Positions 1 to 64,000 of a stretch of 64,000 nt of DNA are shown in pieces. The number at the start of each line of letters is the position of its first letter. The stretch's first letter is position 1. Position numbers and translations under genes: made by a program. This stretch comes from Microbulbifer celer (GTDB lineage: Bacteria > Pseudomonadota > Gammaproteobacteria > Pseudomonadales > Cellvibrionaceae): the NCBI RefSeq assembly GCF_020991125.1, contig NZ_CP087715.1, forward strand, positions 2,445,501 to 2,509,500, in the 5' to 3' direction. Under the pieces are notes generated by a model. It searched no databases. It was not told the DNA's origin and saw only the letters and a program-made list of their open reading frames with translations.

Positions 1-486
1 CTGCAGGACGGCCGCAAAATTGAGGCCGATATCGCCCTGGCAGCCCTCGGCCTCACCCCCAATACCGGCCTGGCGGCGGCAGCCGGGCTGACCGTCAATC
101 GCGGTATTGTTACCGACCGCGCACTGCGCACCAGTGACTCGAATATCTTCGCGCTCGGCGATTGTGCAGAGGTAGACGGCCACAATCTCTACTTTGTCGC
201 CCCGCTCACCCAGAGCGCGCGCGCCCTGGCACAAACCCTCAGTGGCACCGATACCGCGGTGCACTATGGCTGCCTGCCAGTTGCCGTCAAAACCACCCTG
301 CGTCCCACCACCGTGTGCCCACCGCCGGCCGACAGTGAGGGCCAGTGGCAGGTTCGGGAACACCCGGATGGCGTCTCCGCCCGCTTCCATGGGCCCGATG
401 GCCAGTTGCTGGGGTTTGCTCTGACCGGCAACGCCATCACCGAACGGGATCAGCTGGTCAGCGCGTGTCGCCCCCTGATGGATTAA
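1..486 (+). CDS. Rubredoxin-NAD(+) reductase-like FAD oxidoreductase, 3' part only
   Basis: The frame is open from the first base of the window to TAA at 484-486, so the 5' part lies outside. The visible 161 residues are the C-terminal part of a two-dinucleotide-fold pyridine nucleotide-disulfide oxidoreductase. ALGLTPNT is the usual end of the NAD-binding domain, and NIFALGDCAEV is the second FAD-binding motif, whose Asp contacts the FAD ribityl chain. The remaining tail resembles the small C-terminal domain of rubredoxin reductases, which pass electrons from NADH to rubredoxin. The family is clear; the rubredoxin partner is inferred and no rubredoxin gene is visible here. Other class members such as nitrite or ferredoxin reductases are possible. 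Confidence 0.75.
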   Translation: MQDGRKIEADIALAALGLTPNTGLAAAAGLTVNRGIVTDRALRTSDSNIFALGDCAEVDGHNLYFVAPLTQSARALAQTLSGTDTAVHYGCLPVAVKTTLRPTTVCPPPADSEGQWQVREHPDGVSARFHGPDGQLLGFALTGNAITERDQLVSACRPLMD

Positions 487-562
487 AGAAAACCACGCAA
501 ACAGGCCGCTTTTCCCGTAGAATGGCGGCCAGCACATTTTTTGAACAGATTTTGATCGAAGT

Positions 563-1099
563 ATGACGGTATCTACCAACCCCGCCACCGCCACTGAAAC
601 CACCCCGGAAGGACAGACACCCGCCGAGCGCGCCCGCGCCCTGCGCGACACCTTGGGCCAGTTCACCACGGGCGTCACAGTAGTGACCACCGTCGACAGC
701 AGCGGTGAGCCCGTGGGTATGACCGTCAACAGCTTCAATTCCGTCTCCCTCGATCCGGCCCTGATCCTCTGGAGTATCGACCGCAGCGCCCTCAGCTACA
801 GCGCCTTCACCCAGGGTCAAGGCTTTGCGGTACACGTACTCAAGGGCGATCAACAGCACGTTTCCAACCTGTTTGCCGGTCGCGGCGCCGACAAGTTCGG
901 TCAGGTCAAATGGCATACTGGCCCCGGCGGCATTCCCCAACTCGATGACTGTGCCGCGCTGTTCCACTGTCGTCGCGTCCAGAACATCGACGGCGGTGAT
1001 CACACCATCCTGCTGGGTGAGGTGGTAGAGTTCTCTGCCACAGGCGGTGACCCACTGGTCTTCCATTGCGGTCGCTATCGCGCGCTCGCCGGGGAATAA
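563..1099 (+). CDS. Flavin reductase family protein (FMN-binding split barrel)
   Basis: This 178-residue protein has the flavin reductase (HpaC/RutF-like) pattern: LGQFTTGVTVVTT near residue 30, then GMTVNSFNSVSLDPALILWSI, then a C-terminal GRYRAL. Such enzymes use NAD(P)H to reduce FMN or FAD for a partner monooxygenase, or reduce flavin in general, in the cytoplasm. It starts 76 bp after the rubredoxin reductase-like gene on the same strand, which suggests a shared redox context. No monooxygenase partner is visible. The first 30 residues are rich in Thr, Ala and Pro and look like a disordered extension. Substrate and partner cannot be decided from sequence. Confidence 0.85.
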   Translation: MTVSTNPATATETTPEGQTPAERARALRDTLGQFTTGVTVVTTVDSSGEPVGMTVNSFNSVSLDPALILWSIDRSALSYSAFTQGQGFAVHVLKGDQQHVSNLFAGRGADKFGQVKWHTGPGGIPQLDDCAALFHCRRVQNIDGGDHTILLGEVVEFSATGGDPLVFHCGRYRALAGE

Positions 1100-1229
1100 A
1101 ACATCCGTGGCGCAGGATTCCCCTCTGCCAAAAATTCTGGCCACCTTGTAACCTGAGCGTCATACTTCAGGTACACGCTAGGGACCTCCAGCTTCAGGCT
1201 GGTTCGGGTTCCAATCTGGTGATGTCACT

Positions 1230-2000
1230 ATGCAAGATGCCGACACCCTGTTCTGTTTTGCCCACCGGGGTTACCCCAAGCGCGCTACAGAAAACACGCT
1301 GCAGGCCATTACCCACGCCCTCGAATTTGATATCGACGGGGTCGAGATCGATGTGTGGAATGTGGGCGGCGAGCTGATCGTCAAACACGACCGCCGCCTG
1401 GGCCGCCTGTTGGCCGGTCAGGAGCTGCTCACCGACCTCTCCCCCGCCGAAGTGCGCAAGCGGCTGCTGCCCGGCGGCGAACAGGTGCCGACCCTGTACG
1501 AGGTACTGGAGCTGGTGGGCAACCATGTGCAGCTCAATATCGAACTCAAGGGCCCCAATTGCGCCGAGTTGGCCACCCGCGTGCTGGAATCCTACGTGCG
1601 CGACAACAATGCCACCTTTGAACAGTACCTGTTCTCATCGTTCGATCACCGCCAGGTGTACGAGTGCCTGCAACGCCTGCCTCAGGTGCGCCGCGGTGCT
1701 CTGGTGGATGGGGTCCCCCTGGATCTGGCCGCACTGGGCGAACCGCTCAAGGCCTACTCCATTCATCACAGCCTCAATTTCGTGTGCCCGGAAATCATTG
1801 CCGACGCCCGCCAGCGCGGGTTCAAAAACTATGTGTTTACCGTCAATCACCGCCACGACCTGGAGCTGGTTGCGGCCATGGGGGCGGACGGGGTTTTTAC
1901 CGACGAGCCGCAACTGATCATGGATTACAACCAGTCGCGAACTGCGGAAATGATGCTAGAGCAATTGGCAGGCAGCGACAGTAACTTTCCCCTCCCCTGA
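1230..2000 (+). CDS. Glycerophosphodiester phosphodiesterase
   Basis: A 256-residue single-domain GDPD enzyme with no signal peptide, so probably cytoplasmic (UgpQ-like). It hydrolyses glycerophosphodiesters to sn-glycerol 3-phosphate and an alcohol. The N-terminal AHRGYPKRATENT carries the catalytic His and metal-binding Glu, DGVEIDVWN supplies the second metal-binding acidic pair, and VKHDRRL carries the second catalytic His. VFTVNH and GVFTDEP near the end are typical of the last strands of the TIM barrel. It converges on the aminotransferase gene with a shared terminator between them. Confidence 0.92.
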   Translation: MQDADTLFCFAHRGYPKRATENTLQAITHALEFDIDGVEIDVWNVGGELIVKHDRRLGRLLAGQELLTDLSPAEVRKRLLPGGEQVPTLYEVLELVGNHVQLNIELKGPNCAELATRVLESYVRDNNATFEQYLFSSFDHRQVYECLQRLPQVRRGALVDGVPLDLAALGEPLKAYSIHHSLNFVCPEIIADARQRGFKNYVFTVNHRHDLELVAAMGADGVFTDEPQLIMDYNQSRTAEMMLEQLAGSDSNFPLP

Positions 2001-2020
2001 TTTTTGTGGGCTTCACATAA

Positions 2021-2057
2021 AAAACGGGCAAGGTGCTCACGGCACCCTGCCCGTTTT
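2021..2057. terminator. Bidirectional intrinsic terminator
   Basis: A GC-rich stem (AACGGGCA plus GGTGC, loop TCAC, and the complementary arm ending TGCCCGTT) has an A-run on its left and a T-run on its right. It sits between the convergent phosphodiesterase and aminotransferase genes. The T-run is longer when read on the minus strand, so it probably serves the aminotransferase operon best. Confidence 0.85.
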
Positions 2058-2117
2058 AGTGGCCATACTTTTTGTGGCCGGGTACATAGAACCGGCTCGC
2101 CATTTATTCTCGCTGTA

Positions 2118-3317
2118 TCAACCGAAGTCCTGCTTTTCCATCCACGGAATAATACGCTCAAACGCGCGCTCGATATTTTCGATCGAAGTCGCGTAACTGA
2201 AGCGCAGGGCATTGCGGCTGCTTTCACCAAAGGTGTCGCCGGCAATAGTACATACCCCCGTCTCCCGCAATAGTCGCAGGGCGACGTTATTGCCATTTAC
2301 ACCTTCGGGCAATGCGGGGAACATGTAAAACGCCCCATCTGGCACGTAGCCTTCGAGGAACGGGGTCTGATCTACCAACTCCACCAGCCGGTTGCGGCGA
2401 CGCTTGTAGGTGTTCACCACATCGTCGACAAAACTGCGATCGCCCCGCAGGGCCGCCACCCCGCCCCACTGACACGGCGTATTGGCCACCGTGGTGGTAA
2501 ACATGTGGTAACGGCGCAGTTTGCGGATCGCGCCCTGACTGGCGATCAACCAGCCGATACGCATCCCCGCCATGCTGAAGGTTTTGGAAAAACTGCTCAT
2601 CACCATCACATGATCGAGGTCGGAGCAGCACGAAAGCACGCTCGCGTAATCCCGGTCGTCGTAGATCAGGTGGTCGTATACCTCATCGCTGATGACATAG
2701 ATCCCGCGATACGCCGCCTCCTGCACAATGGTCTCGACCGTTTCCCGCGGATAAACCGTACCGGTGGGGTTACTCGGTGAATTGAGCACAATCGCATGAG
2801 TATTGTTGTCGATCGCGTCGATGACTTCGTAAGGATCCAGCTGATGATTGTTTTCTGCTCTTGTTGGAACGTACTTCACCTCACCGCCATTCATGCGAAT
2901 CAGCGGTGCATAGAGCATGAAAGACGGGTCTGGCACGATGAATTCCCGCCCCGGTGCGGAGACTGCCGTGAGCGCCAGATAGATCGCCTCGGTGGCACCG
3001 GTGGTCACCAGGATATTTTCCGGTGAGATATACCGTCCAGAACGCTCGCCGTAGTATTCCGCCAAGGCATCCAGCAGTTCCGGCAATCCGGCATCCATGG
3101 TGTAACCGGTCTGGCCCGCCTGCAGTGCTTCCACCGTTGCCTGTACCACATGAGGTGGCGTGGGCGCGTCCGGTTGCCCGATGGAGAGATGAATCACGTC
3201 GTTCATGGTGGCCGCAAGATTCACCATCTTGCGGATCCCCGGAACCGGGATGGTCAGTAGTGCGGGGTTCCAGACCGGATCTTCCGATTCGTAAAAATCA
3301 AAATCCAGCCTGCTCAT
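2118..3317 (-). CDS. Pyridoxal phosphate-dependent aminotransferase, class I/II
   Basis: A full-length (399 aa) fold-type I aminotransferase. Family landmarks are HLSIGQPDAPTP near the N-terminus, NSPSNPTGTVY, ISDEVYDHLIYDD and SSFSKTFSMAGMRIGW, where the Lys forms the PLP Schiff base; RFSYATSIENI near the end holds the carboxylate-binding Arg. It transfers an amino group between an amino acid and a 2-oxo acid in the cytoplasm. Its ATG overlaps the amidase stop by 4 bp (ATGA), so the two are translationally coupled. The operon context suggests catabolism of an amino compound released by the amidase, but the substrate is unknown. Confidence 0.9.
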   Translation of the reverse strand: MSRLDFDFYESEDPVWNPALLTIPVPGIRKMVNLAATMNDVIHLSIGQPDAPTPPHVVQATVEALQAGQTGYTMDAGLPELLDALAEYYGERSGRYISPENILVTTGATEAIYLALTAVSAPGREFIVPDPSFMLYAPLIRMNGGEVKYVPTRAENNHQLDPYEVIDAIDNNTHAIVLNSPSNPTGTVYPRETVETIVQEAAYRGIYVISDEVYDHLIYDDRDYASVLSCCSDLDHVMVMSSFSKTFSMAGMRIGWLIASQGAIRKLRRYHMFTTTVANTPCQWGGVAALRGDRSFVDDVVNTYKRRRNRLVELVDQTPFLEGYVPDGAFYMFPALPEGVNGNNVALRLLRETGVCTIAGDTFGESSRNALRFSYATSIENIERAFERIIPWMEKQDFG

Positions 3318-4768
3318 ACCTCACTCCCCTCTTCCGCACCCTCCTGAGAGCTTTCGTAAAACAGATCCGGGCGCTTGTCGGTGAGCGGCGCCGCCAACTG
3401 GTAGGCCTGGGCTGCGCGCAGTACCGCCGTATCATTGAAGCGCCCTGCCACCAGCTGCAGGCCGATAGGCATGCCGGAGGATGAGAATCCGCAGGGTACC
3501 GAGATGCCCGGCTGCCCGGTGAGGTTGAATGGATAGGTGTAAGGCGTCCACGACGGCCAGCGGGTACTGGGCCAGTCCTGCGGCACTTCGCGGCCGGCTT
3601 CGAAAGCGGTAATCGGCAGGGTCGGGGTCAGCAGCAGGTCGTACTTTTTGTGGAACATGGCCATCCGCTCGCACAGGGCCACGCGCTCGTTGACCGCTTC
3701 CAGGTAATCCAGCATGGAAAGCTGAGATGCCTTTTCGGACACCGCCACCAATTGCGGATCCATCATCATGCGCTGTTTTTTGCTGATATTGCGCAGGGCA
3801 TTGGCAGCACCGCCGTAAAACAGGTGGCCGAATGCCGCCAGGGGATCGTCAAAGCCCGGTGCCACTTCGGTAATTTCCGCACCCAGCGACTGCATCAGGT
3901 GCGCCGCCTCGCGTACCGTCTCTTCCACTTCGCGATCCACCTGGACATAGCCCAGAGTGGCACTGAAGGCAATCTTGACACCTTTCAGCAGTTGCTCAGG
4001 CTCACCTTCGATCTCTGCCAGATAATCTATGTTACGGCGGGGAATGGCATTGGTATCCCGGCAGTCCGCTTCGGTGAGCACGTTCATCATCAGAGCGCAG
4101 TCGGCCACAGTCCAGGTCATGGGACCAGCATGGGCCAGGGTGCCAAACGGGCTGGCAGGCCAGTGCGGCACTTCACCAAAGCTCGGTTTCAGGCCCACCA
4201 GGCCGCTGAAGCCGGCGGGAATACGGATAGAGCCACCGGCATCGGTACCCAGTGCCAGCGGCCCCATACCCAGCGGTACTGCGGCGGCGCTGCCACCGCT
4301 GGAGCCACCGGCGGTTTTGCTGGGATCCCAGGGATTGCGGGTCACACCGTCTACCGGGTTGTCGGTAACCCCCTTCCAGCCAAACTCCGGCGTGGTGGTT
4401 TTCCCCAGGGGTACCGCGCCATTGCGGTTGAGTGCCGCAACGCAGGGCGCCTCTTTGCCGAGGGTGGACTTGGGATCGACGGTTTTCGACCCCTTGATGG
4501 TGGGCCAGTCGGGCGTCAGGAATACGTCTTTGATCGCCACCGGAACCCCGTCCAGGACGCCTTTGGTATCACCGGACTGATAACGCTTTTCGGACTCCCG
4601 GGCGTAGGCAAGCGTGGTCTCTTCATCGACCAGGTTGTACGCGTTGACGATCGGGTTACAGCGCCGGATCTGGTCCAGCATCGCTTGTGTCGCTTCCACC
4701 GGAGAAAATGCTTTCTCACGATAACCTTGTAACAGCTCCAGCGCAGTCATACGAACCAGGTCGCTCAC
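3314..4768 (-). CDS. Amidase (amidase signature family)
   Basis: This 484-residue cytoplasmic hydrolase has the amidase signature Ser-cisSer-Lys triad: Lys in VAIKDVF near residue 80, the cis-Ser in GGSSGGSAAA, and the nucleophilic Ser in GTDAGGSIRIPAGF about 24 residues later. Members cleave amides to acid plus ammonia or amine; GatA and 6-aminohexanoate hydrolases belong to the same superfamily. GatA is unlikely because no gatB or gatC is adjacent. It lies 153 bp downstream of an Ldh-family dehydrogenase gene and overlaps the aminotransferase start by 4 bp, forming an apparent catabolic operon. The specific amide is not identifiable. Confidence 0.9.
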   Translation of the reverse strand: MSDLVRMTALELLQGYREKAFSPVEATQAMLDQIRRCNPIVNAYNLVDEETTLAYARESEKRYQSGDTKGVLDGVPVAIKDVFLTPDWPTIKGSKTVDPKSTLGKEAPCVAALNRNGAVPLGKTTTPEFGWKGVTDNPVDGVTRNPWDPSKTAGGSSGGSAAAVPLGMGPLALGTDAGGSIRIPAGFSGLVGLKPSFGEVPHWPASPFGTLAHAGPMTWTVADCALMMNVLTEADCRDTNAIPRRNIDYLAEIEGEPEQLLKGVKIAFSATLGYVQVDREVEETVREAAHLMQSLGAEITEVAPGFDDPLAAFGHLFYGGAANALRNISKKQRMMMDPQLVAVSEKASQLSMLDYLEAVNERVALCERMAMFHKKYDLLLTPTLPITAFEAGREVPQDWPSTRWPSWTPYTYPFNLTGQPGISVPCGFSSSGMPIGLQLVAGRFNDTAVLRAAQAYQLAAPLTDKRPDLFYESSQEGAEEGSEV

Positions 4769-4921
4769 GATTACCGTACTCCCTATTCTGTTGGCAGTTG
4801 TTTTTATGACAGTTGTCCTTTTCCCCCAAATGTAGACCTATTTCGCGCCTTAGCCGGGAAATGCAGGTAGAACAGCCCGCCCCGATACAGAACCCGATGC
4901 AGCACCCAATATAACGCGCAG

Positions 4922-5974
4922 TCAGCCAATGGCTTCCGGCATGGGAATACCGGTTTCCTCGGCGACCTTTTTCAGATCCGCAAGCACAGAGGGATACAGC
5001 TGGACGCCCTCTGCGAGCTGTGACTGGCGCTGCCCCCAGGCGCGCTTTCCGGGCACCCGCACAGGATCGCCGTCGTCGCTCTCACAGGACTCCCACAATT
5101 GCAGCAGGGCCGCTGTCTGTCTTAGAAATGCATTTTCCGAGCCAAATGCGGTGGGATCGATAATCTGCAGGAATACAGAGTTGGCCTCGTCATCTTCCTG
5201 AACATCATCCGCGCGACCGTAACCGGACAGTGCCATGGAAAGCACTTCGAGCATCGCTGACAGCGCCGCTCCTTTATAGCCGTGATCCGCACCGCCCACC
5301 GGTAGAATACTGCCACCGTCCTGAAATGCCGCCGGGTCATCGGAGAGCTGACCACTGCTGTCTTTGAGATATTGTGCAGGCAGCTTTTTGCCCTCCCGCG
5401 CAGCGCGCGCTACATATCCCCCTGCCGTCACCGACATGCTGATATCGAACAGCAATGGGTACTGCCCGGCGGGTGCGCAGAATGCAATGGGATTGGCGGA
5501 GAACAGCGGCGTTTTCACGCCCTGCGGCGAAACGGTATTTTCCGCCGGGGTTGAGCAGGTGAGGATGCCAACACAATTGCGCTCGACAATCTGCGGCAGA
5601 TAGGCGGCCAGACAGGCTATATGCTGACTGCGACGGATGGTGGCAGTGACTACACCGTGTTCCTGTACACGCTCCAGCGCCTGCTCCACCGCCTTGGTCA
5701 CCACCCACGGGCCGGGCAGAAAATCCGCATCCCAGTTGAAGCAGTTTCCCCGGTCCGCCAGCATGTTGGGCTCTCCCGTCTTGCGGGACTCCCCGGACTT
5801 CAGCCACCCCAGATTACTCGCCACCCGGTTCAGACCATGGGTAGTAAACCCCATCAGATCGGCCTGTAAAAAAACACCGGCCATAGTATCGGCACGTTCG
5901 CGATCCAGCCCGGTGGAAGCGAACACGTCGCGGGCAAAAGCCTGTAATGCATCGGCACGAAAACGTTCAGCCAT
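4922..5974 (-). CDS. Ldh family NAD(P)-dependent oxidoreductase
   Basis: A 350-residue member of the malate/L-lactate dehydrogenase (LDH2/YlbC/DpkA) family, distinct from classical Rossmann dehydrogenases. Landmarks are GFTTHGLNRV, where His is the conserved catalytic residue, the SQHIACLAAYLP segment, SANPIAFCAP, and GGADHGYKGAALSAMLEVLS, the conserved glycine-rich cofactor segment. Members reduce 2-oxo acids or cyclic imines such as piperideine-2-carboxylate, or oxidise ureidoglycolate. It is the first of three co-directional genes with an amidase and aminotransferase. The combination suggests degradation of a nitrogen-containing compound, but the precise reaction is inference only. Confidence 0.88.
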   Translation of the reverse strand: MAERFRADALQAFARDVFASTGLDRERADTMAGVFLQADLMGFTTHGLNRVASNLGWLKSGESRKTGEPNMLADRGNCFNWDADFLPGPWVVTKAVEQALERVQEHGVVTATIRRSQHIACLAAYLPQIVERNCVGILTCSTPAENTVSPQGVKTPLFSANPIAFCAPAGQYPLLFDISMSVTAGGYVARAAREGKKLPAQYLKDSSGQLSDDPAAFQDGGSILPVGGADHGYKGAALSAMLEVLSMALSGYGRADDVQEDDEANSVFLQIIDPTAFGSENAFLRQTAALLQLWESCESDDGDPVRVPGKRAWGQRQSQLAEGVQLYPSVLADLKKVAEETGIPMPEAIG

Positions 5975-6062
5975 GGGTTACTCCCGTTTGGTTGGCGACT
6001 CTGATTGACAATCTCTTGGTTTGAATGCCCTTGCTGAGTAATGGGCAGGTGACTACAACACC

Positions 6063-6479
6063 TCAGTGATCAGGTACCTTCCCGCGCAGGGATTTCACTT
6101 GTCCGCGACGCGCTTTCGACTTTAATCGTCGCTCTTTGGATCCGCGGGTAGGCTTTGTGGGAACACGCTTTTTCGGCTTTTTCATCGCGCTAAGGATCAA
6201 TGTTCGCAGACGCTCCAGGGCATCCGTGCGGTTTTTCTCCTGTGTGCGGAAGCGCTGCGCCTTGATGATCACGACTCCATCACTGGAGATCCGCTGATCG
6301 CGCAAGGCGAGCACCCGGGACTTGACTTCTTCCGGCAGACTGGAGGCCTGAACATCAAAACGCAGGTGAATTGCCGACGAAACCTTGTTAACGTTCTGCC
6401 CGCCAGATCCCTGGGCGCGCACCGCGTTCCAGGTGATTTCGTGTTCGGATATGGTGATGTGATTAGAAATTATCAACAT
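6063..6479 (-). CDS. arfB: Alternative ribosome-rescue factor / peptidyl-tRNA hydrolase ArfB
   Basis: A 138-residue protein with the release-factor GGQ motif near residues 26-28 in RAQGSGGQNVNKVSSAIHL, which enters the peptidyl-transferase centre and hydrolyses peptidyl-tRNA on stalled ribosomes. The C-terminal 35 residues are very basic (KKPKKRVPTKPTRGSKERR), matching the ArfB (YaeJ) tail that occupies the empty mRNA channel. Length and lack of a codon-recognition domain separate it from RF1 and RF2. It stands alone between the dehydrogenase operon and the divergent BCCT genes. Confidence 0.93.
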   Translation of the reverse strand: MLIISNHITISEHEITWNAVRAQGSGGQNVNKVSSAIHLRFDVQASSLPEEVKSRVLALRDQRISSDGVVIIKAQRFRTQEKNRTDALERLRTLILSAMKKPKKRVPTKPTRGSKERRLKSKARRGQVKSLRGKVPDH

Positions 6480-6606
6480 GTATAGCCGGCTGGTTATTCA
6501 ACAGAGTACCAAAGGTTCCCCAGCAAAGCCTTTCAACTATGCTCTAGTAAGAGTCGGCGCCTGAGATCACTTCCGGACGGTCATTCAGCAGACAGGATTT
6601 ACCCCA

Positions 6607-8592
6607 GTGGACAACAGCCAGACGACCGAGAAAGCCCACTTTAACCCGCCCGTATTCTACGTGGCTACCGCAGTGCTCGCACTGCTGGTGTTCTACGCAG
6701 TAGTTTTTCCGCAGGGCGCTACCACGCAATTTCAAAGCCTGCAAAATGCCATCGTCTCATATATGAGCTGGTATTACGTCATGGTAGTCGCAGTGATCCT
6801 GATTGGTGTGCTTGCCGTGGGGCTATCCAGCTTTGGTGAGGTCCGCCTGGGACCGGAGCACGCAGAGCCGGATTATAGCTTCTGGTCCTGGTTCGCCATG
6901 CTGTTTTCCGCCGGCATGGGGATCGGGCTACTGTTTTTCGGTGTCGCCGAACCGGTGATGCATTACCTCGAGCCCCCGCTGGGAGAGACCGGTACCGCAG
7001 CCGCCGCCAGTGAGGCGATGGTACTGACCTTTTTCCACTGGGGCTTCCACGCCTGGGCCATCTACGCCATCGTGGCCATGATTCTTGGCTATTTCAGCTT
7101 CCGGCATAAATTGCCATTGACCCTGCGCTCGGCACTCTACCCGATGATCGGCGAGCGTATTCACGGCCCCATCGGCCATGCGGTGGATATTTTTGCCATT
7201 GTCGGTACCGTTTGTGGCGTTGCCACCACGCTGGGTTTCGGCGTTCTGCAGATCAATTCCGGCCTGAACCACCTGTTCGGTCTGCCGGTAGGCGATATGG
7301 TGCAGGTGGTGCTCATTGTAGTGACCACTTTGTTGGCCACGGTTTCCGTTGTAATGGGGCTGGACGCCGGTATCAAGCGCCTGTCCGAACTGAACATGAT
7401 ACTCGCCGGTCTGCTGCTGCTGATGGTATTGGTCCTGGGCAGCACCGTGTACCTGCTGCAGGCTTTCGTGCAGAACTTCGGCAGCTACCTCTCCGAAATC
7501 GTAAGCAAAACCTTCAACCTTTATGCCTACAAACCCACTGACTGGCTGGGTGGCTGGACCATTTTCTACTGGGGCTGGTGGATGTCCTGGTCGCCCTTTG
7601 TCGGCCTGTTTATTGCGCGGATCTCCCGCGGGCGCACCATTCGGGAGTTCGTTTTCGGTGCAATGCTGGTACCGGCAATCATCACCATGTTGTGGATGAC
7701 ATTCTTCGGTAACTCTGCCATTCACATGATTCTGAATGAGGGCCTGACTTCCCTGGGTGAGGCCGTCGCCGAAGACCAGTCCGTGGCGCTGTTCCAGTTT
7801 CTGGAGCAATTTCCACTCTCAGGCCTGTTCTCATTCGTCGCGGTGATCATGGTGGTGGTGTTCTTTGTCACTTCGGCGGATTCCGGCGCACTGGTGGTCA
7901 ATATGCTGTCGTCTCACGGACGCGACGATACACCGGTATGGCAGCGTATTTTCTGGTGTTTTCTGATCGGCATTGTCGCCATTTCACTACTTTTGGCCGG
8001 CGGCTTGGGTTCACTGCAAACCGCTGCGATCGCCAGCGCATTGCCCTTCTCCGTCATTCTGCTGTTCGCCATGTATGGGCTGGTCAAAGCGCTTCGCACA
8101 GACACTATGAAGCGCAATACCCAGAGCGCGCCGGTGGCGCCGATCAGTGCGCGCAACCCGGTCAGCTGGCAGAGGCGGCTGAAGAATGCGCTCCAGCTCC
8201 CTTCACTGGCAGAAGTCCATGAATATATTGCCGAGGTGGGAAAGCCGGCACTGGAAGAATTTGCCGCAGAAATGCAAAAGAGTGGTTACGATGCCACGGT
8301 GACCGAGAAAAAGAATCACTGGGTACAACTGGATATCCACCAGGGGGATGAGACAGGCTTTATTTACGGTATTTATCCCAAGGCGACGCTGAAGCCGGAC
8401 GCCAATAATCTGGATAAGGAACTGTCAGACGACCACGATGACGGTTCTCCAGATATCTATTTTCGTGCAGAGGTCCATCTCTACGAGGGTGGGCAGGACT
8501 ACGACGTCATGGGCTGGACCAAAGATCAGTTACTGACGGATATGGTCTCCCAGTACGAGCGCCACCTGCAGTTCCTGCATACACTGCGATAA
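6607..8592 (+). CDS. betT: BCCT family transporter, BetT-like (copy 1)
   Basis: A 661-residue inner-membrane secondary transporter of the betaine/choline/carnitine family with 12 predicted membrane segments. Signature segments are FSAGMGIGLLFFGVAEPVMHY, the glycine-rich stretch of TM3, and WTIFYWGWWMSWSPFVGLFIARISRGRT, the tryptophan-rich TM8 substrate site. After the last membrane segment (about residue 500) there is a roughly 150-residue cytoplasmic tail ending in DYDVMGWTKDQLLTDM and a conserved QYERH motif, as in E. coli BetT, where the tail senses osmotic state. Proton-coupled choline uptake is the best guess. The GTG at 6607 is the first good start after an in-frame stop at 6562. Confidence 0.85.
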   Translation: MDNSQTTEKAHFNPPVFYVATAVLALLVFYAVVFPQGATTQFQSLQNAIVSYMSWYYVMVVAVILIGVLAVGLSSFGEVRLGPEHAEPDYSFWSWFAMLFSAGMGIGLLFFGVAEPVMHYLEPPLGETGTAAAASEAMVLTFFHWGFHAWAIYAIVAMILGYFSFRHKLPLTLRSALYPMIGERIHGPIGHAVDIFAIVGTVCGVATTLGFGVLQINSGLNHLFGLPVGDMVQVVLIVVTTLLATVSVVMGLDAGIKRLSELNMILAGLLLLMVLVLGSTVYLLQAFVQNFGSYLSEIVSKTFNLYAYKPTDWLGGWTIFYWGWWMSWSPFVGLFIARISRGRTIREFVFGAMLVPAIITMLWMTFFGNSAIHMILNEGLTSLGEAVAEDQSVALFQFLEQFPLSGLFSFVAVIMVVVFFVTSADSGALVVNMLSSHGRDDTPVWQRIFWCFLIGIVAISLLLAGGLGSLQTAAIASALPFSVILLFAMYGLVKALRTDTMKRNTQSAPVAPISARNPVSWQRRLKNALQLPSLAEVHEYIAEVGKPALEEFAAEMQKSGYDATVTEKKNHWVQLDIHQGDETGFIYGIYPKATLKPDANNLDKELSDDHDDGSPDIYFRAEVHLYEGGQDYDVMGWTKDQLLTDMVSQYERHLQFLHTLR

Positions 8593-8638
8593 GAGACCCT
8601 CGATCCCCGACCGGTTCTTGCATACATAGGGCTTGTCC

Positions 8639-10624
8639 ATGAAATTGCGTACCACTGACGACGGTAAAGCAAAATTTGACCCACCGGTGTTCTACAGCGC
8701 CACCGGTATCCTGATGCTGCTGGTCGCCTTTGCGGTGATATTTCCCGAACGTGCTACGGAGTTTTTCAAAGCACTGCAGGCGGACATCGTCGATTACATG
8801 GGCTGGTACTACGTACTGATCGTGGCCATTCTCCTGGTAACCGTGGTGGTCATCGGTCTGTCCCGGTTTGGGGATATCAAGCTGGGCGCGGAGCATGAAA
8901 AGCCCGAGTATGGTTTCTGGTCCTGGCTCGCCATGCTGTTCTCGGCGGGTATCGGTATCGGCCTGCTGTTCTTCGGGGTGGCGGAACCGGTGATGCACTA
9001 CATGAATCCGCCGGACGCCCTGCCCGGCACCGTCGACGCCGCACGTGAGGCGATGGTGCTGAGTATTTTCCACTGGGGGTTCCATGTGTGGGCAATTTTT
9101 GCCGGCGTGGCCCTGATCCTCGGCTATTTCAGCTATCGCCACAACCTGCCACTGACACTGCGGTCCGCGCTCTATCCGATGATCGGCGAGAAGATCCACG
9201 GCCCCATCGGTCACGCTGTGGATGTATTCGCCATTGTCAGCACCGTGTGTGGGGTTGCCACCACCCTCGGTTTTGGCGTATTGCAAATGAACGCCGGCCT
9301 GAACCACCTGTTCGGCGTGCCCGTCGGCGAAATCACCCAGGTAATATTGATCGTGGTCACCACAGCCCTGGCAACCGCCTCGGTGGTTGTGGGCCTGGAT
9401 GCGGGGATCAAGCGCCTCTCGCAACTGAATATGGGGCTCGCCGCACTACTCTGCCTGACGATTCTGGTACTCGGGAGCACCGTATTTCTGCTGATGGCGC
9501 TGGTTCAGAATATCGGCAGCTATCTATCGGTACTGGTAGACCGCACCTTTAACCTCTACGCGTACAAGCCCACAGACTGGATCGGTGGCTGGACCATCTT
9601 CTACTGGGGCTGGTGCCTGTCCTGGTCGCCATTTGTAGGGCTGTTTATTGCACGTATTTCCCGTGGCCGTACTATCCGCGAATTCACCATTGGCACGTTG
9701 CTGATGCCAACGCTGATCACCATTGTGTGGCTCACCGTCTTCGGGAACAGTTCGATCCGGATGATTGCCGATGAGGGGTTGCAGTCGCTGGCGGATATTA
9801 TCCAGAAGGACCAGTCTCTGGCGCTGTTTCAGTTTCTGGAACAGTTCCCATTCTCCGAAGCGCTCTCCCTGTTGGCCATCGTGCTGGTCGTGATTTTTTT
9901 CATCACCTCGGCGGACTCGGGCGCCATGGTGATGAACATGCTCGCCTCCCATGGCCGCGACGACACGCCGGCATGGCAACGGATATTCTGGGCCGCAATC
10001 ATCGGTGTGGTCGCCATTGCGCTACTCCTGGCCGGGGGGCTGGCCTCCCTGCAGACCGCGGCCATTACCAGCGCACTACCATTTTCGCTGATATTGCTTG
10101 CCGCCATATACGGGTTGATCAAGGCGCTGCGAACGGACACCGCCAAGCGGGACTCCCAGAGTGCGCCGGTGGCGCCGGTCAGCGCCCGCAATCCGGTCAC
10201 CTGGGAACGTCGCCTGAAAAACCTGATTACCCTGCCGTCACTGGAAGAAGTGCGCGGCTACATCGATGATGTAGGCGAGCCCGCACTGAGGCGCTTTGCC
10301 AGCGAGATGGAAAAAAGTGGATTCATTACCCGGGTGGAAGTGGATAACCATGTGGCGCAGTTGCTGGTTCTACAAGGCGATGAAGTGGATTTTGTCTACT
10401 CCATCCATCCCAAGGCCCATTTAAAGCCCAACGCTACCAATCTCGACGCCGAGCTGGACGATAACTACGACGATGGTTCGCCGGACAAGTATTTCCGCGC
10501 GGAGGTCCATCTGAGCGAGGGCGGTCAGGATTATGATGTGATGGGCTGGACGCCGGACCAGCTGCTGACGGATATTCTCAACCAGTACGAGCGCCATCTG
10601 CAGTTCCTGCATTCTCTGCGGTAA
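8639..10624 (+). CDS. betT: BCCT family transporter, BetT-like (copy 2)
   Basis: A paralogue of the preceding gene: again 661 residues, collinear, with near-identical TM3 (FSAGIGIGLLFFGVAEPVMHYM) and TM8 (FYWGWCLSWSPFVGLFI) motifs and the same BetT-type cytoplasmic tail. One visible difference is Cys for Trp in the WGWW/WGWC stretch next to the substrate site, which might alter specificity. I prefer ATG 8639 over the in-frame TTG at 8633 because AGGG at 8628-8631 is 7 nt upstream. The 46-bp gap after copy 1 suggests co-transcription from one tandem duplication. Choline, betaine or a related osmolyte is the likely substrate. Confidence 0.85.
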   Translation: MKLRTTDDGKAKFDPPVFYSATGILMLLVAFAVIFPERATEFFKALQADIVDYMGWYYVLIVAILLVTVVVIGLSRFGDIKLGAEHEKPEYGFWSWLAMLFSAGIGIGLLFFGVAEPVMHYMNPPDALPGTVDAAREAMVLSIFHWGFHVWAIFAGVALILGYFSYRHNLPLTLRSALYPMIGEKIHGPIGHAVDVFAIVSTVCGVATTLGFGVLQMNAGLNHLFGVPVGEITQVILIVVTTALATASVVVGLDAGIKRLSQLNMGLAALLCLTILVLGSTVFLLMALVQNIGSYLSVLVDRTFNLYAYKPTDWIGGWTIFYWGWCLSWSPFVGLFIARISRGRTIREFTIGTLLMPTLITIVWLTVFGNSSIRMIADEGLQSLADIIQKDQSLALFQFLEQFPFSEALSLLAIVLVVIFFITSADSGAMVMNMLASHGRDDTPAWQRIFWAAIIGVVAIALLLAGGLASLQTAAITSALPFSLILLAAIYGLIKALRTDTAKRDSQSAPVAPVSARNPVTWERRLKNLITLPSLEEVRGYIDDVGEPALRRFASEMEKSGFITRVEVDNHVAQLLVLQGDEVDFVYSIHPKAHLKPNATNLDAELDDNYDDGSPDKYFRAEVHLSEGGQDYDVMGWTPDQLLTDILNQYERHLQFLHSLR

Positions 10625-10658
10625 TTTCTGCCGGCGCCACATAAAACCAGCGCCACAT

Positions 10659-10684
10659 AAAAAAAGGCGAGCACATGGCTCGCC
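10659..10684 (-). terminator. Intrinsic terminator of the symporter operon
   Basis: A perfect 7-bp stem, GGCGAGC/GCTCGCC with a 5-nt loop, flanked on the left by seven A's that read as a T-run on the minus strand. It lies 26 bp past the symporter stop and also between it and the convergent BCCT gene. Confidence 0.85.
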
Positions 10685-10710
10685 TCAAGCAGGTCACATA
10701 AACGGATTGA

Positions 10711-12411
10711 TCAGTGGGCGCTGGCCTGTCCAGCCCCCTGTGGGAAGCGGATACTTTCTACCATCTCTTGTACATCCTCAGGCGCTTCGCGAGTCACCTT
10801 GGCCACAGCAATGGCGACAGCAAAGTTGATGATCATCCCCAGGGTACCGATACCCTCCGGTGAAATACCAAACCACCAGTTGTCCGGTGTGTTGGCCGCA
10901 GGATTGATGAATTTGAAGTACACGATGTAGGCGGCAGTAAATAGAATCCCCGACAGCATACCGGCAATCGCACCTTCCTTGTTCATACGCTTGGAGAAAA
11001 TCCCCATGATAATTGCTGGGAAGAACGACGATGCGGCAAGCCCGAAGGCGAAGGCGACCACCTGCGCGACAAAGCCCGGTGGATTGATTCCGAGATAACC
11101 GGCGATACAGATGGCCACCGCTGCGGCAGCTCGGGCATATAGCAATTCCTGCTTCTCGGTAATCCTCGGCATCAGGTTGCGTTTCAACAGGTCATGGGAA
11201 ACCGATGTGGAAATCACCAACAACAGCCCCGCGGAAGTGGACAGGGCCGCAGCCACACCACCGGCTGCCACCAGCGCAATCACCCAAGCCGGTAGATCGG
11301 CAATTTCCGGATTCGCCAGCACCATGATGTCGCGGTCCACAGACATCTCATTGCGTTCGTCACCGGAGTAGAACATCTTGCCGTCGGCATTCTTGTCCTC
11401 CCAGCTTATCAGGCCGGTTTCCTCCCAGTTGCTGATCCAGCTGGGTGCCTCCGCGTGGGCCGTGCCCTGGCCGTCCGGACCATTGATGGTGTCGATCATA
11501 TTCACCCGCGCGAACGTGGCAATCGCCGGCGCAGTGGTATACAGCAGCGCGATAAACAGCAGCGCCCAGCCCGCGGACTTGCGCGCATCGCGTACTTTCG
11601 GCACGGTGAAAAAGCGCACGATGACGTGTGGCAAACCGGCCGTACCCACCATCAGTGCGGCAGTAATGAAGAACACATCGATAGTACTTTTGGTCCCCGA
11701 GGTATATTCCGCAAACCCGAGCTCCGTGGAGAGACCGTCGAGCTTGTCCAGCAGATAGGTGCCGTCCGAGAGCATGCCGCCAAAACCGGTTTGCGGCAGG
11801 GCGTGGCCTGTCATCATGATGGAGATGAAAATTGCCGGCACCATGTAGGCAAAAATCAACACGCAGTACTGGGCAACCTGGGTATAGGTGATGCCCTTCA
11901 TGCCGCCGAGCACCGCGTAGAAAAATACCACGCCCATCCCGATCACCACCCCGGTGACGATATCCACTTCCAGGAAGCGGGAGAACACCACACCCACACC
12001 GCGCATCTGCCCCGCCACATAGGTAAAGCAGACAAAGATCGCGCAGATCACCGCCACAGTGCGCGCCGCCTGGGAATAGTAACGGTCACCGATAAAGTCC
12101 GGCACGGTGAACTTGCCGAACTTGCGCAGGTAGGGCGCCAGGCACAGGGCAAGCAGCACATAGCCACCGGTCCAACCCAACAGATAAACAGTGCCGTCAT
12201 ACCCCATAAAAGAGATCAGGCCGGCCATGGAAATAAAGGAGGCTGCAGACATCCAGTCCGCCGCAGTTGCCATACCGTTAGCCACCGGATGCACACCGCC
12301 CCCGGCCACATAGAAGTCATTGGTGGAACCGGCGCGAGCCCAGATGGCAATGCCGATATACACCAGGAAAGTCGCACCGACGATCAGAAAAGTGAGTGTT
12401 TGGACATCCAT
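10711..12411 (-). CDS. Sodium:solute symporter, ActP-like, large subunit of DUF4212 pair
   Basis: A 566-residue inner-membrane SSS-family symporter with about 13 membrane segments. ADWMSAASFISMAGL, GWTGGYVLLALCLAPYLRKFGKFTVPDF and GTAGLPHVIVRFFTVP are typical of the acetate/pyruvate ActP branch. A soluble-looking insertion of about 60 residues (near 320-370) lies between later membrane helices, as in the subfamily that works with a DUF4212 small subunit. The start is 3 nt after the DUF4212 stop, so coupling is tight. Next to acs and an acetate-switch sensor, sodium-coupled acetate uptake is the best inference. Confidence 0.88.
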   Translation of the reverse strand: MDVQTLTFLIVGATFLVYIGIAIWARAGSTNDFYVAGGGVHPVANGMATAADWMSAASFISMAGLISFMGYDGTVYLLGWTGGYVLLALCLAPYLRKFGKFTVPDFIGDRYYSQAARTVAVICAIFVCFTYVAGQMRGVGVVFSRFLEVDIVTGVVIGMGVVFFYAVLGGMKGITYTQVAQYCVLIFAYMVPAIFISIMMTGHALPQTGFGGMLSDGTYLLDKLDGLSTELGFAEYTSGTKSTIDVFFITAALMVGTAGLPHVIVRFFTVPKVRDARKSAGWALLFIALLYTTAPAIATFARVNMIDTINGPDGQGTAHAEAPSWISNWEETGLISWEDKNADGKMFYSGDERNEMSVDRDIMVLANPEIADLPAWVIALVAAGGVAAALSTSAGLLLVISTSVSHDLLKRNLMPRITEKQELLYARAAAAVAICIAGYLGINPPGFVAQVVAFAFGLAASSFFPAIIMGIFSKRMNKEGAIAGMLSGILFTAAYIVYFKFINPAANTPDNWWFGISPEGIGTLGMIINFAVAIAVAKVTREAPEDVQEMVESIRFPQGAGQASAH

Positions 12412-12414
12412 GGT

Positions 12415-12750
12415 TCAGTGCTCCCCCTGCAACTGTGGCGCTTCACCGCCGACATTGGCATCGCCAGCCGTTTCTGCAACGTCATCTTCTTCATACACGC
12501 CGTACTTTTGATCCAGCTGATTCATCTTGTAGACGTAGACAAAAATCAGCACCAGGAACACATAGATGGCGCCCTGCTGGGCAAACCAGAACCCAAGTTT
12601 AAAGCCCCCCATGCGGATCTGATTCAGTTCTTCGACAAACAAAATGCCACAGCCGAAAGAAACCACAAACCAGACCACCAGCAAGCTGAGCATCAGTTTG
12701 ATGTTTTCCCGCCAGTAGGCACTGGCAAGCTGCTTGTTTTTGAAACTCAT
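12415..12750 (-). CDS. DUF4212 small membrane protein, symporter small subunit
   Basis: A 111-residue protein with two hydrophobic helices, LMLSLLVVWFVVSFGCGILFV and a second around GAIYVFLVLIFVYVYKMNQLD, the DUF4212 pattern found almost always directly before an ActP-like sodium:solute symporter. It is thought to be a small subunit of that transporter. ATG 12750 is chosen over the GTG at 12759 because AGGAG at 12759-12763 sits 8 nt upstream of the ATG and overlaps the GTG. It ends 3 nt before the symporter start and follows the porin gene after 89 bp. Confidence 0.88.
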   Translation of the reverse strand: MSFKNKQLASAYWRENIKLMLSLLVVWFVVSFGCGILFVEELNQIRMGGFKLGFWFAQQGAIYVFLVLIFVYVYKMNQLDQKYGVYEEDDVAETAGDANVGGEAPQLQGEH

Positions 12751-12839
12751 CGTTTTCACTCCTCATTTATTCTGGAATTATCGGATTGACGCCAAATCGG
12801 TGTTGCACAAAATACTGTACAGAATAAATACAACCCGAC

Positions 12840-14207
12840 TCAGAAACTATATTTCACCGACAGCTGCATACGCTGCATGTCTCCCTCATCATCGGCCAAC
12901 TGGCCACTGATATTCTCCACCGACTTGCTGGCAAAAATATACTCACCACCCAGTGTCATCTTCGGCACCGGCGAATACATCAGATTCACGTGCAGGCTCT
13001 GGTAAGAAGACGGCGCAGTATCGGCAACCAACCCCGGGTTATCCGCTGCAGTTGCTGAAAGTACCAGGTTGCTGCGCCACTGCTCGTTCCAAAAGTGTCG
13101 CAGGGCAATATACCCACCGTGCTGGTCGATCAATTCAATATCGCCACTGACCGGATCGATGATGCCGGCGCGGTAGCTGTTCAGCCCCAGATAACGACCG
13201 AGCGCATTACCGTAGCTATACATAAAGCGCAGATCGTCGCGACCCAACTGCCATTTACCGGAAAGACTGACCGCGTGTCCCTGCTCCGATTCAGAGGAAG
13301 CATCGGTGCGGTCGTAGGCCAGTTCCCGACTCATGGACGCAATGGAATAATTGAGATCCCCAATGCGGTTGTTGTAACGCAGGATCAGGTCCGGGCGGCG
13401 GTTATCGTCGTAGGGGTTTTCCGCCCCGTTATACAAAGTGGTGGCCGGATTCTCGGCAGCCACCTGCAGGCTGCCGCTGCCAATGCTCTGGGTATAGCGA
13501 ATCTGCGGCTGTCGCTCGAAAATCGTGCCCACCGGGCCAACAAAGTCCAGCCCCTCCGGCAATGCGCCCACATTGAAAAATGTTGACCAGGACTGACCGG
13601 CCAGCAGCGAACGGTCGCCATCGATTTCCCAGTCCACGTAGGCGTGGCGCAGACGCTGCGCATAGGAATTACTGATACGTTCATCGCCCTGGGCACCGGC
13701 CATGGCATCTATCTCGATATGGGTCTTCACGCTGCCCGCCCCCACATCCGTCGCGGACTTGAAAAACAGCCGGGTAGACTTGGCATGGGCGTTATAGTGC
13801 ACATCGCCACCTTCGCCGCTGACCGCGCCACCAACCGGAATCGTGGACGGTACAAGGAAGTCTTCTCCCACACCGGCGGTAGCACCGCTGCCGTCGGAAT
13901 AGTCACTGAAAATACTGTCCAGTTTGACGTAGCCACCAATCTGGATATTCGTGTTGCCAAAGGTCGGGGCCTTTGCCGGCTCCGGGTTTTCGATTTCGGC
14001 CGGGGGCGCAGTGAGCGCGTCCACCCGCGCCTGCAGCTCGGCGAGCCGCTGCTGTAGCTGCTTCGCGGACATTTCACCGGACACTTCACTTAACATTACA
14101 CCTGATTGCTCGTTTTGGGCCAATGCCATCAGGGGAAAACCATTCACCATCGCTGCCAGCGCCACTGCACCGGCCAGTTTGCGGTTTTTTATTATTTTCA
14201 CCGTCAT
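12840..14207 (-). CDS. DcaP-like trimeric outer-membrane porin
   Basis: A 455-residue secreted protein. The N-terminus is a signal peptide ending near FPLMALAQ. A short coiled coil follows (LQQRLAELQARVDALTAP, residues about 50-68), as in DcaP-type porins where it helps trimerise. The rest is a predicted beta-barrel with GGYVKLDSIFSDYSDGSG at the first strand and a terminal aromatic residue in VKYSF. The start at 14207 has AGGA 7 nt upstream; a longer frame to 14258 has no reason to be used. DcaP family porins pass small organic acids. Its position between acs and the symporter genes suggests acetate or another carboxylate enters through it. Confidence 0.82.
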   Translation of the reverse strand: MTVKIIKNRKLAGAVALAAMVNGFPLMALAQNEQSGVMLSEVSGEMSAKQLQQRLAELQARVDALTAPPAEIENPEPAKAPTFGNTNIQIGGYVKLDSIFSDYSDGSGATAGVGEDFLVPSTIPVGGAVSGEGGDVHYNAHAKSTRLFFKSATDVGAGSVKTHIEIDAMAGAQGDERISNSYAQRLRHAYVDWEIDGDRSLLAGQSWSTFFNVGALPEGLDFVGPVGTIFERQPQIRYTQSIGSGSLQVAAENPATTLYNGAENPYDDNRRPDLILRYNNRIGDLNYSIASMSRELAYDRTDASSESEQGHAVSLSGKWQLGRDDLRFMYSYGNALGRYLGLNSYRAGIIDPVSGDIELIDQHGGYIALRHFWNEQWRSNLVLSATAADNPGLVADTAPSSYQSLHVNLMYSPVPKMTLGGEYIFASKSVENISGQLADDEGDMQRMQLSVKYSF

Positions 14208-14287
14208 AACTTTGTCCTTGCCGTTTGTTTGCCATTTGGATAACGCAAGTCCAAGCAAACAACGTCACGGATAACCGCGGTATTAAC

Positions 14288-14322
14288 CATTGGTCTAAAT
14301 CGGGGATGAATTAAGACCAATG
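14288..14322. promoter_or_regulatory. Dyad in the porin/acs divergent promoter region
   Basis: A perfect 9-bp inverted repeat, CATTGGTCT and AGACCAATG, separated by 17 bp; the symmetry partly continues inward (TCTAAAT/ATTAAGA). It lies 81 bp upstream of the porin ATG and 143 bp upstream of the acs GTG. A third GTCTAAT word occurs at 14374. The LuxR-type response regulator encoded after acs is a plausible binder, but this is inference. Confidence 0.5.
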
Positions 14323-14464
14323 TCTATACCCGGAGATCATACCCGGCGCAGGCATCCACCGCCTTTCGACTTTTGTCTAATACGTGCCGTCGCCGGCGCG
14401 ATGACAAAATGCCCCTGAAAAGCAAAACACCGATAAAAACCGCATTGATGAAGAGGGCCGGTCC

Positions 14465-16426
14465 GTGACCAGTAACAGTGAAACCTACCCTGTCCCCGCA
14501 GCCTACGCCGCCAACACCCTGTTGGACGAAGCGCGCTACTTCGAGCTCTACAACCACTCCATTGAAGACAACGACGGTTTCTGGCGCGAACAGGCGCAGC
14601 GTATCGACTGGATTGAGCCGTTCACTCAGGTAAAAGATGTCTCCTTTGCCAAAGACGACCTGCATATTCGCTGGTTCGCCGACGGCAAGTTGAATGTGGC
14701 CGCCAACTGTCTCGACCGGCACCTGGCAGAGCATGCCGACACCACCGCCATCCTGTGGGTGGGCGACGAACCCGGTACCTCCAGAGCAATCAGCTACCGC
14801 GAACTGCACCGGGAGGTGTGTCGCTTTGCCAATGGCCTGAAAAGCCTCGGTGTGCAGAAAGGCGATGTAGTGACCATCTACATGCCGATGATTCCCGAAG
14901 CCGCCGTCGCCATGCTCGCCTGCGCGCGTATCGGCGCCGTGCACTCAGTAGTATTCGCCGGTTTCTCCCCCGAAGCGCTGGCAGGGCGCATGGACGACGG
15001 CAATTCCCGCACCCTGATTACCGCCAATGCCGGCCGTCGCGGCGGCCGCTCGGTACCCCTGAAACAGAACGTGGACAAGGCCGTGGCCCTGTGCTCGGAA
15101 ACCACCGTGGAAAATGTGGTGGTGGTCAATTACACGGATGACGAAACACCCTGGAATGACAGGATCGACCGCGATTACGCCAATCTGGTGGCCGCCCAGA
15201 GTGACGACTGCCCGGCGGCAGTGATGGGCGCGGAGGACCCGCTGTTTATCCTCTACACCTCCGGCTCCACTGGCAAACCCAAGGGCGTGGTGCACACCAG
15301 CGGCGGCTACATCACCTACGCCTCGATCACCCACGAGTACGTCTTCGATTACCGCCGTGGCGAGCGCTACTGGTGCGCCGCCGATATCGGCTGGATCACC
15401 GGCCACAGCTATATCATTTACGGTCCGCTGGCCAACGGCGCCACCACAGTGATGTACGAAGGTGTCCCTCATTACCCGGATGTCACCCGGGTAGCGCAGA
15501 TCATCGACGACCACGACATCAATATCCTGTACATCGCCCCCACCGCCATCCGCGCACTGATGGCAGAGGGCGACAAGCCCGTAGCCGGAGCTGATCTGAA
15601 AAGCCTGCGCCTGCTCGGCACCGTGGGTGAACCCATTAACCCGGAGGCGTGGAAGTGGTATCACCGGAACTTCGGGCGCGGCCAGTGCCCGATTGTGGAT
15701 ACCTGGTGGCAGACGGAAACCGGTGCCGCCATGCTCACGCCCCTGCCCGGCGCCACAGTCCTGAAACCCGGTGCCGCCACCCGCCCCTTCTTCGGCGTAC
15801 AGCCGGCGCTGGTGGACAATGAAGGCAATATTCTGGAAGGCGCCACCGAAGGCAATCTGGTGCTGCTGGGTAGCTGGCCGGGGCAGATGCGCACGGTATT
15901 CGGGGATCACCAGCGCTTCGCCGATACGTATTTCAGCACCTTCGACAACATGTACTTTACCGGCGACGGCGCGCGCCGGGATGAAGACGGCTACTACTGG
16001 ATCACCGGCCGGGTGGACGATGTGCTCAACGTATCCGGCCACCGCATGGGCACCGCAGAGCTGGAAAGCGCGTTGGTGGCACACGAAGCCGTCGCCGAGG
16101 CCGCCGTCGTGGGCTATCCCCACGATATTAAGGGCCAGGGCATTTACGTCTACGTCACCCTCAACAGTGGTGTCGAGCCCAGCGGCGCCATGCACAAAAC
16201 CCTGTGCAACTGGCTGCGCAGCGAAATCGGCCCCATCGCCACCCCGGATGTGATCCAGTGGGCGCCGGGGCTGCCGAAGACCCGCTCCGGCAAGATCATG
16301 CGCCGCATCCTGCGCAAGGTCGCCGCCGATGAGTGCGATCAGCTGGGAGATACCTCCACCCTCGCCGATCCCGGCGTCGTGGATGAGCTGGTGGCCAACC
16401 GCGCTGCCGTCTCAGATAGCGCATAA
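14465..16426 (+). CDS. acs: Acetyl-CoA synthetase (AMP-forming)
   Basis: A 653-residue acetate-CoA ligase, normal length for the family. It activates acetate to acetyl-AMP and then acetyl-CoA in the cytoplasm. Motifs are the P-loop-like [20 protein letters not shown] (near residue 263), WWQTETGA in the active site, [20 protein letters not shown] at the hinge, and [11 protein letters not shown] near the C-terminus, whose Lys is the classic regulatory acetylation site. The start is GTG 14465. It is divergent from the porin and followed by a response regulator gene, consistent with acetate-responsive control. Confidence 0.95.
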
Positions 16427-16453
16427 GGCGCCCTTTCGCACACGCTCTGGCGC

Positions 16454-16483
16454 GGCCGCCACTTTCTTCGTAAAGTGGCGGCC
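16454..16483 (+). promoter_or_regulatory. Perfect 12-bp hairpin between acs and the response regulator gene
   Basis: GGCCGCCACTTT and AAAGTGGCGGCC flank a 6-nt loop, starting 28 bp after the acs stop and ending 27 bp before the next ATG. No T-run follows, so it is not a standard intrinsic terminator. It may stabilise the acs mRNA 3' end, attenuate read-through or protect a processed transcript. Confidence 0.6.
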
Positions 16484-16510
16484 TCACCAAAATGCAGGGG
16501 ACGTAAAGCG

Positions 16511-17218
16511 ATGCATCCTAATACCGCCCGGCAGTTCATCATCGCGGACGATCACCCGCTGTTTCGCGGCGCTCTGCGCCAGTCGATCCAGCACAATTAT
16601 CCCAGCGCGACCATATTTGAGGCGAGCGACATGCAGAGCCTGCAACAGTGCGTGGCGGAACACCCGGAGTGCGACCTGTTGCTGCTGGATTTGCACATGC
16701 CCGGCGCTCACGGCTTCAGCGGCCTGATTTTCCTCAATGGCCAGTACCCACAGTTGCCGGTGATGGTGGTGTCGGCCAATGAAAAGCCGGAGATCATGCG
16801 CCGCGCCATCGACTACGGTGCCTGTGGCTTCCTGCCCAAATCCGCCCCGGTGGACCAAATTGCCGATGCGCTACAGCTGAGCCTGGCGGGAGAAATCTGG
16901 CTGCCACCGGCAGTGGCAGAATGCCACGAAGGCGGTAACGCCGACAGCGATGAGAGCGGCGTTGTGAACGTGATCGCCACCCTCACGCCACAGCAGTTTC
17001 GCGTCGCCACCATGCTCGCAGAAGGACTGCTGAACAAACAGATCGCCTATGAAATGCAGGTTACCGAGGCCACGGTCAAGGCACACCTCACGGCACTGTT
17101 CCGCAAGCTGAATGTCAACTCCCGCACCCAGGCAGTGCTGGCCCTCGGCAGCCTGGATGTGGAAGCGCCCGGGCAGTTTGCCCCACCTGCGCGCCCCGGG
17201 TCAAAACCGCTCAATTGA
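16511..17218 (+). CDS. crbR: LuxR/NarL-type response regulator, CrbR-like
   Basis: A 235-residue two-domain regulator. The receiver domain spans about residues 1-125: acidic pocket in IIADDHPLFRG, phospho-acceptor Asp in LLLLDLHMPGAHG, conserved Lys in GFLPKSAP. A LuxR-type helix-turn-helix lies at about 160-220 (LTPQQFRVATMLAEGLLNKQIA followed by EATVKAHLTALFRKL). ATG 16511 has AGGGG 10 nt upstream; an in-frame GTG at 16475 lies within the hairpin. Directly after acs and convergent with an SSS-domain hybrid kinase, it matches the CrbR/ErdR acetate-switch regulators that activate acs. The assignment to crbR rests on context plus architecture. Confidence 0.8.
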   Translation: MHPNTARQFIIADDHPLFRGALRQSIQHNYPSATIFEASDMQSLQQCVAEHPECDLLLLDLHMPGAHGFSGLIFLNGQYPQLPVMVVSANEKPEIMRRAIDYGACGFLPKSAPVDQIADALQLSLAGEIWLPPAVAECHEGGNADSDESGVVNVIATLTPQQFRVATMLAEGLLNKQIAYEMQVTEATVKAHLTALFRKLNVNSRTQAVLALGSLDVEAPGQFAPPARPGSKPLN

Positions 17219-17243
17219 GTCTTTAATTTTCAGGGCAACCCAG

Positions 17244-20200
17244 TCAGAATTTTTCCACCGGTTGCTCAACCCCCTGCCCGCTGCGCACCAGGCGCCGGAT
17301 CAGGTTGCGCAGTGCCGCGGGCTTCACCGGCTTAGCCAGATAGAAGCAACCGCGCTCGGCGGCGCTGTTGCGCACCGCTTCTGAAGTATCGGCACTGATC
17401 AATATACCGGGCAACGCGACCTGCCAGTGTGCACATAGCGCTTCCAGGGCGTCGATACCGGTCGCTTTGCAGTCCAGATGGTAATCGACGATCACCACCG
17501 CCGGCGGCGTTGGGTACGGCCAGCGCGCCAGAGCCTCGTCCAGTGACACCGCGGTAACCACCCGACAGCCCCAGCCGGTAAGCAGGCTCTCCATGCCCCG
17601 CAATATCTGACGTTCGTTGTCGACACACAGCACCGCCGCAGAAGCCAGACTGGCGCTACCGCCGATGCTGGGCGCCTGCACCGGCGCGGATTGTATTTCG
17701 CCCACCGGCACGCGGATACCAAACATGGATCCGCGGCCGGGAACGGATTCCAGGCGCAGACGGTGCCCCAGCAGATCCGCACTGCGGCGCGCGATTGCCA
17801 GCCCCAGTCCCAACCCTTTATCGGTGGCGCGCTCGCCGCTCCCGAGACGCACAAACTCGTCGAATATCTGCTCACGGGCATCGCGGGCGATGCCCGGCCC
17901 CGTGTCCCAGACCTGAATTTCCAGAACCCCCTGCTGTTCGCCGCCCCGGGGGATTTCAGTGCACCGGCGCACCCCCAACAGCACCCGTCCGCGGGATGTA
18001 TAGTGCAGTGCATTACTGAGGAAGTTCTGCAGGATGCGTCGCAGCAGGTGGCGATCTGAATAGACCCAGGCATCGGTAGGTACATAGCGCAGGGACAGCC
18101 CCCGCTCACTGGCGAGTGCGGAGAACTCCGCATTGAGGCCATCGAGCAGCTGTCGCAGGGGGAAACTGGTGCGCTTCGGGGTCAGACTGCCGGCATCCAG
18201 TCGGCTGATTTCCCGCAGGGCACCGATAAGCTGCTCGGCGGAAGTCAGCGCGCTGTCGATATAGTGAATATCGTCGCCCATCTCCCGCCAGCTGCCAACT
18301 GCCGCTTTCTGCTGCAGCGAGGCGATCAACAACCGTGCCGCATTGATCGGCTGCAGCAGATCGTGACTGGTATGGGCGAGAAAACGGGTCTTGGCCGCGT
18401 GCAGTTCGCGGATCTTCACCTCCGCTTCGGCGCGACGGCGATTCTCCTGCTGCAGCGCTCGGTTACTCTCGGACAATTCCGCCGTGCGCTGCTGCACCCG
18501 GTCTTCCAGGCTGCGACGGTTCTCTTCCAACGCGTCCACTGCCGCCCGGTATTCGCTGATATCGGTAAATGTGGTGACAAAGCCTCCGCCGGGCATGGGC
18601 GTACCGCGCACCTCAACAATGGCAGCGGAGGGCAACCGGCGCTCGAAGCGGTGCGCACTGCCATGGCGCAACAGATCGATACGCCGCTGCACCTGGGCCT
18701 CCAATACCTGTAAATCCTCACTTTCTCCGTACAGCCCGCGCTCCGCGTTGTGCCGGTAGAGATTGGCCACCGGACAACCGATGTACAGCAGCCGCTCGGG
18801 ATAATCGAACAGTTCCAGATACTGACGGTTCCAGGCCACCAGCCTGAGATCCGCGTCCACCACACTGATCCCCTGACTGATGGTTTCCACCGTGGTCTGC
18901 AGCAGTTCCTGACTGAAGCGCAACCGCTTTGAGGTGCTGTCCACCAGCCGAGCAATGTCTTCGAGTTTCAGCGGCCGATTGCTGTGCAGCAGCCCCATGA
19001 CCTGATGCGCTGCCGCCGAGCCGACAATCCCTGCCAGCGTGCGCTCCGCTTCGCCAATCACAAATCGCGGCGCGGCATCGTCCGCCAGCAGGCGCTGCTG
19101 ACTGCGCTGCTCGAAATCGTTCCAGATCTCCTCCAACCGGTCGCGCCCCACAAAAGGCTGCAACAGGCTGTGCAGCTGCCCCATGCGGATACCGGTAGGC
19201 ACCATATCCGGCACCGGTTCGCCACTCTGCTCCGGAGACACGAAGGCCGCCGCCTGATGGCTATCGCCCTCACTTTGACGGGAAAAAATGGACACCCCTA
19301 GCAGCAACACCACATTGCACAGCAGACTCCAGAAAACCCCGTGGCTCAGGGGATCCAGCCCCGAAAGACCGAACAACTGCTGTGGCCGCAACCACTCGAC
19401 GCCGAACGCCCCCTGCGCCAATAGATCAGCGGTGGGGAAAGTCGCAGGCAGCACCAGGCAATACAGCCACAGTCCGTAACCGGCGATCAGCCCCGCCCAG
19501 ACGCCGCGCCGATGCGCGCGGGGCCAGTAGAGCGCAGCAATGAGCGCCGGAGCCAGTTGTGCTGCGGCGGCAAAGGACAGCAGGCCGATAGAGGCCAATG
19601 CCTCCATTCCGGTAATGGCCTGGTGCATGCCCCAACTCAACAGCATCAGCAGTAGAATGCTCACCCGACGGATCAAACGCAGGTGTTTCCCCAGGGAGAC
19701 CGCGGTCAACCGGGTGTAGCGGCTCAGGTACAGCCACACTGGCGCCACCAGCTCATTGGACACCATCACCGCCAGGGTCACTGCGGCAACAATCACCATC
19801 CCGGTCGCGGCGGAAAAACCGCCGATATAGGCCAACATGGTGAGCGCGTTCTGGCCACTGTGCAGCGGCAGCGTCAGAACCAGGCTGTCCGGCGCACTCA
19901 GTCCCGCCGTCACCAGCGGCTGGCCGGCCAGTGCAATGGGCAGGATCAATACCGAAAACAGCACGAGGTAAGCGGGCAACAACCAGCGCGCTGTGTTCAG
20001 ATCATCCGGATTGCGGTATTCCACTACCGCCATATGAAACTGTCGCGGCAGACAGATAATGGCGGCCATCGCCAGCAGGGTCTGGGTGAAGAAATTGACA
20101 TCCGGAATCCCTCCCTGGAATTCCGGCGCCCAGTCTGCGCGCGGCACATCCACCCCGCCGCCGCCAGACATCAATAACCACAGGGCCAGCACCGCCACCG

Positions 20201-20810
20201 CAGCGAATGCCAGCAGCTTCACCAGCGACTCCATGGCAATCGCGGCCACCACCCCCTGGTTGCGCTCTCGCCCCTCCAGATGTCGGGTGCCGAACAGGAT
20301 CGCAAACAGCCCCATCAGCAGTGCCGTGGCAAGCGCGGTATCCAGGTTAACGAAGCTCCCACCCTCGCCACTGCCGCCGATGGCTTCCCAACCCATGGTC
20401 ACAGCGCGCAACTGGAGGGCGATATACGGCAGGCTGCCGACGATCGCCAACAGTGTTACCAGCGCAGACAGGCCGCGGCTTTTACCGTAGCGGGAGCCGA
20501 TAAAGTCTGCGATGGACGTAACCTTCTGGCGCTCTCCCACTTGCACCAGTTTGCGCAGAAAACCGCCGGCGAACAGGAAAAGCAGAATCGGGCCGAGGTA
20601 GATCGGCAGATAACTCCAGGTATCGCTGACCGATTGCCCAACCGCCCCGAAGAAGGTCCAGGAGCTGCAATACACCGCCAGGGTGAGCCCGTATATGATC
20701 GGCCGGAAGCGCTGCATCCATTGTTTTCGCTGGTCCGCCCGCCACGCGACGACAAACAGCAGGGCCACGTACAACAGGGCGAAAAACAGCAGGAGGGGCT
20801 TGCCGATCAT
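17244..20810 (-). CDS. crbS: Hybrid sensor histidine kinase with N-terminal sodium:solute symporter domain, CrbS-like
   Basis: A 1188-residue inner-membrane sensor. Residues about 5-510 form an SSS transporter domain (13 helices). A PAS domain lies near 640-755 (ISQGISVVDADLRLVAWN), then a coiled coil and HisKA with phospho-accepting His near 816 in FLAHTSHDLLQPINAARL. The HATPase domain follows (NFLSNALHYT, WDTGPGIA, GLGLGLAIARR), then a receiver domain with Asp near 1109 in VIVDYHLD. ATG 20810 is preferred over an upstream in-frame start at 20879 because the transporter domain begins there and GAGG lies 5 nt upstream. This architecture is that of CrbS/MxtR acetate-switch kinases. Stop codons of the convergent pair are 25 bp apart with no terminator. 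Confidence 0.85.
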   Translation of the reverse strand: MIGKPLLLFFALLYVALLFVVAWRADQRKQWMQRFRPIIYGLTLAVYCSSWTFFGAVGQSVSDTWSYLPIYLGPILLFLFAGGFLRKLVQVGERQKVTSIADFIGSRYGKSRGLSALVTLLAIVGSLPYIALQLRAVTMGWEAIGGSGEGGSFVNLDTALATALLMGLFAILFGTRHLEGRERNQGVVAAIAMESLVKLLAFAAVAVLALWLLMSGGGGVDVPRADWAPEFQGGIPDVNFFTQTLLAMAAIICLPRQFHMAVVEYRNPDDLNTARWLLPAYLVLFSVLILPIALAGQPLVTAGLSAPDSLVLTLPLHSGQNALTMLAYIGGFSAATGMVIVAAVTLAVMVSNELVAPVWLYLSRYTRLTAVSLGKHLRLIRRVSILLLMLLSWGMHQAITGMEALASIGLLSFAAAAQLAPALIAALYWPRAHRRGVWAGLIAGYGLWLYCLVLPATFPTADLLAQGAFGVEWLRPQQLFGLSGLDPLSHGVFWSLLCNVVLLLGVSIFSRQSEGDSHQAAAFVSPEQSGEPVPDMVPTGIRMGQLHSLLQPFVGRDRLEEIWNDFEQRSQQRLLADDAAPRFVIGEAERTLAGIVGSAAAHQVMGLLHSNRPLKLEDIARLVDSTSKRLRFSQELLQTTVETISQGISVVDADLRLVAWNRQYLELFDYPERLLYIGCPVANLYRHNAERGLYGESEDLQVLEAQVQRRIDLLRHGSAHRFERRLPSAAIVEVRGTPMPGGGFVTTFTDISEYRAAVDALEENRRSLEDRVQQRTAELSESNRALQQENRRRAEAEVKIRELHAAKTRFLAHTSHDLLQPINAARLLIASLQQKAAVGSWREMGDDIHYIDSALTSAEQLIGALREISRLDAGSLTPKRTSFPLRQLLDGLNAEFSALASERGLSLRYVPTDAWVYSDRHLLRRILQNFLSNALHYTSRGRVLLGVRRCTEIPRGGEQQGVLEIQVWDTGPGIARDAREQIFDEFVRLGSGERATDKGLGLGLAIARRSADLLGHRLRLESVPGRGSMFGIRVPVGEIQSAPVQAPSIGGSASLASAAVLCVDNERQILRGMESLLTGWGCRVVTAVSLDEALARWPYPTPPAVVIVDYHLDCKATGIDALEALCAHWQVALPGILISADTSEAVRNSAAERGCFYLAKPVKPAALRNLIRRLVRSGQGVEQPVEKF

Positions 20811-21003
20811 CAGATCCTCGGGTTCAGATGGCGTAAGAACATTCACACCTGTATACCCGAACGATGCCGGAGAAGGCAATTAGCGAAAGGTCCTGGCCCA
20901 CAGGCACCGTATTCAACGGCTTTGACTGTCAGGCTAACGGATACTGAACTAGTCTCAAAAACGGGAGTATTTCACTTAACGATAATGCAACGAGATTCGC
21001 GAC

Positions 21004-21297
21004 ATGATCATTGCAACCGATATGCCCGAAGTCAGCCGCTGTGCAGCCATCGAATGTGCCTACAACACCGACTCCGCCTGCCACGCCCGTGCGATTACCA
21101 TTGGCGATGGCCCGGATGACCCGGATTGCGATACTTTCTTCAGCAATACGCATCACACCAAGCGGCAGCGGTCTGCCGGCGTAGGCGCCTGCAAGGTCAC
21201 CGGCTGTAACCACAATGTGGACTTTGAGTGCAGTGCCAACGAGATTGAGCTGGGCTACAACGGCGATTCCGTCAACTGCCTGACCTACGCTCACTGA
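21004..21297 (+). CDS. DUF1540 domain-containing small cysteine-rich protein
   Basis: A 97-residue cytoplasmic protein with two DUF1540-type cysteine modules: CAAIECAYNTDSACHA near residue 13 and CKVTGCNHNVDFECSA near residue 63, each spaced C-x4-C-x6/7-C, with further single Cys residues (CDTFF and NCLTY). The pattern suggests metal binding, but function in this family is unknown. It is a stand-alone gene divergent from the hybrid kinase and ends at a strong shared terminator. No partner is evident. Confidence 0.8.
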   Translation: MIIATDMPEVSRCAAIECAYNTDSACHARAITIGDGPDDPDCDTFFSNTHHTKRQRSAGVGACKVTGCNHNVDFECSANEIELGYNGDSVNCLTYAH

Positions 21298-21316
21298 AAC
21301 GGGCTCAGACCTGACA

Positions 21317-21356
21317 AAAAAAGGGCGGGGAGCCGCAAAGCTCCCCGCCCTTTTTG
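21317..21356. terminator. Strong bidirectional terminator
   Basis: An 11-bp perfect stem (GGGCGGGGAGC/GCTCCCCGCCC, loop CGCAAA) flanked by A7 on the left and T5 on the right, between the convergent DUF1540 and sugar permease genes. Confidence 0.93.
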
Positions 21357-21375
21357 TATCAAACCGCTATTTCGT

Positions 21376-22638
21376 TCAGTGCGCCACCTTGGACCCTTTC
21401 AGGCCGTAGTAGGCGATATACGCATAACACACCACCGGTACCAGGAAAGAGATCTGCAGGCCGGCGGTATCCGCCACCACACCCTGCAACAGCGGCACAA
21501 TCGCACCACCCACAATCGCCAGGCACAGCACACCAGACGCCTGCCCCGCCTGTTTGCCCAGGCCCTGCAGCGCCAGGCTGAAGATGGTGGGAAACATGAT
21601 GGAGTTGAACAGGCCCACCAGCAGGATCGCCCACATGGCCATCGCACCGGCACCGAGGATCGCGGCAAATACCAGCAGGATCGCCGCCACCGCATTGAAC
21701 GCCAGCACCAGCCCCGGCGAAACGGTGCGCATCACTGCCGCACCGATAAAGCGGCCGACCATAGCGCCGCCCCAGTAATAGGCGATGTAGTGCGCTGCCT
21801 TGGCCTCTTCCATCGCCGCCACGCTGTCGAGGCCGAGGAAGTTCACCAGGAAGCTGCCGATGGACACTTCCGCGCCCACGTACACAAAGATACCCACAGC
21901 ACCCAGCACCAGGTGGCGGTGGGACCACACGGAGTTGCCCTCTTCCGCCACTGCCTTGTCTTCGTGCATCTCGATCTGTGGCAATTTCAGCTGACTGAAG
22001 ATGATCGCCAGCGCCGCCAGTACACCCGCCAGCATCAGGTAGGGCACTTTCACCGCATCCGCCTCTGCATCTGCGCTCAGAGCCTCGGCCCCCACGGTGG
22101 CGGCAGACAGGATCAACACACCGCCGAAGAACGGCGCCAGGGTGGTCCCCAGAGAGTTGAACGCCTGGGTCATGGTCAGGCGGCTGGAAGCCGTGGCCGG
22201 ATCACCCAACGCAGTCACATACGGGTTGGCAGAAACCTGCAACAGGGTAATCCCCGAAGCCAGCACAAACAGCGCCCCCAGAAATACCGGATAAGAGTGG
22301 CTCTCCGCTGCCGGGTAGAACAGTAAACAGCCCAGTGCCGCAACCATCAGGCCACCCACGATGCCCTTCTGGTAGCCGATACGCTTCACCAGCGCGCCAG
22401 CCGGCAGAGATACAGTGGCATAGGCGCCAAAGAAACAGAACTGAATCAGCATCGCCTGGGTGTAACTCAGGTCAAATACCGCTTTCAGGTGGGGAATCAG
22501 GATATCGTTGAGGCAGGTCAGAAAGCCCCACATGAAGAACAGCACTGTGAGTGCCGTAAGTGCAAATCGGAAGTTGCCACCGGCGTCCGTGGCAGAAGAA
22601 GAATTGACGTCGGTCACTGGAGCCTGGATCCCGGCCAT
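21376..22638 (-). CDS. FucP-type sugar MFS transporter
   Basis: A 420-residue inner-membrane permease with 12 predicted helices, of the fucose/glucose/galactose:H+ symporter branch. [25 protein letters not shown] in the first helix and loop is diagnostic (the N-D pair participates in proton and sugar coupling), followed by [13 protein letters not shown] and [15 protein letters not shown] 22638 is used rather than GTG 22647 because AAGAGG at 22647-22652 lies 8 nt upstream. The sugar is not evident; glucose, galactose, fucose or an oligosaccharide monomer are options. In a cellulolytic background, glucose or a related hexose is plausible. Confidence 0.87.
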
Positions 22639-22987
22639 AGTGTTCACCTCTTATGATAGTTATTGTGCTGCTACATCGTTTAACGGGCGACAGCGGCAAA
22701 ACCAACCCCGCACACTCAACCCGCAGCTCTCACATCTCGGTCACATCTCGGTTTAAACGCCGCGAGCGTAGCACGCAGCCCCGAAATGCCCCCGTACCAC
22801 TTTGTTTTCCCGACGTCCCACTTGTGCCGCGGTGCAAACTGGAACCGACCCGACTGAGAAAACCAGGGAAAACTATCACAACAGCTAATTTCAATAATAA
22901 ATATCAATGTCGCACTGCTGGTCATATTCCGTCATTAGGATTAACGACCAATAACCAGCAGTCACGGAGTGGCGCAAGGACACCCCA
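22639..22987. promoter_or_regulatory. Divergent control region between sugar permease and ECF sigma gene
   Basis: This 349-bp non-coding stretch must hold the promoters for the leftward permease and the rightward sigma factor gene. It contains a tandem 11-bp direct repeat (TCACATCTCGG at 22730-22740 and 22741-22751) followed by GTTTAAAC, an 8-bp palindrome, about 90-115 bp upstream of the permease ATG. An AT-rich stretch at 22870-22960 precedes the sigma gene. No RNA gene was recognised. Confidence 0.5.
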
Positions 22988-23539
22988 GTGCCCGTCAACG
23001 AAGCCATGGACAACACAAACCTCGCCTATCACGCCCTGTTCGACGAGCTTTCATCGGAGAGGCCCAGGTTGCTGCACTTTATCCGCAACCGTGTGCGCGA
23101 CCCCAACGATGTGGAAGATGTCTACCAGGAAGCCATGCTGCGACTCGCCCGACAAATCCAGGGCAGCCCCTGGCCCGACCAGCCAGTGAGCTACCTGTAC
23201 CGAATCATCATCAACGTCATCAACGATGATCTGCGCCGCAGCCGCCCCATGGACAACTTCGATGAAATCGATGGCGGCGAGGGGCTGCCTGGCGATCTCC
23301 CGCCGCCGGATCAGCAATTGCACGACCAACGCTGCCTGGCCCTGGTCAGCAAAGAACTGAATGCGCTGCCACCGCACACCAAAACCATCATCATCATGAG
23401 AAAGCTGCACGGAATGACCAATATCGAGATTGCCCGCCGCATGGGCTTCACCGCCAAAGGGGTGGAAAAGCAACTCAACCGGGCCCTGCGCGCCATTGAA
23501 GCTTCGCTGGCCAAACAACTGGACCACCACAGCGACTAA
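22988..23539 (+). CDS. ECF RNA polymerase sigma factor, FecI-type
   Basis: A 183-residue sigma-70 family protein with only regions 2 and 4. Region 2 covers about residues 20-85 (VRDPNDVEDVYQEAMLRLARQI), and region 4 about 115-175 (ALPPHTKTIIIMRKLHGMTNIEI then RRMGFTAKGVEKQL). The start is GTG 22988, supported by AAGGA at 22976-22980 seven nt upstream; an ATG at 23006 would remove six residues. A fecR gene follows after 32 bp, so this is a cell-surface-signalling sigma factor controlled by FecR. The likely regulon includes the nearby TonB receptors. Confidence 0.9.
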   Translation: MPVNEAMDNTNLAYHALFDELSSERPRLLHFIRNRVRDPNDVEDVYQEAMLRLARQIQGSPWPDQPVSYLYRIIINVINDDLRRSRPMDNFDEIDGGEGLPGDLPPPDQQLHDQRCLALVSKELNALPPHTKTIIIMRKLHGMTNIEIARRMGFTAKGVEKQLNRALRAIEASLAKQLDHHSD

Positions 23540-23571
23540 CTCGCGCACCCAGCTCCGGAGGCAAACAGACT

Positions 23572-24552
23572 ATGCACCGCAACCAGAAACTCAGCCGCCA
23601 CGAAGAAGAACGTATCTACCGCTGGTTAGTCCACGGCGACGCCGAAGCCGCCAGTGCCAGCGATCGGGATCACTTCAATGCCTGGCTCGAACAGACTCCC
23701 GCCCGCAAGGCAAAGGCCCGTTCCGTCAACAACCTCTGGAACCACCCCGAGTTCCACCAGGCAGTCACCCTCATGGCCAGCAGCGAGGCCGCCAACCCCA
23801 GCCGCCCCAGAGCCTGGCAGCGCGGCAGCCGCCTGCGCGGCGCACTGAGTGTGGCCGCCTGCGTACTGGCCGTAGTGGCCAGTACCCAATTGTTGCTGGA
23901 CAACACACAACCGGCCCCCGCAAGCCAGGTCTACCGCACCGCCCACGGCCAGACCGCGCACCATACCCTGAGCGACGGCAGCCAGCTGGACCTGAGTGCC
24001 AGCGCCCGCCTTGCGGTGGAGTACGGCGAGCACGCGCGACAGGTCCGCCTGTACGACGGCGAAGCCCGCTTCAGTGTGGCCAAGGATCGCCAGCGCCCGT
24101 TCACCGTCGAATCCCGTCACGCCACCATGCGCGCCCTCGGCACCGTGTTCGAGGTGGACCAGCGCAGTGGTATGACCGAACTGGTGGTACTCGAAGGTAC
24201 CGTCGCGGTACACCCGCTGGAATCCCCGCAGCGACGTGTGGAAGTTACCGCCGGCCACCGGGTCCGCATCGGCGAGCAACGCCTGGCCAAGGTGGAAAGC
24301 TTTGATCTCAAGGAATACCGCAGCTGGCTCGACGGCCAGGTACAGGCCGACAAGCTGCCGCTGGCGGAACTGCTCACCGAACTCAACCGCTATGCAGAAA
24401 AACCAATCGTCGCCCGCGGCGGCGCCGCCCGGCTACCGGTCAGTGGCAGCTTTGCCCTGGACAAGATGGAGAGCAATATCGAAATCCTCGCGCGCCTGCA
24501 CCGCCTGCAGGTAGAGCACACCGCGGATGCCGTGGTACTGCGCGAGCAATGA
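23572..24552 (+). CDS. FecR family anti-sigma / sigma regulator
   Basis: A 326-residue inner-membrane regulator. Cytoplasmic residues 1-80 hold the conserved RIYRWLVHGDAE motif and a tryptophan-rich helix (FNAWLEQ, VNNLWNHPEF) that binds the sigma factor. A single membrane segment lies at about 87-105 (LSVAACVLAVVASTQLLL). The periplasmic part has the FecR domain (TLSDGSQLDLSASARLAVEY near 127, GEARFSV, TVFEV, GTVAV) and a short STN-like end (LTELNRYAEKPIVA). It relays a ligand signal from an outer-membrane receptor to the sigma factor. Its stop is only 6 bp from the stop of the convergent STN-containing receptor. Confidence 0.9.
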   Translation: MHRNQKLSRHEEERIYRWLVHGDAEAASASDRDHFNAWLEQTPARKAKARSVNNLWNHPEFHQAVTLMASSEAANPSRPRAWQRGSRLRGALSVAACVLAVVASTQLLLDNTQPAPASQVYRTAHGQTAHHTLSDGSQLDLSASARLAVEYGEHARQVRLYDGEARFSVAKDRQRPFTVESRHATMRALGTVFEVDQRSGMTELVVLEGTVAVHPLESPQRRVEVTAGHRVRIGEQRLAKVESFDLKEYRSWLDGQVQADKLPLAELLTELNRYAEKPIVARGGAARLPVSGSFALDKMESNIEILARLHRLQVEHTADAVVLREQ

Positions 24553-24558
24553 GAGGGG

Positions 24559-27500
24559 TCAGAAGTCGTAGCTGAAGCGCAGCTCGTAGCGGCGCCCTTG
24601 TTGGTAACGTAAAAACGTCTGCCCACCCTGCTGGTAGTGGTGGTCGTCATCCAGCAGGTTTTCGACCGCAAAAGCGATGCTGGCATCGGCTAACAGCGGT
24701 CGGTTGTAAGCCAGAGACAGGGTGCCGCGGGGGCGGCGGTATACCGAGGGCACGTCGAAGGTATTACTGACGATATACAGCTCGCCGCCGGATTGTTGAT
24801 AAGTCAGCGACAACCGCTGGCCGCTGTGCAGGTGCTGATAGCGCAACTGCACACTGCCGAGATACTCCGGCTGCCCCTGCATCGCCCGTTCACCGGATTC
24901 GCGCCCCACCTCCGCAGGAATGTCCACTTCGGAATCCAGTCTGGCAAAGCTGGATTTCACCGACAGCTCGTGAGCCTCTGCCCACAGGCGCCGCCAGTCC
25001 AGCTCCAATTCGTAACCGTAGAGGGTGGCCGCCTCCGTATTGACGTAGGTGAAGACATTGAAGGTGCGATCGCTGGAGATCACCGGATCAAAAAATACCC
25101 CCTCAATGGCACTGTCGATGGATTTGTAAAACCCCAGCAACTTGGCTCGTACACCGCGCTCCTCGTCCTGCCACTGCCAGCGCAGATCCCAGTTTTCTGC
25201 CCACGCCGCCTCCAGGTTGGGGTTGCCGGTCATTTGGATACGCAGCTCCACATCCTCGTAGCGCCGCGGCATCAATTCATTCACCCCCGGCCACACGGCG
25301 GTTTCGCTGTAGCCCAGGTGCCACTGTTGCGAGTCCGAGGGCGAGTAGCGCAGGGCGGTGGAAAACAGATCGGTGCGCTCATCCAGCAACGGCACCCAGG
25401 CCTCCGGCGCCGCGTCCCAGAAATCCGCCCGCACCCGGTCGCGCTCGTGGCGCGCGCCCAGCAGCCACTGCCAACGGTGCCGGAAATGGAAATCCGCCAG
25501 CAGGTAGCCCGCGCGGTTGCGGTGTTCCGAGGCGTAAAAACCACCATCCAGCGCCGGTGGCGTCAGCCCCAGGTCGGAGACGTTATCCAGCAGAAAGCCA
25601 TCCTCTCCCGGCAGGCCGACAATATTATCCGGGGTGAGAATCTGCGCGGGATCGTTCTGTTCCATCAATACCTGATCCGCATCGATATCCCCCTTGGCGA
25701 TAAAGGTGTAGTCCAACAGGTAGCCGTCCTGGCGCGCCCGCAGCGCGTCCAGTCCCCACTTTACCTCGCCGGACCAATCCGCCCCCAGTGACCAGCTGGT
25801 AGCCAGGCTGAAGCCCGCGCTCAAGGCTTCCTCCTCCATCGCCTCCCAGCCCACCCCGAAACCTTCGGAGCCGGTCTCAAAGCGGTAGGAGCCGTTCTGC
25901 TGGCGGTGGTAGCGGTAGCTCACATCGTAGGGGCGCTGGTAATCGGAGTGGGCGCTGGTCAGGTGCCAGTTTGCCCCCAGCTCATCGTCCGCACCCAGCG
26001 TGTGGCTGCCATATAACTGCCCCAGGGCCATCTGCCGCTCGGTCCAGTTAAACAGGCTGCGCAGGGTTTCCTCGCCGTTTCCCAGCGTGCTGCCGTTAGC
26101 ACTGAAAGCCTCGGAGAGGATCTGCTGGCTGTGGTCGGTGCTCTGGCGCAACAGCAACAGATTGGCGCCAACATGCTGGCGCTCGTCAAACCCGTAGCCC
26201 AGGGCCAGCAAGCCACTGACATTGACGGTGTGATCCAGGCGCCGGTGGCGGGAGGCCTCGCTGGCATACAGGGTGTCCGCCCCAGTCTCGCCACCCTGCC
26301 CCATATCCTGGCGAACCGTACTGCGACGCTGCAATACGCTGGATTCCACCGCCAGCTGCTGCCAATCAGTCTGGTACCCCAGAGCACCGCTCAGGCCCCA
26401 GCGATGTTGCCCGGCTCGCCAGGCGCGGCCTCCGCTGATATGAGCCAGGGTATCGGCGCCAGCATTGCCGGTGCGCAGGGCATAGTCCGTGGGAATGGCC
26501 TCCCCCGCCGCCTTCCGCGGCCCCTCGGGCCACACATCCGGATGGCCCAGGTGGGCGCTGTCGGCAATCACCGCGGGCAAATCGCGGCCGCCATCGTCCA
26601 CCCCCAGCCAGTCCTGCGCGCCCACATGCCCGCGCAGTACCGCTTCGCCACTGGTGCCGCTGCGGTAGGCTCCGCCGGTCACCAGGGTAAGCTGGTTCTG
26701 CTCGGGAATACGGCGGGTTTCAATATTCAGGACCCCGGCGCTGGCACTACCCGGGGCATCGGCGAATACGGATTTGTGCAGGTCCACCTGGTTGAGAATA
26801 TGCACCGGGAAAATATCCAGCGGTACCCGCTCGCTGGAAGGGTCCAGGCTCGGTATGGCGGCGCCATTCAAACGCACGGATTGATAGCGCCCACTCATAC
26901 CGCGAATCACCGCGTAGCGCTGCTGCTCCATTTTTACCCCGGACACCAGTGCCAGTGCCGATGCGAGATCGGTAATACCCAGGTGCTGGATATCCTGCAA
27001 CGCCACCACCGCATCGGCGCCGCCGGCGTAACTGCCGTAGCGGCCATCTTCACTGAGCGTGTCACCGGGGCGATAGCGGCGGCCCTCTACACGCACTTCT
27101 GAAAGCTGCGCTGTTGGCGGTGTGGGTTGTACGGCGGCTCCCCCTGTGGACGTCCTCTGCGCTTCCCGGAATACCACCAGTGTCCCATCGATTATGGAAA
27201 ACGCCAGGCCGTGAGGTGCCAGCAGCTGGCGCGCGCGGACTTCAAAGCGCTCACAGGCCGTTGGTATTGACACCTGCCGCCCTTCTACAAGATCCGGGCT
27301 GGTCACCAGCCGATACCCGCCCTCGGCGCTCAGTTGCTCCAGGGCGCGCATCAGTGACGCCGGGTTGATATTGCGACTTTTGTTATTGTTGTTGTGAAAA
27401 GTACAGCCTTCCGTATCCGCCGACACCTCATTAACTGTGTGCGCGGCCACCTGCCCCGCAGCAAAAATCAGCCCCGGCACACAGAGCAACAGATACGACC

Positions 27501-27657
27501 GCGCCAGCGCGCGGATTAAGATCGGGCAGGGAATATTCAGAAGCAACAACCCCGGAGAGCGCTTTATGGATTTTTCTATGCCAGCGAATGGCCATGCTGG
27601 CAGAGGGGCGTTGCAGAAAAATGACAAACGGACGGGCGGCAACGCGAATCTCGTCAC
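24559..27657 (-). CDS. TonB-dependent receptor with N-terminal STN signalling domain
   Basis: A large (1032 aa as drawn) outer-membrane receptor. A hydrophobic signal segment (YLLLCVPGLIFAAGQVAA) precedes an STN domain at about 95-165 (INPASLMRALEQLSAEGGYRLV), used to signal to FecR. The plug is near 190-330 (RYAVIRGMSGRYQSVRLNG, LDIFPVHILNQVDLHKS), and the barrel ends in LRFSYDF. The start is uncertain: GTG 27657 gives an unusually long leader and abuts a repeat element, and TTG codons near 27545 are alternatives. It shares plug and early-barrel motifs (DWLGxDDGxRxLP) with the receptor at 33921-37190, so the two are paralogues. It is the likely sensory receptor for the adjacent FecI/FecR pair. 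Ligand unknown. Confidence 0.87.
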   Translation of the reverse strand: MTRFALPPVRLSFFCNAPLPAWPFAGIEKSIKRSPGLLLLNIPCPILIRALARSYLLLCVPGLIFAAGQVAAHTVNEVSADTEGCTFHNNNNKSRNINPASLMRALEQLSAEGGYRLVTSPDLVEGRQVSIPTACERFEVRARQLLAPHGLAFSIIDGTLVVFREAQRTSTGGAAVQPTPPTAQLSEVRVEGRRYRPGDTLSEDGRYGSYAGGADAVVALQDIQHLGITDLASALALVSGVKMEQQRYAVIRGMSGRYQSVRLNGAAIPSLDPSSERVPLDIFPVHILNQVDLHKSVFADAPGSASAGVLNIETRRIPEQNQLTLVTGGAYRSGTSGEAVLRGHVGAQDWLGVDDGGRDLPAVIADSAHLGHPDVWPEGPRKAAGEAIPTDYALRTGNAGADTLAHISGGRAWRAGQHRWGLSGALGYQTDWQQLAVESSVLQRRSTVRQDMGQGGETGADTLYASEASRHRRLDHTVNVSGLLALGYGFDERQHVGANLLLLRQSTDHSQQILSEAFSANGSTLGNGEETLRSLFNWTERQMALGQLYGSHTLGADDELGANWHLTSAHSDYQRPYDVSYRYHRQQNGSYRFETGSEGFGVGWEAMEEEALSAGFSLATSWSLGADWSGEVKWGLDALRARQDGYLLDYTFIAKGDIDADQVLMEQNDPAQILTPDNIVGLPGEDGFLLDNVSDLGLTPPALDGGFYASEHRNRAGYLLADFHFRHRWQWLLGARHERDRVRADFWDAAPEAWVPLLDERTDLFSTALRYSPSDSQQWHLGYSETAVWPGVNELMPRRYEDVELRIQMTGNPNLEAAWAENWDLRWQWQDEERGVRAKLLGFYKSIDSAIEGVFFDPVISSDRTFNVFTYVNTEAATLYGYELELDWRRLWAEAHELSVKSSFARLDSEVDIPAEVGRESGERAMQGQPEYLGSVQLRYQHLHSGQRLSLTYQQSGGELYIVSNTFDVPSVYRRPRGTLSLAYNRPLLADASIAFAVENLLDDDHHYQQGGQTFLRYQQGRRYELRFSYDF

Positions 27658-27659
27658 TC

Positions 27660-27743
27660 GTCATTCCGGCGAATGCCGGAATCCATCACCACGGAGCTGG
27701 ATTCCGGATCAAGTCCGGTATAACGCTACTGGCCGGGAATGAC
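27660..27743. repeat. 84-bp interspersed repeat with GTCATTCC terminal inverted repeats
   Basis: The element begins GTCATTCC and ends GGAATGAC, an exact 8-bp terminal inversion. An internal palindrome ATTCCGGC-GAAT-GCCGGAAT spans 27664-27683, and a diverged inner copy (GGATTCCGGATCAAGTCCGG) follows. This layout matches GTCATTCC-type interspersed repeats common in proteobacterial intergenic DNA. Only one copy is visible here. It lies directly upstream of the receptor gene. Confidence 0.75.
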
Positions 27744-27773
27744 TCCGTACTGGCGTAAATAATTACAGCGCGA

Positions 27774-27802
27774 GAAAAAAGGCGCAGCCCAAAGGGCTGC
27801 GC
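27774..27802 (-). terminator. Intrinsic terminator after the 410-residue secreted protein gene
   Basis: A perfect 9-bp stem, GCGCAGCCC/GGGCTGCGC, loop AAA, with an A-run on the left that reads as a T-run on the minus strand; 37 bp past the stop at 27839. Confidence 0.88.
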
Positions 27803-27838
27803 AAGGGGGACTCTGATTGTTGTGTTAGGGGGCAACAA

Positions 27839-29071
27839 TCAGTTACAAGCGGGCGCGCTCCAGAATGAAGCGGTAGAGAAGCCAGTAGCGCTGCCAGAGG
27901 CCGGCAGGTGCATGCTGGCAGAAGTATTGGCGTTACCGGCGGAGCAGCTGTACTCAAGCGTAGTGAATACCGTGGAACCACCGGTGTAGGCAGTGGAAGT
28001 ATCGTCACACACACCGGTGTAGTTGGAGTCGATTACCACGTTTTCGAAAGAAGCATCGGTGCCTTCTTTCAACTTGAACGGTACATCAATGGAATCGCCA
28101 GCTTTATTCAGCGTAAGAGTCACATTTTCCACCATGCCTTTGGCGCGTGGGGTAGCACCGTAAGTATTGGGATTGTTGGCCAGCTCAAACGCATGGTCGG
28201 CGCCGTTGTCCTGCAGAATGCTGACGTTGGTCAGTGAACCCTGGAAACCTTCATCCCAGTCCACACTATCGTCTTCATTACAGGTCAACCACAGGTTGGA
28301 AACGGCAGCATTACCACCGAAGAACTCGATACCGTCGTCCTGGTTGTTGTGCACATGCACGTTGGAAATAGAGGTAGAGTCGTTGACGGTGTACAGGGTC
28401 AGACCGTTGATTTCGCTAGCGGTCGCGACTTCGTGACCGCCCTCGGCGATCACCACGTAAGACAGGGTACCGCTACTCATGCTGGTGTTCAGGTACTTAC
28501 CGCCACCGTAGTAATAACCGCCGGCCACGCCTTCCATTTCACAGGTATCCACACCGGCAGAGCTCGGGCAGTTGTTGCTTTCACCGAAGCCCGCGAGAAC
28601 CAGGCCGCCCCACTCACCGGAGCCATCCATATTGTCGTCCAGCGAAGAAAATACAATCGGATTGAGGTTGCTACCCTGAGCATCAATCTGTGCACCGCGG
28701 GAAATCACCAGTGCCGAGTTGCTTTCCACCGCACCGGCGATTTGGGCACCGGCTTCGATCTGCAGTACGGTTTTGTCTACGGTGGCGGGGTTGGCGTTCT
28801 GGGTGTTGCCGTTACCGACGACGACGATACCCGGCAGGGTCCAGACGATTGGATCACCGTCTTCGTTCTCAACTGCAAGAACAACAGTATCGTCTTCAAC
28901 AATACTGGCAGGCAGATCACAACGAACGTAATCACCGCCGTTAAAATTCACTTCATCAATATAGGTCCCATTTTCGTTACACTCGCCGTCAAGACCGAGG
29001 GTCGTTTCCGCAAAGGAACCGGCAGACAAGAGCATCAAGCTCAAAGACAAGATTGTCTTTTTCATTTCCAT
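27839..29071 (-). CDS. Secreted beta-helix-like protein of unknown function, single module
   Basis: I do not recognise a named function. The 410-residue product has a clean signal peptide (KKTILSLSLMLLSAGSFAE) and no lipobox. The mature part is Asn, Asp and Gly rich, with short repeated hydrophobic strands suggestive of a right-handed beta-helix. Landmarks, in order: IVWTLPGIVVVG, IEAGAQI, ALVISRGAQI, GEWGGLVLAGFGE, GVAGGYYYGG, HNNQDDGIEFFGG, EDDSVDWDEGFQGSL, DHAFELANN. Eight Cys residues suggest disulphides. The same landmarks recur three times in the large lipoprotein gene upstream. Context with two TonB receptors suggests a secreted ligand-binding partner; that is inference. Confidence 0.75.
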   Translation of the reverse strand: MEMKKTILSLSLMLLSAGSFAETTLGLDGECNENGTYIDEVNFNGGDYVRCDLPASIVEDDTVVLAVENEDGDPIVWTLPGIVVVGNGNTQNANPATVDKTVLQIEAGAQIAGAVESNSALVISRGAQIDAQGSNLNPIVFSSLDDNMDGSGEWGGLVLAGFGESNNCPSSAGVDTCEMEGVAGGYYYGGGKYLNTSMSSGTLSYVVIAEGGHEVATASEINGLTLYTVNDSTSISNVHVHNNQDDGIEFFGGNAAVSNLWLTCNEDDSVDWDEGFQGSLTNVSILQDNGADHAFELANNPNTYGATPRAKGMVENVTLTLNKAGDSIDVPFKLKEGTDASFENVVIDSNYTGVCDDTSTAYTGGSTVFTTLEYSCSAGNANTSASMHLPASGSATGFSTASFWSAPACN

Positions 29072-29341
29072 TCACTCCAAATATAAAATTGAAAAGTAAG
29101 AAAAACCGAAAAATCAAACCTGAAAAACCAACCAGGCAAATCCACCATACCCATACAAAATTTCGATAACATTACCAAAACAGAAAAATAAAAATAAAAA
29201 TGAACTAAAAAAAACAGAAAACCCATAAAATATAGAGACGGAAAAAACAGAAACGTGCGACATTTATTCTAATGAATATTTCCTTACAAAAACAAAAAGC
29301 CGGGCGAAAGCCCGGCCAACAAAAGAATCAATTATAAACCA
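29072..29341. other. AT-rich intergenic region
   Basis: The 270 bp between the two secreted-protein genes are markedly AT-rich with A-runs at 29085-29260, unlike the GC-rich surroundings. It holds the terminator of the lipoprotein gene and, presumably, a separate promoter for the 410-residue protein gene. No gene is seen. Confidence 0.6.
29289..29316 (-). terminator. Intrinsic terminator of the large lipoprotein gene
   Basis: Stem GCCGGGC/GCCCGGC with GAAA tetraloop at 29299-29316, and A-rich sequence on the left reading as T-rich on the minus strand, 25 bp past the stop at 29342. Confidence 0.85.
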
Positions 29342-32300
29342 TCAATCATCAACAATATCGAAACCAGCCTCAATCGGAATAAAGTAATCCAAAACACCCA
29401 GATACTCCGACTCTTTTACAAACCCCATATCAACGGTCTTAGAGGAAGAATAATCTGATTCTGCGGACCCGAGATTTACGACATTTGCCACCGGGTACTT
29501 TATAGCCCTCCATTCCTCAAATACCGCCACACCTTCCAGATCATTATCAAAATCAGTATCCGTAGTATCGTCAGAGAGTGCCCAGTCGATCCGGTAAATA
29601 TCATGATTCGCACGTCCGGGAACAGATACGGTAGCAGAGTTTGCTACATTTCCAGGAATCCCGATAATTTCAGTAACACTAAAGTTATCCTGTACAGCAT
29701 TGTTGAATACCATGTTATTGGAGAATTCTGTGCAGTCTGCTGCCACCTGATTAAAAACAATTTCCGTACCCAAAAGTGGTGCAGAGGTTTCATCGACTCT
29801 CAAGCAATAATCCATCATTTCCCCATAGCCGGGAGAATGAGGGTTGGGGTTTTTATCTTCCTCTTCAAAATCCGCGCTGTCGGTTCCCATCAAGCTGTTG
29901 TATAGAAACAGGCCTGAACCGCCATTCAGTTCCGCCATCGCACTTAAACCATCGCCAAAATCGTGTGGGTCAATTTCATACCCCTCAAGGGTCAGGTTGG
30001 CAATTGTGGGCATGGAACGAGGCAGATCATCTTCATGCCCGGGCGCTCCATTTTGCCCCCGAATAGCCACCTGGGAAAAGTACGGCTTTCCATCGCCACC
30101 CTCAGACACCATTTTGAAGTCAGGGATATCATCCGCATCATCCTGTTCATTGGCCCAAACCAGGCTGACGAACTGCATTGTGCCCTGATAACCGTGATTC
30201 CACCGGATATGGCTGCCCCACACCGGTTCCGGATCATTCACTTGGAGGTTGCGAATATTAACTGCGCCGCCATCAATTGCGATTGCAGAAACACCATAGT
30301 CCACAGGGTTCAGGTATTCCCAATCTCCACTAAAGTACAGGTTTTCAACCAGCCCACCTCGACCAACGCTGTTGAGTTGGAAAAACCCACCGAGCATATG
30401 CATATTTTCTATATGCAAGTTGCCGTGATCGTTATCGTAGCCACCGTAATAACCGAATTCACCTTTGATATTGCAGATACGGCTACCGGCTTCGGCCATG
30501 GCATCCGGACACTGATTATTGCGGCCAAACCCATCGACAATCACACCGCGCCAAGGAAGTACATCTTGGTCTAGTGGTTCACCAACCGTAAAGCTATTTA
30601 CTCGTTCAAACTCGAGCAACCCGAGCATACTAACAGGACCAAACGCATCTGGTTCCTCCTCGTCGACAATGCTCTCGCCACCAATCACCAGAAGCTCTCC
30701 GCCCCGGGTTACATGCAAGCCACCATTGTGTGATGACATAACAATCGCGGAAGCCTCTATACCCAGAGTTACCGGATCGGCTTTCATCGCCTCCACTTGG
30801 GCCAGGTCGGTAATTTCCAGGTGCCCTTCACCCACACGAACCAGGCCATTCAATAACCACAGCGTAGGCAGAGGGTCCCGTTCAACCTCAAGCTCGCGGG
30901 GAAAGAAATTTCCCTCATCATCCAGCACGGTAACCTGCACAACGTCCACCACTGGCTCGCCGTTTTCTACAGCTACTGCGTCCCGGCCGGTATAAGTGGT
31001 GAGTACGAAATCTTCGGTGATGGTGCCGCGCAGGCCACACACGTTGAAGCGAGGATAGTGATCACGACCTTCCGTTATGTTGTGGCCATCCGGGTCAACC
31101 ACTACATACCGGGTTCCGGTGGTGTACACATAATCGTCTTCCAGCACGCCCTGAAAATCACACTCCGCCGCCAGCAAAACCCCTACAGAATCACTCCAAC
31201 CCAGATACCAGTCATCCACGGAATCCCGCACCGAGCCCATATAGCCCACACCGGCATTCAGGTAGTTGGCGCTGGCGCCGGCAAGGGAAAAATCAATGCT
31301 GGATTCAATGCCCGGAATATCCTCACCCGTGGCAACAAAGTTGCTGTCCAGTACTGCGGCTACTTCATATACGCCGCTCTGGCTCTGGGTGGTGGCAGCG
31401 TAGTCCTGGCCGCTCTCTTCTTCTTCAGCGGAGACGGTGGCGTCACAGTCCAGCACCACGTTGTCAAAGTGGATCTGCGCCGGGTCGGTCGATTGCAGGC
31501 TGTTGGTGGCCGGGTCGTCGATATCCAGGCAGGTGTTGAAGTCCGCCACTACCGAGTTGTACAGCAACAGGCCGCTGCCCTGCTCCAGCAGGATGGCGGT
31601 GTCGGCACTATCGGAACCCTTGGCGGTAATGTTCGCCAGTACCGGGCGCGAGCGCGGCGCGGCATCGTGGTCCTCTGCGCGGTTGCGACCGTGCAGGGCG
31701 TGGCCATGGCTGGCCTCGCCGGCCTGCAGAATGGCGTACTGCAGGGTGCCGCGGTAACCGTTGCTCCACTGCACCTGGTCACCGGCGGCATCCGCTACCA
31801 GCAGGTTTTTGATATTCGCCGCGCCGCCGTTCAGGGCCAGGCCCGCACTGGCGGAATCCGCAATATCCAGGTAATGCACTGCACCGGCTTCACTGACCTC
31901 CTTCAGGGTGAGTGCCGGCTGGCCGTTGCCGGCATTCAGCAGGCGCAGGTAGTTGATATCCACAAACTGACGCTGAGCCAATGCGCACAGCTCATCGCTG
32001 TCGCAGCTGTCGGCCAGGCCATTGATGGTGATACCGCCCCAGCCGCTTTCGCCGTCGGCAGGTGCCAGCTCCACCGACCGGGTACTGCTGCCCTGCACAC
32101 GGAGGGCCACACCGGGGTTGACGATAATGGATGCACTGCCGGCCAGCTGGACCCTGGAATCACTATCCAGAATCACATTGTGGGGCGCTTGCAGGCGCGC
32201 CTGTTGCTGCGCGGCTTCCAGGTCGGCAAAGTCTTCCCCCAGGGTGAGTGCGCCATTGATGCGCCAGACAATCAGCTCACCATTGATGTCGTTATCAAAG

Positions 32301-33856
32301 TAGAGGTTGCCCGCGTGCTGGCCCTGGAGTTCACACACGCGGTAAGTGCCACTGCCAATGATCACCGTTTCCTCCAACAGGGTGCCGGCGCCGTAGCAGT
32401 CCGCATAGGTGAGCGCAAGACCGAAGCGCTCCACCAGAGAACCGGATGCTGGCAGGCTGCCACCGGTAACCCCGGCAATGGCGGTATTGCTGATGGCCAG
32501 CTCCGGGGTCAGGTCCGGATTGAGGGTGTAAATATTTTCACCCGCCGCCAACACCTGTTGCGCGTAGTTGCTGCCATCCTCTGCGGCTCTGTTGGTTTCC
32601 GTGCAGTAGAGGGCGCTGTTGGCCAATGCCACCTGGGTGTTGCCATCGGCAATCTCCAGGCAGTGGTTAAAGCCCTGCACCACCGCATTATCAATACGGA
32701 TACTGCCACCACCGGCCAGTGCAATTGCGCTGCCGGCATTGAGGGATTGATCCACCAGGGTGAGACCGGAAATCGACACGCCGGGGGATTCGCCAGTATC
32801 CAGCCCGGCCCAGGCACCGCCGGTCATGGCACTCTGCTCGCCTTGCAGGGCCGCGCCTTCCCCCTGGTGGTAAATAACACTGTTATTTACCGTGCCCGAG
32901 AAACCGCTGTGCCAGTGCACGGCGTGATCCCGGTTGCCCTTGGCCAACAGGCTCAGCTCCTGTGTGCCACCGTTCAGGGTGACACCGGACTTGGCGCTGT
33001 AAAAGACACCCTGAGGGTCAAACGTCTGCCCCAGCAGCGGCGCGTTGAAGGTAATGGCTGCATCCAATGTGGCACCATCGACCTCGCCCCCGGCTTCCGC
33101 GGCGAAACCATTGAAGCCAGTGCGGAAAGCAGTCTGGCTCAGATTGTCTTTGCGGAGCAATACGACTTTCTCGAGGCTCTCCGTCTGGGAGAGGCCACCA
33201 AAATAGCCCCACTCGCCCTGGATATTACAGAAGTTGTCGGCGCTGACGCTGCTGCCGCAATCCGGGTGGTAGCCAAAGCCATTGACCACAACCCCGCCCC
33301 ATTCGCCGCCGCCGATATTGTCGTCATCCACGGAGGCAATATCGGCACTCAGCCGCGCGTTGCGGTGTACCACCACCACGGCACCGGGTTTGGCGTAGAG
33401 GGTTTCGTCAGTTTGCAACAAGTACACCGGGTCGGCCTGCAGCTCTGCCAGGGTGGCGTAACTTTTGCTGAGGCCGATTTCATAGGTGCCGTCCAGCACC
33501 CATACCAGTGGCTGGTAATTGTGGCTGCGCTTCAGGATCACCTCTTCCTGCTGGCCAATATCCGTATTGAGTACGCAGGCCTGGGTTTCTACACCGTTGA
33601 CCATGATCGGGTCGGTGGGTGTGCCCACTACGCCGTTGTCGGCAAGTTCACACTGCTGCAGGGCCAGGTCCTGGGGTTGCTCCTGAGCAACTTCATTGGA
33701 GACGTCGCCGGAGCAGCCACCCAGTAACAGGGCGATACTACCGGCGAGGAAGGCGCGGCTGAGCAGGCTCCGGCCAAACAGCGGTGCAAGGCGCTGCGGT
33801 AGTGCTGCGCCGGGGCGGCCCGGGGCGGCTGCCGATGTTTTTTTGTGATGCAACAT
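29342..33856 (-). CDS. Large surface lipoprotein with three beta-helix-like modules
   Basis: A 1504-residue predicted lipoprotein: a basic N-region, hydrophobic stretch FLAGSIALLLGG and lipobox Cys (LLGGC followed by SG, so not an Asp+2 inner-membrane signal). The body contains three diverged copies of the module seen in the neighbouring 410-residue protein, marked by EWGGVVVNGFG (near 33290), GWGGITING (near 32030) and PWRGVIVDGFG (near 30540). Each is followed by a W-x-x-G-[FY]-x-G motif (HWHSGFSG, QWSNGYRG, RWNHGYQG) and C-[LI]-x-[IV] segments. ATG 33856 has AGGTG 5 nt upstream. It follows the receptor gene by 64 bp, so probably one transcript. Function unknown; an extracellular ligand-binding partner of the receptor is plausible. 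Confidence 0.78.
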   Translation of the reverse strand: MLHHKKTSAAAPGRPGAALPQRLAPLFGRSLLSRAFLAGSIALLLGGCSGDVSNEVAQEQPQDLALQQCELADNGVVGTPTDPIMVNGVETQACVLNTDIGQQEEVILKRSHNYQPLVWVLDGTYEIGLSKSYATLAELQADPVYLLQTDETLYAKPGAVVVVHRNARLSADIASVDDDNIGGGEWGGVVVNGFGYHPDCGSSVSADNFCNIQGEWGYFGGLSQTESLEKVVLLRKDNLSQTAFRTGFNGFAAEAGGEVDGATLDAAITFNAPLLGQTFDPQGVFYSAKSGVTLNGGTQELSLLAKGNRDHAVHWHSGFSGTVNNSVIYHQGEGAALQGEQSAMTGGAWAGLDTGESPGVSISGLTLVDQSLNAGSAIALAGGGSIRIDNAVVQGFNHCLEIADGNTQVALANSALYCTETNRAAEDGSNYAQQVLAAGENIYTLNPDLTPELAISNTAIAGVTGGSLPASGSLVERFGLALTYADCYGAGTLLEETVIIGSGTYRVCELQGQHAGNLYFDNDINGELIVWRINGALTLGEDFADLEAAQQQARLQAPHNVILDSDSRVQLAGSASIIVNPGVALRVQGSSTRSVELAPADGESGWGGITINGLADSCDSDELCALAQRQFVDINYLRLLNAGNGQPALTLKEVSEAGAVHYLDIADSASAGLALNGGAANIKNLLVADAAGDQVQWSNGYRGTLQYAILQAGEASHGHALHGRNRAEDHDAAPRSRPVLANITAKGSDSADTAILLEQGSGLLLYNSVVADFNTCLDIDDPATNSLQSTDPAQIHFDNVVLDCDATVSAEEEESGQDYAATTQSQSGVYEVAAVLDSNFVATGEDIPGIESSIDFSLAGASANYLNAGVGYMGSVRDSVDDWYLGWSDSVGVLLAAECDFQGVLEDDYVYTTGTRYVVVDPDGHNITEGRDHYPRFNVCGLRGTITEDFVLTTYTGRDAVAVENGEPVVDVVQVTVLDDEGNFFPRELEVERDPLPTLWLLNGLVRVGEGHLEITDLAQVEAMKADPVTLGIEASAIVMSSHNGGLHVTRGGELLVIGGESIVDEEEPDAFGPVSMLGLLEFERVNSFTVGEPLDQDVLPWRGVIVDGFGRNNQCPDAMAEAGSRICNIKGEFGYYGGYDNDHGNLHIENMHMLGGFFQLNSVGRGGLVENLYFSGDWEYLNPVDYGVSAIAIDGGAVNIRNLQVNDPEPVWGSHIRWNHGYQGTMQFVSLVWANEQDDADDIPDFKMVSEGGDGKPYFSQVAIRGQNGAPGHEDDLPRSMPTIANLTLEGYEIDPHDFGDGLSAMAELNGGSGLFLYNSLMGTDSADFEEEDKNPNPHSPGYGEMMDYCLRVDETSAPLLGTEIVFNQVAADCTEFSNNMVFNNAVQDNFSVTEIIGIPGNVANSATVSVPGRANHDIYRIDWALSDDTTDTDFDNDLEGVAVFEEWRAIKYPVANVVNLGSAESDYSSSKTVDMGFVKESEYLGVLDYFIPIEAGFDIVDD

Positions 33857-33920
33857 AATTTCACCTGATGGTCTTGAATTTTTTGGGGCACACGCGGCCC
33901 GAAATTGTGTGTTGTATTGA

Positions 33921-36900
33921 TCAGAAATCGTAACTGGCCTTGAGCTTGAAGCGCCGCCCGCTGGCGTACTGCAGGTATGGGGTGTTGTAATCCTCGTACT
34001 CCAGTACATGCTCTTCGTCCAACAGGTTATCCACCGAGGCGGAGAGCGAAAGGCCGCTCAGGAAGTTCTTTTTGTAGATCAGCCGCAGGTCGTTGTAGGC
34101 CAGGCGATACACATTGGCAGGGGTAGCATTGTTACCGGCACTGGCCACCGCCAACTCCTCTCCCTTGCGGTTGAACACCAGGGTCACTTCCTGGCCGGTA
34201 TCCACATGGTCGTAGCCCAGTTGCAGGTTGGCGATATATTCCGGCTGCCCCTGCAGCGGGCGCTCGATCTGCTGGGCAAACACGTGACTGCCCTCGGTAA
34301 CTTCCACCTCGGAGGTGATGTCTGTGTAGTTGAACTGCACAAACAGCTCGTGGCCCTGATCGGTACCCAACACAAACTCCCGGCGCATATCCAGCTCGAT
34401 GCCCGTTACCTCGGCGAACCCGGCATTGTCGAAGGTGTAGTAGTCGAATTGATCACCGATTCGATCAAACCGGTTTTCAATCGCGTTGGTAATGTCTTTG
34501 GAGAAAAGCGCCAGGGTGATGGACTCGGTATCGGACGGATACCACTCCAGGCGCAGATCCATATTCTCGATATCCGCCGGCTTTAACTCCGGGTTGCCGC
34601 GGTAGCGCTCCAGGGTTTCGATATCGGTAAAGGTGCGCGGCATCACCTCGAAAATTTCCGGCCAGCTGACGGTTTCCGACCAGGCCGCGCGCAGTTGCCA
34701 GGCATCGTTAAACAGATAGGTGAAGCTGACCGAGGGGGTATTGCGCTCCTCGTCCAGCAATTCTGTCAAGGGCTCCGGGGTGTAGGCATATTGCTCACCT
34801 TCCAGTAGGAAAGTCTCGCGACGTGTGCCCAGGTTGATTTTGAGTTTTTCGTAGAGGTTGGCTTCCAGCAGGGCGTAGTTGGCAGTGAAGTCCTGTTCCA
34901 CCAAATAGCTGTCGCCGGTAAAACCTACATCATCGTCTGGCAGTTTATTGCCAATACTGAGATAGATACCACTGTCGTCTCCTCCCAGAGAAGTAAAATC
35001 CTCTGGCGCATATACTTGGGTAGGATCTGGGTTTTCCAGCTGTTCTTCGGGCAGCTGATTGGCGCCCTTGATCGTGTAATACTGGTATACGCCGTCGCGG
35101 TCCCGTTGTAACGCATTGGTTCCAGCCTTGAACGTCAGGGAAATGCCGTACAGATCTTCGATGGGCAACTCAACATCCACGCGATGCCCGCTGTTGTCTT
35201 CTTCCATGGCTTCCCAGACGTTGTACTGGCCACCGACGCTGCCATCAAAGATCTGATAGCTGTTACGGTGAGAACTGCGATAGGTATAGCGGCTGGCGTT
35301 GGGACGGTCGTATTCCGTGGCCGCTTCCATCAGCTGCCAATCGACACTCAATTCTCCCAGGTAGCGGGAAGGCAACGCGATCGCGTGCTCGCCCCACAGT
35401 TGATGGCTTAGCAGCTGCTCCTCGATCCAGTCTACGCGCTGGGATTTGATGCGCTCATAGGTCTCCCGCTTGATCGCGTCAATATCATTTTCCTGCAGTG
35501 GAGTGTCAGAACTCGGTGGCTGGTAACTGGTATCAATCTCCGCAGAGCTAGTGGTATGGCGCAGGGCAATATTGTTCAGGCCCAGTTGATGCCGGTCGTT
35601 GATATCCCACTGCAGGTTGAGCATGGCACTGAGATCGATCACATTGTTGGTGTCCTGCACCTCGCTCAGATCACGGAGCATAATGCGTTCGTGCTCGCCT
35701 TCACCCGTTTTGAGGTAGCGGAAATTGGTTTTGGTGTTGCTGCTCCATTTGTTGGCGTAGCGCAGGGCGCCGATCACGCCCAGGCGCTGGGTACCCAGCT
35801 CCCAGCTGTCGCCACCACTGAAACTCATGGAGGAATCGATGGGGGCCTCGCCGTATTGGATCTTATTGTGTGGAATACTCTGGCCCATGGCGATAATGGC
35901 GTCTTCATCGAAACCGCCGTAGCCACTTTCACCGCTTTTCATATCCACCCACTTGTTCAGGGTGAGCTTCAGCTCCTCCGGCAGTTCGCGGCTACCATCG
36001 TCCATACCCAGCCAGTCGCGGTCGCCCTCGGTGCCAGACATCAGCAGGTCATCACCGTGCATATCGCCGCGAGTGGCGGAGTAGGAAAATTTGAAAAAGC
36101 CCTGTTCGGGGATATCCCGGGTTTTCATGCTGATATGACCGGCGGTGGCACTGCTGGGCACATCGGCGGTAGCACTTTTCTGCAGGCTCAGGCCCTGCAT
36201 GATGCCGGCGGGAAAAATATCCAGCGGCAGGTCGCGGCGGGCGGGATCGGTGCTGGGGAGGGTGGCACCGTTTAAATCCGTCGACTGGTAGCGGCTTTTC
36301 ATACCGCGCACCACCGCGTAGCGATCATCTTCCAGGGAGACCCCCACCACGCGCTTGAGCGCGCTGCTGACCATGGAATCGTCAAAGCGGGAGATCTGGG
36401 TAAAGTCGATGCTGTCCACCACGGAGGAAGAAATACGCTCGATCTCGATGGGGTTGCCGGGCAGGTAGCGGCCCACCACCTGTAACTCTTCGATCGCACC
36501 GCCTGTGGCCGTATTGTTCCCGGGGCCAGCGAACACATCTGCCGTACTCATCGCCACATCCACTGCCAGGTTCATCTGCGGCAGTACCCGCAGCCGGTTA
36601 AGCTGGCTGGGGCGGTAATCACTGTGGGCAAGTTGCAGTTGATAGACGCCGGGGGGCAGTTCCAGCTCAAATTTGCCGTAGCGGTCGCTCACCGCACTTA
36701 CGTCACTGCCGACCACGCTCACGGTGACGTTGCGCAGCGGGGCCTGGTTATCCTTGCTGAGCACGGTGCCCTGAATCAGGCCCGGAGCGAGGTTTTCCTG
36801 AGACTCAATCAGGCCGGTAATTACACCACCGTCCTGGTGCAATTGATCCATATCCACTCGCTGCAGGGAGTGGGTGGTTTCACCACTGTCGGAAGCGCGA

Positions 36901-37190
36901 TTGACGGTAACCAGTGCCGCCTGGTCTTCACTGATGGAGAAGTCGTAGGGAATTTCCTCCTCGCCCATACGCAGCACCAGATGGTGGCGGCCGCCCGTCA
37001 GGTCGCTGTGCCAGAATTTTTCCCCGGTGTTGGTGGTGCCGATCTGCTCGCCGTTCAGCAGCACTTCTGCCGCACCCTGGGGCTTGCCGTCTGTGAATAC
37101 TTCCAACCTGAGTGCCGCGGCCTGCGCCTGGCTGCCGACGGCAAGCCCGATGGCGCTGGCCAGTAGCGTTTTAGAAAGTCGAGATCCCAT
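33921..37190 (-). CDS. TonB-dependent receptor with carboxypeptidase-regulatory-like domain
   Basis: A 1089-residue outer-membrane receptor. The signal peptide ends near SQAQAA. Two small beta domains follow: about 25-95 with no clear family, then a carboxypeptidase-like regulatory domain at about 140-215 (IQGTVLSKDNQAPLRNVTVSVV, SDRYGKFELELPPGVYQLQL). The plug lies near 235-370 (RYAVVRGMKSRYQSTDLNG, PLDIFPAGIMQGLSLQKS), and the barrel ends LKASYDF. It lacks STN, so it is probably the transport receptor while its STN-containing paralogue at 24559-27657 signals. It heads a likely two-gene operon with the 1504-residue lipoprotein. The substrate is unknown; carbohydrate is possible given the adjacent cellulases. 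Confidence 0.87.
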   Translation of the reverse strand: MGSRLSKTLLASAIGLAVGSQAQAAALRLEVFTDGKPQGAAEVLLNGEQIGTTNTGEKFWHSDLTGGRHHLVLRMGEEEIPYDFSISEDQAALVTVNRASDSGETTHSLQRVDMDQLHQDGGVITGLIESQENLAPGLIQGTVLSKDNQAPLRNVTVSVVGSDVSAVSDRYGKFELELPPGVYQLQLAHSDYRPSQLNRLRVLPQMNLAVDVAMSTADVFAGPGNNTATGGAIEELQVVGRYLPGNPIEIERISSSVVDSIDFTQISRFDDSMVSSALKRVVGVSLEDDRYAVVRGMKSRYQSTDLNGATLPSTDPARRDLPLDIFPAGIMQGLSLQKSATADVPSSATAGHISMKTRDIPEQGFFKFSYSATRGDMHGDDLLMSGTEGDRDWLGMDDGSRELPEELKLTLNKWVDMKSGESGYGGFDEDAIIAMGQSIPHNKIQYGEAPIDSSMSFSGGDSWELGTQRLGVIGALRYANKWSSNTKTNFRYLKTGEGEHERIMLRDLSEVQDTNNVIDLSAMLNLQWDINDRHQLGLNNIALRHTTSSAEIDTSYQPPSSDTPLQENDIDAIKRETYERIKSQRVDWIEEQLLSHQLWGEHAIALPSRYLGELSVDWQLMEAATEYDRPNASRYTYRSSHRNSYQIFDGSVGGQYNVWEAMEEDNSGHRVDVELPIEDLYGISLTFKAGTNALQRDRDGVYQYYTIKGANQLPEEQLENPDPTQVYAPEDFTSLGGDDSGIYLSIGNKLPDDDVGFTGDSYLVEQDFTANYALLEANLYEKLKINLGTRRETFLLEGEQYAYTPEPLTELLDEERNTPSVSFTYLFNDAWQLRAAWSETVSWPEIFEVMPRTFTDIETLERYRGNPELKPADIENMDLRLEWYPSDTESITLALFSKDITNAIENRFDRIGDQFDYYTFDNAGFAEVTGIELDMRREFVLGTDQGHELFVQFNYTDITSEVEVTEGSHVFAQQIERPLQGQPEYIANLQLGYDHVDTGQEVTLVFNRKGEELAVASAGNNATPANVYRLAYNDLRLIYKKNFLSGLSLSASVDNLLDEEHVLEYEDYNTPYLQYASGRRFKLKASYDF

Positions 37191-37400
37191 GTCTCCCCCA
37201 CTTCAAACCTGAAAAATAAAAAATCGATGGCGTCGCCGTGCGGGCCATCGTGACTGATTGTTGTCGGGCGTTTTTATCGGATACGCGCTAAGCAACGCCT
37301 TCAAAGACGATGCGGGGCGCAATCGGCGACAGGAAAAGCGTGAAGATTTGGTGAAGGTTTTATGGACGGGCTATCAACAAACTGGTGTTGATAGAAATAA

Positions 37401-37430
37401 GAAAACCGGCGGGAGTCGCCGGTTTTCTTT
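37401..37430. terminator. Terminator after the GH6 gene
   Basis: An 11-bp perfect stem GAAAACCGGCG/CGCCGGTTTTC with loop GGAGT; the stem ends supply U-tracts on either strand. It lies 40 bp past the GH6 stop and upstream of the receptor gene promoter region. Confidence 0.8.
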
Positions 37431-37466
37431 ACTGCTGTTGTGCTGCGGTTTTATTACCGCGCTCGA

Positions 37467-39254
37467 TTATTCCTCCAACGGCGGGTAGGCATTTTCTACC
37501 AGCACCTGGAAGGCTTCCGGGAACCAGCGGCCCGCGTGCGGAGCGTTGTCCAGGGCACCGGTGCCGACGGAGCTGTCGTAGCGGTTCGGGGCATATGGAT
37601 CACACATGGGGTCGTGCCGCTTGGCCGGATCGTTGGGGTCCGGTGTGAAGTTGGGATCGCTCACACCATCGGACTCCCCTTGGGGTTTCACCCACACATA
37701 CGCGTCGATGCCCGGCGCCGGTTCTGCCTGCGGGCGGAATCCCACACCACCGGGCTGGTTACACCAGTTGCCGCGATGCACCCGGCGGTCGATACGGCTC
37801 TCACTCACATAGGTGTTGAGGTCGGTACTGGTGGACGGGCCGGTGGGCCGATCCGCGCCACCCCACCCATTACGGCCGGTATCAATCAGCATGCCGAGGG
37901 TTTCCGGAGCACCGCGGGCAACCATGGCTTCGCGCCAGTCCTGGGCAAAGGTGAGCTCTTCCAGGTAGTCGTTCCACTCGTAGAAATCCGCTGCACGTAC
38001 CGGCTGGCCACCCACGTTCAGGGTCGGATCCGGCAGGTAAGGTTCTTCCACCGGAGTATAGTTGGAGGAGTTGGTGACGAAGCCGGCAACGCTGTCCCAG
38101 CCTGCATCGGTGGACTCCACCACATCGCCGATCAGGTCGATTGCAGGACCGAAGTTGCTGCTCCAGCCAAGCCAGCCCGAATGGGCGATGTCCACGTAGG
38201 AATAAACATTATCCAGCGGCGCCAACTGGTTCAGCGCGTAGCGGATACCGTCGCGATAACCACCGGGGCCATCCGCTTCCTGACAGTCCGGCAGGCTGAT
38301 ATTGGTAATCAGGTTCGGCAGCGAATCCACTTCGATGATAGTGACGATATTTATATCGGCGTAAGCCGGGTCTGCGAGGACCTCTACCAGCGGATCGATG
38401 TATTCGGTCTGGTAGCGCTCAAAGCCATTCTCAGCGATCAGCAGTTCACCGTTAGACGCAAGCGCGGCGCAGTCGCGGTTGGGTAAGTTGTACACCACCA
38501 CCATAAACAGGTCGGCGCCCTGGGCCAGTGCCGCATCGAGATGTCCACGCAGGCCGCGACCATCGGTGAGTGCGCCAATGCGGTCCATCCACACCGCGGA
38601 GCTCACGTCGGCAATCGCCGCGCCGCCGGGCTCGTTCATGGCATTCTCGGCCCAGTCCGGATTCACATACCAGTTACTGGACGCAGTGAAGGGATTATCC
38701 AGACGGCCACCGGAGCTGCCGCTACCACCGGAACCCGAGGAGCTGGAGCTAGAGCTGGATGAGCTGCCGCCGGACGAACTCGAAGACGAACTCGAAGAAG
38801 AGGAGCTTGAGGAAGAAGAGCTGGAAGAGGAAGAACTGCTGGACGAGCTGCCACCGGAAGAACTGCCGCCCTCGCCGTCTACGCTGATTTCCACTGCGCT
38901 CTGGCCACCGGGGAAGGCGACAAAACCAATGGTGACCTGGCCGCCCACGGGAATTTCATTATTGTAACCCGCGGAGGCGAGCACATAACTGCTGCCGTTG
39001 TGGGATTCGACAACACCGTTCCAGATATTATCGATATCCACCGCCATATCGAAAGACAGATTCCAGTCTGTCAGTGGCTCGGTGCCATCATTAACCACGG
39101 TGACTTCTGCCTGAAAACCACCACCCCAGTCGCTGACGATATTCATGCTCGCCTGTGCGGCCAGTGCCTGGGCACCCCACAACAGGGAGGCCACACTGCC
39201 GAGGCCCGCATACAACCATCGCCTGGTCGTATTTCTTTCTGTGAAAAAATTCAT
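37467..39254 (-). CDS. Secreted GH6 cellulase with CBM2 and polyserine linker
   Basis: A 595-residue secreted enzyme. A signal peptide (about 1-27) is followed by a CBM2 cellulose-binding module at about 30-125 (NIVSDWGGGFQAEVTVVNDG), a Gly/Ser linker of roughly 55 residues with long unbroken Ser runs, and a GH6 catalytic domain to the end. The GH6 motifs YNLPNRDCAA and TIIEVDSLPN carry the catalytic Asp residues known from GH6 enzymes; the C-terminal half contains WVKPQGESDG. It acts on beta-1,4-glucan outside the cell as an endoglucanase or cellobiohydrolase. ATG 39254 is preferred to the TTG at 39272. A GH5 gene lies immediately upstream. Confidence 0.93.
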   Translation of the reverse strand: MNFFTERNTTRRWLYAGLGSVASLLWGAQALAAQASMNIVSDWGGGFQAEVTVVNDGTEPLTDWNLSFDMAVDIDNIWNGVVESHNGSSYVLASAGYNNEIPVGGQVTIGFVAFPGGQSAVEISVDGEGGSSSGGSSSSSSSSSSSSSSSSSSSSSSSSSSGGSSSSSSSSSSGSGGSGSSGGRLDNPFTASSNWYVNPDWAENAMNEPGGAAIADVSSAVWMDRIGALTDGRGLRGHLDAALAQGADLFMVVVYNLPNRDCAALASNGELLIAENGFERYQTEYIDPLVEVLADPAYADINIVTIIEVDSLPNLITNISLPDCQEADGPGGYRDGIRYALNQLAPLDNVYSYVDIAHSGWLGWSSNFGPAIDLIGDVVESTDAGWDSVAGFVTNSSNYTPVEEPYLPDPTLNVGGQPVRAADFYEWNDYLEELTFAQDWREAMVARGAPETLGMLIDTGRNGWGGADRPTGPSTSTDLNTYVSESRIDRRVHRGNWCNQPGGVGFRPQAEPAPGIDAYVWVKPQGESDGVSDPNFTPDPNDPAKRHDPMCDPYAPNRYDSSVGTGALDNAPHAGRWFPEAFQVLVENAYPPLEE

Positions 39255-39302
39255 TATCGCTATCCGTTCCAATTATTTTTATCGGAATATTTTTGCTGAA
39301 AG

Positions 39303-39333
39303 AATACCGGTGCCCTTGCGGGGCACCGGTATT
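39303..39333. terminator. Hairpin between GH5 and GH6 genes
   Basis: A perfect 13-bp stem AATACCGGTGCCC/GGGCACCGGTATT with 5-nt loop, 14 bp past the GH5 stop and about 50 bp before the GH6 start. On the minus strand it is followed by TCTTTC, a weak U-tract. It probably terminates or attenuates GH5 transcription ahead of GH6. Confidence 0.7.
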
Positions 39334-39346
39334 GTCGCGCGGGGAA

Positions 39347-41284
39347 TTACTCGGAAGAGTTGCTCCACAGGCGGTTCAGCAGGTTGGTTTTACGCTGGTC
39401 GAAATCGAGCCATTCGCCCCAACCGGTGGTGTTGCTCTGAGGATCGTACGCGTGGCCGTACCAACCACCGGTATCACCGGATTCCGGGTTGATGGACCAG
39501 TAGCAGCCCTGGATATTTTCCTCGACCATATAATCGACAAAAATCTCCTGCCATTGCTGATCAATACCCGGGGTGATGTGTCCCCAGCGCGCCTGATCGC
39601 GCAGGGTGGCTTTTTCCGGCCAGTCCATATTGCCGCCGAACTCGCCTACCACGACCGCATAACCCTGATCGCGCAGATAGCCAAAGTGCTCTTCCCAGCC
39701 CAGGCGCAGATGTTCAGGATCGAGCACGATGTTACAACCGGCATCACCGGCTTCATCGCCCTCAAGGCCTTCACACTCTGGCTGCGCTGCTACATCCATA
39801 TAGCTGGCCTGTACAAATACAGACGGGCCGTAAGTGTGCGGAGACCAGACCAGTCGATCACGGGGAACGTCAGGCAGGTTGTCACCGGCTTCGAACAGGT
39901 TTTCACCCCAGTTCGGGTTGGTGGATTCATCACCGTGGGGAACCTGGGTGATGGTTTCCGGGGTGCCGTCCTGGTTATTGGCAGTAGCGGAAATGCCCTG
40001 CACAAACAGCAGCGTGTCCTGGTTCACCTCATTGATGGCGACGTAGGCGTCTTCCACCAGAGCTTTCCAGTCTTCCCAGGTGTAGTCCCACGGCTCGTTG
40101 AAAATATCGATACCGATGATGTTGTCGACACCCAGTTCCTGTTCCAGGCTGGCCAGCTCGCGCAGGTTGTCGAGCCAGATATCACGGTCGTACGGCTGAA
40201 TATTGGTAACGCCATCGGGGTTATTGGTGGCGGCACAGGAGCTGTCCTCCCGCGGGAAGTCATACATATCGCGAGTGCGGTCTACATAGGGCGGACGCGC
40301 ATCCAGTCGGCCCGCACGCCAGCCCACATAGTTGGAGCAGGAGTGAATATCCAGCATCACTTCGATACCATTCTCGTCGGCAGCGATGATGAATTCCTCC
40401 ATCGCTTGGCGGGCATTCGGTACCAGCACAGACTCGTGGTTTTTCAGTACATCGCCCATGCCCTGGGGATCATTGGGATCCAGGGTCTGCGGCGCAACCG
40501 GGAAGCGCACCACATTCACACCCATGGCGGTGATCTCGCTCATGGTCTGCTGGATGGTACGCCCGGTTCCGGCGTTGTTATTGGCCCAGAAAGTATTGCC
40601 CATGTACAACTCCATGGGTGCACCACTGGGGTTATCGGGATCGTCAGACGGCTCGTGACGTCCTTCCAGGCCGAACCAGGAACCACAGTTCATGGGAATG
40701 ACTTCACCGTTTTTGGTGATATTGCCGGTTTCGTCCACGCGGAAACGGCCACCAGTAGGTTCGCCGCCGGAACTGCCACCTGAAGAGCTGGAAGAACTGC
40801 CGCCGGAACCGGAGCCACCGGATGAGCCCGAGGAGCTGGAAGAGCTACCGCCAGAGCCGGAACCACCGGATGAAGAAGAGCTCGAAGAGCTACTGCTGGA
40901 GGATCCACCGGAGGATGAGCCCCCACCATCGCCTGCTACCGTGACATCCGGAATCGGCTGACCACCGGGGTTGGCAGTAAAGCCGACAGAGACTTCCGCG
41001 CCCGGGGCAATGGAATTATTGTAGGCCGCAGCACTGATAACATACTGGCTGGCACTCTGGGACTCGATTACCCCATTCCAGAGACTGCTGATATCAACGT
41101 CCATGTTGAAAGACACAGACCAATTGGTGAGCGGTTCACTGCCGTCATTGACGACTACGATTTCCCCCTGGAAACCACTTCCCCAGTCATTGAGGACACG
41201 CATTTCCGCTTCCGCCGCCATCAGTGAACCCGAGGCGAGCCCCAGCCACAATGCGAGGCCGGTTTTTACAAACTTACGATTCAT
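39347..41284 (-). CDS. Secreted GH5 cellulase with CBM2 and Gly/Ser linker
   Basis: A 645-residue secreted endoglucanase-type enzyme. The signal peptide ends near SGSLMAAE. CBM2 spans about 25-118 (RVLNDWGSGFQGEIVVVNDG). A linker of about 60 residues holds three Ser blocks separated by GGSGSGG. The GH5 domain covers about 185-645 and has IDIFNEPWD with the acid/base Glu, WSPHTYGPSVF, and VVVGEFGG with the nucleophile Glu. It hydrolyses beta-1,4-glucans extracellularly. Its CBM2 resembles that of the neighbouring GH6 enzyme, indicating shared module ancestry. Mannan activity is possible within GH5, but the cellulose-binding module and partner favour cellulose. Confidence 0.92.
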   Translation of the reverse strand: MNRKFVKTGLALWLGLASGSLMAAEAEMRVLNDWGSGFQGEIVVVNDGSEPLTNWSVSFNMDVDISSLWNGVIESQSASQYVISAAAYNNSIAPGAEVSVGFTANPGGQPIPDVTVAGDGGGSSSGGSSSSSSSSSSSSGGSGSGGSSSSSSGSSGGSGSGGSSSSSSGGSSGGEPTGGRFRVDETGNITKNGEVIPMNCGSWFGLEGRHEPSDDPDNPSGAPMELYMGNTFWANNNAGTGRTIQQTMSEITAMGVNVVRFPVAPQTLDPNDPQGMGDVLKNHESVLVPNARQAMEEFIIAADENGIEVMLDIHSCSNYVGWRAGRLDARPPYVDRTRDMYDFPREDSSCAATNNPDGVTNIQPYDRDIWLDNLRELASLEQELGVDNIIGIDIFNEPWDYTWEDWKALVEDAYVAINEVNQDTLLFVQGISATANNQDGTPETITQVPHGDESTNPNWGENLFEAGDNLPDVPRDRLVWSPHTYGPSVFVQASYMDVAAQPECEGLEGDEAGDAGCNIVLDPEHLRLGWEEHFGYLRDQGYAVVVGEFGGNMDWPEKATLRDQARWGHITPGIDQQWQEIFVDYMVEENIQGCYWSINPESGDTGGWYGHAYDPQSNTTGWGEWLDFDQRKTNLLNRLWSNSSE

Positions 41285-41344
41285 TTCGCTTCTCTCCAGT
41301 CGCTATGAAATATGTGCGAATTATTTTTTGATGCAAGCTCACCG

Positions 41345-41366
41345 GTTACTACCAAGCGGTAGTGAC
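41345..41366. promoter_or_regulatory. Imperfect dyad upstream of the GH5 gene
   Basis: GTTACTACC-AAGC-GGTAGTGAC has 8 of 9 paired positions and lies 61 bp upstream of the GH5 ATG, in a 229-bp gap. It could be a repressor or activator operator, or a weak hairpin ending the upstream gene. No U-tract follows, which favours an operator. Confidence 0.4.
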
Positions 41367-41513
41367 GGCACACTCCGATTTACTTCGCACCTGGCTTCCT
41401 GCCATACCCCTTCCCTGCACAACGGATGCCGCCCACCCGTACTGCTGCGCTTCAGAACCTCTTCTTCCTGTTAAATCCTGTGAGATTTTTTTATTGATTT
41501 TTCGGTTCCACAG

Positions 41514-42239
41514 CTACTGAGACGTCATTTCAGCCAGGACGTACATCCGCTGTACCACCTGATCACCATCCAGCATGTCGACCAACAGTTCTCCCCGCTC
41601 CGAGAGATAAGTCATATCCAGCACTTCACCGGTGGCGCCACCCAACTGCCGGTAATTACTGCCATCGGGCAGACTCACGGCGAGGGTACTTCGATCGGCT
41701 GTAGACAGTTGTCCATCACCATTGCTATCCCGTTCCACAAACTGGTAAAGAATGCGCTGGGTCACAGCGCCGTATCCAACATTGTTGTGGTAGAGGGGCC
41801 AGTAACCGGTGACGACCTGGCTGTTGTCATCAAACAGCCGCTGGGGTCGAATTCCTTCACGAATAAAAAACTCGATATTGCGCAGCTCTCCATCATCTCC
41901 GGAGTCCCCGGCGGTTCTGAGCTCGTGCAAGTGAATGGAGACGCCGAGCAAATCCACCTCTCGCCTTTCCAGCTGTGCAGCTGAAACCGGAGCTGGCGGC
42001 GTTGACGCTTGTTGTTTCGACGTAATTGCTGAATTGGTCTCTGCCCCGCCTTTCCGCAGCCGTTCCGCTGGCGCCGCGGTGTTGGAAACAGGGGGCTCAG
42101 TCGCCGGCCGTGCAGTTTGTGTCACCGGGGTTTGCGATCCGTTGAGCAGGAACAGCCACACCAGCAGTGCAATCACGCCCAAAAAAAGGACTGGCATAAG
42201 CCGGTCGCGAATCCATTGTTCAGTTCGATCAGCAGACAT
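41514..42239 (-). CDS. Membrane-anchored protein of unknown function with EF-hand-like loop
   Basis: I do not recognise the family. The 241-residue product has one N-terminal membrane segment (about 15-34, LMPVLFLGVIALLVWLFLLNG) with a charged cytoplasmic start, so it is anchored in the inner membrane facing the periplasm. A Pro/Ala/Thr-rich stretch follows (about 40-80), then a folded part containing DSNGDGQLSTADR, which fits a calcium-binding EF-hand or dockerin-like loop, and YWPLYHNNVGYGAVTQRILYQFVE. ATG 42239 has AAGGA 8 nt upstream. It follows the beta-propeller gene after 20 bp, so the two are likely co-expressed. Confidence 0.65.
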   Translation of the reverse strand: MSADRTEQWIRDRLMPVLFLGVIALLVWLFLLNGSQTPVTQTARPATEPPVSNTAAPAERLRKGGAETNSAITSKQQASTPPAPVSAAQLERREVDLLGVSIHLHELRTAGDSGDDGELRNIEFFIREGIRPQRLFDDNSQVVTGYWPLYHNNVGYGAVTQRILYQFVERDSNGDGQLSTADRSTLAVSLPDGSNYRQLGGATGEVLDMTYLSERGELLVDMLDGDQVVQRMYVLAEMTSQ

Positions 42240-42259
42240 CAGATAGATCCTTAACAGGC

Positions 42260-43534
42260 TCAATTACGCACGGCGAGCACAGATTTTTTCGACACATCGT
42301 CGAATATCCGTTGTCTCTCGCCGCCCTGCAGATCCTGCACAACCAACGAATACTTTCTCGCATCAAGCTGTTCGGCAAACAGATAGGCTATCTGCGAGTC
42401 GCCAAAAAAAACCGGCGCGCGGGCTGCGCCACCCGCCCCGGCCAAGGGCTCACGATGACCATCCAGGTCCGTGTGAAACACCTGCATGCTGCCTTCATAT
42501 ACTTTGCGATGATTGCGCTCGTCGTAGAAATAGCGGTAATCCACCAGTGCCGAGTACAGCAGAGACTTATTGTCTGCGGACCAACTCACCGGGCTTTGTA
42601 CCTGATGGCTGGCATCAGAAACCGGCACATCCTCCCGCCCCTGTAACGCGAGTACTCGCAAAGTACGCACCCCCGCCTCGTCGGGATGAAGAATGTAGGC
42701 GATGCGTTCGCCATCCGGCGACCAGGCCAGCGATGTCACACTCCCACACTGCGGGCAAGAGCCTTCCGCTTGCGCGCCCAGCCGCGGAAATTCTTTCAGT
42801 ACCGAGGGGATAAATGGGATCGCATCATTGCTGGGGAAGTGGTCACCCGACTTGCCGCTCACGCCTGGATCTTCACTCGAATGACACGCCGGCCTCAGCA
42901 GCATCAGCGCAGCCCCCGTCTCAGAGCGCATGGCGATTACAAAACTGCTGCCATCTGGTGACCACGCGAAATCAAGAATCTCGCCGGCAGAAAATACGGG
43001 TTGTGGAGACTTGCCTTTTTTATCCGGCGTGTCGCTTTTGGGAAGTGCCTGAACCAGTAATTGGCTTCGCTCGTAGACATAGGCCAACCGGCGCCCGTCG
43101 GGACTGAAGCGCGGCAACATTTCATTGCCAGGTGTTTTTGTCAGCCGCTCCAGTGCTCCTCCCCTCTGCGGCGCCCAATAAATATCGAACGCTTCCGTGC
43201 GCCGGTGAATATCAATTTCAGTGCTCTCCTCGCGATTGGAAGAGAAGGCCACAGCGCCGAGACTGGAGATATCCGCATCCACATCCCGCCAGCGGATATT
43301 GTCGGTAACCTGTTGTAATTTCCCATCTGCGGAGTAAGTGACCACATTGGAAACCGGCCCCATCACTTTGCTGCTGAATGCCAACTCCTGTGCGGAAACA
43401 CACATGGAAAAAGCGAAACACAACATACTGGCAAATCCAAAAAGCCTGCTAATTCCCACAGCGAGGTGATTGACCACTGGCAGTGATATCTCCAATTTTC
43501 CGACCTTGCAGTAAAAGAGTATTTCCGGCGCCAT
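42260..43534 (-). CDS. TolB-like beta-propeller (PD40) exported protein
   Basis: A protein of up to 424 residues with an internal hydrophobic signal-like segment (RLFGFASMLCFAFSMCVSAQ). The start is uncertain: ATG 43534 leaves a 28-residue leader, and GTG codons near 43470 would give a standard signal peptide. The mature part has PD40-type repeats as in TolB and prolyl oligopeptidase propellers: RFSPDGRRLAYVYE, AWSPDGSSFVIAM, AWSPDGERIAYILH, SWSADNKSLLYSA. A CPQCG motif is present between blades. It probably acts in the periplasm or at the envelope as a binding scaffold; no enzyme domain is attached. It lies 20 bp upstream of the EF-hand-like membrane protein gene. Confidence 0.7.
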   Translation of the reverse strand: MAPEILFYCKVGKLEISLPVVNHLAVGISRLFGFASMLCFAFSMCVSAQELAFSSKVMGPVSNVVTYSADGKLQQVTDNIRWRDVDADISSLGAVAFSSNREESTEIDIHRRTEAFDIYWAPQRGGALERLTKTPGNEMLPRFSPDGRRLAYVYERSQLLVQALPKSDTPDKKGKSPQPVFSAGEILDFAWSPDGSSFVIAMRSETGAALMLLRPACHSSEDPGVSGKSGDHFPSNDAIPFIPSVLKEFPRLGAQAEGSCPQCGSVTSLAWSPDGERIAYILHPDEAGVRTLRVLALQGREDVPVSDASHQVQSPVSWSADNKSLLYSALVDYRYFYDERNHRKVYEGSMQVFHTDLDGHREPLAGAGGAARAPVFFGDSQIAYLFAEQLDARKYSLVVQDLQGGERQRIFDDVSKKSVLAVRN

Positions 43535-43542
43535 ACATCATT

Positions 43543-43568
43543 GATGTACATACGCGATGTACATGCGC
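43543..43568. promoter_or_regulatory. Tandem 13-bp repeat upstream of the propeller gene
   Basis: GATGTACATACGC is followed immediately by GATGTACATGCGC (12 of 13 identical). Each contains the palindrome TGTACA. The pair sits 9 bp beyond the ATG at 43534, where promoter or operator elements would be expected, or inside the promoter if the later start is used. Confidence 0.45.
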
Positions 43569-43722
43569 TTAGTTGCAACGTGTCTGGAATTGAAAACAAC
43601 CCCGTGGAAAGATGATCCAGAAGCCAATTTGTTAAAAATGTGGACGGGTGTCACGAACGAAAGAGGAAGGATGCGAAAGGCAGGGCAATGTGAAGGTGGA
43701 CTTGTTCACACAGAAACAGGAG

Positions 43723-43746
43723 AAAGCCCGGCGGCTGCCGGGCTTA
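43723..43746 (-). terminator. Terminator-like hairpin after the prolyl oligopeptidase gene
   Basis: Stem AGCCCGGC/GCCGGGCT with GGCT loop at 43725-43744, 11 bp past the stop at 43755; the following minus-strand sequence (TTCTCC) is only weakly U-rich. Confidence 0.65.
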
Positions 43747-43754
43747 TGTCATTA

Positions 43755-45938
43755 TCAGTTCAGGGTCTGGACACCCATGTTGTAAAGCGTAAATCCGAAA
43801 ATATCCGCATATTGCTCAATCGTCTTGGATACCGGCGTGCCGGCACCGTGACCAGCGTTGGTCTCGATGCGGATCAGCGTCGGAGCAGGGCCGCTCTGGT
43901 GATCCTGAAGTTCCGCGGCGAACTTGAACGAATGCGCGGGCACGACACGGTCATCGTGATCGGCGGTGGTGACCAGGGTAGCCGGGTACTCCACACCATT
44001 TTTTACATTGTGTACCGGGGAATAACCGTAAAGGTATTCGAACATTTCCTTATTGTCTTCCGCGGTGCCGTAGTCATAGGCCCAGCCCGCACCAGCGGTG
44101 AAGGTGTGGTAGCGCAGCATATCCATCACACCCACTGCTGGCAGCGCTACTTTTACCAGGTCCGGCCGCTGGGTCATCACCGCGCCAACCAGCAGGCCAC
44201 CGTTGGAGCCACCGCGGATCGCGAGGTAATCACTGGAGGTGTAGCCTTTTTCGATCAGGTATTCACCGGCGGCAATAAAGTCATCGAACACATTCTGCTT
44301 CTGCAGCTTGGTACCCGCATCGTGCCAGCTTTTCCCGTATTCACCGCCACCGCGCAGGTTGGGAACGGCATACACACCGCCTTGCTCGAGCCATACCGCG
44401 TTGGCAATACTGAATGACGGCGTCAGGCTGATATTGAAGCCGCCATAGCCATACAGAATCGTCGGATTTTTGCCGTTGCGCTCCAGGCCCTTCTTATAGG
44501 TAATCATCATCGGCACTTTGGTACCGTCCCTGGAGGTGTAGAATACCTGCTCAGACTCGTACTGCGCCGGATCAAACTGAGCGCCCGACTTGCGATACAC
44601 ACTGGACTCACCCTGCTTTACATCGAACCCAAAGATGGTGGCCGGGGTTTTGTAGTTGGTGAACGAATAGTACAGGGTTTTGTCTTCGCGCTTACCACTC
44701 AGGGAGCTGGCACTGCCCGGACCGGGCAGCTCGATTTCACGCACCTGCTTGCCATCGTAGTCGTACTGATAGACTTTTGACAACGCATCCACCATGTACT
44801 CGGCAAACACATAGCCACCACCGGTGGAGGCGGTCAGCACATTGTCGGTCTCACCAATAAAGTCCTGCCAGTTGTCCGGAGTGGGATTGGCGGCATCGAC
44901 GGTGACGATTTTTTTGTTCGGCGCTTCGCGGTTGGTGACCAGATACAGCTTGCTGCCCTGGTTATCCAGTACGTAGGTATCAGAGTCGAAATCGTCGAGC
45001 ACCTGCACCAACGGCGCATTTGCTTTAGTGAGGTCGCGGATATACAGATCATTGCCAGAGGTGGAGGTCGCACCGGAAATCACCAGATAGCGATCGTCTT
45101 CGGTCACACTGCCGGAAACGTAACGACGTTTCTCCTCTGGCTTGCCGCCAAATACCAGCCGATCTTCAGACTGCGCCTGACCAAGCTTGTGGAAATAGAG
45201 TTTGTGCTGGTCGGTTTTTGCAGACAACTCGCTGCCTTCGGGCTTGTCGTAACTGGAGTAGTAGAAGCCTTCGTTCCCTTTCCAGGAAATACCGGAAAAC
45301 TTCACGTCTACCAGTGGCTCTTCCAATACCTTTTTGGTTTCTGCATCAATGATGATGATCTTGCGCCAGTCACTGCCACCTTCGGAGATCGCATAGGCGG
45401 CAATGGAGCCATCTTTGGAGAACTCAAGTGTTGCCAGCGAAGTAGTGCCGTCTTCACTGAATGTGTTCGGGTCCAGGAAAACTTCCGCTTCACCATCTCC
45501 CTTCTTGCGCCACACCACATACTGGTTCTGCAGTCCGTCATTGCGGTAGAAGTAGGTGTAATCCCCTTCTTTGAACGGGGAACCCACTTTCTCGTAGTTC
45601 CACAGTTCTTCAAGACGATTCTTCAGATCGTCGCGGTAAGGGATTTGATCCAGGAAACTGAAGGTCACCTTGTTCTGTGCTTCGACCCAGGCTTCGGTCT
45701 CTTCACTGCGGTCATCTTCCAGCCAGCGATAAGGGTCCGCCACATGGGTGCCAAAGTAGGTATCGACTACGTCGTCTTTACGGGTGTCCGGGTATTGCAT
45801 TGCTGTCATCTGGGTACTGGTAGTGGAGGTCTCAGGCTGTGCCTTTACACCGCCCGGTGCTCCTTCAACGGCGTTATCGCCAGAGCACGCGGCCAGCAGG
45901 CTGACTGCGGCGACCAGGGTGAGCTTGTTCATCGGCAT
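43755..45938 (-). CDS. Prolyl oligopeptidase family serine peptidase (S9A), lipoprotein
   Basis: A 727-residue peptidase. The N-terminus [18 protein letters not shown] is a lipoprotein signal with the modified Cys near residue 18, followed by SG, so it is probably sent to the outer membrane. The beta-propeller domain covers about 125-480, bracketed by the alpha/beta-hydrolase domain. Catalytic residues are Ser in [13 protein letters not shown], Asp in [13 protein letters not shown] and His in NAGHGAG. It cleaves short peptides after proline. The lipid anchor differs from cytosolic or soluble periplasmic members. It is a single-gene unit between the propeller gene and lipA. Confidence 0.93.
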
Positions 45939-46132
45939 CTCTTATTGCTGTTTTATGTAAAACGTTTGACGAAAAATGCACTTATTGCACGATGGGGTAG
46001 AAAACCCAATCCGGCACCAAACTGCAAGCAATTCTCCAGCCAGAATACCCGGGCAACATATTCTGTGGAAAAACCAACAGGATGCAGGATAAATATTGGG
46101 AAACTGGAAGCTATAAAACACCCATTCGTAGA

Positions 46133-46165
46133 AACAAAAACGCCCGACAGGGACACTGCCGGGCG
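46133..46165 (-). terminator. Intrinsic terminator of the lipA operon
   Basis: Stem CGCCCG-A-CAG/CTG-C-CGGGCG at 46141-46165 with one mismatch and a 5-nt loop; the A-rich stretch on its left reads as U-rich on the minus strand. It lies 38 bp past the lipA stop. Confidence 0.8.
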
Positions 46166-46203
46166 CAATCGGATGCCATTCAGGTAAGAGGAGCCTCTCG
46201 AGC

Positions 46204-47196
46204 TCAGCTCACCACTTCGCCGTGAGCCTGTTTATCTGCGTGGTAAGAGGAGCGCACCATCGGGCCACAGGCGGCGTGGGTGAAGCCGATCTGTTCGGCG
46301 TAGCGGCGGTATTCCTCAAATTCGTCCGGGTGAACGTAACGCTGTACCGGCAGGTGCTCCTTACTCGGCTGCAGGTACTGGCCGATGGTGAGCATGTCGA
46401 TGTCGTGCTCACGCATATCGTCCAGCACTTCAAAGATTTCTTCCTTGGTCTCGCCAAGGCCCACCATCAGGCCGGATTTCGTGAGGACGTCCGGGCGGCG
46501 CTTTTTGTATTCCTGCAGCAGTTTGAGGGACCACTTGTAGTTGGCGCCGGGGCGGGACTCCCGGTACATGCGCGGCACGGTTTCCAGGTTGTGGTTGAAT
46601 ACATCCGGGGCCTCGGCCTCGAGAATGTCCAGTGCCACGTCCATGCGACCGCGGAAATCCGGGGTAAGGATTTCCACCTGCAGGTTGGGCGACAATTCAC
46701 GGGACTGCCTGATACAGTCGGCAAAGTGTTGGGCACCGCCATCGCGCAGGTCATCCCGGTCCACAGAGGTGATCACCACGTAGCGCAGGCTCATGGCCGC
46801 GATGGCTTCTGCCAGCTGTTTGGGCTCTTCCGGATCCAGCGGGTTCGGCTTGCCGTGGCCCACATCGCAGAAGGGGCAGCGACGGGTACAGATCTCGCCC
46901 ATGATCATGAAGGTGGCGGTGCCGCCACTGAAGCATTCACCCAGGTTGGGGCAGCTGGCTTCTTCACACACGGTGGCGAGTTTCTGTGAGCGCAAAATAC
47001 TCTTGATGCGCTCCACTTCTTTGGACGCTTTTACCGAGGGGACTTTCACGCGAATCCAGTCCGGCTTGCGCAGGGTCTGGTCGCTGGCGATGACCTTGAC
47101 CGGAATACGCTCCACCTTTTCGCCGTCACGCAGTTTTTCCCCCTGCTGCAGGCGGCGGGTGCGTTTTACCGGGACGATTTCGGGTTTATCAGCCAT
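46204..47196 (-). CDS. lipA: Lipoyl synthase
   Basis: A 330-residue radical-SAM enzyme that inserts two sulphurs into octanoyl groups on lipoyl domains. The N-terminal auxiliary cluster motif [12 protein letters not shown] is followed by the radical-SAM motif [10 protein letters not shown], and the conserved C-terminal RSSYHA carries the Ser ligand of the auxiliary cluster. The first 50 residues are basic ([17 protein letters not shown]). It starts 3 nt after the lipB stop, the usual lipB-lipA arrangement. Confidence 0.97.
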
Positions 47197-47199
47197 TAC

Positions 47200-47898
47200 T
47201 TATTCCTGATTCGGTTCGGGTACCGCAAAGAGAGTTTCATCCATCGGCTCCCAGCCGGCGTTGGATAATTTGAGGGCCTGTTGCAACGCGGCAACAAAGC
47301 GATCGGCCACGGTCTTCCACGCGGGCACCGGCTGGATGACTTCTGCCATCTGCACCATCTGCATACCGGCGTAACCGCAGGGGTTAATGCGCAGGAACGG
47401 TGCCAGATCCATATCGATATTGATCGCAATACCGTGGAAGCTGCAACCGCGGCGCACCCGCAGGCCGATGGAGGCAATCTTGTTGCCGGCGCGAGGACCG
47501 TCGGTGAGGTAGACGCCGGGCGCATCTGCCCGCGGCGCGGCGGCGATGCCGTACTCTGCCAGCATCGCCACGGTGGCTTCTTCCAGCGCGGTCACCAGGT
47601 CACGCACCCCGATCTTGCTGCGCCTGAGGTCCAGCAGCGGGTAGACCACCAGCTGACCGGGACCGTGATAGGTCACCTGGCCGCCCCGATCTACCTGCAC
47701 CACGGGAATATCCCCGGTATTCAGCAGATGCTCGGCCTTGCCGGCCTGGCCCTGGGTGAATACGGGAGGATGTTCGACGCACCAGATCTGGTCCCGGGCG
47801 TCGCTGCCACGGGTGTCAGTGTAATGGGCCATGGCACGCCAGACGGTTTCGTAATCCCGCCGGCCGAGGTCAAAAATCGCGACGCTCTGATCGGCCAT
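47200..47898 (-). CDS. lipB: Octanoyltransferase
   Basis: A 232-residue enzyme that moves octanoyl from acyl-carrier protein to the lipoyl-domain lysine, the first step of lipoate synthesis. [21 protein letters not shown] is diagnostic; GNKIASIG carries the catalytic Lys and NPCGYAGMQ the catalytic Cys. Its ATG shares its first base with the last base of the ybeD stop codon (TAATG), so the two are translationally coupled. Confidence 0.96.
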
Positions 47899-48179
47899 TA
47901 CAGCACCATGTGCACGCCCGGATGGGCTTTGAGCTCATCAAACAGTGCCTGCAGCTGCGGTTCGCCGGTGGCGACGATATAGAAGGTCACTGAAGTGAAT
48001 TTGCCGTTGCGGCTGGGCTTGTGCTTGAGCTTGCTTTCATCCAGCTCCGGCGCGTGCCGGCGCATGACTTCCAGCACAAATTCGTGCACGTCGTCATCCG
48101 CATCGCGCACGACTTTGACCATGTAGTCTTCACAGGGAAACTCGATCTTGGGAGGCTGCTGCTCTGAATCTTGGGTCAT
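47898..48179 (-). CDS. ybeD: YbeD/DUF493 family regulatory protein
   Basis: A 93-residue protein of the UPF0250/DUF493 family with an ACT-like fold; [34 protein letters not shown] and [11 protein letters not shown] match the family. The position between dacA and lipB is the classic enterobacterial context. A longer in-frame reading to 48311 runs into repeat DNA and is rejected in favour of ATG 48179. Its function is not established; a regulatory role linked to lipoate genes is often assumed. Confidence 0.92.
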
Positions 48180-48547
48180 ACCACACTCACAAGGCCGCAG
48201 GTCTGGACTAAAACCGGGGATTCCGGGGGATTGCGGCCGGGCGGCGATTATACAGTGGGGAAGCGGGAGTGGACAGGTGCCGGGACAAAACTGACCTTTG
48301 AGCACGATCATGTGATTTATACAGCGAAAGCCGAAGCGAAGGTGCTGCTACCGGGTACAGCTTTGTAAGACCTTCCGCGAGAGGGGCCGAAGGCGCCGTG
48401 AATACATGGAGCGGCCGGGCCACCTCGCGGAAGAGCCCCCATGGGCCGAAGGCGCCGCGTTGAAGCGGCCGGACTGGGTTCACGGCGTGTCTTACAAAGC
48501 TGTACCCGGTAGCCGCAGCGCCACTAGATCTCACTAGCGGTATTGAA
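48180..48547. other. Intergenic region between dacA and ybeD occupied mostly by a hairpin repeat
   Basis: Of these 368 bp, about half is the long hairpin repeat described separately (48341-48522). The rest, 48180-48340, should hold the ybeD-lipB-lipA promoter; I see no other gene or RNA in it. The tract beside the dacA stop contains no clear independent terminator. Confidence 0.6.
48341..48522. repeat. Long hairpin repeat, copy A
   Basis: Perfect 24-bp inverted arms at 48348-48371 and 48489-48512 (core ACCGGGTACAGCTTTGTAAG), with imperfect extension outward. A second nested inversion (CTTCCGCGAG near 48372 and CTCGCGGAAG near 48424) and AGCCCCCATGG plus a GGGTTCACGGCGTGTCTTAC segment are shared with the other copies. 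An extra GCCGAAGGCGCC-containing insertion makes this copy longer than copy C. Confidence 0.9.
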
Positions 48548-49696
48548 TTACTTAAATAGTCCCATCACAAAGCGCTTAAGAGAGTCCCAGATACGCTTGA
48601 AGAAGCCTGCTTTTTCCACTTCTTCAGCAACCACCGCAGGAACGTCTGCGACGGTTTCACCGTCCAGGGTCACAATCACTTTCCCCACCTGCTGGCCCTT
48701 GGCCAGGGGGGCTTCCAGTTCACCATCCACGATCAGGTCGGCCTTAATGCTTTCTTCGCCGCCGCGGGGAATGGTCACGAATACATCGTTTTTCACGGCT
48801 ACGCCAACGCTGTCGGTCTTGCCGCCCCATACGCGCTCGGTCTGTAGCACATCGTCAGCGCCATAAACCTTGTGGGTCTGGTAATAGCGAAAACCGTAAG
48901 CCAGCAGTTTCTGGGTTTCAGCGGCGCGTTTTTCATCGCCTTCGGTACCGACCACTACGGAAATGAGGCGCATACCGCGTTTGACCGCGGAGGCAACCAG
49001 ACAGTAGCCTGCCTCTTCGGTGTGGCCGGTTTTAATGCCGTCAACTGCGGGGTCGCGCCACAGCAGACGATTGCGGTTGGGCTGGTTGATACCGTTGAAA
49101 CGGAAGTACTTTTCAGAGTACAGCTCGTAGTGGTCGGGGTGATCCTGGATCAGTGCACGCGCCAGCTTACCCAGATCCCGCGCCGTGGTGAGGTGTCCAT
49201 CTGCGGGCCAGCCGGTGGCGTTGACGAAGTGGGTGTCCTCCATGCCCAGTAGTTGTGCATGCTGGTTCATCACTTCGGCAAACACTTCTTCGCTGCCGGA
49301 AATATGTTCTGCCAGCGCAATACTGGCATCGTTACCGGACTGCACGATGACACCGCGCAGCAGATCGATGACAGGCACCTTTTCGCCGACTTTAACGAAC
49401 ATTTTGGACCCGCCCTTGCGCCAGGCTTTCTCCGAGATGTTCACCAGGTCCTGCTCTTTTAAACCGCCTTTCTCAAGTTCTTCCGAGACGATGTAACTGG
49501 TCATCATCTTGGTAAGGCTCGCCGGCGGAATCTGCTTGTCTGCATCGTGCTCAACCAGGACCTGCCCGGTATGGGCGTCAATCAGCAGGTAAGCGGTGGC
49601 GGCCAGTTGCGGCGGAGCCGGTATCAGCGGTTTGTCTGCGTGGGCTATATTGGCGCTGACAATCAACAGCAGACTGGCAAATAAGCGTTTGAACAT
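48548..49696 (-). CDS. dacA: D-alanyl-D-alanine carboxypeptidase (PBP5/6 type)
   Basis: A 382-residue low-molecular-weight penicillin-binding protein. The signal peptide ends near SANIAHA. Active-site motifs are SLTK in PPASLTKMMTSY, SGN in VQSGNDASIALAE and KTG in GIKTGHTEEAGY. The C-terminal domain ends in an amphipathic helix (KAGFFKRIWDSLKRFVMGLF) that attaches it to the outer face of the inner membrane. It trims the terminal D-Ala of peptidoglycan stem peptides. Confidence 0.95.
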   Translation of the reverse strand: MFKRLFASLLLIVSANIAHADKPLIPAPPQLAATAYLLIDAHTGQVLVEHDADKQIPPASLTKMMTSYIVSEELEKGGLKEQDLVNISEKAWRKGGSKMFVKVGEKVPVIDLLRGVIVQSGNDASIALAEHISGSEEVFAEVMNQHAQLLGMEDTHFVNATGWPADGHLTTARDLGKLARALIQDHPDHYELYSEKYFRFNGINQPNRNRLLWRDPAVDGIKTGHTEEAGYCLVASAVKRGMRLISVVVGTEGDEKRAAETQKLLAYGFRYYQTHKVYGADDVLQTERVWGGKTDSVGVAVKNDVFVTIPRGGEESIKADLIVDGELEAPLAKGQQVGKVIVTLDGETVADVPAVVAEEVEKAGFFKRIWDSLKRFVMGLFK

Positions 49697-49790
49697 GGGT
49701 ATCTCTTTATTTCCTTACGTTCAGGTTTGTCTAAACCCGGATCCAGCCGGGCGTGCGCACTGGTCTACGACCTGAGCAGCAGTTGACGGG

Positions 49791-50681
49791 TCAGTCCACC
49801 ACTACCTGGGGCTGCCCCAGCGACTTCTGCTCGACCGACTCTCGCAGTGCCGCCAGTGCCCTTTGCTGGGCAATCGGCCCGATCCGCACCCGGTAGAGGG
49901 TTTTTCCACTCCTCTTCACCGGGCTGACGGATACAGGATAGCCGAATGCGGCGGCAAGCTGTTTACGGATTTCCTCCGCCTGGCTGGAAGAACTGTAGGC
50001 GCCAACCTGGAGGAAAGTGTTTGGAGGCAGCTTGAAGCTGGCATCTTCCGGTAGTGCCTGGCGCGCCGCGGCGTCTTTTTCTACAGCCAGGGTTTCTGTG
50101 GCACTGGGCAGGGAATCCGGGTCCAGTGCGACCACTTCTACGCGCGCCACGCCTTTGTCGACATAGCCGAGCTTCTGTGCCGCGGTATAACTGAGATCGA
50201 TGATGCGCCCGGGCACAAAAGGACCACGGTCGTTTACCCGCACAATGATGCTGCGACCGTTATCCAGATTGGTGACCTTGGCATAACTGGGGAGAGGCAG
50301 AGTCTTGTGCGCGGCAGACATGGCGTACATGTTATACACCTCGCCATTGGCCGTTTTACGTCCGTGAAATTTTGTGCCATACCAGGAGGCGTGCCCGCGT
50401 TCTTTGTAACCTTTGGCGCCCTGAAGCACCCGGTACTTGACGCCGGCTACAACGTAGGGCGACTTGTTTCCGGCAACACCGATCGGTTCCCGTACCGGTG
50501 TCACCTCCGGTGTTGCCAGCATATCCACCGGCACATCGGGCCCACTGTCGCGCAACTGATCGAACGGCACGTCGTTTTTCTCGTTGCCGGTCTGCGAATC
50601 TTTCGGCAGTGGTGCGGTGCTACAGGCACCTAACATAGCGAGGGCACAGGCAGTGCCAAGCCTGAATAGAGTTTTTGTCAT
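49791..50681 (-). CDS. rlpA: Septal ring lytic transglycosylase RlpA family lipoprotein
   Basis: A 296-residue lipoprotein with lipobox LAMLGAC. The double-psi beta-barrel domain (about 85-180) has HASWYGTKFHGRKTANGE and IIVRVNDRGPF with the catalytic residues, and a SPOR domain fills the last 75 residues (LQVGAYSSSSQAEEIRKQL), binding denuded glycan at the septum. RlpA cleaves peptide-free peptidoglycan. It lies between mltB and dacA in the usual wall-remodelling order. Confidence 0.95.
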   Translation of the reverse strand: MTKTLFRLGTACALAMLGACSTAPLPKDSQTGNEKNDVPFDQLRDSGPDVPVDMLATPEVTPVREPIGVAGNKSPYVVAGVKYRVLQGAKGYKERGHASWYGTKFHGRKTANGEVYNMYAMSAAHKTLPLPSYAKVTNLDNGRSIIVRVNDRGPFVPGRIIDLSYTAAQKLGYVDKGVARVEVVALDPDSLPSATETLAVEKDAAARQALPEDASFKLPPNTFLQVGAYSSSSQAEEIRKQLAAAFGYPVSVSPVKRSGKTLYRVRIGPIAQQRALAALRESVEQKSLGQPQVVVD

Positions 50682-50821
50682 GTCTTCCCCCCGGCACAGG
50701 CGCCACTGCTGCCCGCAACCGCGATCATACTGTTATTTATACCGGCGCTACATGGGCGCTGGTGCTGATCTATCTACAAGTGAATCCATTTATAAATAGT
50801 ATATTGCTCGACGAACGCCCT

Positions 50822-51832
50822 TCAGGAACGACCACCGCGAGCTTTGATGATTTCCTGCCCCAACTCATAGACCGCCATCGCATACAGGCGGCTGTGGTTG
50901 TAGCGGGTAATCACATAAAAATTGTTCAGCCCGATCCAGAACTGCTTTCCATTATCCGTATTCAGAGAGAACACACTGGCGGGCATATCTTTGGTGACCT
51001 GCGCCGTGGTAGGGAACCCCTTTTCTGCCAGTTGGCCTACGGTCCACTTGGGTTTCAGGTCATCGTTAACCACGGTCATATCCGCATTGGGCAGTGGCTG
51101 GGTAATCACCGTGATCGGTTCACCCGCTTTCCAGCCATGCTCCGCAAAATAGTTGGCCACACTCCCGATGGCATCCTCGGTATCCGTCCAGATATCTACC
51201 TTGCCATCACCGTTAAAGTCCACCGCGTAGTGGCGGTAGCTGGAGGGCATGAACTGGCCGAAGCCCATAGCGCCGGCATAGGAGCCATTGAGCGTGGTCG
51301 GATCCACGTTCTGGTCGCGCGTGAGCAACAGGAAGTTTTCCAGTTCTTTGGTAAAGAACTGCGAGCGCCGCGGGTAGTTGAACGCCAGTGTAGACAAGGC
51401 ATCCAGCACTCGATAACTGCCCATATTACCACCATAGCGGGTTTCGACGCCGATGATGGCGACGATCAGTTCTGGAGGCACACCGTATTTCTCCTCCGCC
51501 GCCTTGAGCGCCTCGGCATTTTTGTCCCAGAAATCCACACCGCCGCTGATACGGGCGCTGGTCAGGAAGATTTTGCGGTATTCGTTCCAGGGCTTGGCTT
51601 TTTCGGCAGGACGCTTGATGGCCTTGAGGATGGAGTCTTTTCGCTTTGATTCCCGCATTAATTTCATGAGCGTTTCGCGATCGAAGTTGTGCTCTTCCAC
51701 CATGCGATCCACAAAGGCCAGTGCCTGTGCGTTTTCTCCGTGATCCCGATCCTGGGCACAGGCGGTAAGTACCATCCCGAGCCCAACCAACAATCCTGTG
51801 GTCCACTTCAAAATTACCGCTCCTGTATTCAT
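50822..51832 (-). CDS. mltB: Lytic murein transglycosylase B
   Basis: A 336-residue lipoprotein (LVGLGMVLTAC, next residue Ala) of the MltB family. Catalytic Glu lies in VAIIGVETRYGGNMG; other family segments are AYAGAMGFGQFMPSSYRHYAVDFNGDGKVD and AIGSVANYF. It cleaves the MurNAc-GlcNAc bond to give 1,6-anhydro ends. It sits between rodA and rlpA on the same strand. Confidence 0.95.
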   Translation of the reverse strand: MNTGAVILKWTTGLLVGLGMVLTACAQDRDHGENAQALAFVDRMVEEHNFDRETLMKLMRESKRKDSILKAIKRPAEKAKPWNEYRKIFLTSARISGGVDFWDKNAEALKAAEEKYGVPPELIVAIIGVETRYGGNMGSYRVLDALSTLAFNYPRRSQFFTKELENFLLLTRDQNVDPTTLNGSYAGAMGFGQFMPSSYRHYAVDFNGDGKVDIWTDTEDAIGSVANYFAEHGWKAGEPITVITQPLPNADMTVVNDDLKPKWTVGQLAEKGFPTTAQVTKDMPASVFSLNTDNGKQFWIGLNNFYVITRYNHSRLYAMAVYELGQEIIKARGGRS

Positions 51833-51944
51833 AGAGTGCGCTATTCCTGTATCCCGTTGTTCTTGAATGCGGGATTATGACCGCAAAGCTGCCAAAAAGT
51901 GGCAGCAGAGTCGTCATTTTTACCAGAATCCGTGACTTCGGGAT

Positions 51945-53072
51945 TCAGTAAAGCACTCTGCGTCTTTCCGTACTGATAGCCATCAGAATTCCAAAGCCCG
52001 CCATCAGGGTAACGACTGCCGTCCCACCGTGGCTCACGAGCGGCAGTGGTACCCCCACTACCGGCAGCAGTCCCGAGACCATGCCGATGTTGACGAACAC
52101 GTAGACAAAGAAAGTCAGTGTGATGCTTCCCGCCAGCAAACGGCCAAATACACTCTGGGCCATAAGACTAATATAGATGCCGCGCGCAATGATCAACAGA
52201 TAGAGTAAAAGGAGTAGCAGCGCGCCGCGCATGCCCCATTCTTCCGCCAACACCGCGATGATGAAATCCGTATGACTTTCCGGCAGGAAGTCGAGCTGGG
52301 ATTGAGTGCCCTGCATATACCCCTTGCCGGCCCAGCCTCCAGAGCCAATCGCGGCTTTGGACTGGAAAATATTCCAGCCGGCGCCGAGGCGATCTGCATC
52401 GGGATTGAACAGGGTCAGTATCCGCTGGCGCTGATAGTCCCGCAGCCCCCAGTGCCACATGGGCCAGGCGGCTACGAGCGCCACCACGCCGGCACCGCCG
52501 ATCATTTTCCAGCTGAGGCCGGACAGATACAGGGCGAACAGGCCAGAGGCTGCAATCAGAATAGACGTACCCAGATCAGGCTGACGTACGATCAATAGTG
52601 CCGGCACCGCAACGATGGCCAACGCGCCAATGACGGTCAGAAATGACGGGGGCGCACTGCGCTGGTGGAGGTAGGCCGCCACCGCAATGGGCACCGCGAG
52701 CTTGAGGGCTTCCGACGGCTGAAAGCGGAAGCCGCCAATCTGCAGCCAGCGCTGCGCACCTTTGGCGCCAACTCCGAAAAATAACACGGCCACCAGCATG
52801 CAGCATCCAGCCAGATAAAACCACGGTGACCAGCGGCGATAGAATTCCAGTGGAATCTGCGCGGCGATCAACATCCCAACAAATGCCACGCCCATAAATA
52901 CGGCTTGACGTTTGACGTAGTGGATTTCTTCTCCGGAGGCACTGTACAGCACCCCCAGCCCCACCGAGGCCAACAACATCAGCAACAATAACAACGGTAC
53001 GTCGATGTGCCAGCGCCGGGAAAAACTCACCGGGCTGCGCAGGCTACTGCCGGCATCCGGCAGTCGATGCAT
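51945..53072 (-). CDS. rodA: Rod shape-determining protein RodA, peptidoglycan glycosyltransferase
   Basis: A 375-residue SEDS-family protein with about ten membrane helices. AKGAQRWLQIGGFRFQPSEALKLAVP, SQLDFLPESHTDFIIAVLAEEWG and the end segment GVPLPLVSHGGTAVV are SEDS landmarks; the Asp in the FLPESHTDF stretch is conserved. It polymerises lipid II with PBP2 in the elongasome. ATG 53072 gives near-normal length; GTG 53090, overlapping the mrdA stop, is an alternative. It lies 10 bp downstream of mrdA. Confidence 0.94.
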   Translation of the reverse strand: MHRLPDAGSSLRSPVSFSRRWHIDVPLLLLLMLLASVGLGVLYSASGEEIHYVKRQAVFMGVAFVGMLIAAQIPLEFYRRWSPWFYLAGCCMLVAVLFFGVGAKGAQRWLQIGGFRFQPSEALKLAVPIAVAAYLHQRSAPPSFLTVIGALAIVAVPALLIVRQPDLGTSILIAASGLFALYLSGLSWKMIGGAGVVALVAAWPMWHWGLRDYQRQRILTLFNPDADRLGAGWNIFQSKAAIGSGGWAGKGYMQGTQSQLDFLPESHTDFIIAVLAEEWGMRGALLLLLLYLLIIARGIYISLMAQSVFGRLLAGSITLTFFVYVFVNIGMVSGLLPVVGVPLPLVSHGGTAVVTLMAGFGILMAISTERRRVLY

Positions 53073-53082
53073 ATAATCGCGA

Positions 53083-55041
53083 CTAGCCACGGGCGCTGAT
53101 CTCCTGCTGTATTTTCGGGAGAATGGATACGTTGGGGGCTGCGGAAGCGGCATCAGGCATCAGCGGCGGATGCCAGCCAATCGGCATCCGGCTGGCGGTT
53201 TCCTCCAGGGGGCGCCCGACCCAATCCGCCAGGACTTCCCTCGCCACCGGCGCAGCCACCCGGCCACCGCCCTCACCGTTTTCCACCAACACTGCGACGG
53301 CTATCTGCGGATCATCCACCGGTGCGAAGGCGATAAACAGCGCGTGGTCCCGGTGGCGCTCTTTCAGCGCCTCGGAGTCGTAGCGCTCGCCCTGGGCGAT
53401 CCCGACAATCTGGGCGGTGCCGGATTTGCCCGCCACCTTGAAGTCCAGATCCTTGCCAGCTCTCTTGCCGGTACCGTGCAGGCTGTAGACAACGGCCTCC
53501 ATCCCCTCGAACACCAGATCCCAGTATTCGGGCTTCGCCTCTACATGGTGCAGCACCTCAGGAGGCTGCTCGATACCGTCCACGGCCATCACCACCTGGG
53601 GCCGGAAATGGGTGCCGCGGTTGGCAATGGTGGCCGTCATTACCGCCAGCTGCAGTGGCGTGGCCAGCACGAAACCTTGCCCCAGCACGGCATTCAGGCT
53701 GTCGCCGGGGAACCAGGGCGCACCGCGCGCGCCGCGTTTCCAGGCCCGGGACGGGAACAGTCCGGCACGCTCGATGGGCAGATCGATGCCGGTTTTGGCA
53801 CCGAGTCCGAAACGAGTGGCTACATCGTGCATACCATCGATGTTCCAGCGTGCGGCCATATCCCAGAAGAACACATCACAACTCTGCGCCAGGCCCTGGA
53901 TGAGGTCTACGTGGTCGCCGTGCCCCCAACGCTTCCAGTCGCGATAGATGCGCGGGTCATTGGGCAGCTTGTAGTGACCGGGATCCTTGATTTCCGTGTC
54001 TTTCTTGATGACTCCGGCCGCCAGGCCGCCGAGCCCCATCATAGGCTTCAGGGTGGATCCGGGCGGATACTGCCCCTGCACGGCGCGGTTGAACAGGGGA
54101 ACATCCAAAGAGTCACTGAGCGCGCGATAGTCCTTGAAGCTGATACCGGTCACAAACAGGTTCGGATCGAAGGATGGCTGACTGACAAAGGCCAACACAC
54201 CACCGGTTTTGACATCAATGGCGACCACCGCGCCACGGTTTTCTCCCAGGGCTTCGGTCGCTACCTGTTGCAGGCGCGCATCCAGTGACAGGGTCAGCTC
54301 CGAACCGGGCTTGGGGTCCTGGCGCTCCAATACCCGCAGTACGCGGCCCCGGGCATTGGTTTCCACATTCTCGTAGCCCACGTCCCCCAGCAGCACATCC
54401 TCATAAGAGGCTTCCAGCCCCACCTTGCCGATACTCTGGGTACCGCTGTAGCGACGTACGTCTTCCTCGGTAAACTTCGCCAGATCCCGATCACTGATCC
54501 GGCCGACGTAGCCCACACTGTGGGCAAATAGTCCCCGCTCGGGGTAATAGCGTACCAGTTCTGCTTCGACCGACACCCCGGGCATATGGAATTCGTTGAC
54601 GCTGATGCGGGCGATCTCGTCCTCTGTCAGGCGATAGCGCAGGGGCACTGGCTGGAAGGGGCGGCGGCGCGGCAGGCGGCGTTTGAATTTTTCCACGTCA
54701 CTGTCGTCGAGGCGCACCAGACGCCCGATCAGTTCGAGCGTGGCATCCAGGTCATGCACCCGTTCGCGCACGATGGAAAGCGTGTAACTGGGGCGGTTGT
54801 CTGCCAGCAGCAGGCCGTTGCGATCGTAGATCAGGCCACGGGTGGGGGGGACCGGACGCACCTGAATGCGGTTCTGGTCGGACTGGGTGCGGTAGTTCTC
54901 GTAATTGACCACCTGCAGGTTGTAGAAGCGCACGACCAGTACCCCGATCAGCACCACAACACCGACAATCGCCACCGCCATGCGGTTGCGAAACAGTCGC
55001 TGTTCCGAGTAAGGGTCTTTGAGGCGCAGATTATCTGACAT
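53083..55041 (-). CDS. mrdA: Penicillin-binding protein 2 (elongasome transpeptidase)
   Basis: A 652-residue class B PBP. There is one membrane anchor at about 20-42 (MAVAIVGVVVLIGVLVVRF), then the pedestal domain (PPTRGLIYDRNGLLLADN) and the transpeptidase domain with SXXK in PPGSTLKPMMGL, SxD in AQSCDVFFWD and KSGT in VAGKSGTAQIV. It cross-links new wall together with RodA, encoded just downstream. A hairpin repeat sits upstream, separating it from rlmH. Confidence 0.95.
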   Translation of the reverse strand: MSDNLRLKDPYSEQRLFRNRMAVAIVGVVVLIGVLVVRFYNLQVVNYENYRTQSDQNRIQVRPVPPTRGLIYDRNGLLLADNRPSYTLSIVRERVHDLDATLELIGRLVRLDDSDVEKFKRRLPRRRPFQPVPLRYRLTEDEIARISVNEFHMPGVSVEAELVRYYPERGLFAHSVGYVGRISDRDLAKFTEEDVRRYSGTQSIGKVGLEASYEDVLLGDVGYENVETNARGRVLRVLERQDPKPGSELTLSLDARLQQVATEALGENRGAVVAIDVKTGGVLAFVSQPSFDPNLFVTGISFKDYRALSDSLDVPLFNRAVQGQYPPGSTLKPMMGLGGLAAGVIKKDTEIKDPGHYKLPNDPRIYRDWKRWGHGDHVDLIQGLAQSCDVFFWDMAARWNIDGMHDVATRFGLGAKTGIDLPIERAGLFPSRAWKRGARGAPWFPGDSLNAVLGQGFVLATPLQLAVMTATIANRGTHFRPQVVMAVDGIEQPPEVLHHVEAKPEYWDLVFEGMEAVVYSLHGTGKRAGKDLDFKVAGKSGTAQIVGIAQGERYDSEALKERHRDHALFIAFAPVDDPQIAVAVLVENGEGGGRVAAPVAREVLADWVGRPLEETASRMPIGWHPPLMPDAASAAPNVSILPKIQQEISARG

Positions 55042-55165
55042 CGATTCGTTCAGTTATCAGGGTGCAGGTGTGGCGCTGAATTTGACCACGGAGTGTACAC
55101 AAAAGGTCCCTTTAATGGGTAATGTGGTCACTATTTGTGGATCGGCTGCTTCACCGGTCCGAGGC

Positions 55166-55282
55166 GGCACCGCTACCGGGTGCTGCCTTGTGAGACACGC
55201 CGTAAACCCATCCTTGGGGGCTCGGCTGCGGCCGTCCTGGCCGCAGACGGTCTCACAAAGCAGCACCCGGCATCGGCACCTT
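55166..55282. repeat. Long hairpin repeat, copy B (inverted relative to A and C)
   Basis: Arms at 55176-55196 and 55250-55270 pair at 20 of 21 positions (core CCGGGTGCTG, then CTTTGTGAGAC or CCTTGTGAGAC). Read on the minus strand it has the same AGCCCCCA and TGGGTTTACGGCGTGTCTCAC segments as copies A and C. An inner stem GGCTGCGGCC/GGCCGCAG replaces the CTTCYGCGAG stem of the others. It fills most of the 295-bp rlmH-mrdA gap. Confidence 0.88.
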
Positions 55283-55336
55283 CACAGCCATTGCAGTCCA
55301 ATTAATTCATTCAGAGGTCATCAACCAAAGAGAGAA

Positions 55337-55813
55337 TCACTTGTGATACGGATGCCCCGCCAGCAGGGTCCAGGCGCGGTAGAGCTGTTCGGCCAGCAGC
55401 ACTCTGACCAGCGGGTGCGGCATGGTCAGGGCGGACAGGGACCATTTCTGGTTGGCCCGCGCCACACACGCCGGTGACAGGCCATCGGGGCCGCCGATCA
55501 GCAGGCACACGTTGTCGCCGGACATCTGCCAGCCCGAGAGCTCCCGGGAGAGCTGCTCGGTACTCCAGGCTTTGCCCTTTACTTCCAATGCGACCACATG
55601 GTCTCTGGGGTTGATGGCGGCGAGCATGGCCTCGCCCTCTTTCTGGCGGGCTTTCTCTACCAGTGCGGCGGAATTTTTCTGGCCACGATTGCCGAGGGGA
55701 ATCTCGACGATTTCCAGGGTCAGTTCACGGGGCAGGCGCTTGGCGTACTCGCTGTAGCCTTCCTGCACCCAGCCCGGCATTTTGCCACCGGCGGCGATGA
55801 TTCGGATTTTCAT
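55337..55813 (-). CDS. rlmH: 23S rRNA pseudouridine(1915)-N3-methyltransferase
   Basis: A 158-residue SPOUT methyltransferase, normal length. [10 protein letters not shown] and the C-terminal [24 protein letters not shown] form the knotted SAM site and are diagnostic. It methylates pseudouridine 1915 in helix 69 on the 70S ribosome. It follows rsfS by 11 bp, the conserved rsfS-rlmH pair. Confidence 0.97.
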
Positions 55814-55824
55814 CGGGCGTGCGG

Positions 55825-56187
55825 TCAGTCCTGGTGGGGATCGCTGCCATCACCGCCATCGCGGGAGTTGGGCATCATCGACCAGAGTTTTTCCAGGTCG
55901 TAGAAGCTGCGGGTTTCCGCCTGCATGACGTGAATCACGACATCGCCATAGTCCACCAGTACCCATTCGCCCTGCTCCATGCCTTCCACGCCAATCGCGC
56001 GGACGCCGGCTTCCTTGACGTCTTCAACGACGTTGTTGGCGAGGGATTTCACCTGCCGGGTGGAGGTACCGGTACAGATGATGAGGGTATCCATCACGTC
56101 GCTGAGTTCGGAGACATCGAGGGCGACAATGTCTTTCCCTTTGAGGTCTTCCAGTGCATTTACGGCAATTTTCTTGATATCAGTCAT
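55825..56187 (-). CDS. rsfS: Ribosomal silencing factor RsfS
   Basis: A 120-residue protein of the RsfS/Iojap family: [48 protein letters not shown] and FYDLEKLW are family landmarks. It binds uL14 and blocks subunit joining in slow growth. It lies 32 bp after nadD in the nadD-rsfS-rlmH order. Confidence 0.96.
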
Positions 56188-56219
56188 AACACCAACTGGT
56201 TTCTGTTCATGGTAATTTT

Positions 56220-56867
56220 CTACAGTTGCTCGCGGCGCTGGTAGAGCCTGTGAGCCTGGATGTATTCATACACCCGCTCGGGCAGCAGGTACTGCGCGGA
56301 GCGGCCACTGCGTATAAGTTTGCGCACGCCGGTGGCGGAGATGGGGAGCAGGGTCTGCTCCCGCAACAGTATCCGCCCGGCGGCTTCGCTGCGCAGGTGT
56401 TCGGGCTCGCCGCGGTGCTGGGCGAGCAGCTCTGCCACTTCGCCCCCCTGCGGGATCTGCCAGCCGGGCCGGGTGACAACGATCAGGTGGGCGAGCTCGG
56501 TGAGCTTTTCCCATCGGTGCCAGGCGGGCAGCCCGAGCAGGGAGTCCAGTCCCATGCAGAAACTGAGGGAGACGTTATTCCCCAGTTCCTGCCGCAATTC
56601 TTCGAGGGTGTCTACGGTGTAGGTGGGCCCTTCCCGGTTCAGTTCGCGCTCGTCCAGCTGCAGCTGCGGGCAGTTTTCCACCGCCAGTGCCACCATGTCG
56701 CGTCGCGCTTGGGCAGAGGCACCCGGCTCTGCCCGATGAGCTGGCTGGCGCGACGGCAGCAGGCGCATTTCGTCCAGTTCGAGCAGCTCTTTCAGTTCCA
56801 GCGCCATACGCAGATGGCCGAAGTGCACCGGATTGAAGGTGCCGCCAAACAGCGCGATGGTTTTCAT
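56220..56867 (-). CDS. nadD: Nicotinate-nucleotide adenylyltransferase
   Basis: A 215-residue nucleotidyltransferase of NAD synthesis. [16 protein letters not shown] is the nucleotide-binding motif and [13 protein letters not shown] corresponds to the usual ISSTxxR motif with Ala for Ser. ATG 56867 overlaps the proA stop by 4 bp (ATGA), giving translational coupling. An upstream in-frame start at 56900 would add a basic extension and is less likely. Confidence 0.95.
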
Positions 56868-58153
56868 TCCCGAATCTGTCCGTCGCCGAACACGATCCAC
56901 TTCTGCGAGGTCAGCCCTTCCAGGCCCACCGGGCCGCGGGCGTGGATTTTATCGGTACTGATACCGATTTCCGCCCCCAAGCCGTATTCAAAGCCGTCAG
57001 CAAAGCGGGTGGAGGCGTTGACCATGACCGAGCTGGAGTCCACTTCGGCCAGGAAACGCCGCGCGCGGGTGTAATCCTCGGTAACGATGGATTCGGTATG
57101 ACCGGAGCTGTACTGCGCGATGTGGTCCATGGCGGCGTCCATGTCGGCGACGATGCGGATCGACAATACCGGGGCCAGATATTCGGTGACCCAGTCTTCG
57201 TCGCTGGCCGGCTGTGCGTCGGGGACGATGGCGCGGGTCTTTTCACAGCCGCGCAGCTCTACCCCCTTTTCACTGTAGGCCGCTGCCAGCCGCGGCAACA
57301 CTTCGTTGGCGATCCCTTCCGCCACCAGCAGGGTTTCCATGGCGTTGCATACGCCATAGCGATGGGTTTTGGCGTTGAGGGCGATATTGAAGGCTTTTTC
57401 GCGGTCGGCACGGTCGTCGATATAGACATGACAGATACCGTCCAGGTGCTTGATCACGGGCACGCGGGCGTCGTTGCTGATGCGTTCGATCAGGCCTTTG
57501 CCACCGCGAGGGACGATGACGTCGACATATTCAGACATGGTGATCATGGCGCCCACAGCGGCGCGGTCGGTGGTCTCGACCACCTGCACTGCGGCTTCCG
57601 GCAAGCCTGCCTGTTTGAGTCCGGCGGTGATGCAGGCGGCGATGGCCCCATTGGAGTGCAGCGCTTCTTTGCCACCGCGCAGGATGGTGGCGTTGCCGGA
57701 TTTCAGGCACAGGCTGGCGGCGTCGATGGTAACGTTGGGGCGGGACTCGTAAATGATCCCGATGACGCCCAGGGGCACACGCATTTTACCCAGCTGGATA
57801 CCGCTGGGGCGGTATTTCAGGTCGGAAATCTCACCCACCGGATCCGGCAGGTCGGCGACCTGGTTGAGACCTTCGATCATGCCATCAATACGCGCATCGG
57901 TGAGTTCCAGGCGGTCCAGCAGTGCCGCATCGAGGCCGCTGTCGCGGCCATGCTGCATGTCCTTGGCGTTGGCCGCCGCCAGCTGTGGTCGCTGACGGTC
58001 CAGCTCATTGGCTATGGCGTTGAGGGCAGCGTTTTTGGTGCCGGTATCAGCGCGGGCCATCAGGCGGGCGGCGGCGCGGGCGGCGCGGCCCATGGCCTGC
58101 ATACGGGCTCTGGTGGAATCCTGTTGCTGCTCGGTGGCGCTGACTGTGTTCAC
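56864..58153 (-). CDS. proA: Glutamate-5-semialdehyde dehydrogenase (gamma-glutamyl phosphate reductase)
   Basis: A 429-residue enzyme of proline synthesis that reduces gamma-glutamyl phosphate with [48 protein letters not shown] and [13 protein letters not shown], with the catalytic Cys, are family motifs. GTG 58153 has GGAGA six nt upstream and gives the normal length; the GTG at 58183 would add ten residues without a better ribosome site. It overlaps nadD by 4 bp. Confidence 0.95.
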
Positions 58154-58285
58154 TGCTGGTCTCCATGCATGTCGGACTTGCACGGCGGGCGACCATCCGC
58201 ACCCGCCGGGTTTCCAGTACCGGCGAAACTGCCAGCTTCGCCCGGCTCCGGTAAAAAGGCCGCGCAGTATACCGTAAGCGAACGC

Positions 58286-60991
58286 TTATCGCGCGCGGCC
58301 TGCCAGTTTCTGGTGCAGGTAGGCGATTCCCAGCAGTGCCAGGCCCATGCCCATGAAGGAGGCAACCCGCAACAGCCCTTCCAGACCAGACATATCCACC
58401 AGGAACAGTTTGACGATCACCAGCGCGAGCACCGCCATGCCGGCCTGATAGCAGCTGCGCCACCCGCGCCAGCTGCCGATCAGGATTGACCCCACGGCCA
58501 TCAACAACCACACCGCAGAATAGGTGTAGAGCTCTCCGGTCTCGGCCGGGGTATCCAGGCGGATATTACCCTGCCACAGGTGGCGCACCTCCAGAGAGAT
58601 CCAGATAAATGCCGCGGCAGCCGCGACCCCAGCCGCCCATTTGCGCACCTGGGGCAGGTAGTAGCGGCTGGCGAGCCAGGCCAGCAGCGCCGGCCCGGCA
58701 AACGCGGGCAGCAACAGGTTGAACAGCGGCCGGCCGCTTACTGACTCCCAGGCCCAGGGCTCGCTGGTGGCGGTAGCCAGTAGAATCCACAGATAGTTGA
58801 TCACGGCGGCCAGCATCAACAGGCGACCGTAACCATCGTACCAGGCAGTGAATTGATCGCTGACCAGGCTCTTGCGGTAATACACCAGCCCCAGCCCGGC
58901 AAACAGCCACATATTCACCACCGCCTCGGTAAAGGTGTATTCCGCGGCAAAAGTATTGCCACCGTAGAGCCAGTAGCGAGTTTCCGCCCACAGTGCGAGC
59001 ACAAACAGGTGCAGCGCTGCGGCCTCGGCCCAGCGCGCCAGTGGCACGAATCCGGGCACCAGCATCCGCGCCGCCAGCCAGGCGCACACGGCGGAACCGC
59101 CGTAGGTCCAGAGCGACCAGTGGCTGCCCTCGGGATAAGACAACAACCAGGGGTTGAGCGTCAGCCGCATCACCACCAGCAACAGCACACCCTTGAGCAG
59201 CCACCCCAGGGCGGGCACGTCAAACCGGCGGATCAGCCACGCCAACGAGACCGCCTGCAGCGCCAGTGCCAGAGTCAGGCTGGCCTGCTGCAACCACAGG
59301 CAGACCGCCAGGCTGTAGCCGAAATGACCCGCCGCAAACAGCCACAGCACCATCGATTTGGGCCACCCTTTGCCCGCTCCACGGCTGCCCAGATACACAA
59401 ACACCGCCCCCATGATGGCCGCGTACAGACACCACCAGTAGAGCGACAGGTAATCCCCGGCCAGCAGATATCCGGTAAGCAGAGCCAGCACCGGCGCCAT
59501 TACCGCGAGCGAGGCCCACCAGTAGCGCGCCACACCGCGGCGGAAGTTATGCAGGGACAGCACAGCGAACACGACCGCGGTAACGCCCAGCCACAGCAGG
59601 AACGGCCCCTGCTCCGACGCCGCGAATGGCGAAAGCCGGTACTCACCGCTGACCGGGTCCAATCGTGAGATGCCCCAGGCCACACACTGCCCCAGCCACA
59701 GCGCCCAGGCGGCGATGGCCAGCCCTGCCCGCTGGCGCGCGCCGATCAATACCACCAGTGCCAGTGGCGTCCATGTCAGCAATGCCAGGGACGAGAAACT
59801 TCCTCCCAGGAGAGAGCCTTCAGCCAATAGAGAGCCTTCAGCCGGGATGGAGCCTTCAGCCAGCAAAGAGCCCTCAGCCGACGATAAAAGGCCTTCGCGC
59901 AGAATCGACAGACACTGTGCCGCCACCAGCACCAGCAGGCTCGGCAGTATCAGCGGCTCAATGTGCTTTGTCGCCGCAGATCTGCCGCGCAACAGCCAGT
60001 CACCCGGCACCACCGTCAGCGCCAGATACCCAAGAATGGCCAGATAGGGCCCGCGCCAGCCATCGGCCTGATCTCCGGTGAGGGAAATCAGCCACCACAG
60101 CAGCGCGCCCGCGAGCCACCCCAGCCACAACCAGGCGCGATAGACATGACGTAGCAACAGCAGAACCGAAACAGTGATGATGAGCGCGTAGGCCATCGCG
60201 GCCAGCACGTTTCCCTGACCGCTGGAGACCAGTATCGGCACCGAGTAAGCGCCGAGCATGCCAATGGCCGCCAGCACCGGACCGTGCAATCGCGCCAGCC
60301 ACAGGGTGATCAGTGCGACCACCGCCAGCAGGCCGAACGCAAAACCCGGGGAAATCAGCTGATACAGGTGTACCGCGGAGAGCACCGCGGCAAAAGCGGT
60401 GATGGCGCCGCCTCCGGCGAGAGCGGCAAAGACAGGATGGGGCTCGCCGGTCTTGCGGCGCAGATACTCGGCACTCAGATAAAGCGCCAACGCGGTGAGC
60501 AGCCCCATCGCTACCCGAGTCTTCGGCCCCAGCAATCCCTGCTCGATACCGTAGCGGGCGAGAAAGATACCGGCCAGTGCGACACAGCCACCGCCGAGCC
60601 AAACCATCCAGTGCTGCTGCAGACGGGACCAGAACCCGGCGAGCACGGGTGAGGATGTCCCCGACTCCGTCGGCCAGACCTGCCCCTCCGGGAGATGTGC
60701 CGCAGATGGCTTCGCGTTTTCCGGCGCGGGCTTTTTCGGAGATGGAGATGGGGCGGACACGGCAGCCGGCACATTGGCCTTGTCTTCGGCATCCGTCAGA
60801 TCCAACGGGGGCAGCGGAACCTCGTCGGAACATGGGCAGGCAGGTGTCGCGGGCTGAGCAACCAGCTCGCTGCGCAGCCGGCGGACCTCGGCACGCAGCT
60901 TGCGCACCTCGAAGTACGACACGATGCCCAGCACCGCACCGGCCACAATGCCGAAAATGATCAGTAATCCAAACAGTGCAACGCCGTCCAT
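58286..60991 (-). CDS. DUF2339 large integral membrane protein
   Basis: A 901-residue inner-membrane protein with more than twenty hydrophobic segments, typical of DUF2339. After the first membrane helix comes a short coiled coil (YFEVRKLRAEVRRLRSEL), then a Pro/Ala-rich cytoplasmic linker (about 45-115), then WLGGGCVALAGIFLARYGIEQGLLGP, the conserved family entry. Function is unknown; members are thought to act in envelope processes. An 18-bp minisatellite encodes four AEGS-type hexapeptides near residues 370-395, in a loop between helices. It ends 132 bp before proA on the same strand. Confidence 0.85.
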   Translation of the reverse strand: MDGVALFGLLIIFGIVAGAVLGIVSYFEVRKLRAEVRRLRSELVAQPATPACPCSDEVPLPPLDLTDAEDKANVPAAVSAPSPSPKKPAPENAKPSAAHLPEGQVWPTESGTSSPVLAGFWSRLQQHWMVWLGGGCVALAGIFLARYGIEQGLLGPKTRVAMGLLTALALYLSAEYLRRKTGEPHPVFAALAGGGAITAFAAVLSAVHLYQLISPGFAFGLLAVVALITLWLARLHGPVLAAIGMLGAYSVPILVSSGQGNVLAAMAYALIITVSVLLLLRHVYRAWLWLGWLAGALLWWLISLTGDQADGWRGPYLAILGYLALTVVPGDWLLRGRSAATKHIEPLILPSLLVLVAAQCLSILREGLLSSAEGSLLAEGSIPAEGSLLAEGSLLGGSFSSLALLTWTPLALVVLIGARQRAGLAIAAWALWLGQCVAWGISRLDPVSGEYRLSPFAASEQGPFLLWLGVTAVVFAVLSLHNFRRGVARYWWASLAVMAPVLALLTGYLLAGDYLSLYWWCLYAAIMGAVFVYLGSRGAGKGWPKSMVLWLFAAGHFGYSLAVCLWLQQASLTLALALQAVSLAWLIRRFDVPALGWLLKGVLLLVVMRLTLNPWLLSYPEGSHWSLWTYGGSAVCAWLAARMLVPGFVPLARWAEAAALHLFVLALWAETRYWLYGGNTFAAEYTFTEAVVNMWLFAGLGLVYYRKSLVSDQFTAWYDGYGRLLMLAAVINYLWILLATATSEPWAWESVSGRPLFNLLLPAFAGPALLAWLASRYYLPQVRKWAAGVAAAAAFIWISLEVRHLWQGNIRLDTPAETGELYTYSAVWLLMAVGSILIGSWRGWRSCYQAGMAVLALVIVKLFLVDMSGLEGLLRVASFMGMGLALLGIAYLHQKLAGRAR
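59808..59879. repeat. 18-bp minisatellite inside the DUF2339 gene
   Basis: GAGCCTTCAGCC starts at 59814, 59832 and 59850, and a one-base variant at 59868: four 18-bp units in frame, encoding AEGSLL-like hexapeptides (AEGSLL, AEGSIP, AEGSLL, AEGSLL). Unit number can change without a frameshift. Confidence 0.9.
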
Positions 60992-61038
60992 GTGTCCTCG
61001 GTAGCTCTTATCTTGTAATCGTTTTATTTACTGCGGTT

Positions 61039-61617
61039 TTATTCCTGGGACCAACGGTCGAGGTTGACGGCAATACTTGCCAGTCGCTCCAGCGGGTCGT
61101 GGCTCGCCAGTAGCTCCACCCGCGTGGCATCTTCCAGTGGCAGCAATTGCGCCAGCTGCCAGGAGAGCGCCTCGGCGGTTTCTACCGGGGGCAGCTTCAG
61201 GGCCAGCATGCCAGCGTGCTCCTTGAGTTCATTCAGCACCGCCAGCAGACCGTCGCAGCTTTCCGGTACCGGATGGGTTTCCTCCTCCGGCAACCATTCC
61301 ACTTCTGCCATCAGCAGGCCGTCGTCTTCCGGGAAAGTCTCGAGCACGCGAAAGCGGGACTCGCCGGACACTTCGATATGCAGCAGCCCCTCTTCCCCCT
61401 GGCTCCAGTCGACGATGCGAACATAAAGCCCCAGGGGCCAGACCTCGGCCGTGCTCCCCACCTCCCGGCCGCTGCGGATCAGCGCCACACCAAACCCGGT
61501 ATCGGTCTTCATACAGTCGGTCACCAGCCGCAGATAGCGCTGCTCAAATATACGCAGCGGCAGCGTGACGCCCGGAAACAATGCCATGCTGAGAGGAAAA
61601 AGAGGAATCAACGACAC
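61039..61617 (-). CDS. LON peptidase substrate-binding domain protein
   Basis: A 192-residue protein consisting only of the Lon N-terminal (substrate-recognition) domain: IPLFPLSMALFPGVTLPLRIFEQRYLRLV, FGVALIRSGREVG and a C-terminal helical part with LLPLEDATRVELLASHDPLERL. There is no AAA+ or protease domain. GTG 61617 puts the conserved IPLFPLS at the N-terminus and has GGGG 8 nt upstream; a longer reading to 61836 would overlap the divergent metallopeptidase gene and adds low-quality sequence. Function is unknown. Confidence 0.85.
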   Translation of the reverse strand: MSLIPLFPLSMALFPGVTLPLRIFEQRYLRLVTDCMKTDTGFGVALIRSGREVGSTAEVWPLGLYVRIVDWSQGEEGLLHIEVSGESRFRVLETFPEDDGLLMAEVEWLPEEETHPVPESCDGLLAVLNELKEHAGMLALKLPPVETAEALSWQLAQLLPLEDATRVELLASHDPLERLASIAVNLDRWSQE

Positions 61618-61821
61618 AACAAACACCCCAACCCGTTCTGACCAGCGACAAAGATACCACCCCAACCACCGACACGAGGATAACGTTAAACCTGAACCCC
61701 TGATTTCATGACGGATCCAGGTCACAAACAAAACAAAAAATTGCGCCAGCTGATCTAGACTCAATTCAATGATGGTGATGAGTGATACCGGGTCAGCGGC
61801 CCGTGAACAAGAGGTATCCCT

Positions 61822-62733
61822 ATGCGTTGGCGCCAAGGTCGCAAGAGTTCCAATGTTGAAGACCGACGCGGCGAATCTGCGCCGCGGGGCGCCGGCGGTG
61901 GTGACGGACTGGGCAACCTGCTGGCCCTCGCCCCCTTTTTACTGCGCAGCAAGTTCGGCTGGCTGATCTTGCTGGCGATGGCCGCGTTCTACTTTTTTGG
62001 CGGCGACCTGTTCTCGGGCAACACCAATACCGAACCTCCGAGCCTCGGCCCGGACAGCCAGACACAGACACCCGGCCAACCGGCCCCCAGCGATGAGGTG
62101 GCGGAATTCGTGTCGGTGGTGCTTGCGGACACAGAGGATACCTGGGACAAACTGTTCCAGCAGGCGGGCTCCCAGTACCCGCCCCCCAAGCTGGTGCTGT
62201 ACAACAATGCCGTGCGCTCAGCCTGTGGCCTCAGTTCTGCCGCAGTGGGCCCGTTTTATTGCCCCGGAGACGCCAAGGTCTATCTGGATCTGAGCTTTCT
62301 GAACGAATTGAAACAGCTCGGCGCCCCCGGCGACTTCGCCTTTGCCTACGTGATTGCCCACGAAGTGGGGCACCATGTGCAGAACCTGATGGGGACCTCG
62401 GAGAAAGTGCAGCAGGCGCGGATGCGCGCGGACAAGGTCACCGCCAACCGGCTTTCGGTAATGCTCGAACTTCAGGCAGATTGTTTCGCCGGGGTGTGGG
62501 CGTTCTACGCCAACCGCGATCGCGGCATGCTGGAACCCGGTGATGTAGACGAGGGCCTGCGCGCCGCTGCCGCAGTGGGCGACGATCACCTGCAGAGGCG
62601 TGCCGGCCGCACGGTAAGCCCGGATGCCTTTACGCACGGCAGCGCGGAACAGCGCGCCTACTGGTTCAAACAGGGTTTTACCACCGGCGATGTGAACAAG
62701 TGCAATACCTTTGCTGCGCTGTCCGGTCAGTAA
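61822..62733 (+). CDS. Neutral zinc metallopeptidase, YpfJ family
   Basis: A 303-residue membrane-anchored putative metallopeptidase. MRWRQGRKSSNVEDRRG is the conserved N-terminus of the family; one membrane helix lies at about 52-68 (FGWLILLAMAAFYFFGG). The Zn motif is HEVGHHVQNLMG at about 184, and ELQADCFAGVWA about 30 residues later carries the third ligand Glu. GAGG at 61811-61814 lies 7 nt upstream of the ATG. Physiological substrate is unknown. Confidence 0.92.
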   Translation: MRWRQGRKSSNVEDRRGESAPRGAGGGDGLGNLLALAPFLLRSKFGWLILLAMAAFYFFGGDLFSGNTNTEPPSLGPDSQTQTPGQPAPSDEVAEFVSVVLADTEDTWDKLFQQAGSQYPPPKLVLYNNAVRSACGLSSAAVGPFYCPGDAKVYLDLSFLNELKQLGAPGDFAFAYVIAHEVGHHVQNLMGTSEKVQQARMRADKVTANRLSVMLELQADCFAGVWAFYANRDRGMLEPGDVDEGLRAAAAVGDDHLQRRAGRTVSPDAFTHGSAEQRAYWFKQGFTTGDVNKCNTFAALSGQ

Positions 62734-62845
62734 CCATCATCCATCTCGGTCTTTCGTTTCCGCGCAGGCGCAGCTAAGCTTGCGCGCTCAAGCGGACGAG
62801 AATTCGAAGTAACCGCTCCATCCAACTAGTCTCAGGGAGATTCCC

Positions 62846-63127
62846 GTGCCAAAAGCTACAGCCCGCCACATCCTGGTAGAAAGTGAAACCCAGTGTGAAG
62901 ATCTGAAAAAACAGATCGAAGAAGGTGCCGATTTCGGCAAAATTGCCCAGCAGTATTCCAAGTGCCCTTCCGGCCGCAGCGGCGGTGACCTGGGAGAGTT
63001 CAGCCAGGGGCAGATGGTCCCGGAGTTCGACAAGGTGGTATTTAATGAAGAGCTGAACAAGGTCCACGGTCCGGTGAAGACCCAGTTCGGCTACCACCTG
63101 CTGGAAGTGACCAGTCGCAGCGACTGA
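62846..63127 (+). CDS. ppiC: Peptidyl-prolyl cis-trans isomerase C (parvulin)
   Basis: A 93-residue single-domain parvulin without signal peptide, so cytoplasmic. ATARHILVES carries the first active-site His, YSKCPSGRSGGDLGEF the conserved core, and TQFGYHLLEVTSR the terminal His. GTG 62846 has AGGGAGA 5 nt upstream. It accelerates prolyl isomerisation in folding proteins. Its terminator has been split by a mobile element. Confidence 0.95.
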   Translation: MPKATARHILVESETQCEDLKKQIEEGADFGKIAQQYSKCPSGRSGGDLGEFSQGQMVPEFDKVVFNEELNKVHGPVKTQFGYHLLEVTSRSD

Positions 63128-63176
63128 TTGCGCTTGATCGCCTTTCTTTGCCCATAAAAAAACCGCGCCACGGTGC

Positions 63177-63353
63177 TAATGCTGCTCACTTAAAGAAGGT
63201 CTGAGCGAAGGCGGCGATACCGGGTGCGGTCTTGTGAGACCTTCTGCGAGAGGGACCTCGCAGAAGAGCCCCCATGGATGGGTTCACGGCGTGTCTCACA
63301 AGACCGCACCCGGTAGCGACGCCGCCACTTGGCAGCATAAGTGAACAGCATTA
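63177..63353. mobile_element. 177-bp MITE-like element carrying hairpin repeat copy C
   Basis: Ends are TAATGCTGCTCACTTA and, inverted, TAATGCTGTTCACTTA (15 of 16 match). The element is flanked by a direct repeat GCCACGGTG (63167-63175 and 63355-63363; up to 11 bp if the adjacent C's are counted), as expected for a target-site duplication. It has no coding capacity for a transposase, so movement would need one supplied in trans. The short open frame inside it is not considered a gene. Confidence 0.82.
63210..63326. repeat. Long hairpin repeat, copy C
   Basis: Perfect 23-bp arms at 63218-63240 and 63293-63315 (TACCGGGTGCGGTCTTGTGA core), extended outward by GGCGGCG/CGCCGCC with small mismatches. 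A nested perfect stem CTTCTGCGAG/CTCGCAGAAG lies at 63241-63266. The order of inner segments is the same as in copy A. Confidence 0.92.
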
Positions 63354-63387
63354 CGCCACGGTGCGGTTTTTTATGGGCAGCAGATCC

Positions 63388-63987
63388 TCACAGGGCGGTT
63401 TTCAGTTCGGTGGTAACCAGCTCGATGACTTTCCTGTTCAAGGGCACCCAGCGATGCAGGCTGACGGGTATGCAAAAGGAACGTCCCAAAGGCAGGCACG
63501 AACTGGAGTGCGGCACGACAGTGATGTCGTAGGGCGTCCAGATCGACACCGGTGCGGTAGGTTCCAGTAGTGCAATCTCACGGTTGAGATCATTGAGAAA
63601 GTCGCTGCCGATGCACAGCTGGCGTCCGCCCCTGTAGGGAAGAAAGCGCGCCCAGAAACTGCCGAAATGCGGGCTGGAGATGGTCACCAGCTTGTGCACC
63701 CTGGCGGTGCCTCCCAACCTCTGCAGGTAGTAACGCGCCACAATGCCCCCCATACTGAAGCCGACCACGGCACACGTCTCGCCGTGCTCGGTCACAGTTT
63801 CCACCAGATCATGCACTTGCTGCGCCAGCGGCTCCAATCCGTGCCAGCCGCTGTTGGGTTTCAGGTTGATGTAGTGTGCCCTGAAACCTGCCTTTTCCAG
63901 ATTGTCCTTTATCCGGTGCATCGACTTGCCGCGGTCAAAGATACCGGGCACCAGGATGGCGACTCTGCTTTTTTGCTGCACTTTCAC
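63388..63987 (-). CDS. Alpha/beta-hydrolase, lipase/esterase-like
   Basis: At least 199 residues of a soluble alpha/beta hydrolase related to LipA-type triacylglycerol lipases and PGAP1-like esterases. VAILVPGIFDRGKSMHRI gives the oxyanion region, VVGFSMGGIVARYYLQRLGG the nucleophile elbow with Ser, and VTISSPHFGS a following conserved strand. WTPYDITVVPHSSS probably carries the Asp and SLHRWVPLN the His. GTG 63987 is the last start seen, but the frame stays open to the window edge, so the true start may lie outside. Substrate unknown. Confidence 0.75.
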   Translation of the reverse strand: MKVQQKSRVAILVPGIFDRGKSMHRIKDNLEKAGFRAHYINLKPNSGWHGLEPLAQQVHDLVETVTEHGETCAVVGFSMGGIVARYYLQRLGGTARVHKLVTISSPHFGSFWARFLPYRGGRQLCIGSDFLNDLNREIALLEPTAPVSIWTPYDITVVPHSSSCLPLGRSFCIPVSLHRWVPLNRKVIELVTTELKTAL

Positions 63988-64000
63988 AAACGCCTGCTTG

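Follow-up and report, generated by a model that had tools for sequence, protein, structure and literature searches.

A candidate ElpS/Cc0171-like outer-membrane pair, apparently duplicated and rewired for sigma factor control in one gammaproteobacterial genus

ElpS (Cc0170) is a surface lipoprotein of Caulobacter crescentus, so named in at least two papers (PMC2996285 and PMC11208175), that is induced by phosphate starvation and encoded in the order elpS-cc0171-gspC (PMC2996285). Its authors state that the co-occurrence of ElpS and Cc0171 probably reflects a functional interaction; ElpS is still produced when cc0171 is deleted, expression of cc0171 does not differ between rich and poor media, and a shift to poor medium brought no change in intracellular phosphate that could be detected with a method whose sensitivity the authors consider low (PMC2996285). 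The FI and FII lipoproteins of Flavobacterium johnsoniae, modelled on polygalacturonase, are induced by phosphate depletion, have 31–36% identity to the Caulobacter lipoprotein over 50–54%, and are encoded next to TBDTs with PF13715 (CarbopepD_reg_2) (PMC8115612). A lipoprotein and a TonB-dependent receptor are also joined in the Leptospira TBDR-LipL48 operon, which is under PerR control and has been connected with superoxide tolerance (PMC7567364).

The stretch of Microbulbifer celer DNA analysed here (64,000 nucleotides of contig NZ_CP087715.1, hereafter the window) contains a cluster of six genes, comprising an ECF sigma factor, a FecR-type regulator, two paralogous TonB-dependent receptors, a 410-aa protein and a 1504-aa lipoprotein, all lying where the first-pass annotation had placed them (Table 1). 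The lipoprotein ORF as listed encodes 1555 aa, and starting at the ATG at 33856 gives the 1504-aa form with its LLGGC lipobox; this start is 65 bp past the end of the transporter receptor gene. The FecR-type regulator scores 125.7 bits against the NCBIfam FecR profile, below the equivalog cutoff of 385.

Table 1. Genes and candidate promoter elements of the six-gene cluster, in window coordinates.
Feature	Coordinates	Strand	Evidence
Candidate ECF promoter element TGTCGC-N16-CGTC, 55 bp upstream of the sigma gene	22908..22933	+	
ECF (FecI-type) sigma factor, 183 aa	22988..23539	+	Pfam Sigma70_r2 48 bits, Sigma70_r4_2 44 bits, both over cutoff
FecR-type anti-sigma/sigma regulator, 326 aa	23572..24552	+	PF04773, 76 bits
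STN-type TonB-dependent receptor, candidate sensor	24559..27657	-	Plug and OMP_b-brl_3 (outer-membrane barrel) over cutoff
410-aa secreted protein (P0004), single ElpS-like module	27839..29071	-	A1 profile; Sec-type signal peptide, no lipobox (by eye)
Candidate ECF promoter element upstream of the 410-aa gene	29237..29262	-	
1504-aa lipoprotein (P0005), probably outer-membrane, three module copies	29342..33856	-	Lipobox LLGGC, Ser at +2 (by eye)
TonB-dependent receptor, candidate transporter	33921..37190	-	TonB_dep_Rec 99 bits; N-terminal CarboxypepD_reg 46 bits
Candidate ECF promoter element upstream of the transporter gene	37306..37331	-	

The cluster was initially proposed to be a new system, a view that must be narrowed. 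Its pairing of a receptor with beta-helix proteins resembles both ElpS-Cc0171 and the TBDT-FI/FII pairs, each linked in print to phosphate starvation, and its relatives are often found beside phosphate genes. As far as the published descriptions allow them to be likened, ElpS/Cc0171 shares with the window a surface lipoprotein adjoining a TonB-dependent receptor, FI/FII a lipoprotein next to a TBDT, and the LipL48 operon a lipoprotein and a TonB-dependent receptor near TonB/ExbB/ExbD genes. In contrast to the window cluster, the available description of ElpS/Cc0171 includes neither a sigma/FecR pair, a second receptor nor a triple-module lipoprotein; phosphate starvation induces ElpS, but no Pho-box-like site was found upstream of the window transporter; and type II secretion genes, which lie beside ElpS/Cc0171, were not found in the window but are near another such pair of this genome. 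FI/FII belong to a phoBR cluster or accompany a putative phosphodiesterase together with further low-phosphate genes, with no FecI/FecR in the description available (PMC8115612), and the LipL48 operon, as described, is under PerR (PMC7567364). Like FecI/FecR/FecA, the cluster places an ECF sigma factor, a FecR-domain regulator and an N-terminally extended receptor next to one another, but it divides the sensor and candidate transporter roles between two paralogues, and the STN domain is weakly detected. With SusCD of the Bacteroidota it shares a CarboxypepD_reg TonB-dependent receptor followed by a lipoprotein gene, although the lipoprotein has no SusD family match. The six-gene kit combines familiar parts in an unusual arrangement, apparently operated by its own sensor and switch instead of the usual phosphate switch. 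A search for literature joining Microbulbifer, TonB-dependent receptor and FecR found none, a result that applies to that combination and not to print at large.

The homology of the two partner proteins is supported computationally. A profile (A1) of twelve rows, P0004 itself among them, matches P0004 at 5e-164, and matches P0005 in four pieces that correspond to three copies (residues 84–504; 550–673 with 698–939; and 1038–1438), bearing out the earlier proposal that both are built on the same module. No Pfam or NCBIfam model covers the module in profile searches of both databases, comparisons with Pfam, NCBIfam and PDB sequences gave nothing useful, and one of the twelve module members matches PF13229 Beta_helix (0.003). 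Neither P0004 nor P0005 has a Pfam match at E 0.01 and the SusD family is thus unmatched, in agreement with the earlier statement that these partners are not SusD-like. The predicted structure of the 410-aa protein (pLDDT 80, pTM 0.83) has numerous short strands, and its Foldseek neighbours are beta-helix proteins, with weak matches: one of 378 is at E <0.001, and the query TM-score is no more than 0.35 among the 50 matches listed.

The two receptors are 34% identical and form one group (SH-aLRT 100) in a quick tree of 94 rows that takes in this receptor subfamily only, is rooted for drawing only, and has a long STN stem. Their common plug motifs are literally present, as had been reported, in the forms RYAVIRGMSGRYQS and RYAVVRGMKSRYQS, and DWLGVDDGGR and DWLGMDDGSR. 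In the transporter the barrel is over cutoff and Plug is under (19.3 against a cutoff of 23.9), and there is a TonB-box-like IEELQVVG at about residue 234; its N-terminal CarboxypepD_reg domain was absent from the first-pass annotation. The other gene had been described as an STN-type receptor; it has Plug and barrel over cutoff, whereas the STN label is weak: PF07660 matches at E 0.043 with 14.1 bits (cutoff 28.4), and in two of five orthologues scanned.

Among 48 genomes of the genus, the STN-type receptor (at least 50% identity) is present in seven, each time inside the cluster, and none was found outside it. The transporter is in nine, with the seven that have the STN receptor being the same clusters; the other two, G006 and G061, have the transporter and helix genes without it. 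The wiring in this genus is unusual in that the sensor-type receptor is a duplicate confined to the cluster, and also in the motif upstream of the transporter and the count of Pho-box-like sites given below. The earlier suggestion that one receptor senses and the other transports, in which the roles are inferred, fits this distribution, with the sensor cluster-confined in seven of seven and the transporter and helix genes kept without it in two genomes.

A conserved neighborhood is likewise supported. We gathered 80 loci by the module alone and then scanned them for the receptor subfamily, which is within 1 kb of the module in 64, each time on the same strand, and no more than 6 kb away in a further nine. 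In the genus and order of the window the receptor adjoins the module in 39 of 41 stretches, and the other two are at record ends, such that the predicted co-occurrence of module and receptor subfamily is found. Lipoproteins of this kind, adjoining TonB receptors, are encountered repeatedly in Pseudomonadota, Myxococcota, Acidobacteriota and Bdellovibrionota. The module loci keep company with Pst/PhoU genes (19/80), a TonB-ExbB block (30/80) and type II secretion genes (9/80). The order module-receptor-gspC-D-E-F occurs in nine of the 80, including one in Phenylobacterium (L147), of the same family as Caulobacter, whose module occupies the corresponding gsp position and has 31% identity with the 410-aa protein. 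No Gsp match was found in the window; the second receptor/module pair of the same genome is near gspC-D-E, with electron-transfer genes between.

Sigma control of the cluster is plausible from the sequence because a motif common to the upstream regions of its genes largely tracks the sigma gene. The motif TGTCGC-N16-CGTC has ten exact matches in the 4.35-Mb genome, three of them upstream of genes in the cluster; of the remaining seven, six are within ORFs of at least 264 aa and one within a 183-aa ORF. An exact copy lies upstream of the transporter in all eight clusters with the sigma gene, and in G061, which has no sigma orthologue (best sigma match 29% identical), this site is decayed, with two mismatches. 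Upstream of the 410-aa gene it is exact in five of nine clusters and has one mismatch in two more (G061, without the sigma orthologue, and G066, with sigma), and upstream of the sigma gene it is exact in two of the eight sigma-bearing clusters (the window and G066). None was found directly upstream of the STN receptor gene in the window, and the nearest exact sites to this gene in G016 and G017 are 1.1–1.6 kb upstream. Eight orthologous stretches (160 kb) contain 15 exact motifs compared to a mean of 0.46 and a maximum of 6 for 300 permuted motifs, counts that are partly circular since the motif was first spotted by eye in the same upstream regions, and that come from non-independent orthologues. 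If one mismatch is permitted, the window count of 8 is at chance level (6.0 expected).

The phosphate linkage of the relatives is supported by both gene content and upstream sites. The Pst/PhoU count above is of PstS, PstC/A or PhoU, and leaves out PstB, whose cluster mixed in long general ABC proteins. With ten proteins given, curated cutoffs were passed by PhoB in L094, L099 and L120, PhoR in L094, and PstS in L128. A Pho-box-like site is upstream of 31 of 64 receptor/module pairs. Randomly chosen positions in these stretches gave a mean of 2.8 (maximum 8, 200 draws), and a stricter control with other genes in the stretches, 53 of 557 having a site, gave a mean of 5.8 (maximum 14, 1000 draws). 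The phosphate link of the relatives does not reach the genus of the window, where the site is upstream of one of 30 second-locus genes, and PstS, PstC/A and PhoU have no match in the window, L006 or L036–L041. Pho control of the window cluster was considered and is unsupported by this Pho-box proxy, with a site at none of six transporter genes in the genus.

That the six genes are mere neighbors forming no functional unit is very improbable. The recurrence of the block speaks against it: the whole six-gene block is present in the same order in seven of the nine genomes with the transporter, the flanks differ from those of the window in six stretches tested, and across the 48 genus genomes the sensor receptor was not found outside the block. 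A polysaccharide utilization locus, in which the helix proteins would bind a glycan or cut it and the receptor would take in the fragments, with nearby cellulase-like genes included, seems quite improbable to us. Pectate lyases, polygalacturonases and other glycan enzymes are among the Foldseek neighbors of the module, and genes resembling cellulases (GH6- and GH5-like by eye), which have serine linkers, are present on the same strand at 37467–41284. However, the Foldseek matches are weak and may mirror a common fold only, no glycosidase or lyase family is over threshold in the module, and eight genes that flank the cluster in the window, cellulases among them, had no counterpart in six orthologous stretches tested, L036–L041. 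The cellulase neighbors were accordingly rejected as part of the system.

We consider it unlikely that the same architecture and sigma control serve a metal chelate or haem captured by the beta-helix proteins. FecI/FecR signalling is classically linked to iron, the genus copies are without the Pho box, and the TIGR01785 haem-receptor model matches both receptors, at 39 and 62 bits, which is far below its cutoff of 317. The PerR control described for the Leptospira TBDR-LipL48 operon would also point to a metal if LipL48 is a relative. Against this, no metal-uptake genes were recognized in the cluster, 24 neighbor clusters inspected by eye included no metal-uptake family, and the relatives sit with Pst/PhoU genes in 19 of 80 loci.

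On balance we lean toward an ElpS/Cc0171-like outer-membrane pair that has been duplicated and rewired in one gammaproteobacterial genus and is controlled by a sigma factor, our best guess at its ligand being a phosphorus-containing compound or polymer. Here the ligand, like sensing, capture, transport and sigma dependence, is an inference; these would fit together as follows. The transporter would import the ligand with TonB energy, after collection or processing on the cell surface by the lipoprotein with its three modules and by the secreted 410-aa protein. Detection of this ligand by the duplicated receptor would, by way of the receptor's N-terminal domain and of FecR, release the ECF sigma factor, which would transcribe the transporter-lipoprotein operon and the 410-aa gene from TGTCGC-N16-CGTC promoters, and perhaps its own gene too.

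A bolder reading, less likely than not, is that a phosphorus-scavenging TonB uptake pair has left the PhoB regulon and is now under dedicated cell-surface signalling via its own duplicated receptor. If true, this would be an uptake route switched on by the ligand outside, rather than by phosphate shortage inside. The sigma-controlled version would offer a way to switch the system on through a defined candidate promoter motif, providing a handle for finding the ligand, and the frequent Pst/Pho, TonB-ExbB or type II secretion neighbors give the module family a testable function.

All six genes of the cluster reported by the first-pass annotation were confirmed where it placed them (see table), and the architecture of the cluster is well supported. 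The module common to the 410-residue protein (P0004) and the 1504-residue lipoprotein, which contains three copies, matches no Pfam or NCBIfam model. A structural model of the 410-residue protein built from 28 sequences (mean pLDDT 80, pTM 0.83) has numerous short strands. In Foldseek its neighbours are beta-helix proteins, e.g. polygalacturonase, AlgE6 and Pel9A, though the similarity is weak (of 378 matches, one falls below E 0.001); from these matches we infer that the protein may be a right-handed beta-helix. Additional copies of its gene are present in two genomes of the genus, as two short pieces and one full-length copy in G016 and as two full-length copies in G066. Adjoining the cluster are two cellulase-like genes whose products contain long serine linkers and by eye resemble GH6 and GH5; neither gene was found at the six orthologous stretches examined.

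Coordinates of the cluster genes and of features at related loci
Feature	Stretch	Coordinates	Strand
Sigma factor gene	window	22988-23539	+
FecR gene	window		
Sensor-type (STN) receptor gene	window	24559-27657	-
410-residue module protein gene (P0004)	window	27839-29071	
1504-residue module lipoprotein gene	window	29342-33856	
Transporter receptor gene	window	33921-37190	-
Two cellulase-like genes	window	37467-41284	
Electron-transfer-flavoprotein and ETF-quinone-oxidoreductase-like genes (by eye), separating second pair from gsp	L006	3957-7735	
Second module lipoprotein (551 residues)	L006	10835-12490	
Additional 410-residue gene copies	L041	11455-14482	
Additional 410-residue gene copies	L170	11474-14270	

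The module was found at E 1e-5 in 36 of 58 genomes searched, including that of the window, and is adjacent to a receptor in 39 of the 41 stretches fetched from the genus and order, the two others (L044 and L063) both lying at record ends. A scan of public genomes with module peptides as query, ignoring receptors, gave at least 593 matching stretches, and the best 80 of at least 542 stretches encoding module relatives were taken as the set of loci. Among these 80, a receptor lies within 1 kb of the module on the same strand in 64 (module first in 45, receptor first in 19) and about 4–6 kb away in nine, where the intervening genes were named DUF3450, ExbB/ExbD, TonB and TPR; the co-occurrence of module and receptor subfamily proposed as a check on the first-pass annotation is thus borne out. 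No receptor was found near the module in the remaining seven loci, six of which are on contigs ending within the module or no more than 1.6 kb past it; the other, L114, has ample contig left.

The genome of the window itself encodes, at E 0.01, one module protein outside the cluster, a 551-residue lipoprotein adjoining the third-best receptor relative in the genome. This second pair is near gspC-D-E, with electron-transfer-flavoprotein genes in between. Its lipoprotein has Asp directly after the lipobox Cys (GCDSGG), whereas that of the window cluster has Ser; in E. coli, Asp at this position is an inner-membrane retention signal, as PMC2996285 also states.

Recurrent neighbour families at the 80 loci, the best of at least 542, were named from sequence by eye with a partial profile check, in which the single DUF3450-like protein tested had no NCBIfam match at 1e-20. 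PstS, PstC/A or PhoU are encoded in 19 stretches, GspC with GspD in nine, and a complete or partial DUF3450-ExbB-ExbD-TonB-TPR block in 30 (e.g. L076, L078, L093 and L119), which suggests a dedicated energy system; at least one of the three is present in 48 stretches and none in 32. Ten proteins were tested against NCBIfam. Those scoring above their curated TIGR cutoffs were PhoB (L094, L099 and L120), PhoR (L094) and PstS (L128); PhoB is also the closest family for the L106, L119 and L137 regulators, though below cutoff, and the L123 regulator does not resemble PhoB. The pair is followed by gspC-D-E-F in L087, L092, L110, L111, L121, L127, L129, L147 and L150. In two of these nine loci, L111 and L127, the pair is flanked on its other side by Pst and PhoU genes, which brings type II secretion together with TonB and phosphate uptake in a single stretch.

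A Pho-box-like site (consensus TGTCA-N6-TGTCA, at most one mismatch, within 400 bp upstream) precedes 31 of the 64 pairs. By comparison, random places in the same stretches give 2.8 on average (at most 8 in 200 draws), and other genes there give 5.8 on average (at most 14 in 1000 draws; 53 of 557 with a site). The phosphate link of the relatives agrees with published accounts of ElpS and its neighbouring receptor Cc0171 in Caulobacter (PMC2996285) and of the FI/FII lipoproteins and their TBDTs in Flavobacterium (PMC8115612). The window pair is of a known, ElpS-like kind in an unusual arrangement, and the proposal that the capture system is new is not supported. Within the genus of the window the site precedes none of six transporter genes and one of 30 second-locus genes, and Pst, PhoU, TonB/ExbB and Gsp have no matches within the 64-kb window.

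The arrangement is unusual in its regulatory genes, as window-like sigma or FecR genes were found in none of the 80 stretches (phmmer 1e-8; 3–22 kb each; best 80 of at least 542). In a survey of 48 genus genomes, many scored on their best 16 candidates, the transporter receptor is present at 50% identity or more in nine and the sensor in seven, always in a cluster with the transporter. Sigma, FecR and sensor genes occur together in the window cluster, L037-L040, L170 and G016 (with extra stretch L168); the G006 cluster has the sigma gene without FecR or sensor, and that of G061 lacks all three, its best sigma match elsewhere being 29% identical. A quick tree of 94 rows, all of them receptors of this subfamily, joins the window's two receptors in a single group (SH-aLRT 100), with a long STN stem; the sensor thus probably arose through duplication within this lineage. 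The nearest group in the midpoint drawing is mostly receptor-first, as is the window cluster, and includes four Porticoccaceae loci (L100, L107, L122 and L133) directly after Pst and PhoU genes.

A candidate promoter motif, TGTCGC-N16-CGTC, lies upstream of the sigma, 410-residue and transporter genes. With one mismatch allowed its count in the window is at chance level (8 against a mean of 6.0), and exact matches carry the signal: ten genome-wide, three of them in the cluster and correctly oriented, against 45 for the reversed pattern. Six of the seven other sites are within ORFs of at least 264 residues and one within a 183-residue ORF; the sigma-gene site is inside an overlapping 178-residue ORF, and the other two cluster sites are inside no ORF of 150 residues or more. 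The eight orthologous stretches (160 kb) contain 15 exact matches, three not directly upstream of these genes, and 29 other genus stretches (575 kb) contain five. In the same eight stretches 300 permuted motifs average 0.46 matches, with none giving more than 6. All these counts overstate independence, because the motif was first spotted by eye. It is exact upstream of the transporter in the window and seven further clusters, of the 410-residue gene in five of nine and of the sigma gene in two of eight. In sigma-less G061 the matching place upstream of the transporter has two mismatches (partly read by eye); the 410-residue gene has a one-mismatch site there, as in G066, which does not fit strict tracking of motif and sigma factor.

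The proposed regulation of the cluster by the sigma factor is moderately supported. A phosphorus ligand is weakly supported, by analogy with the relatives rather than from the window cluster, and no sign of Pho control was found within the genus; here the phosphorus interpretation has its largest gap. The best explanation is that the cluster would be a phosphorus-related TonB uptake pair, in a version that senses its ligand and is controlled by the sigma factor.
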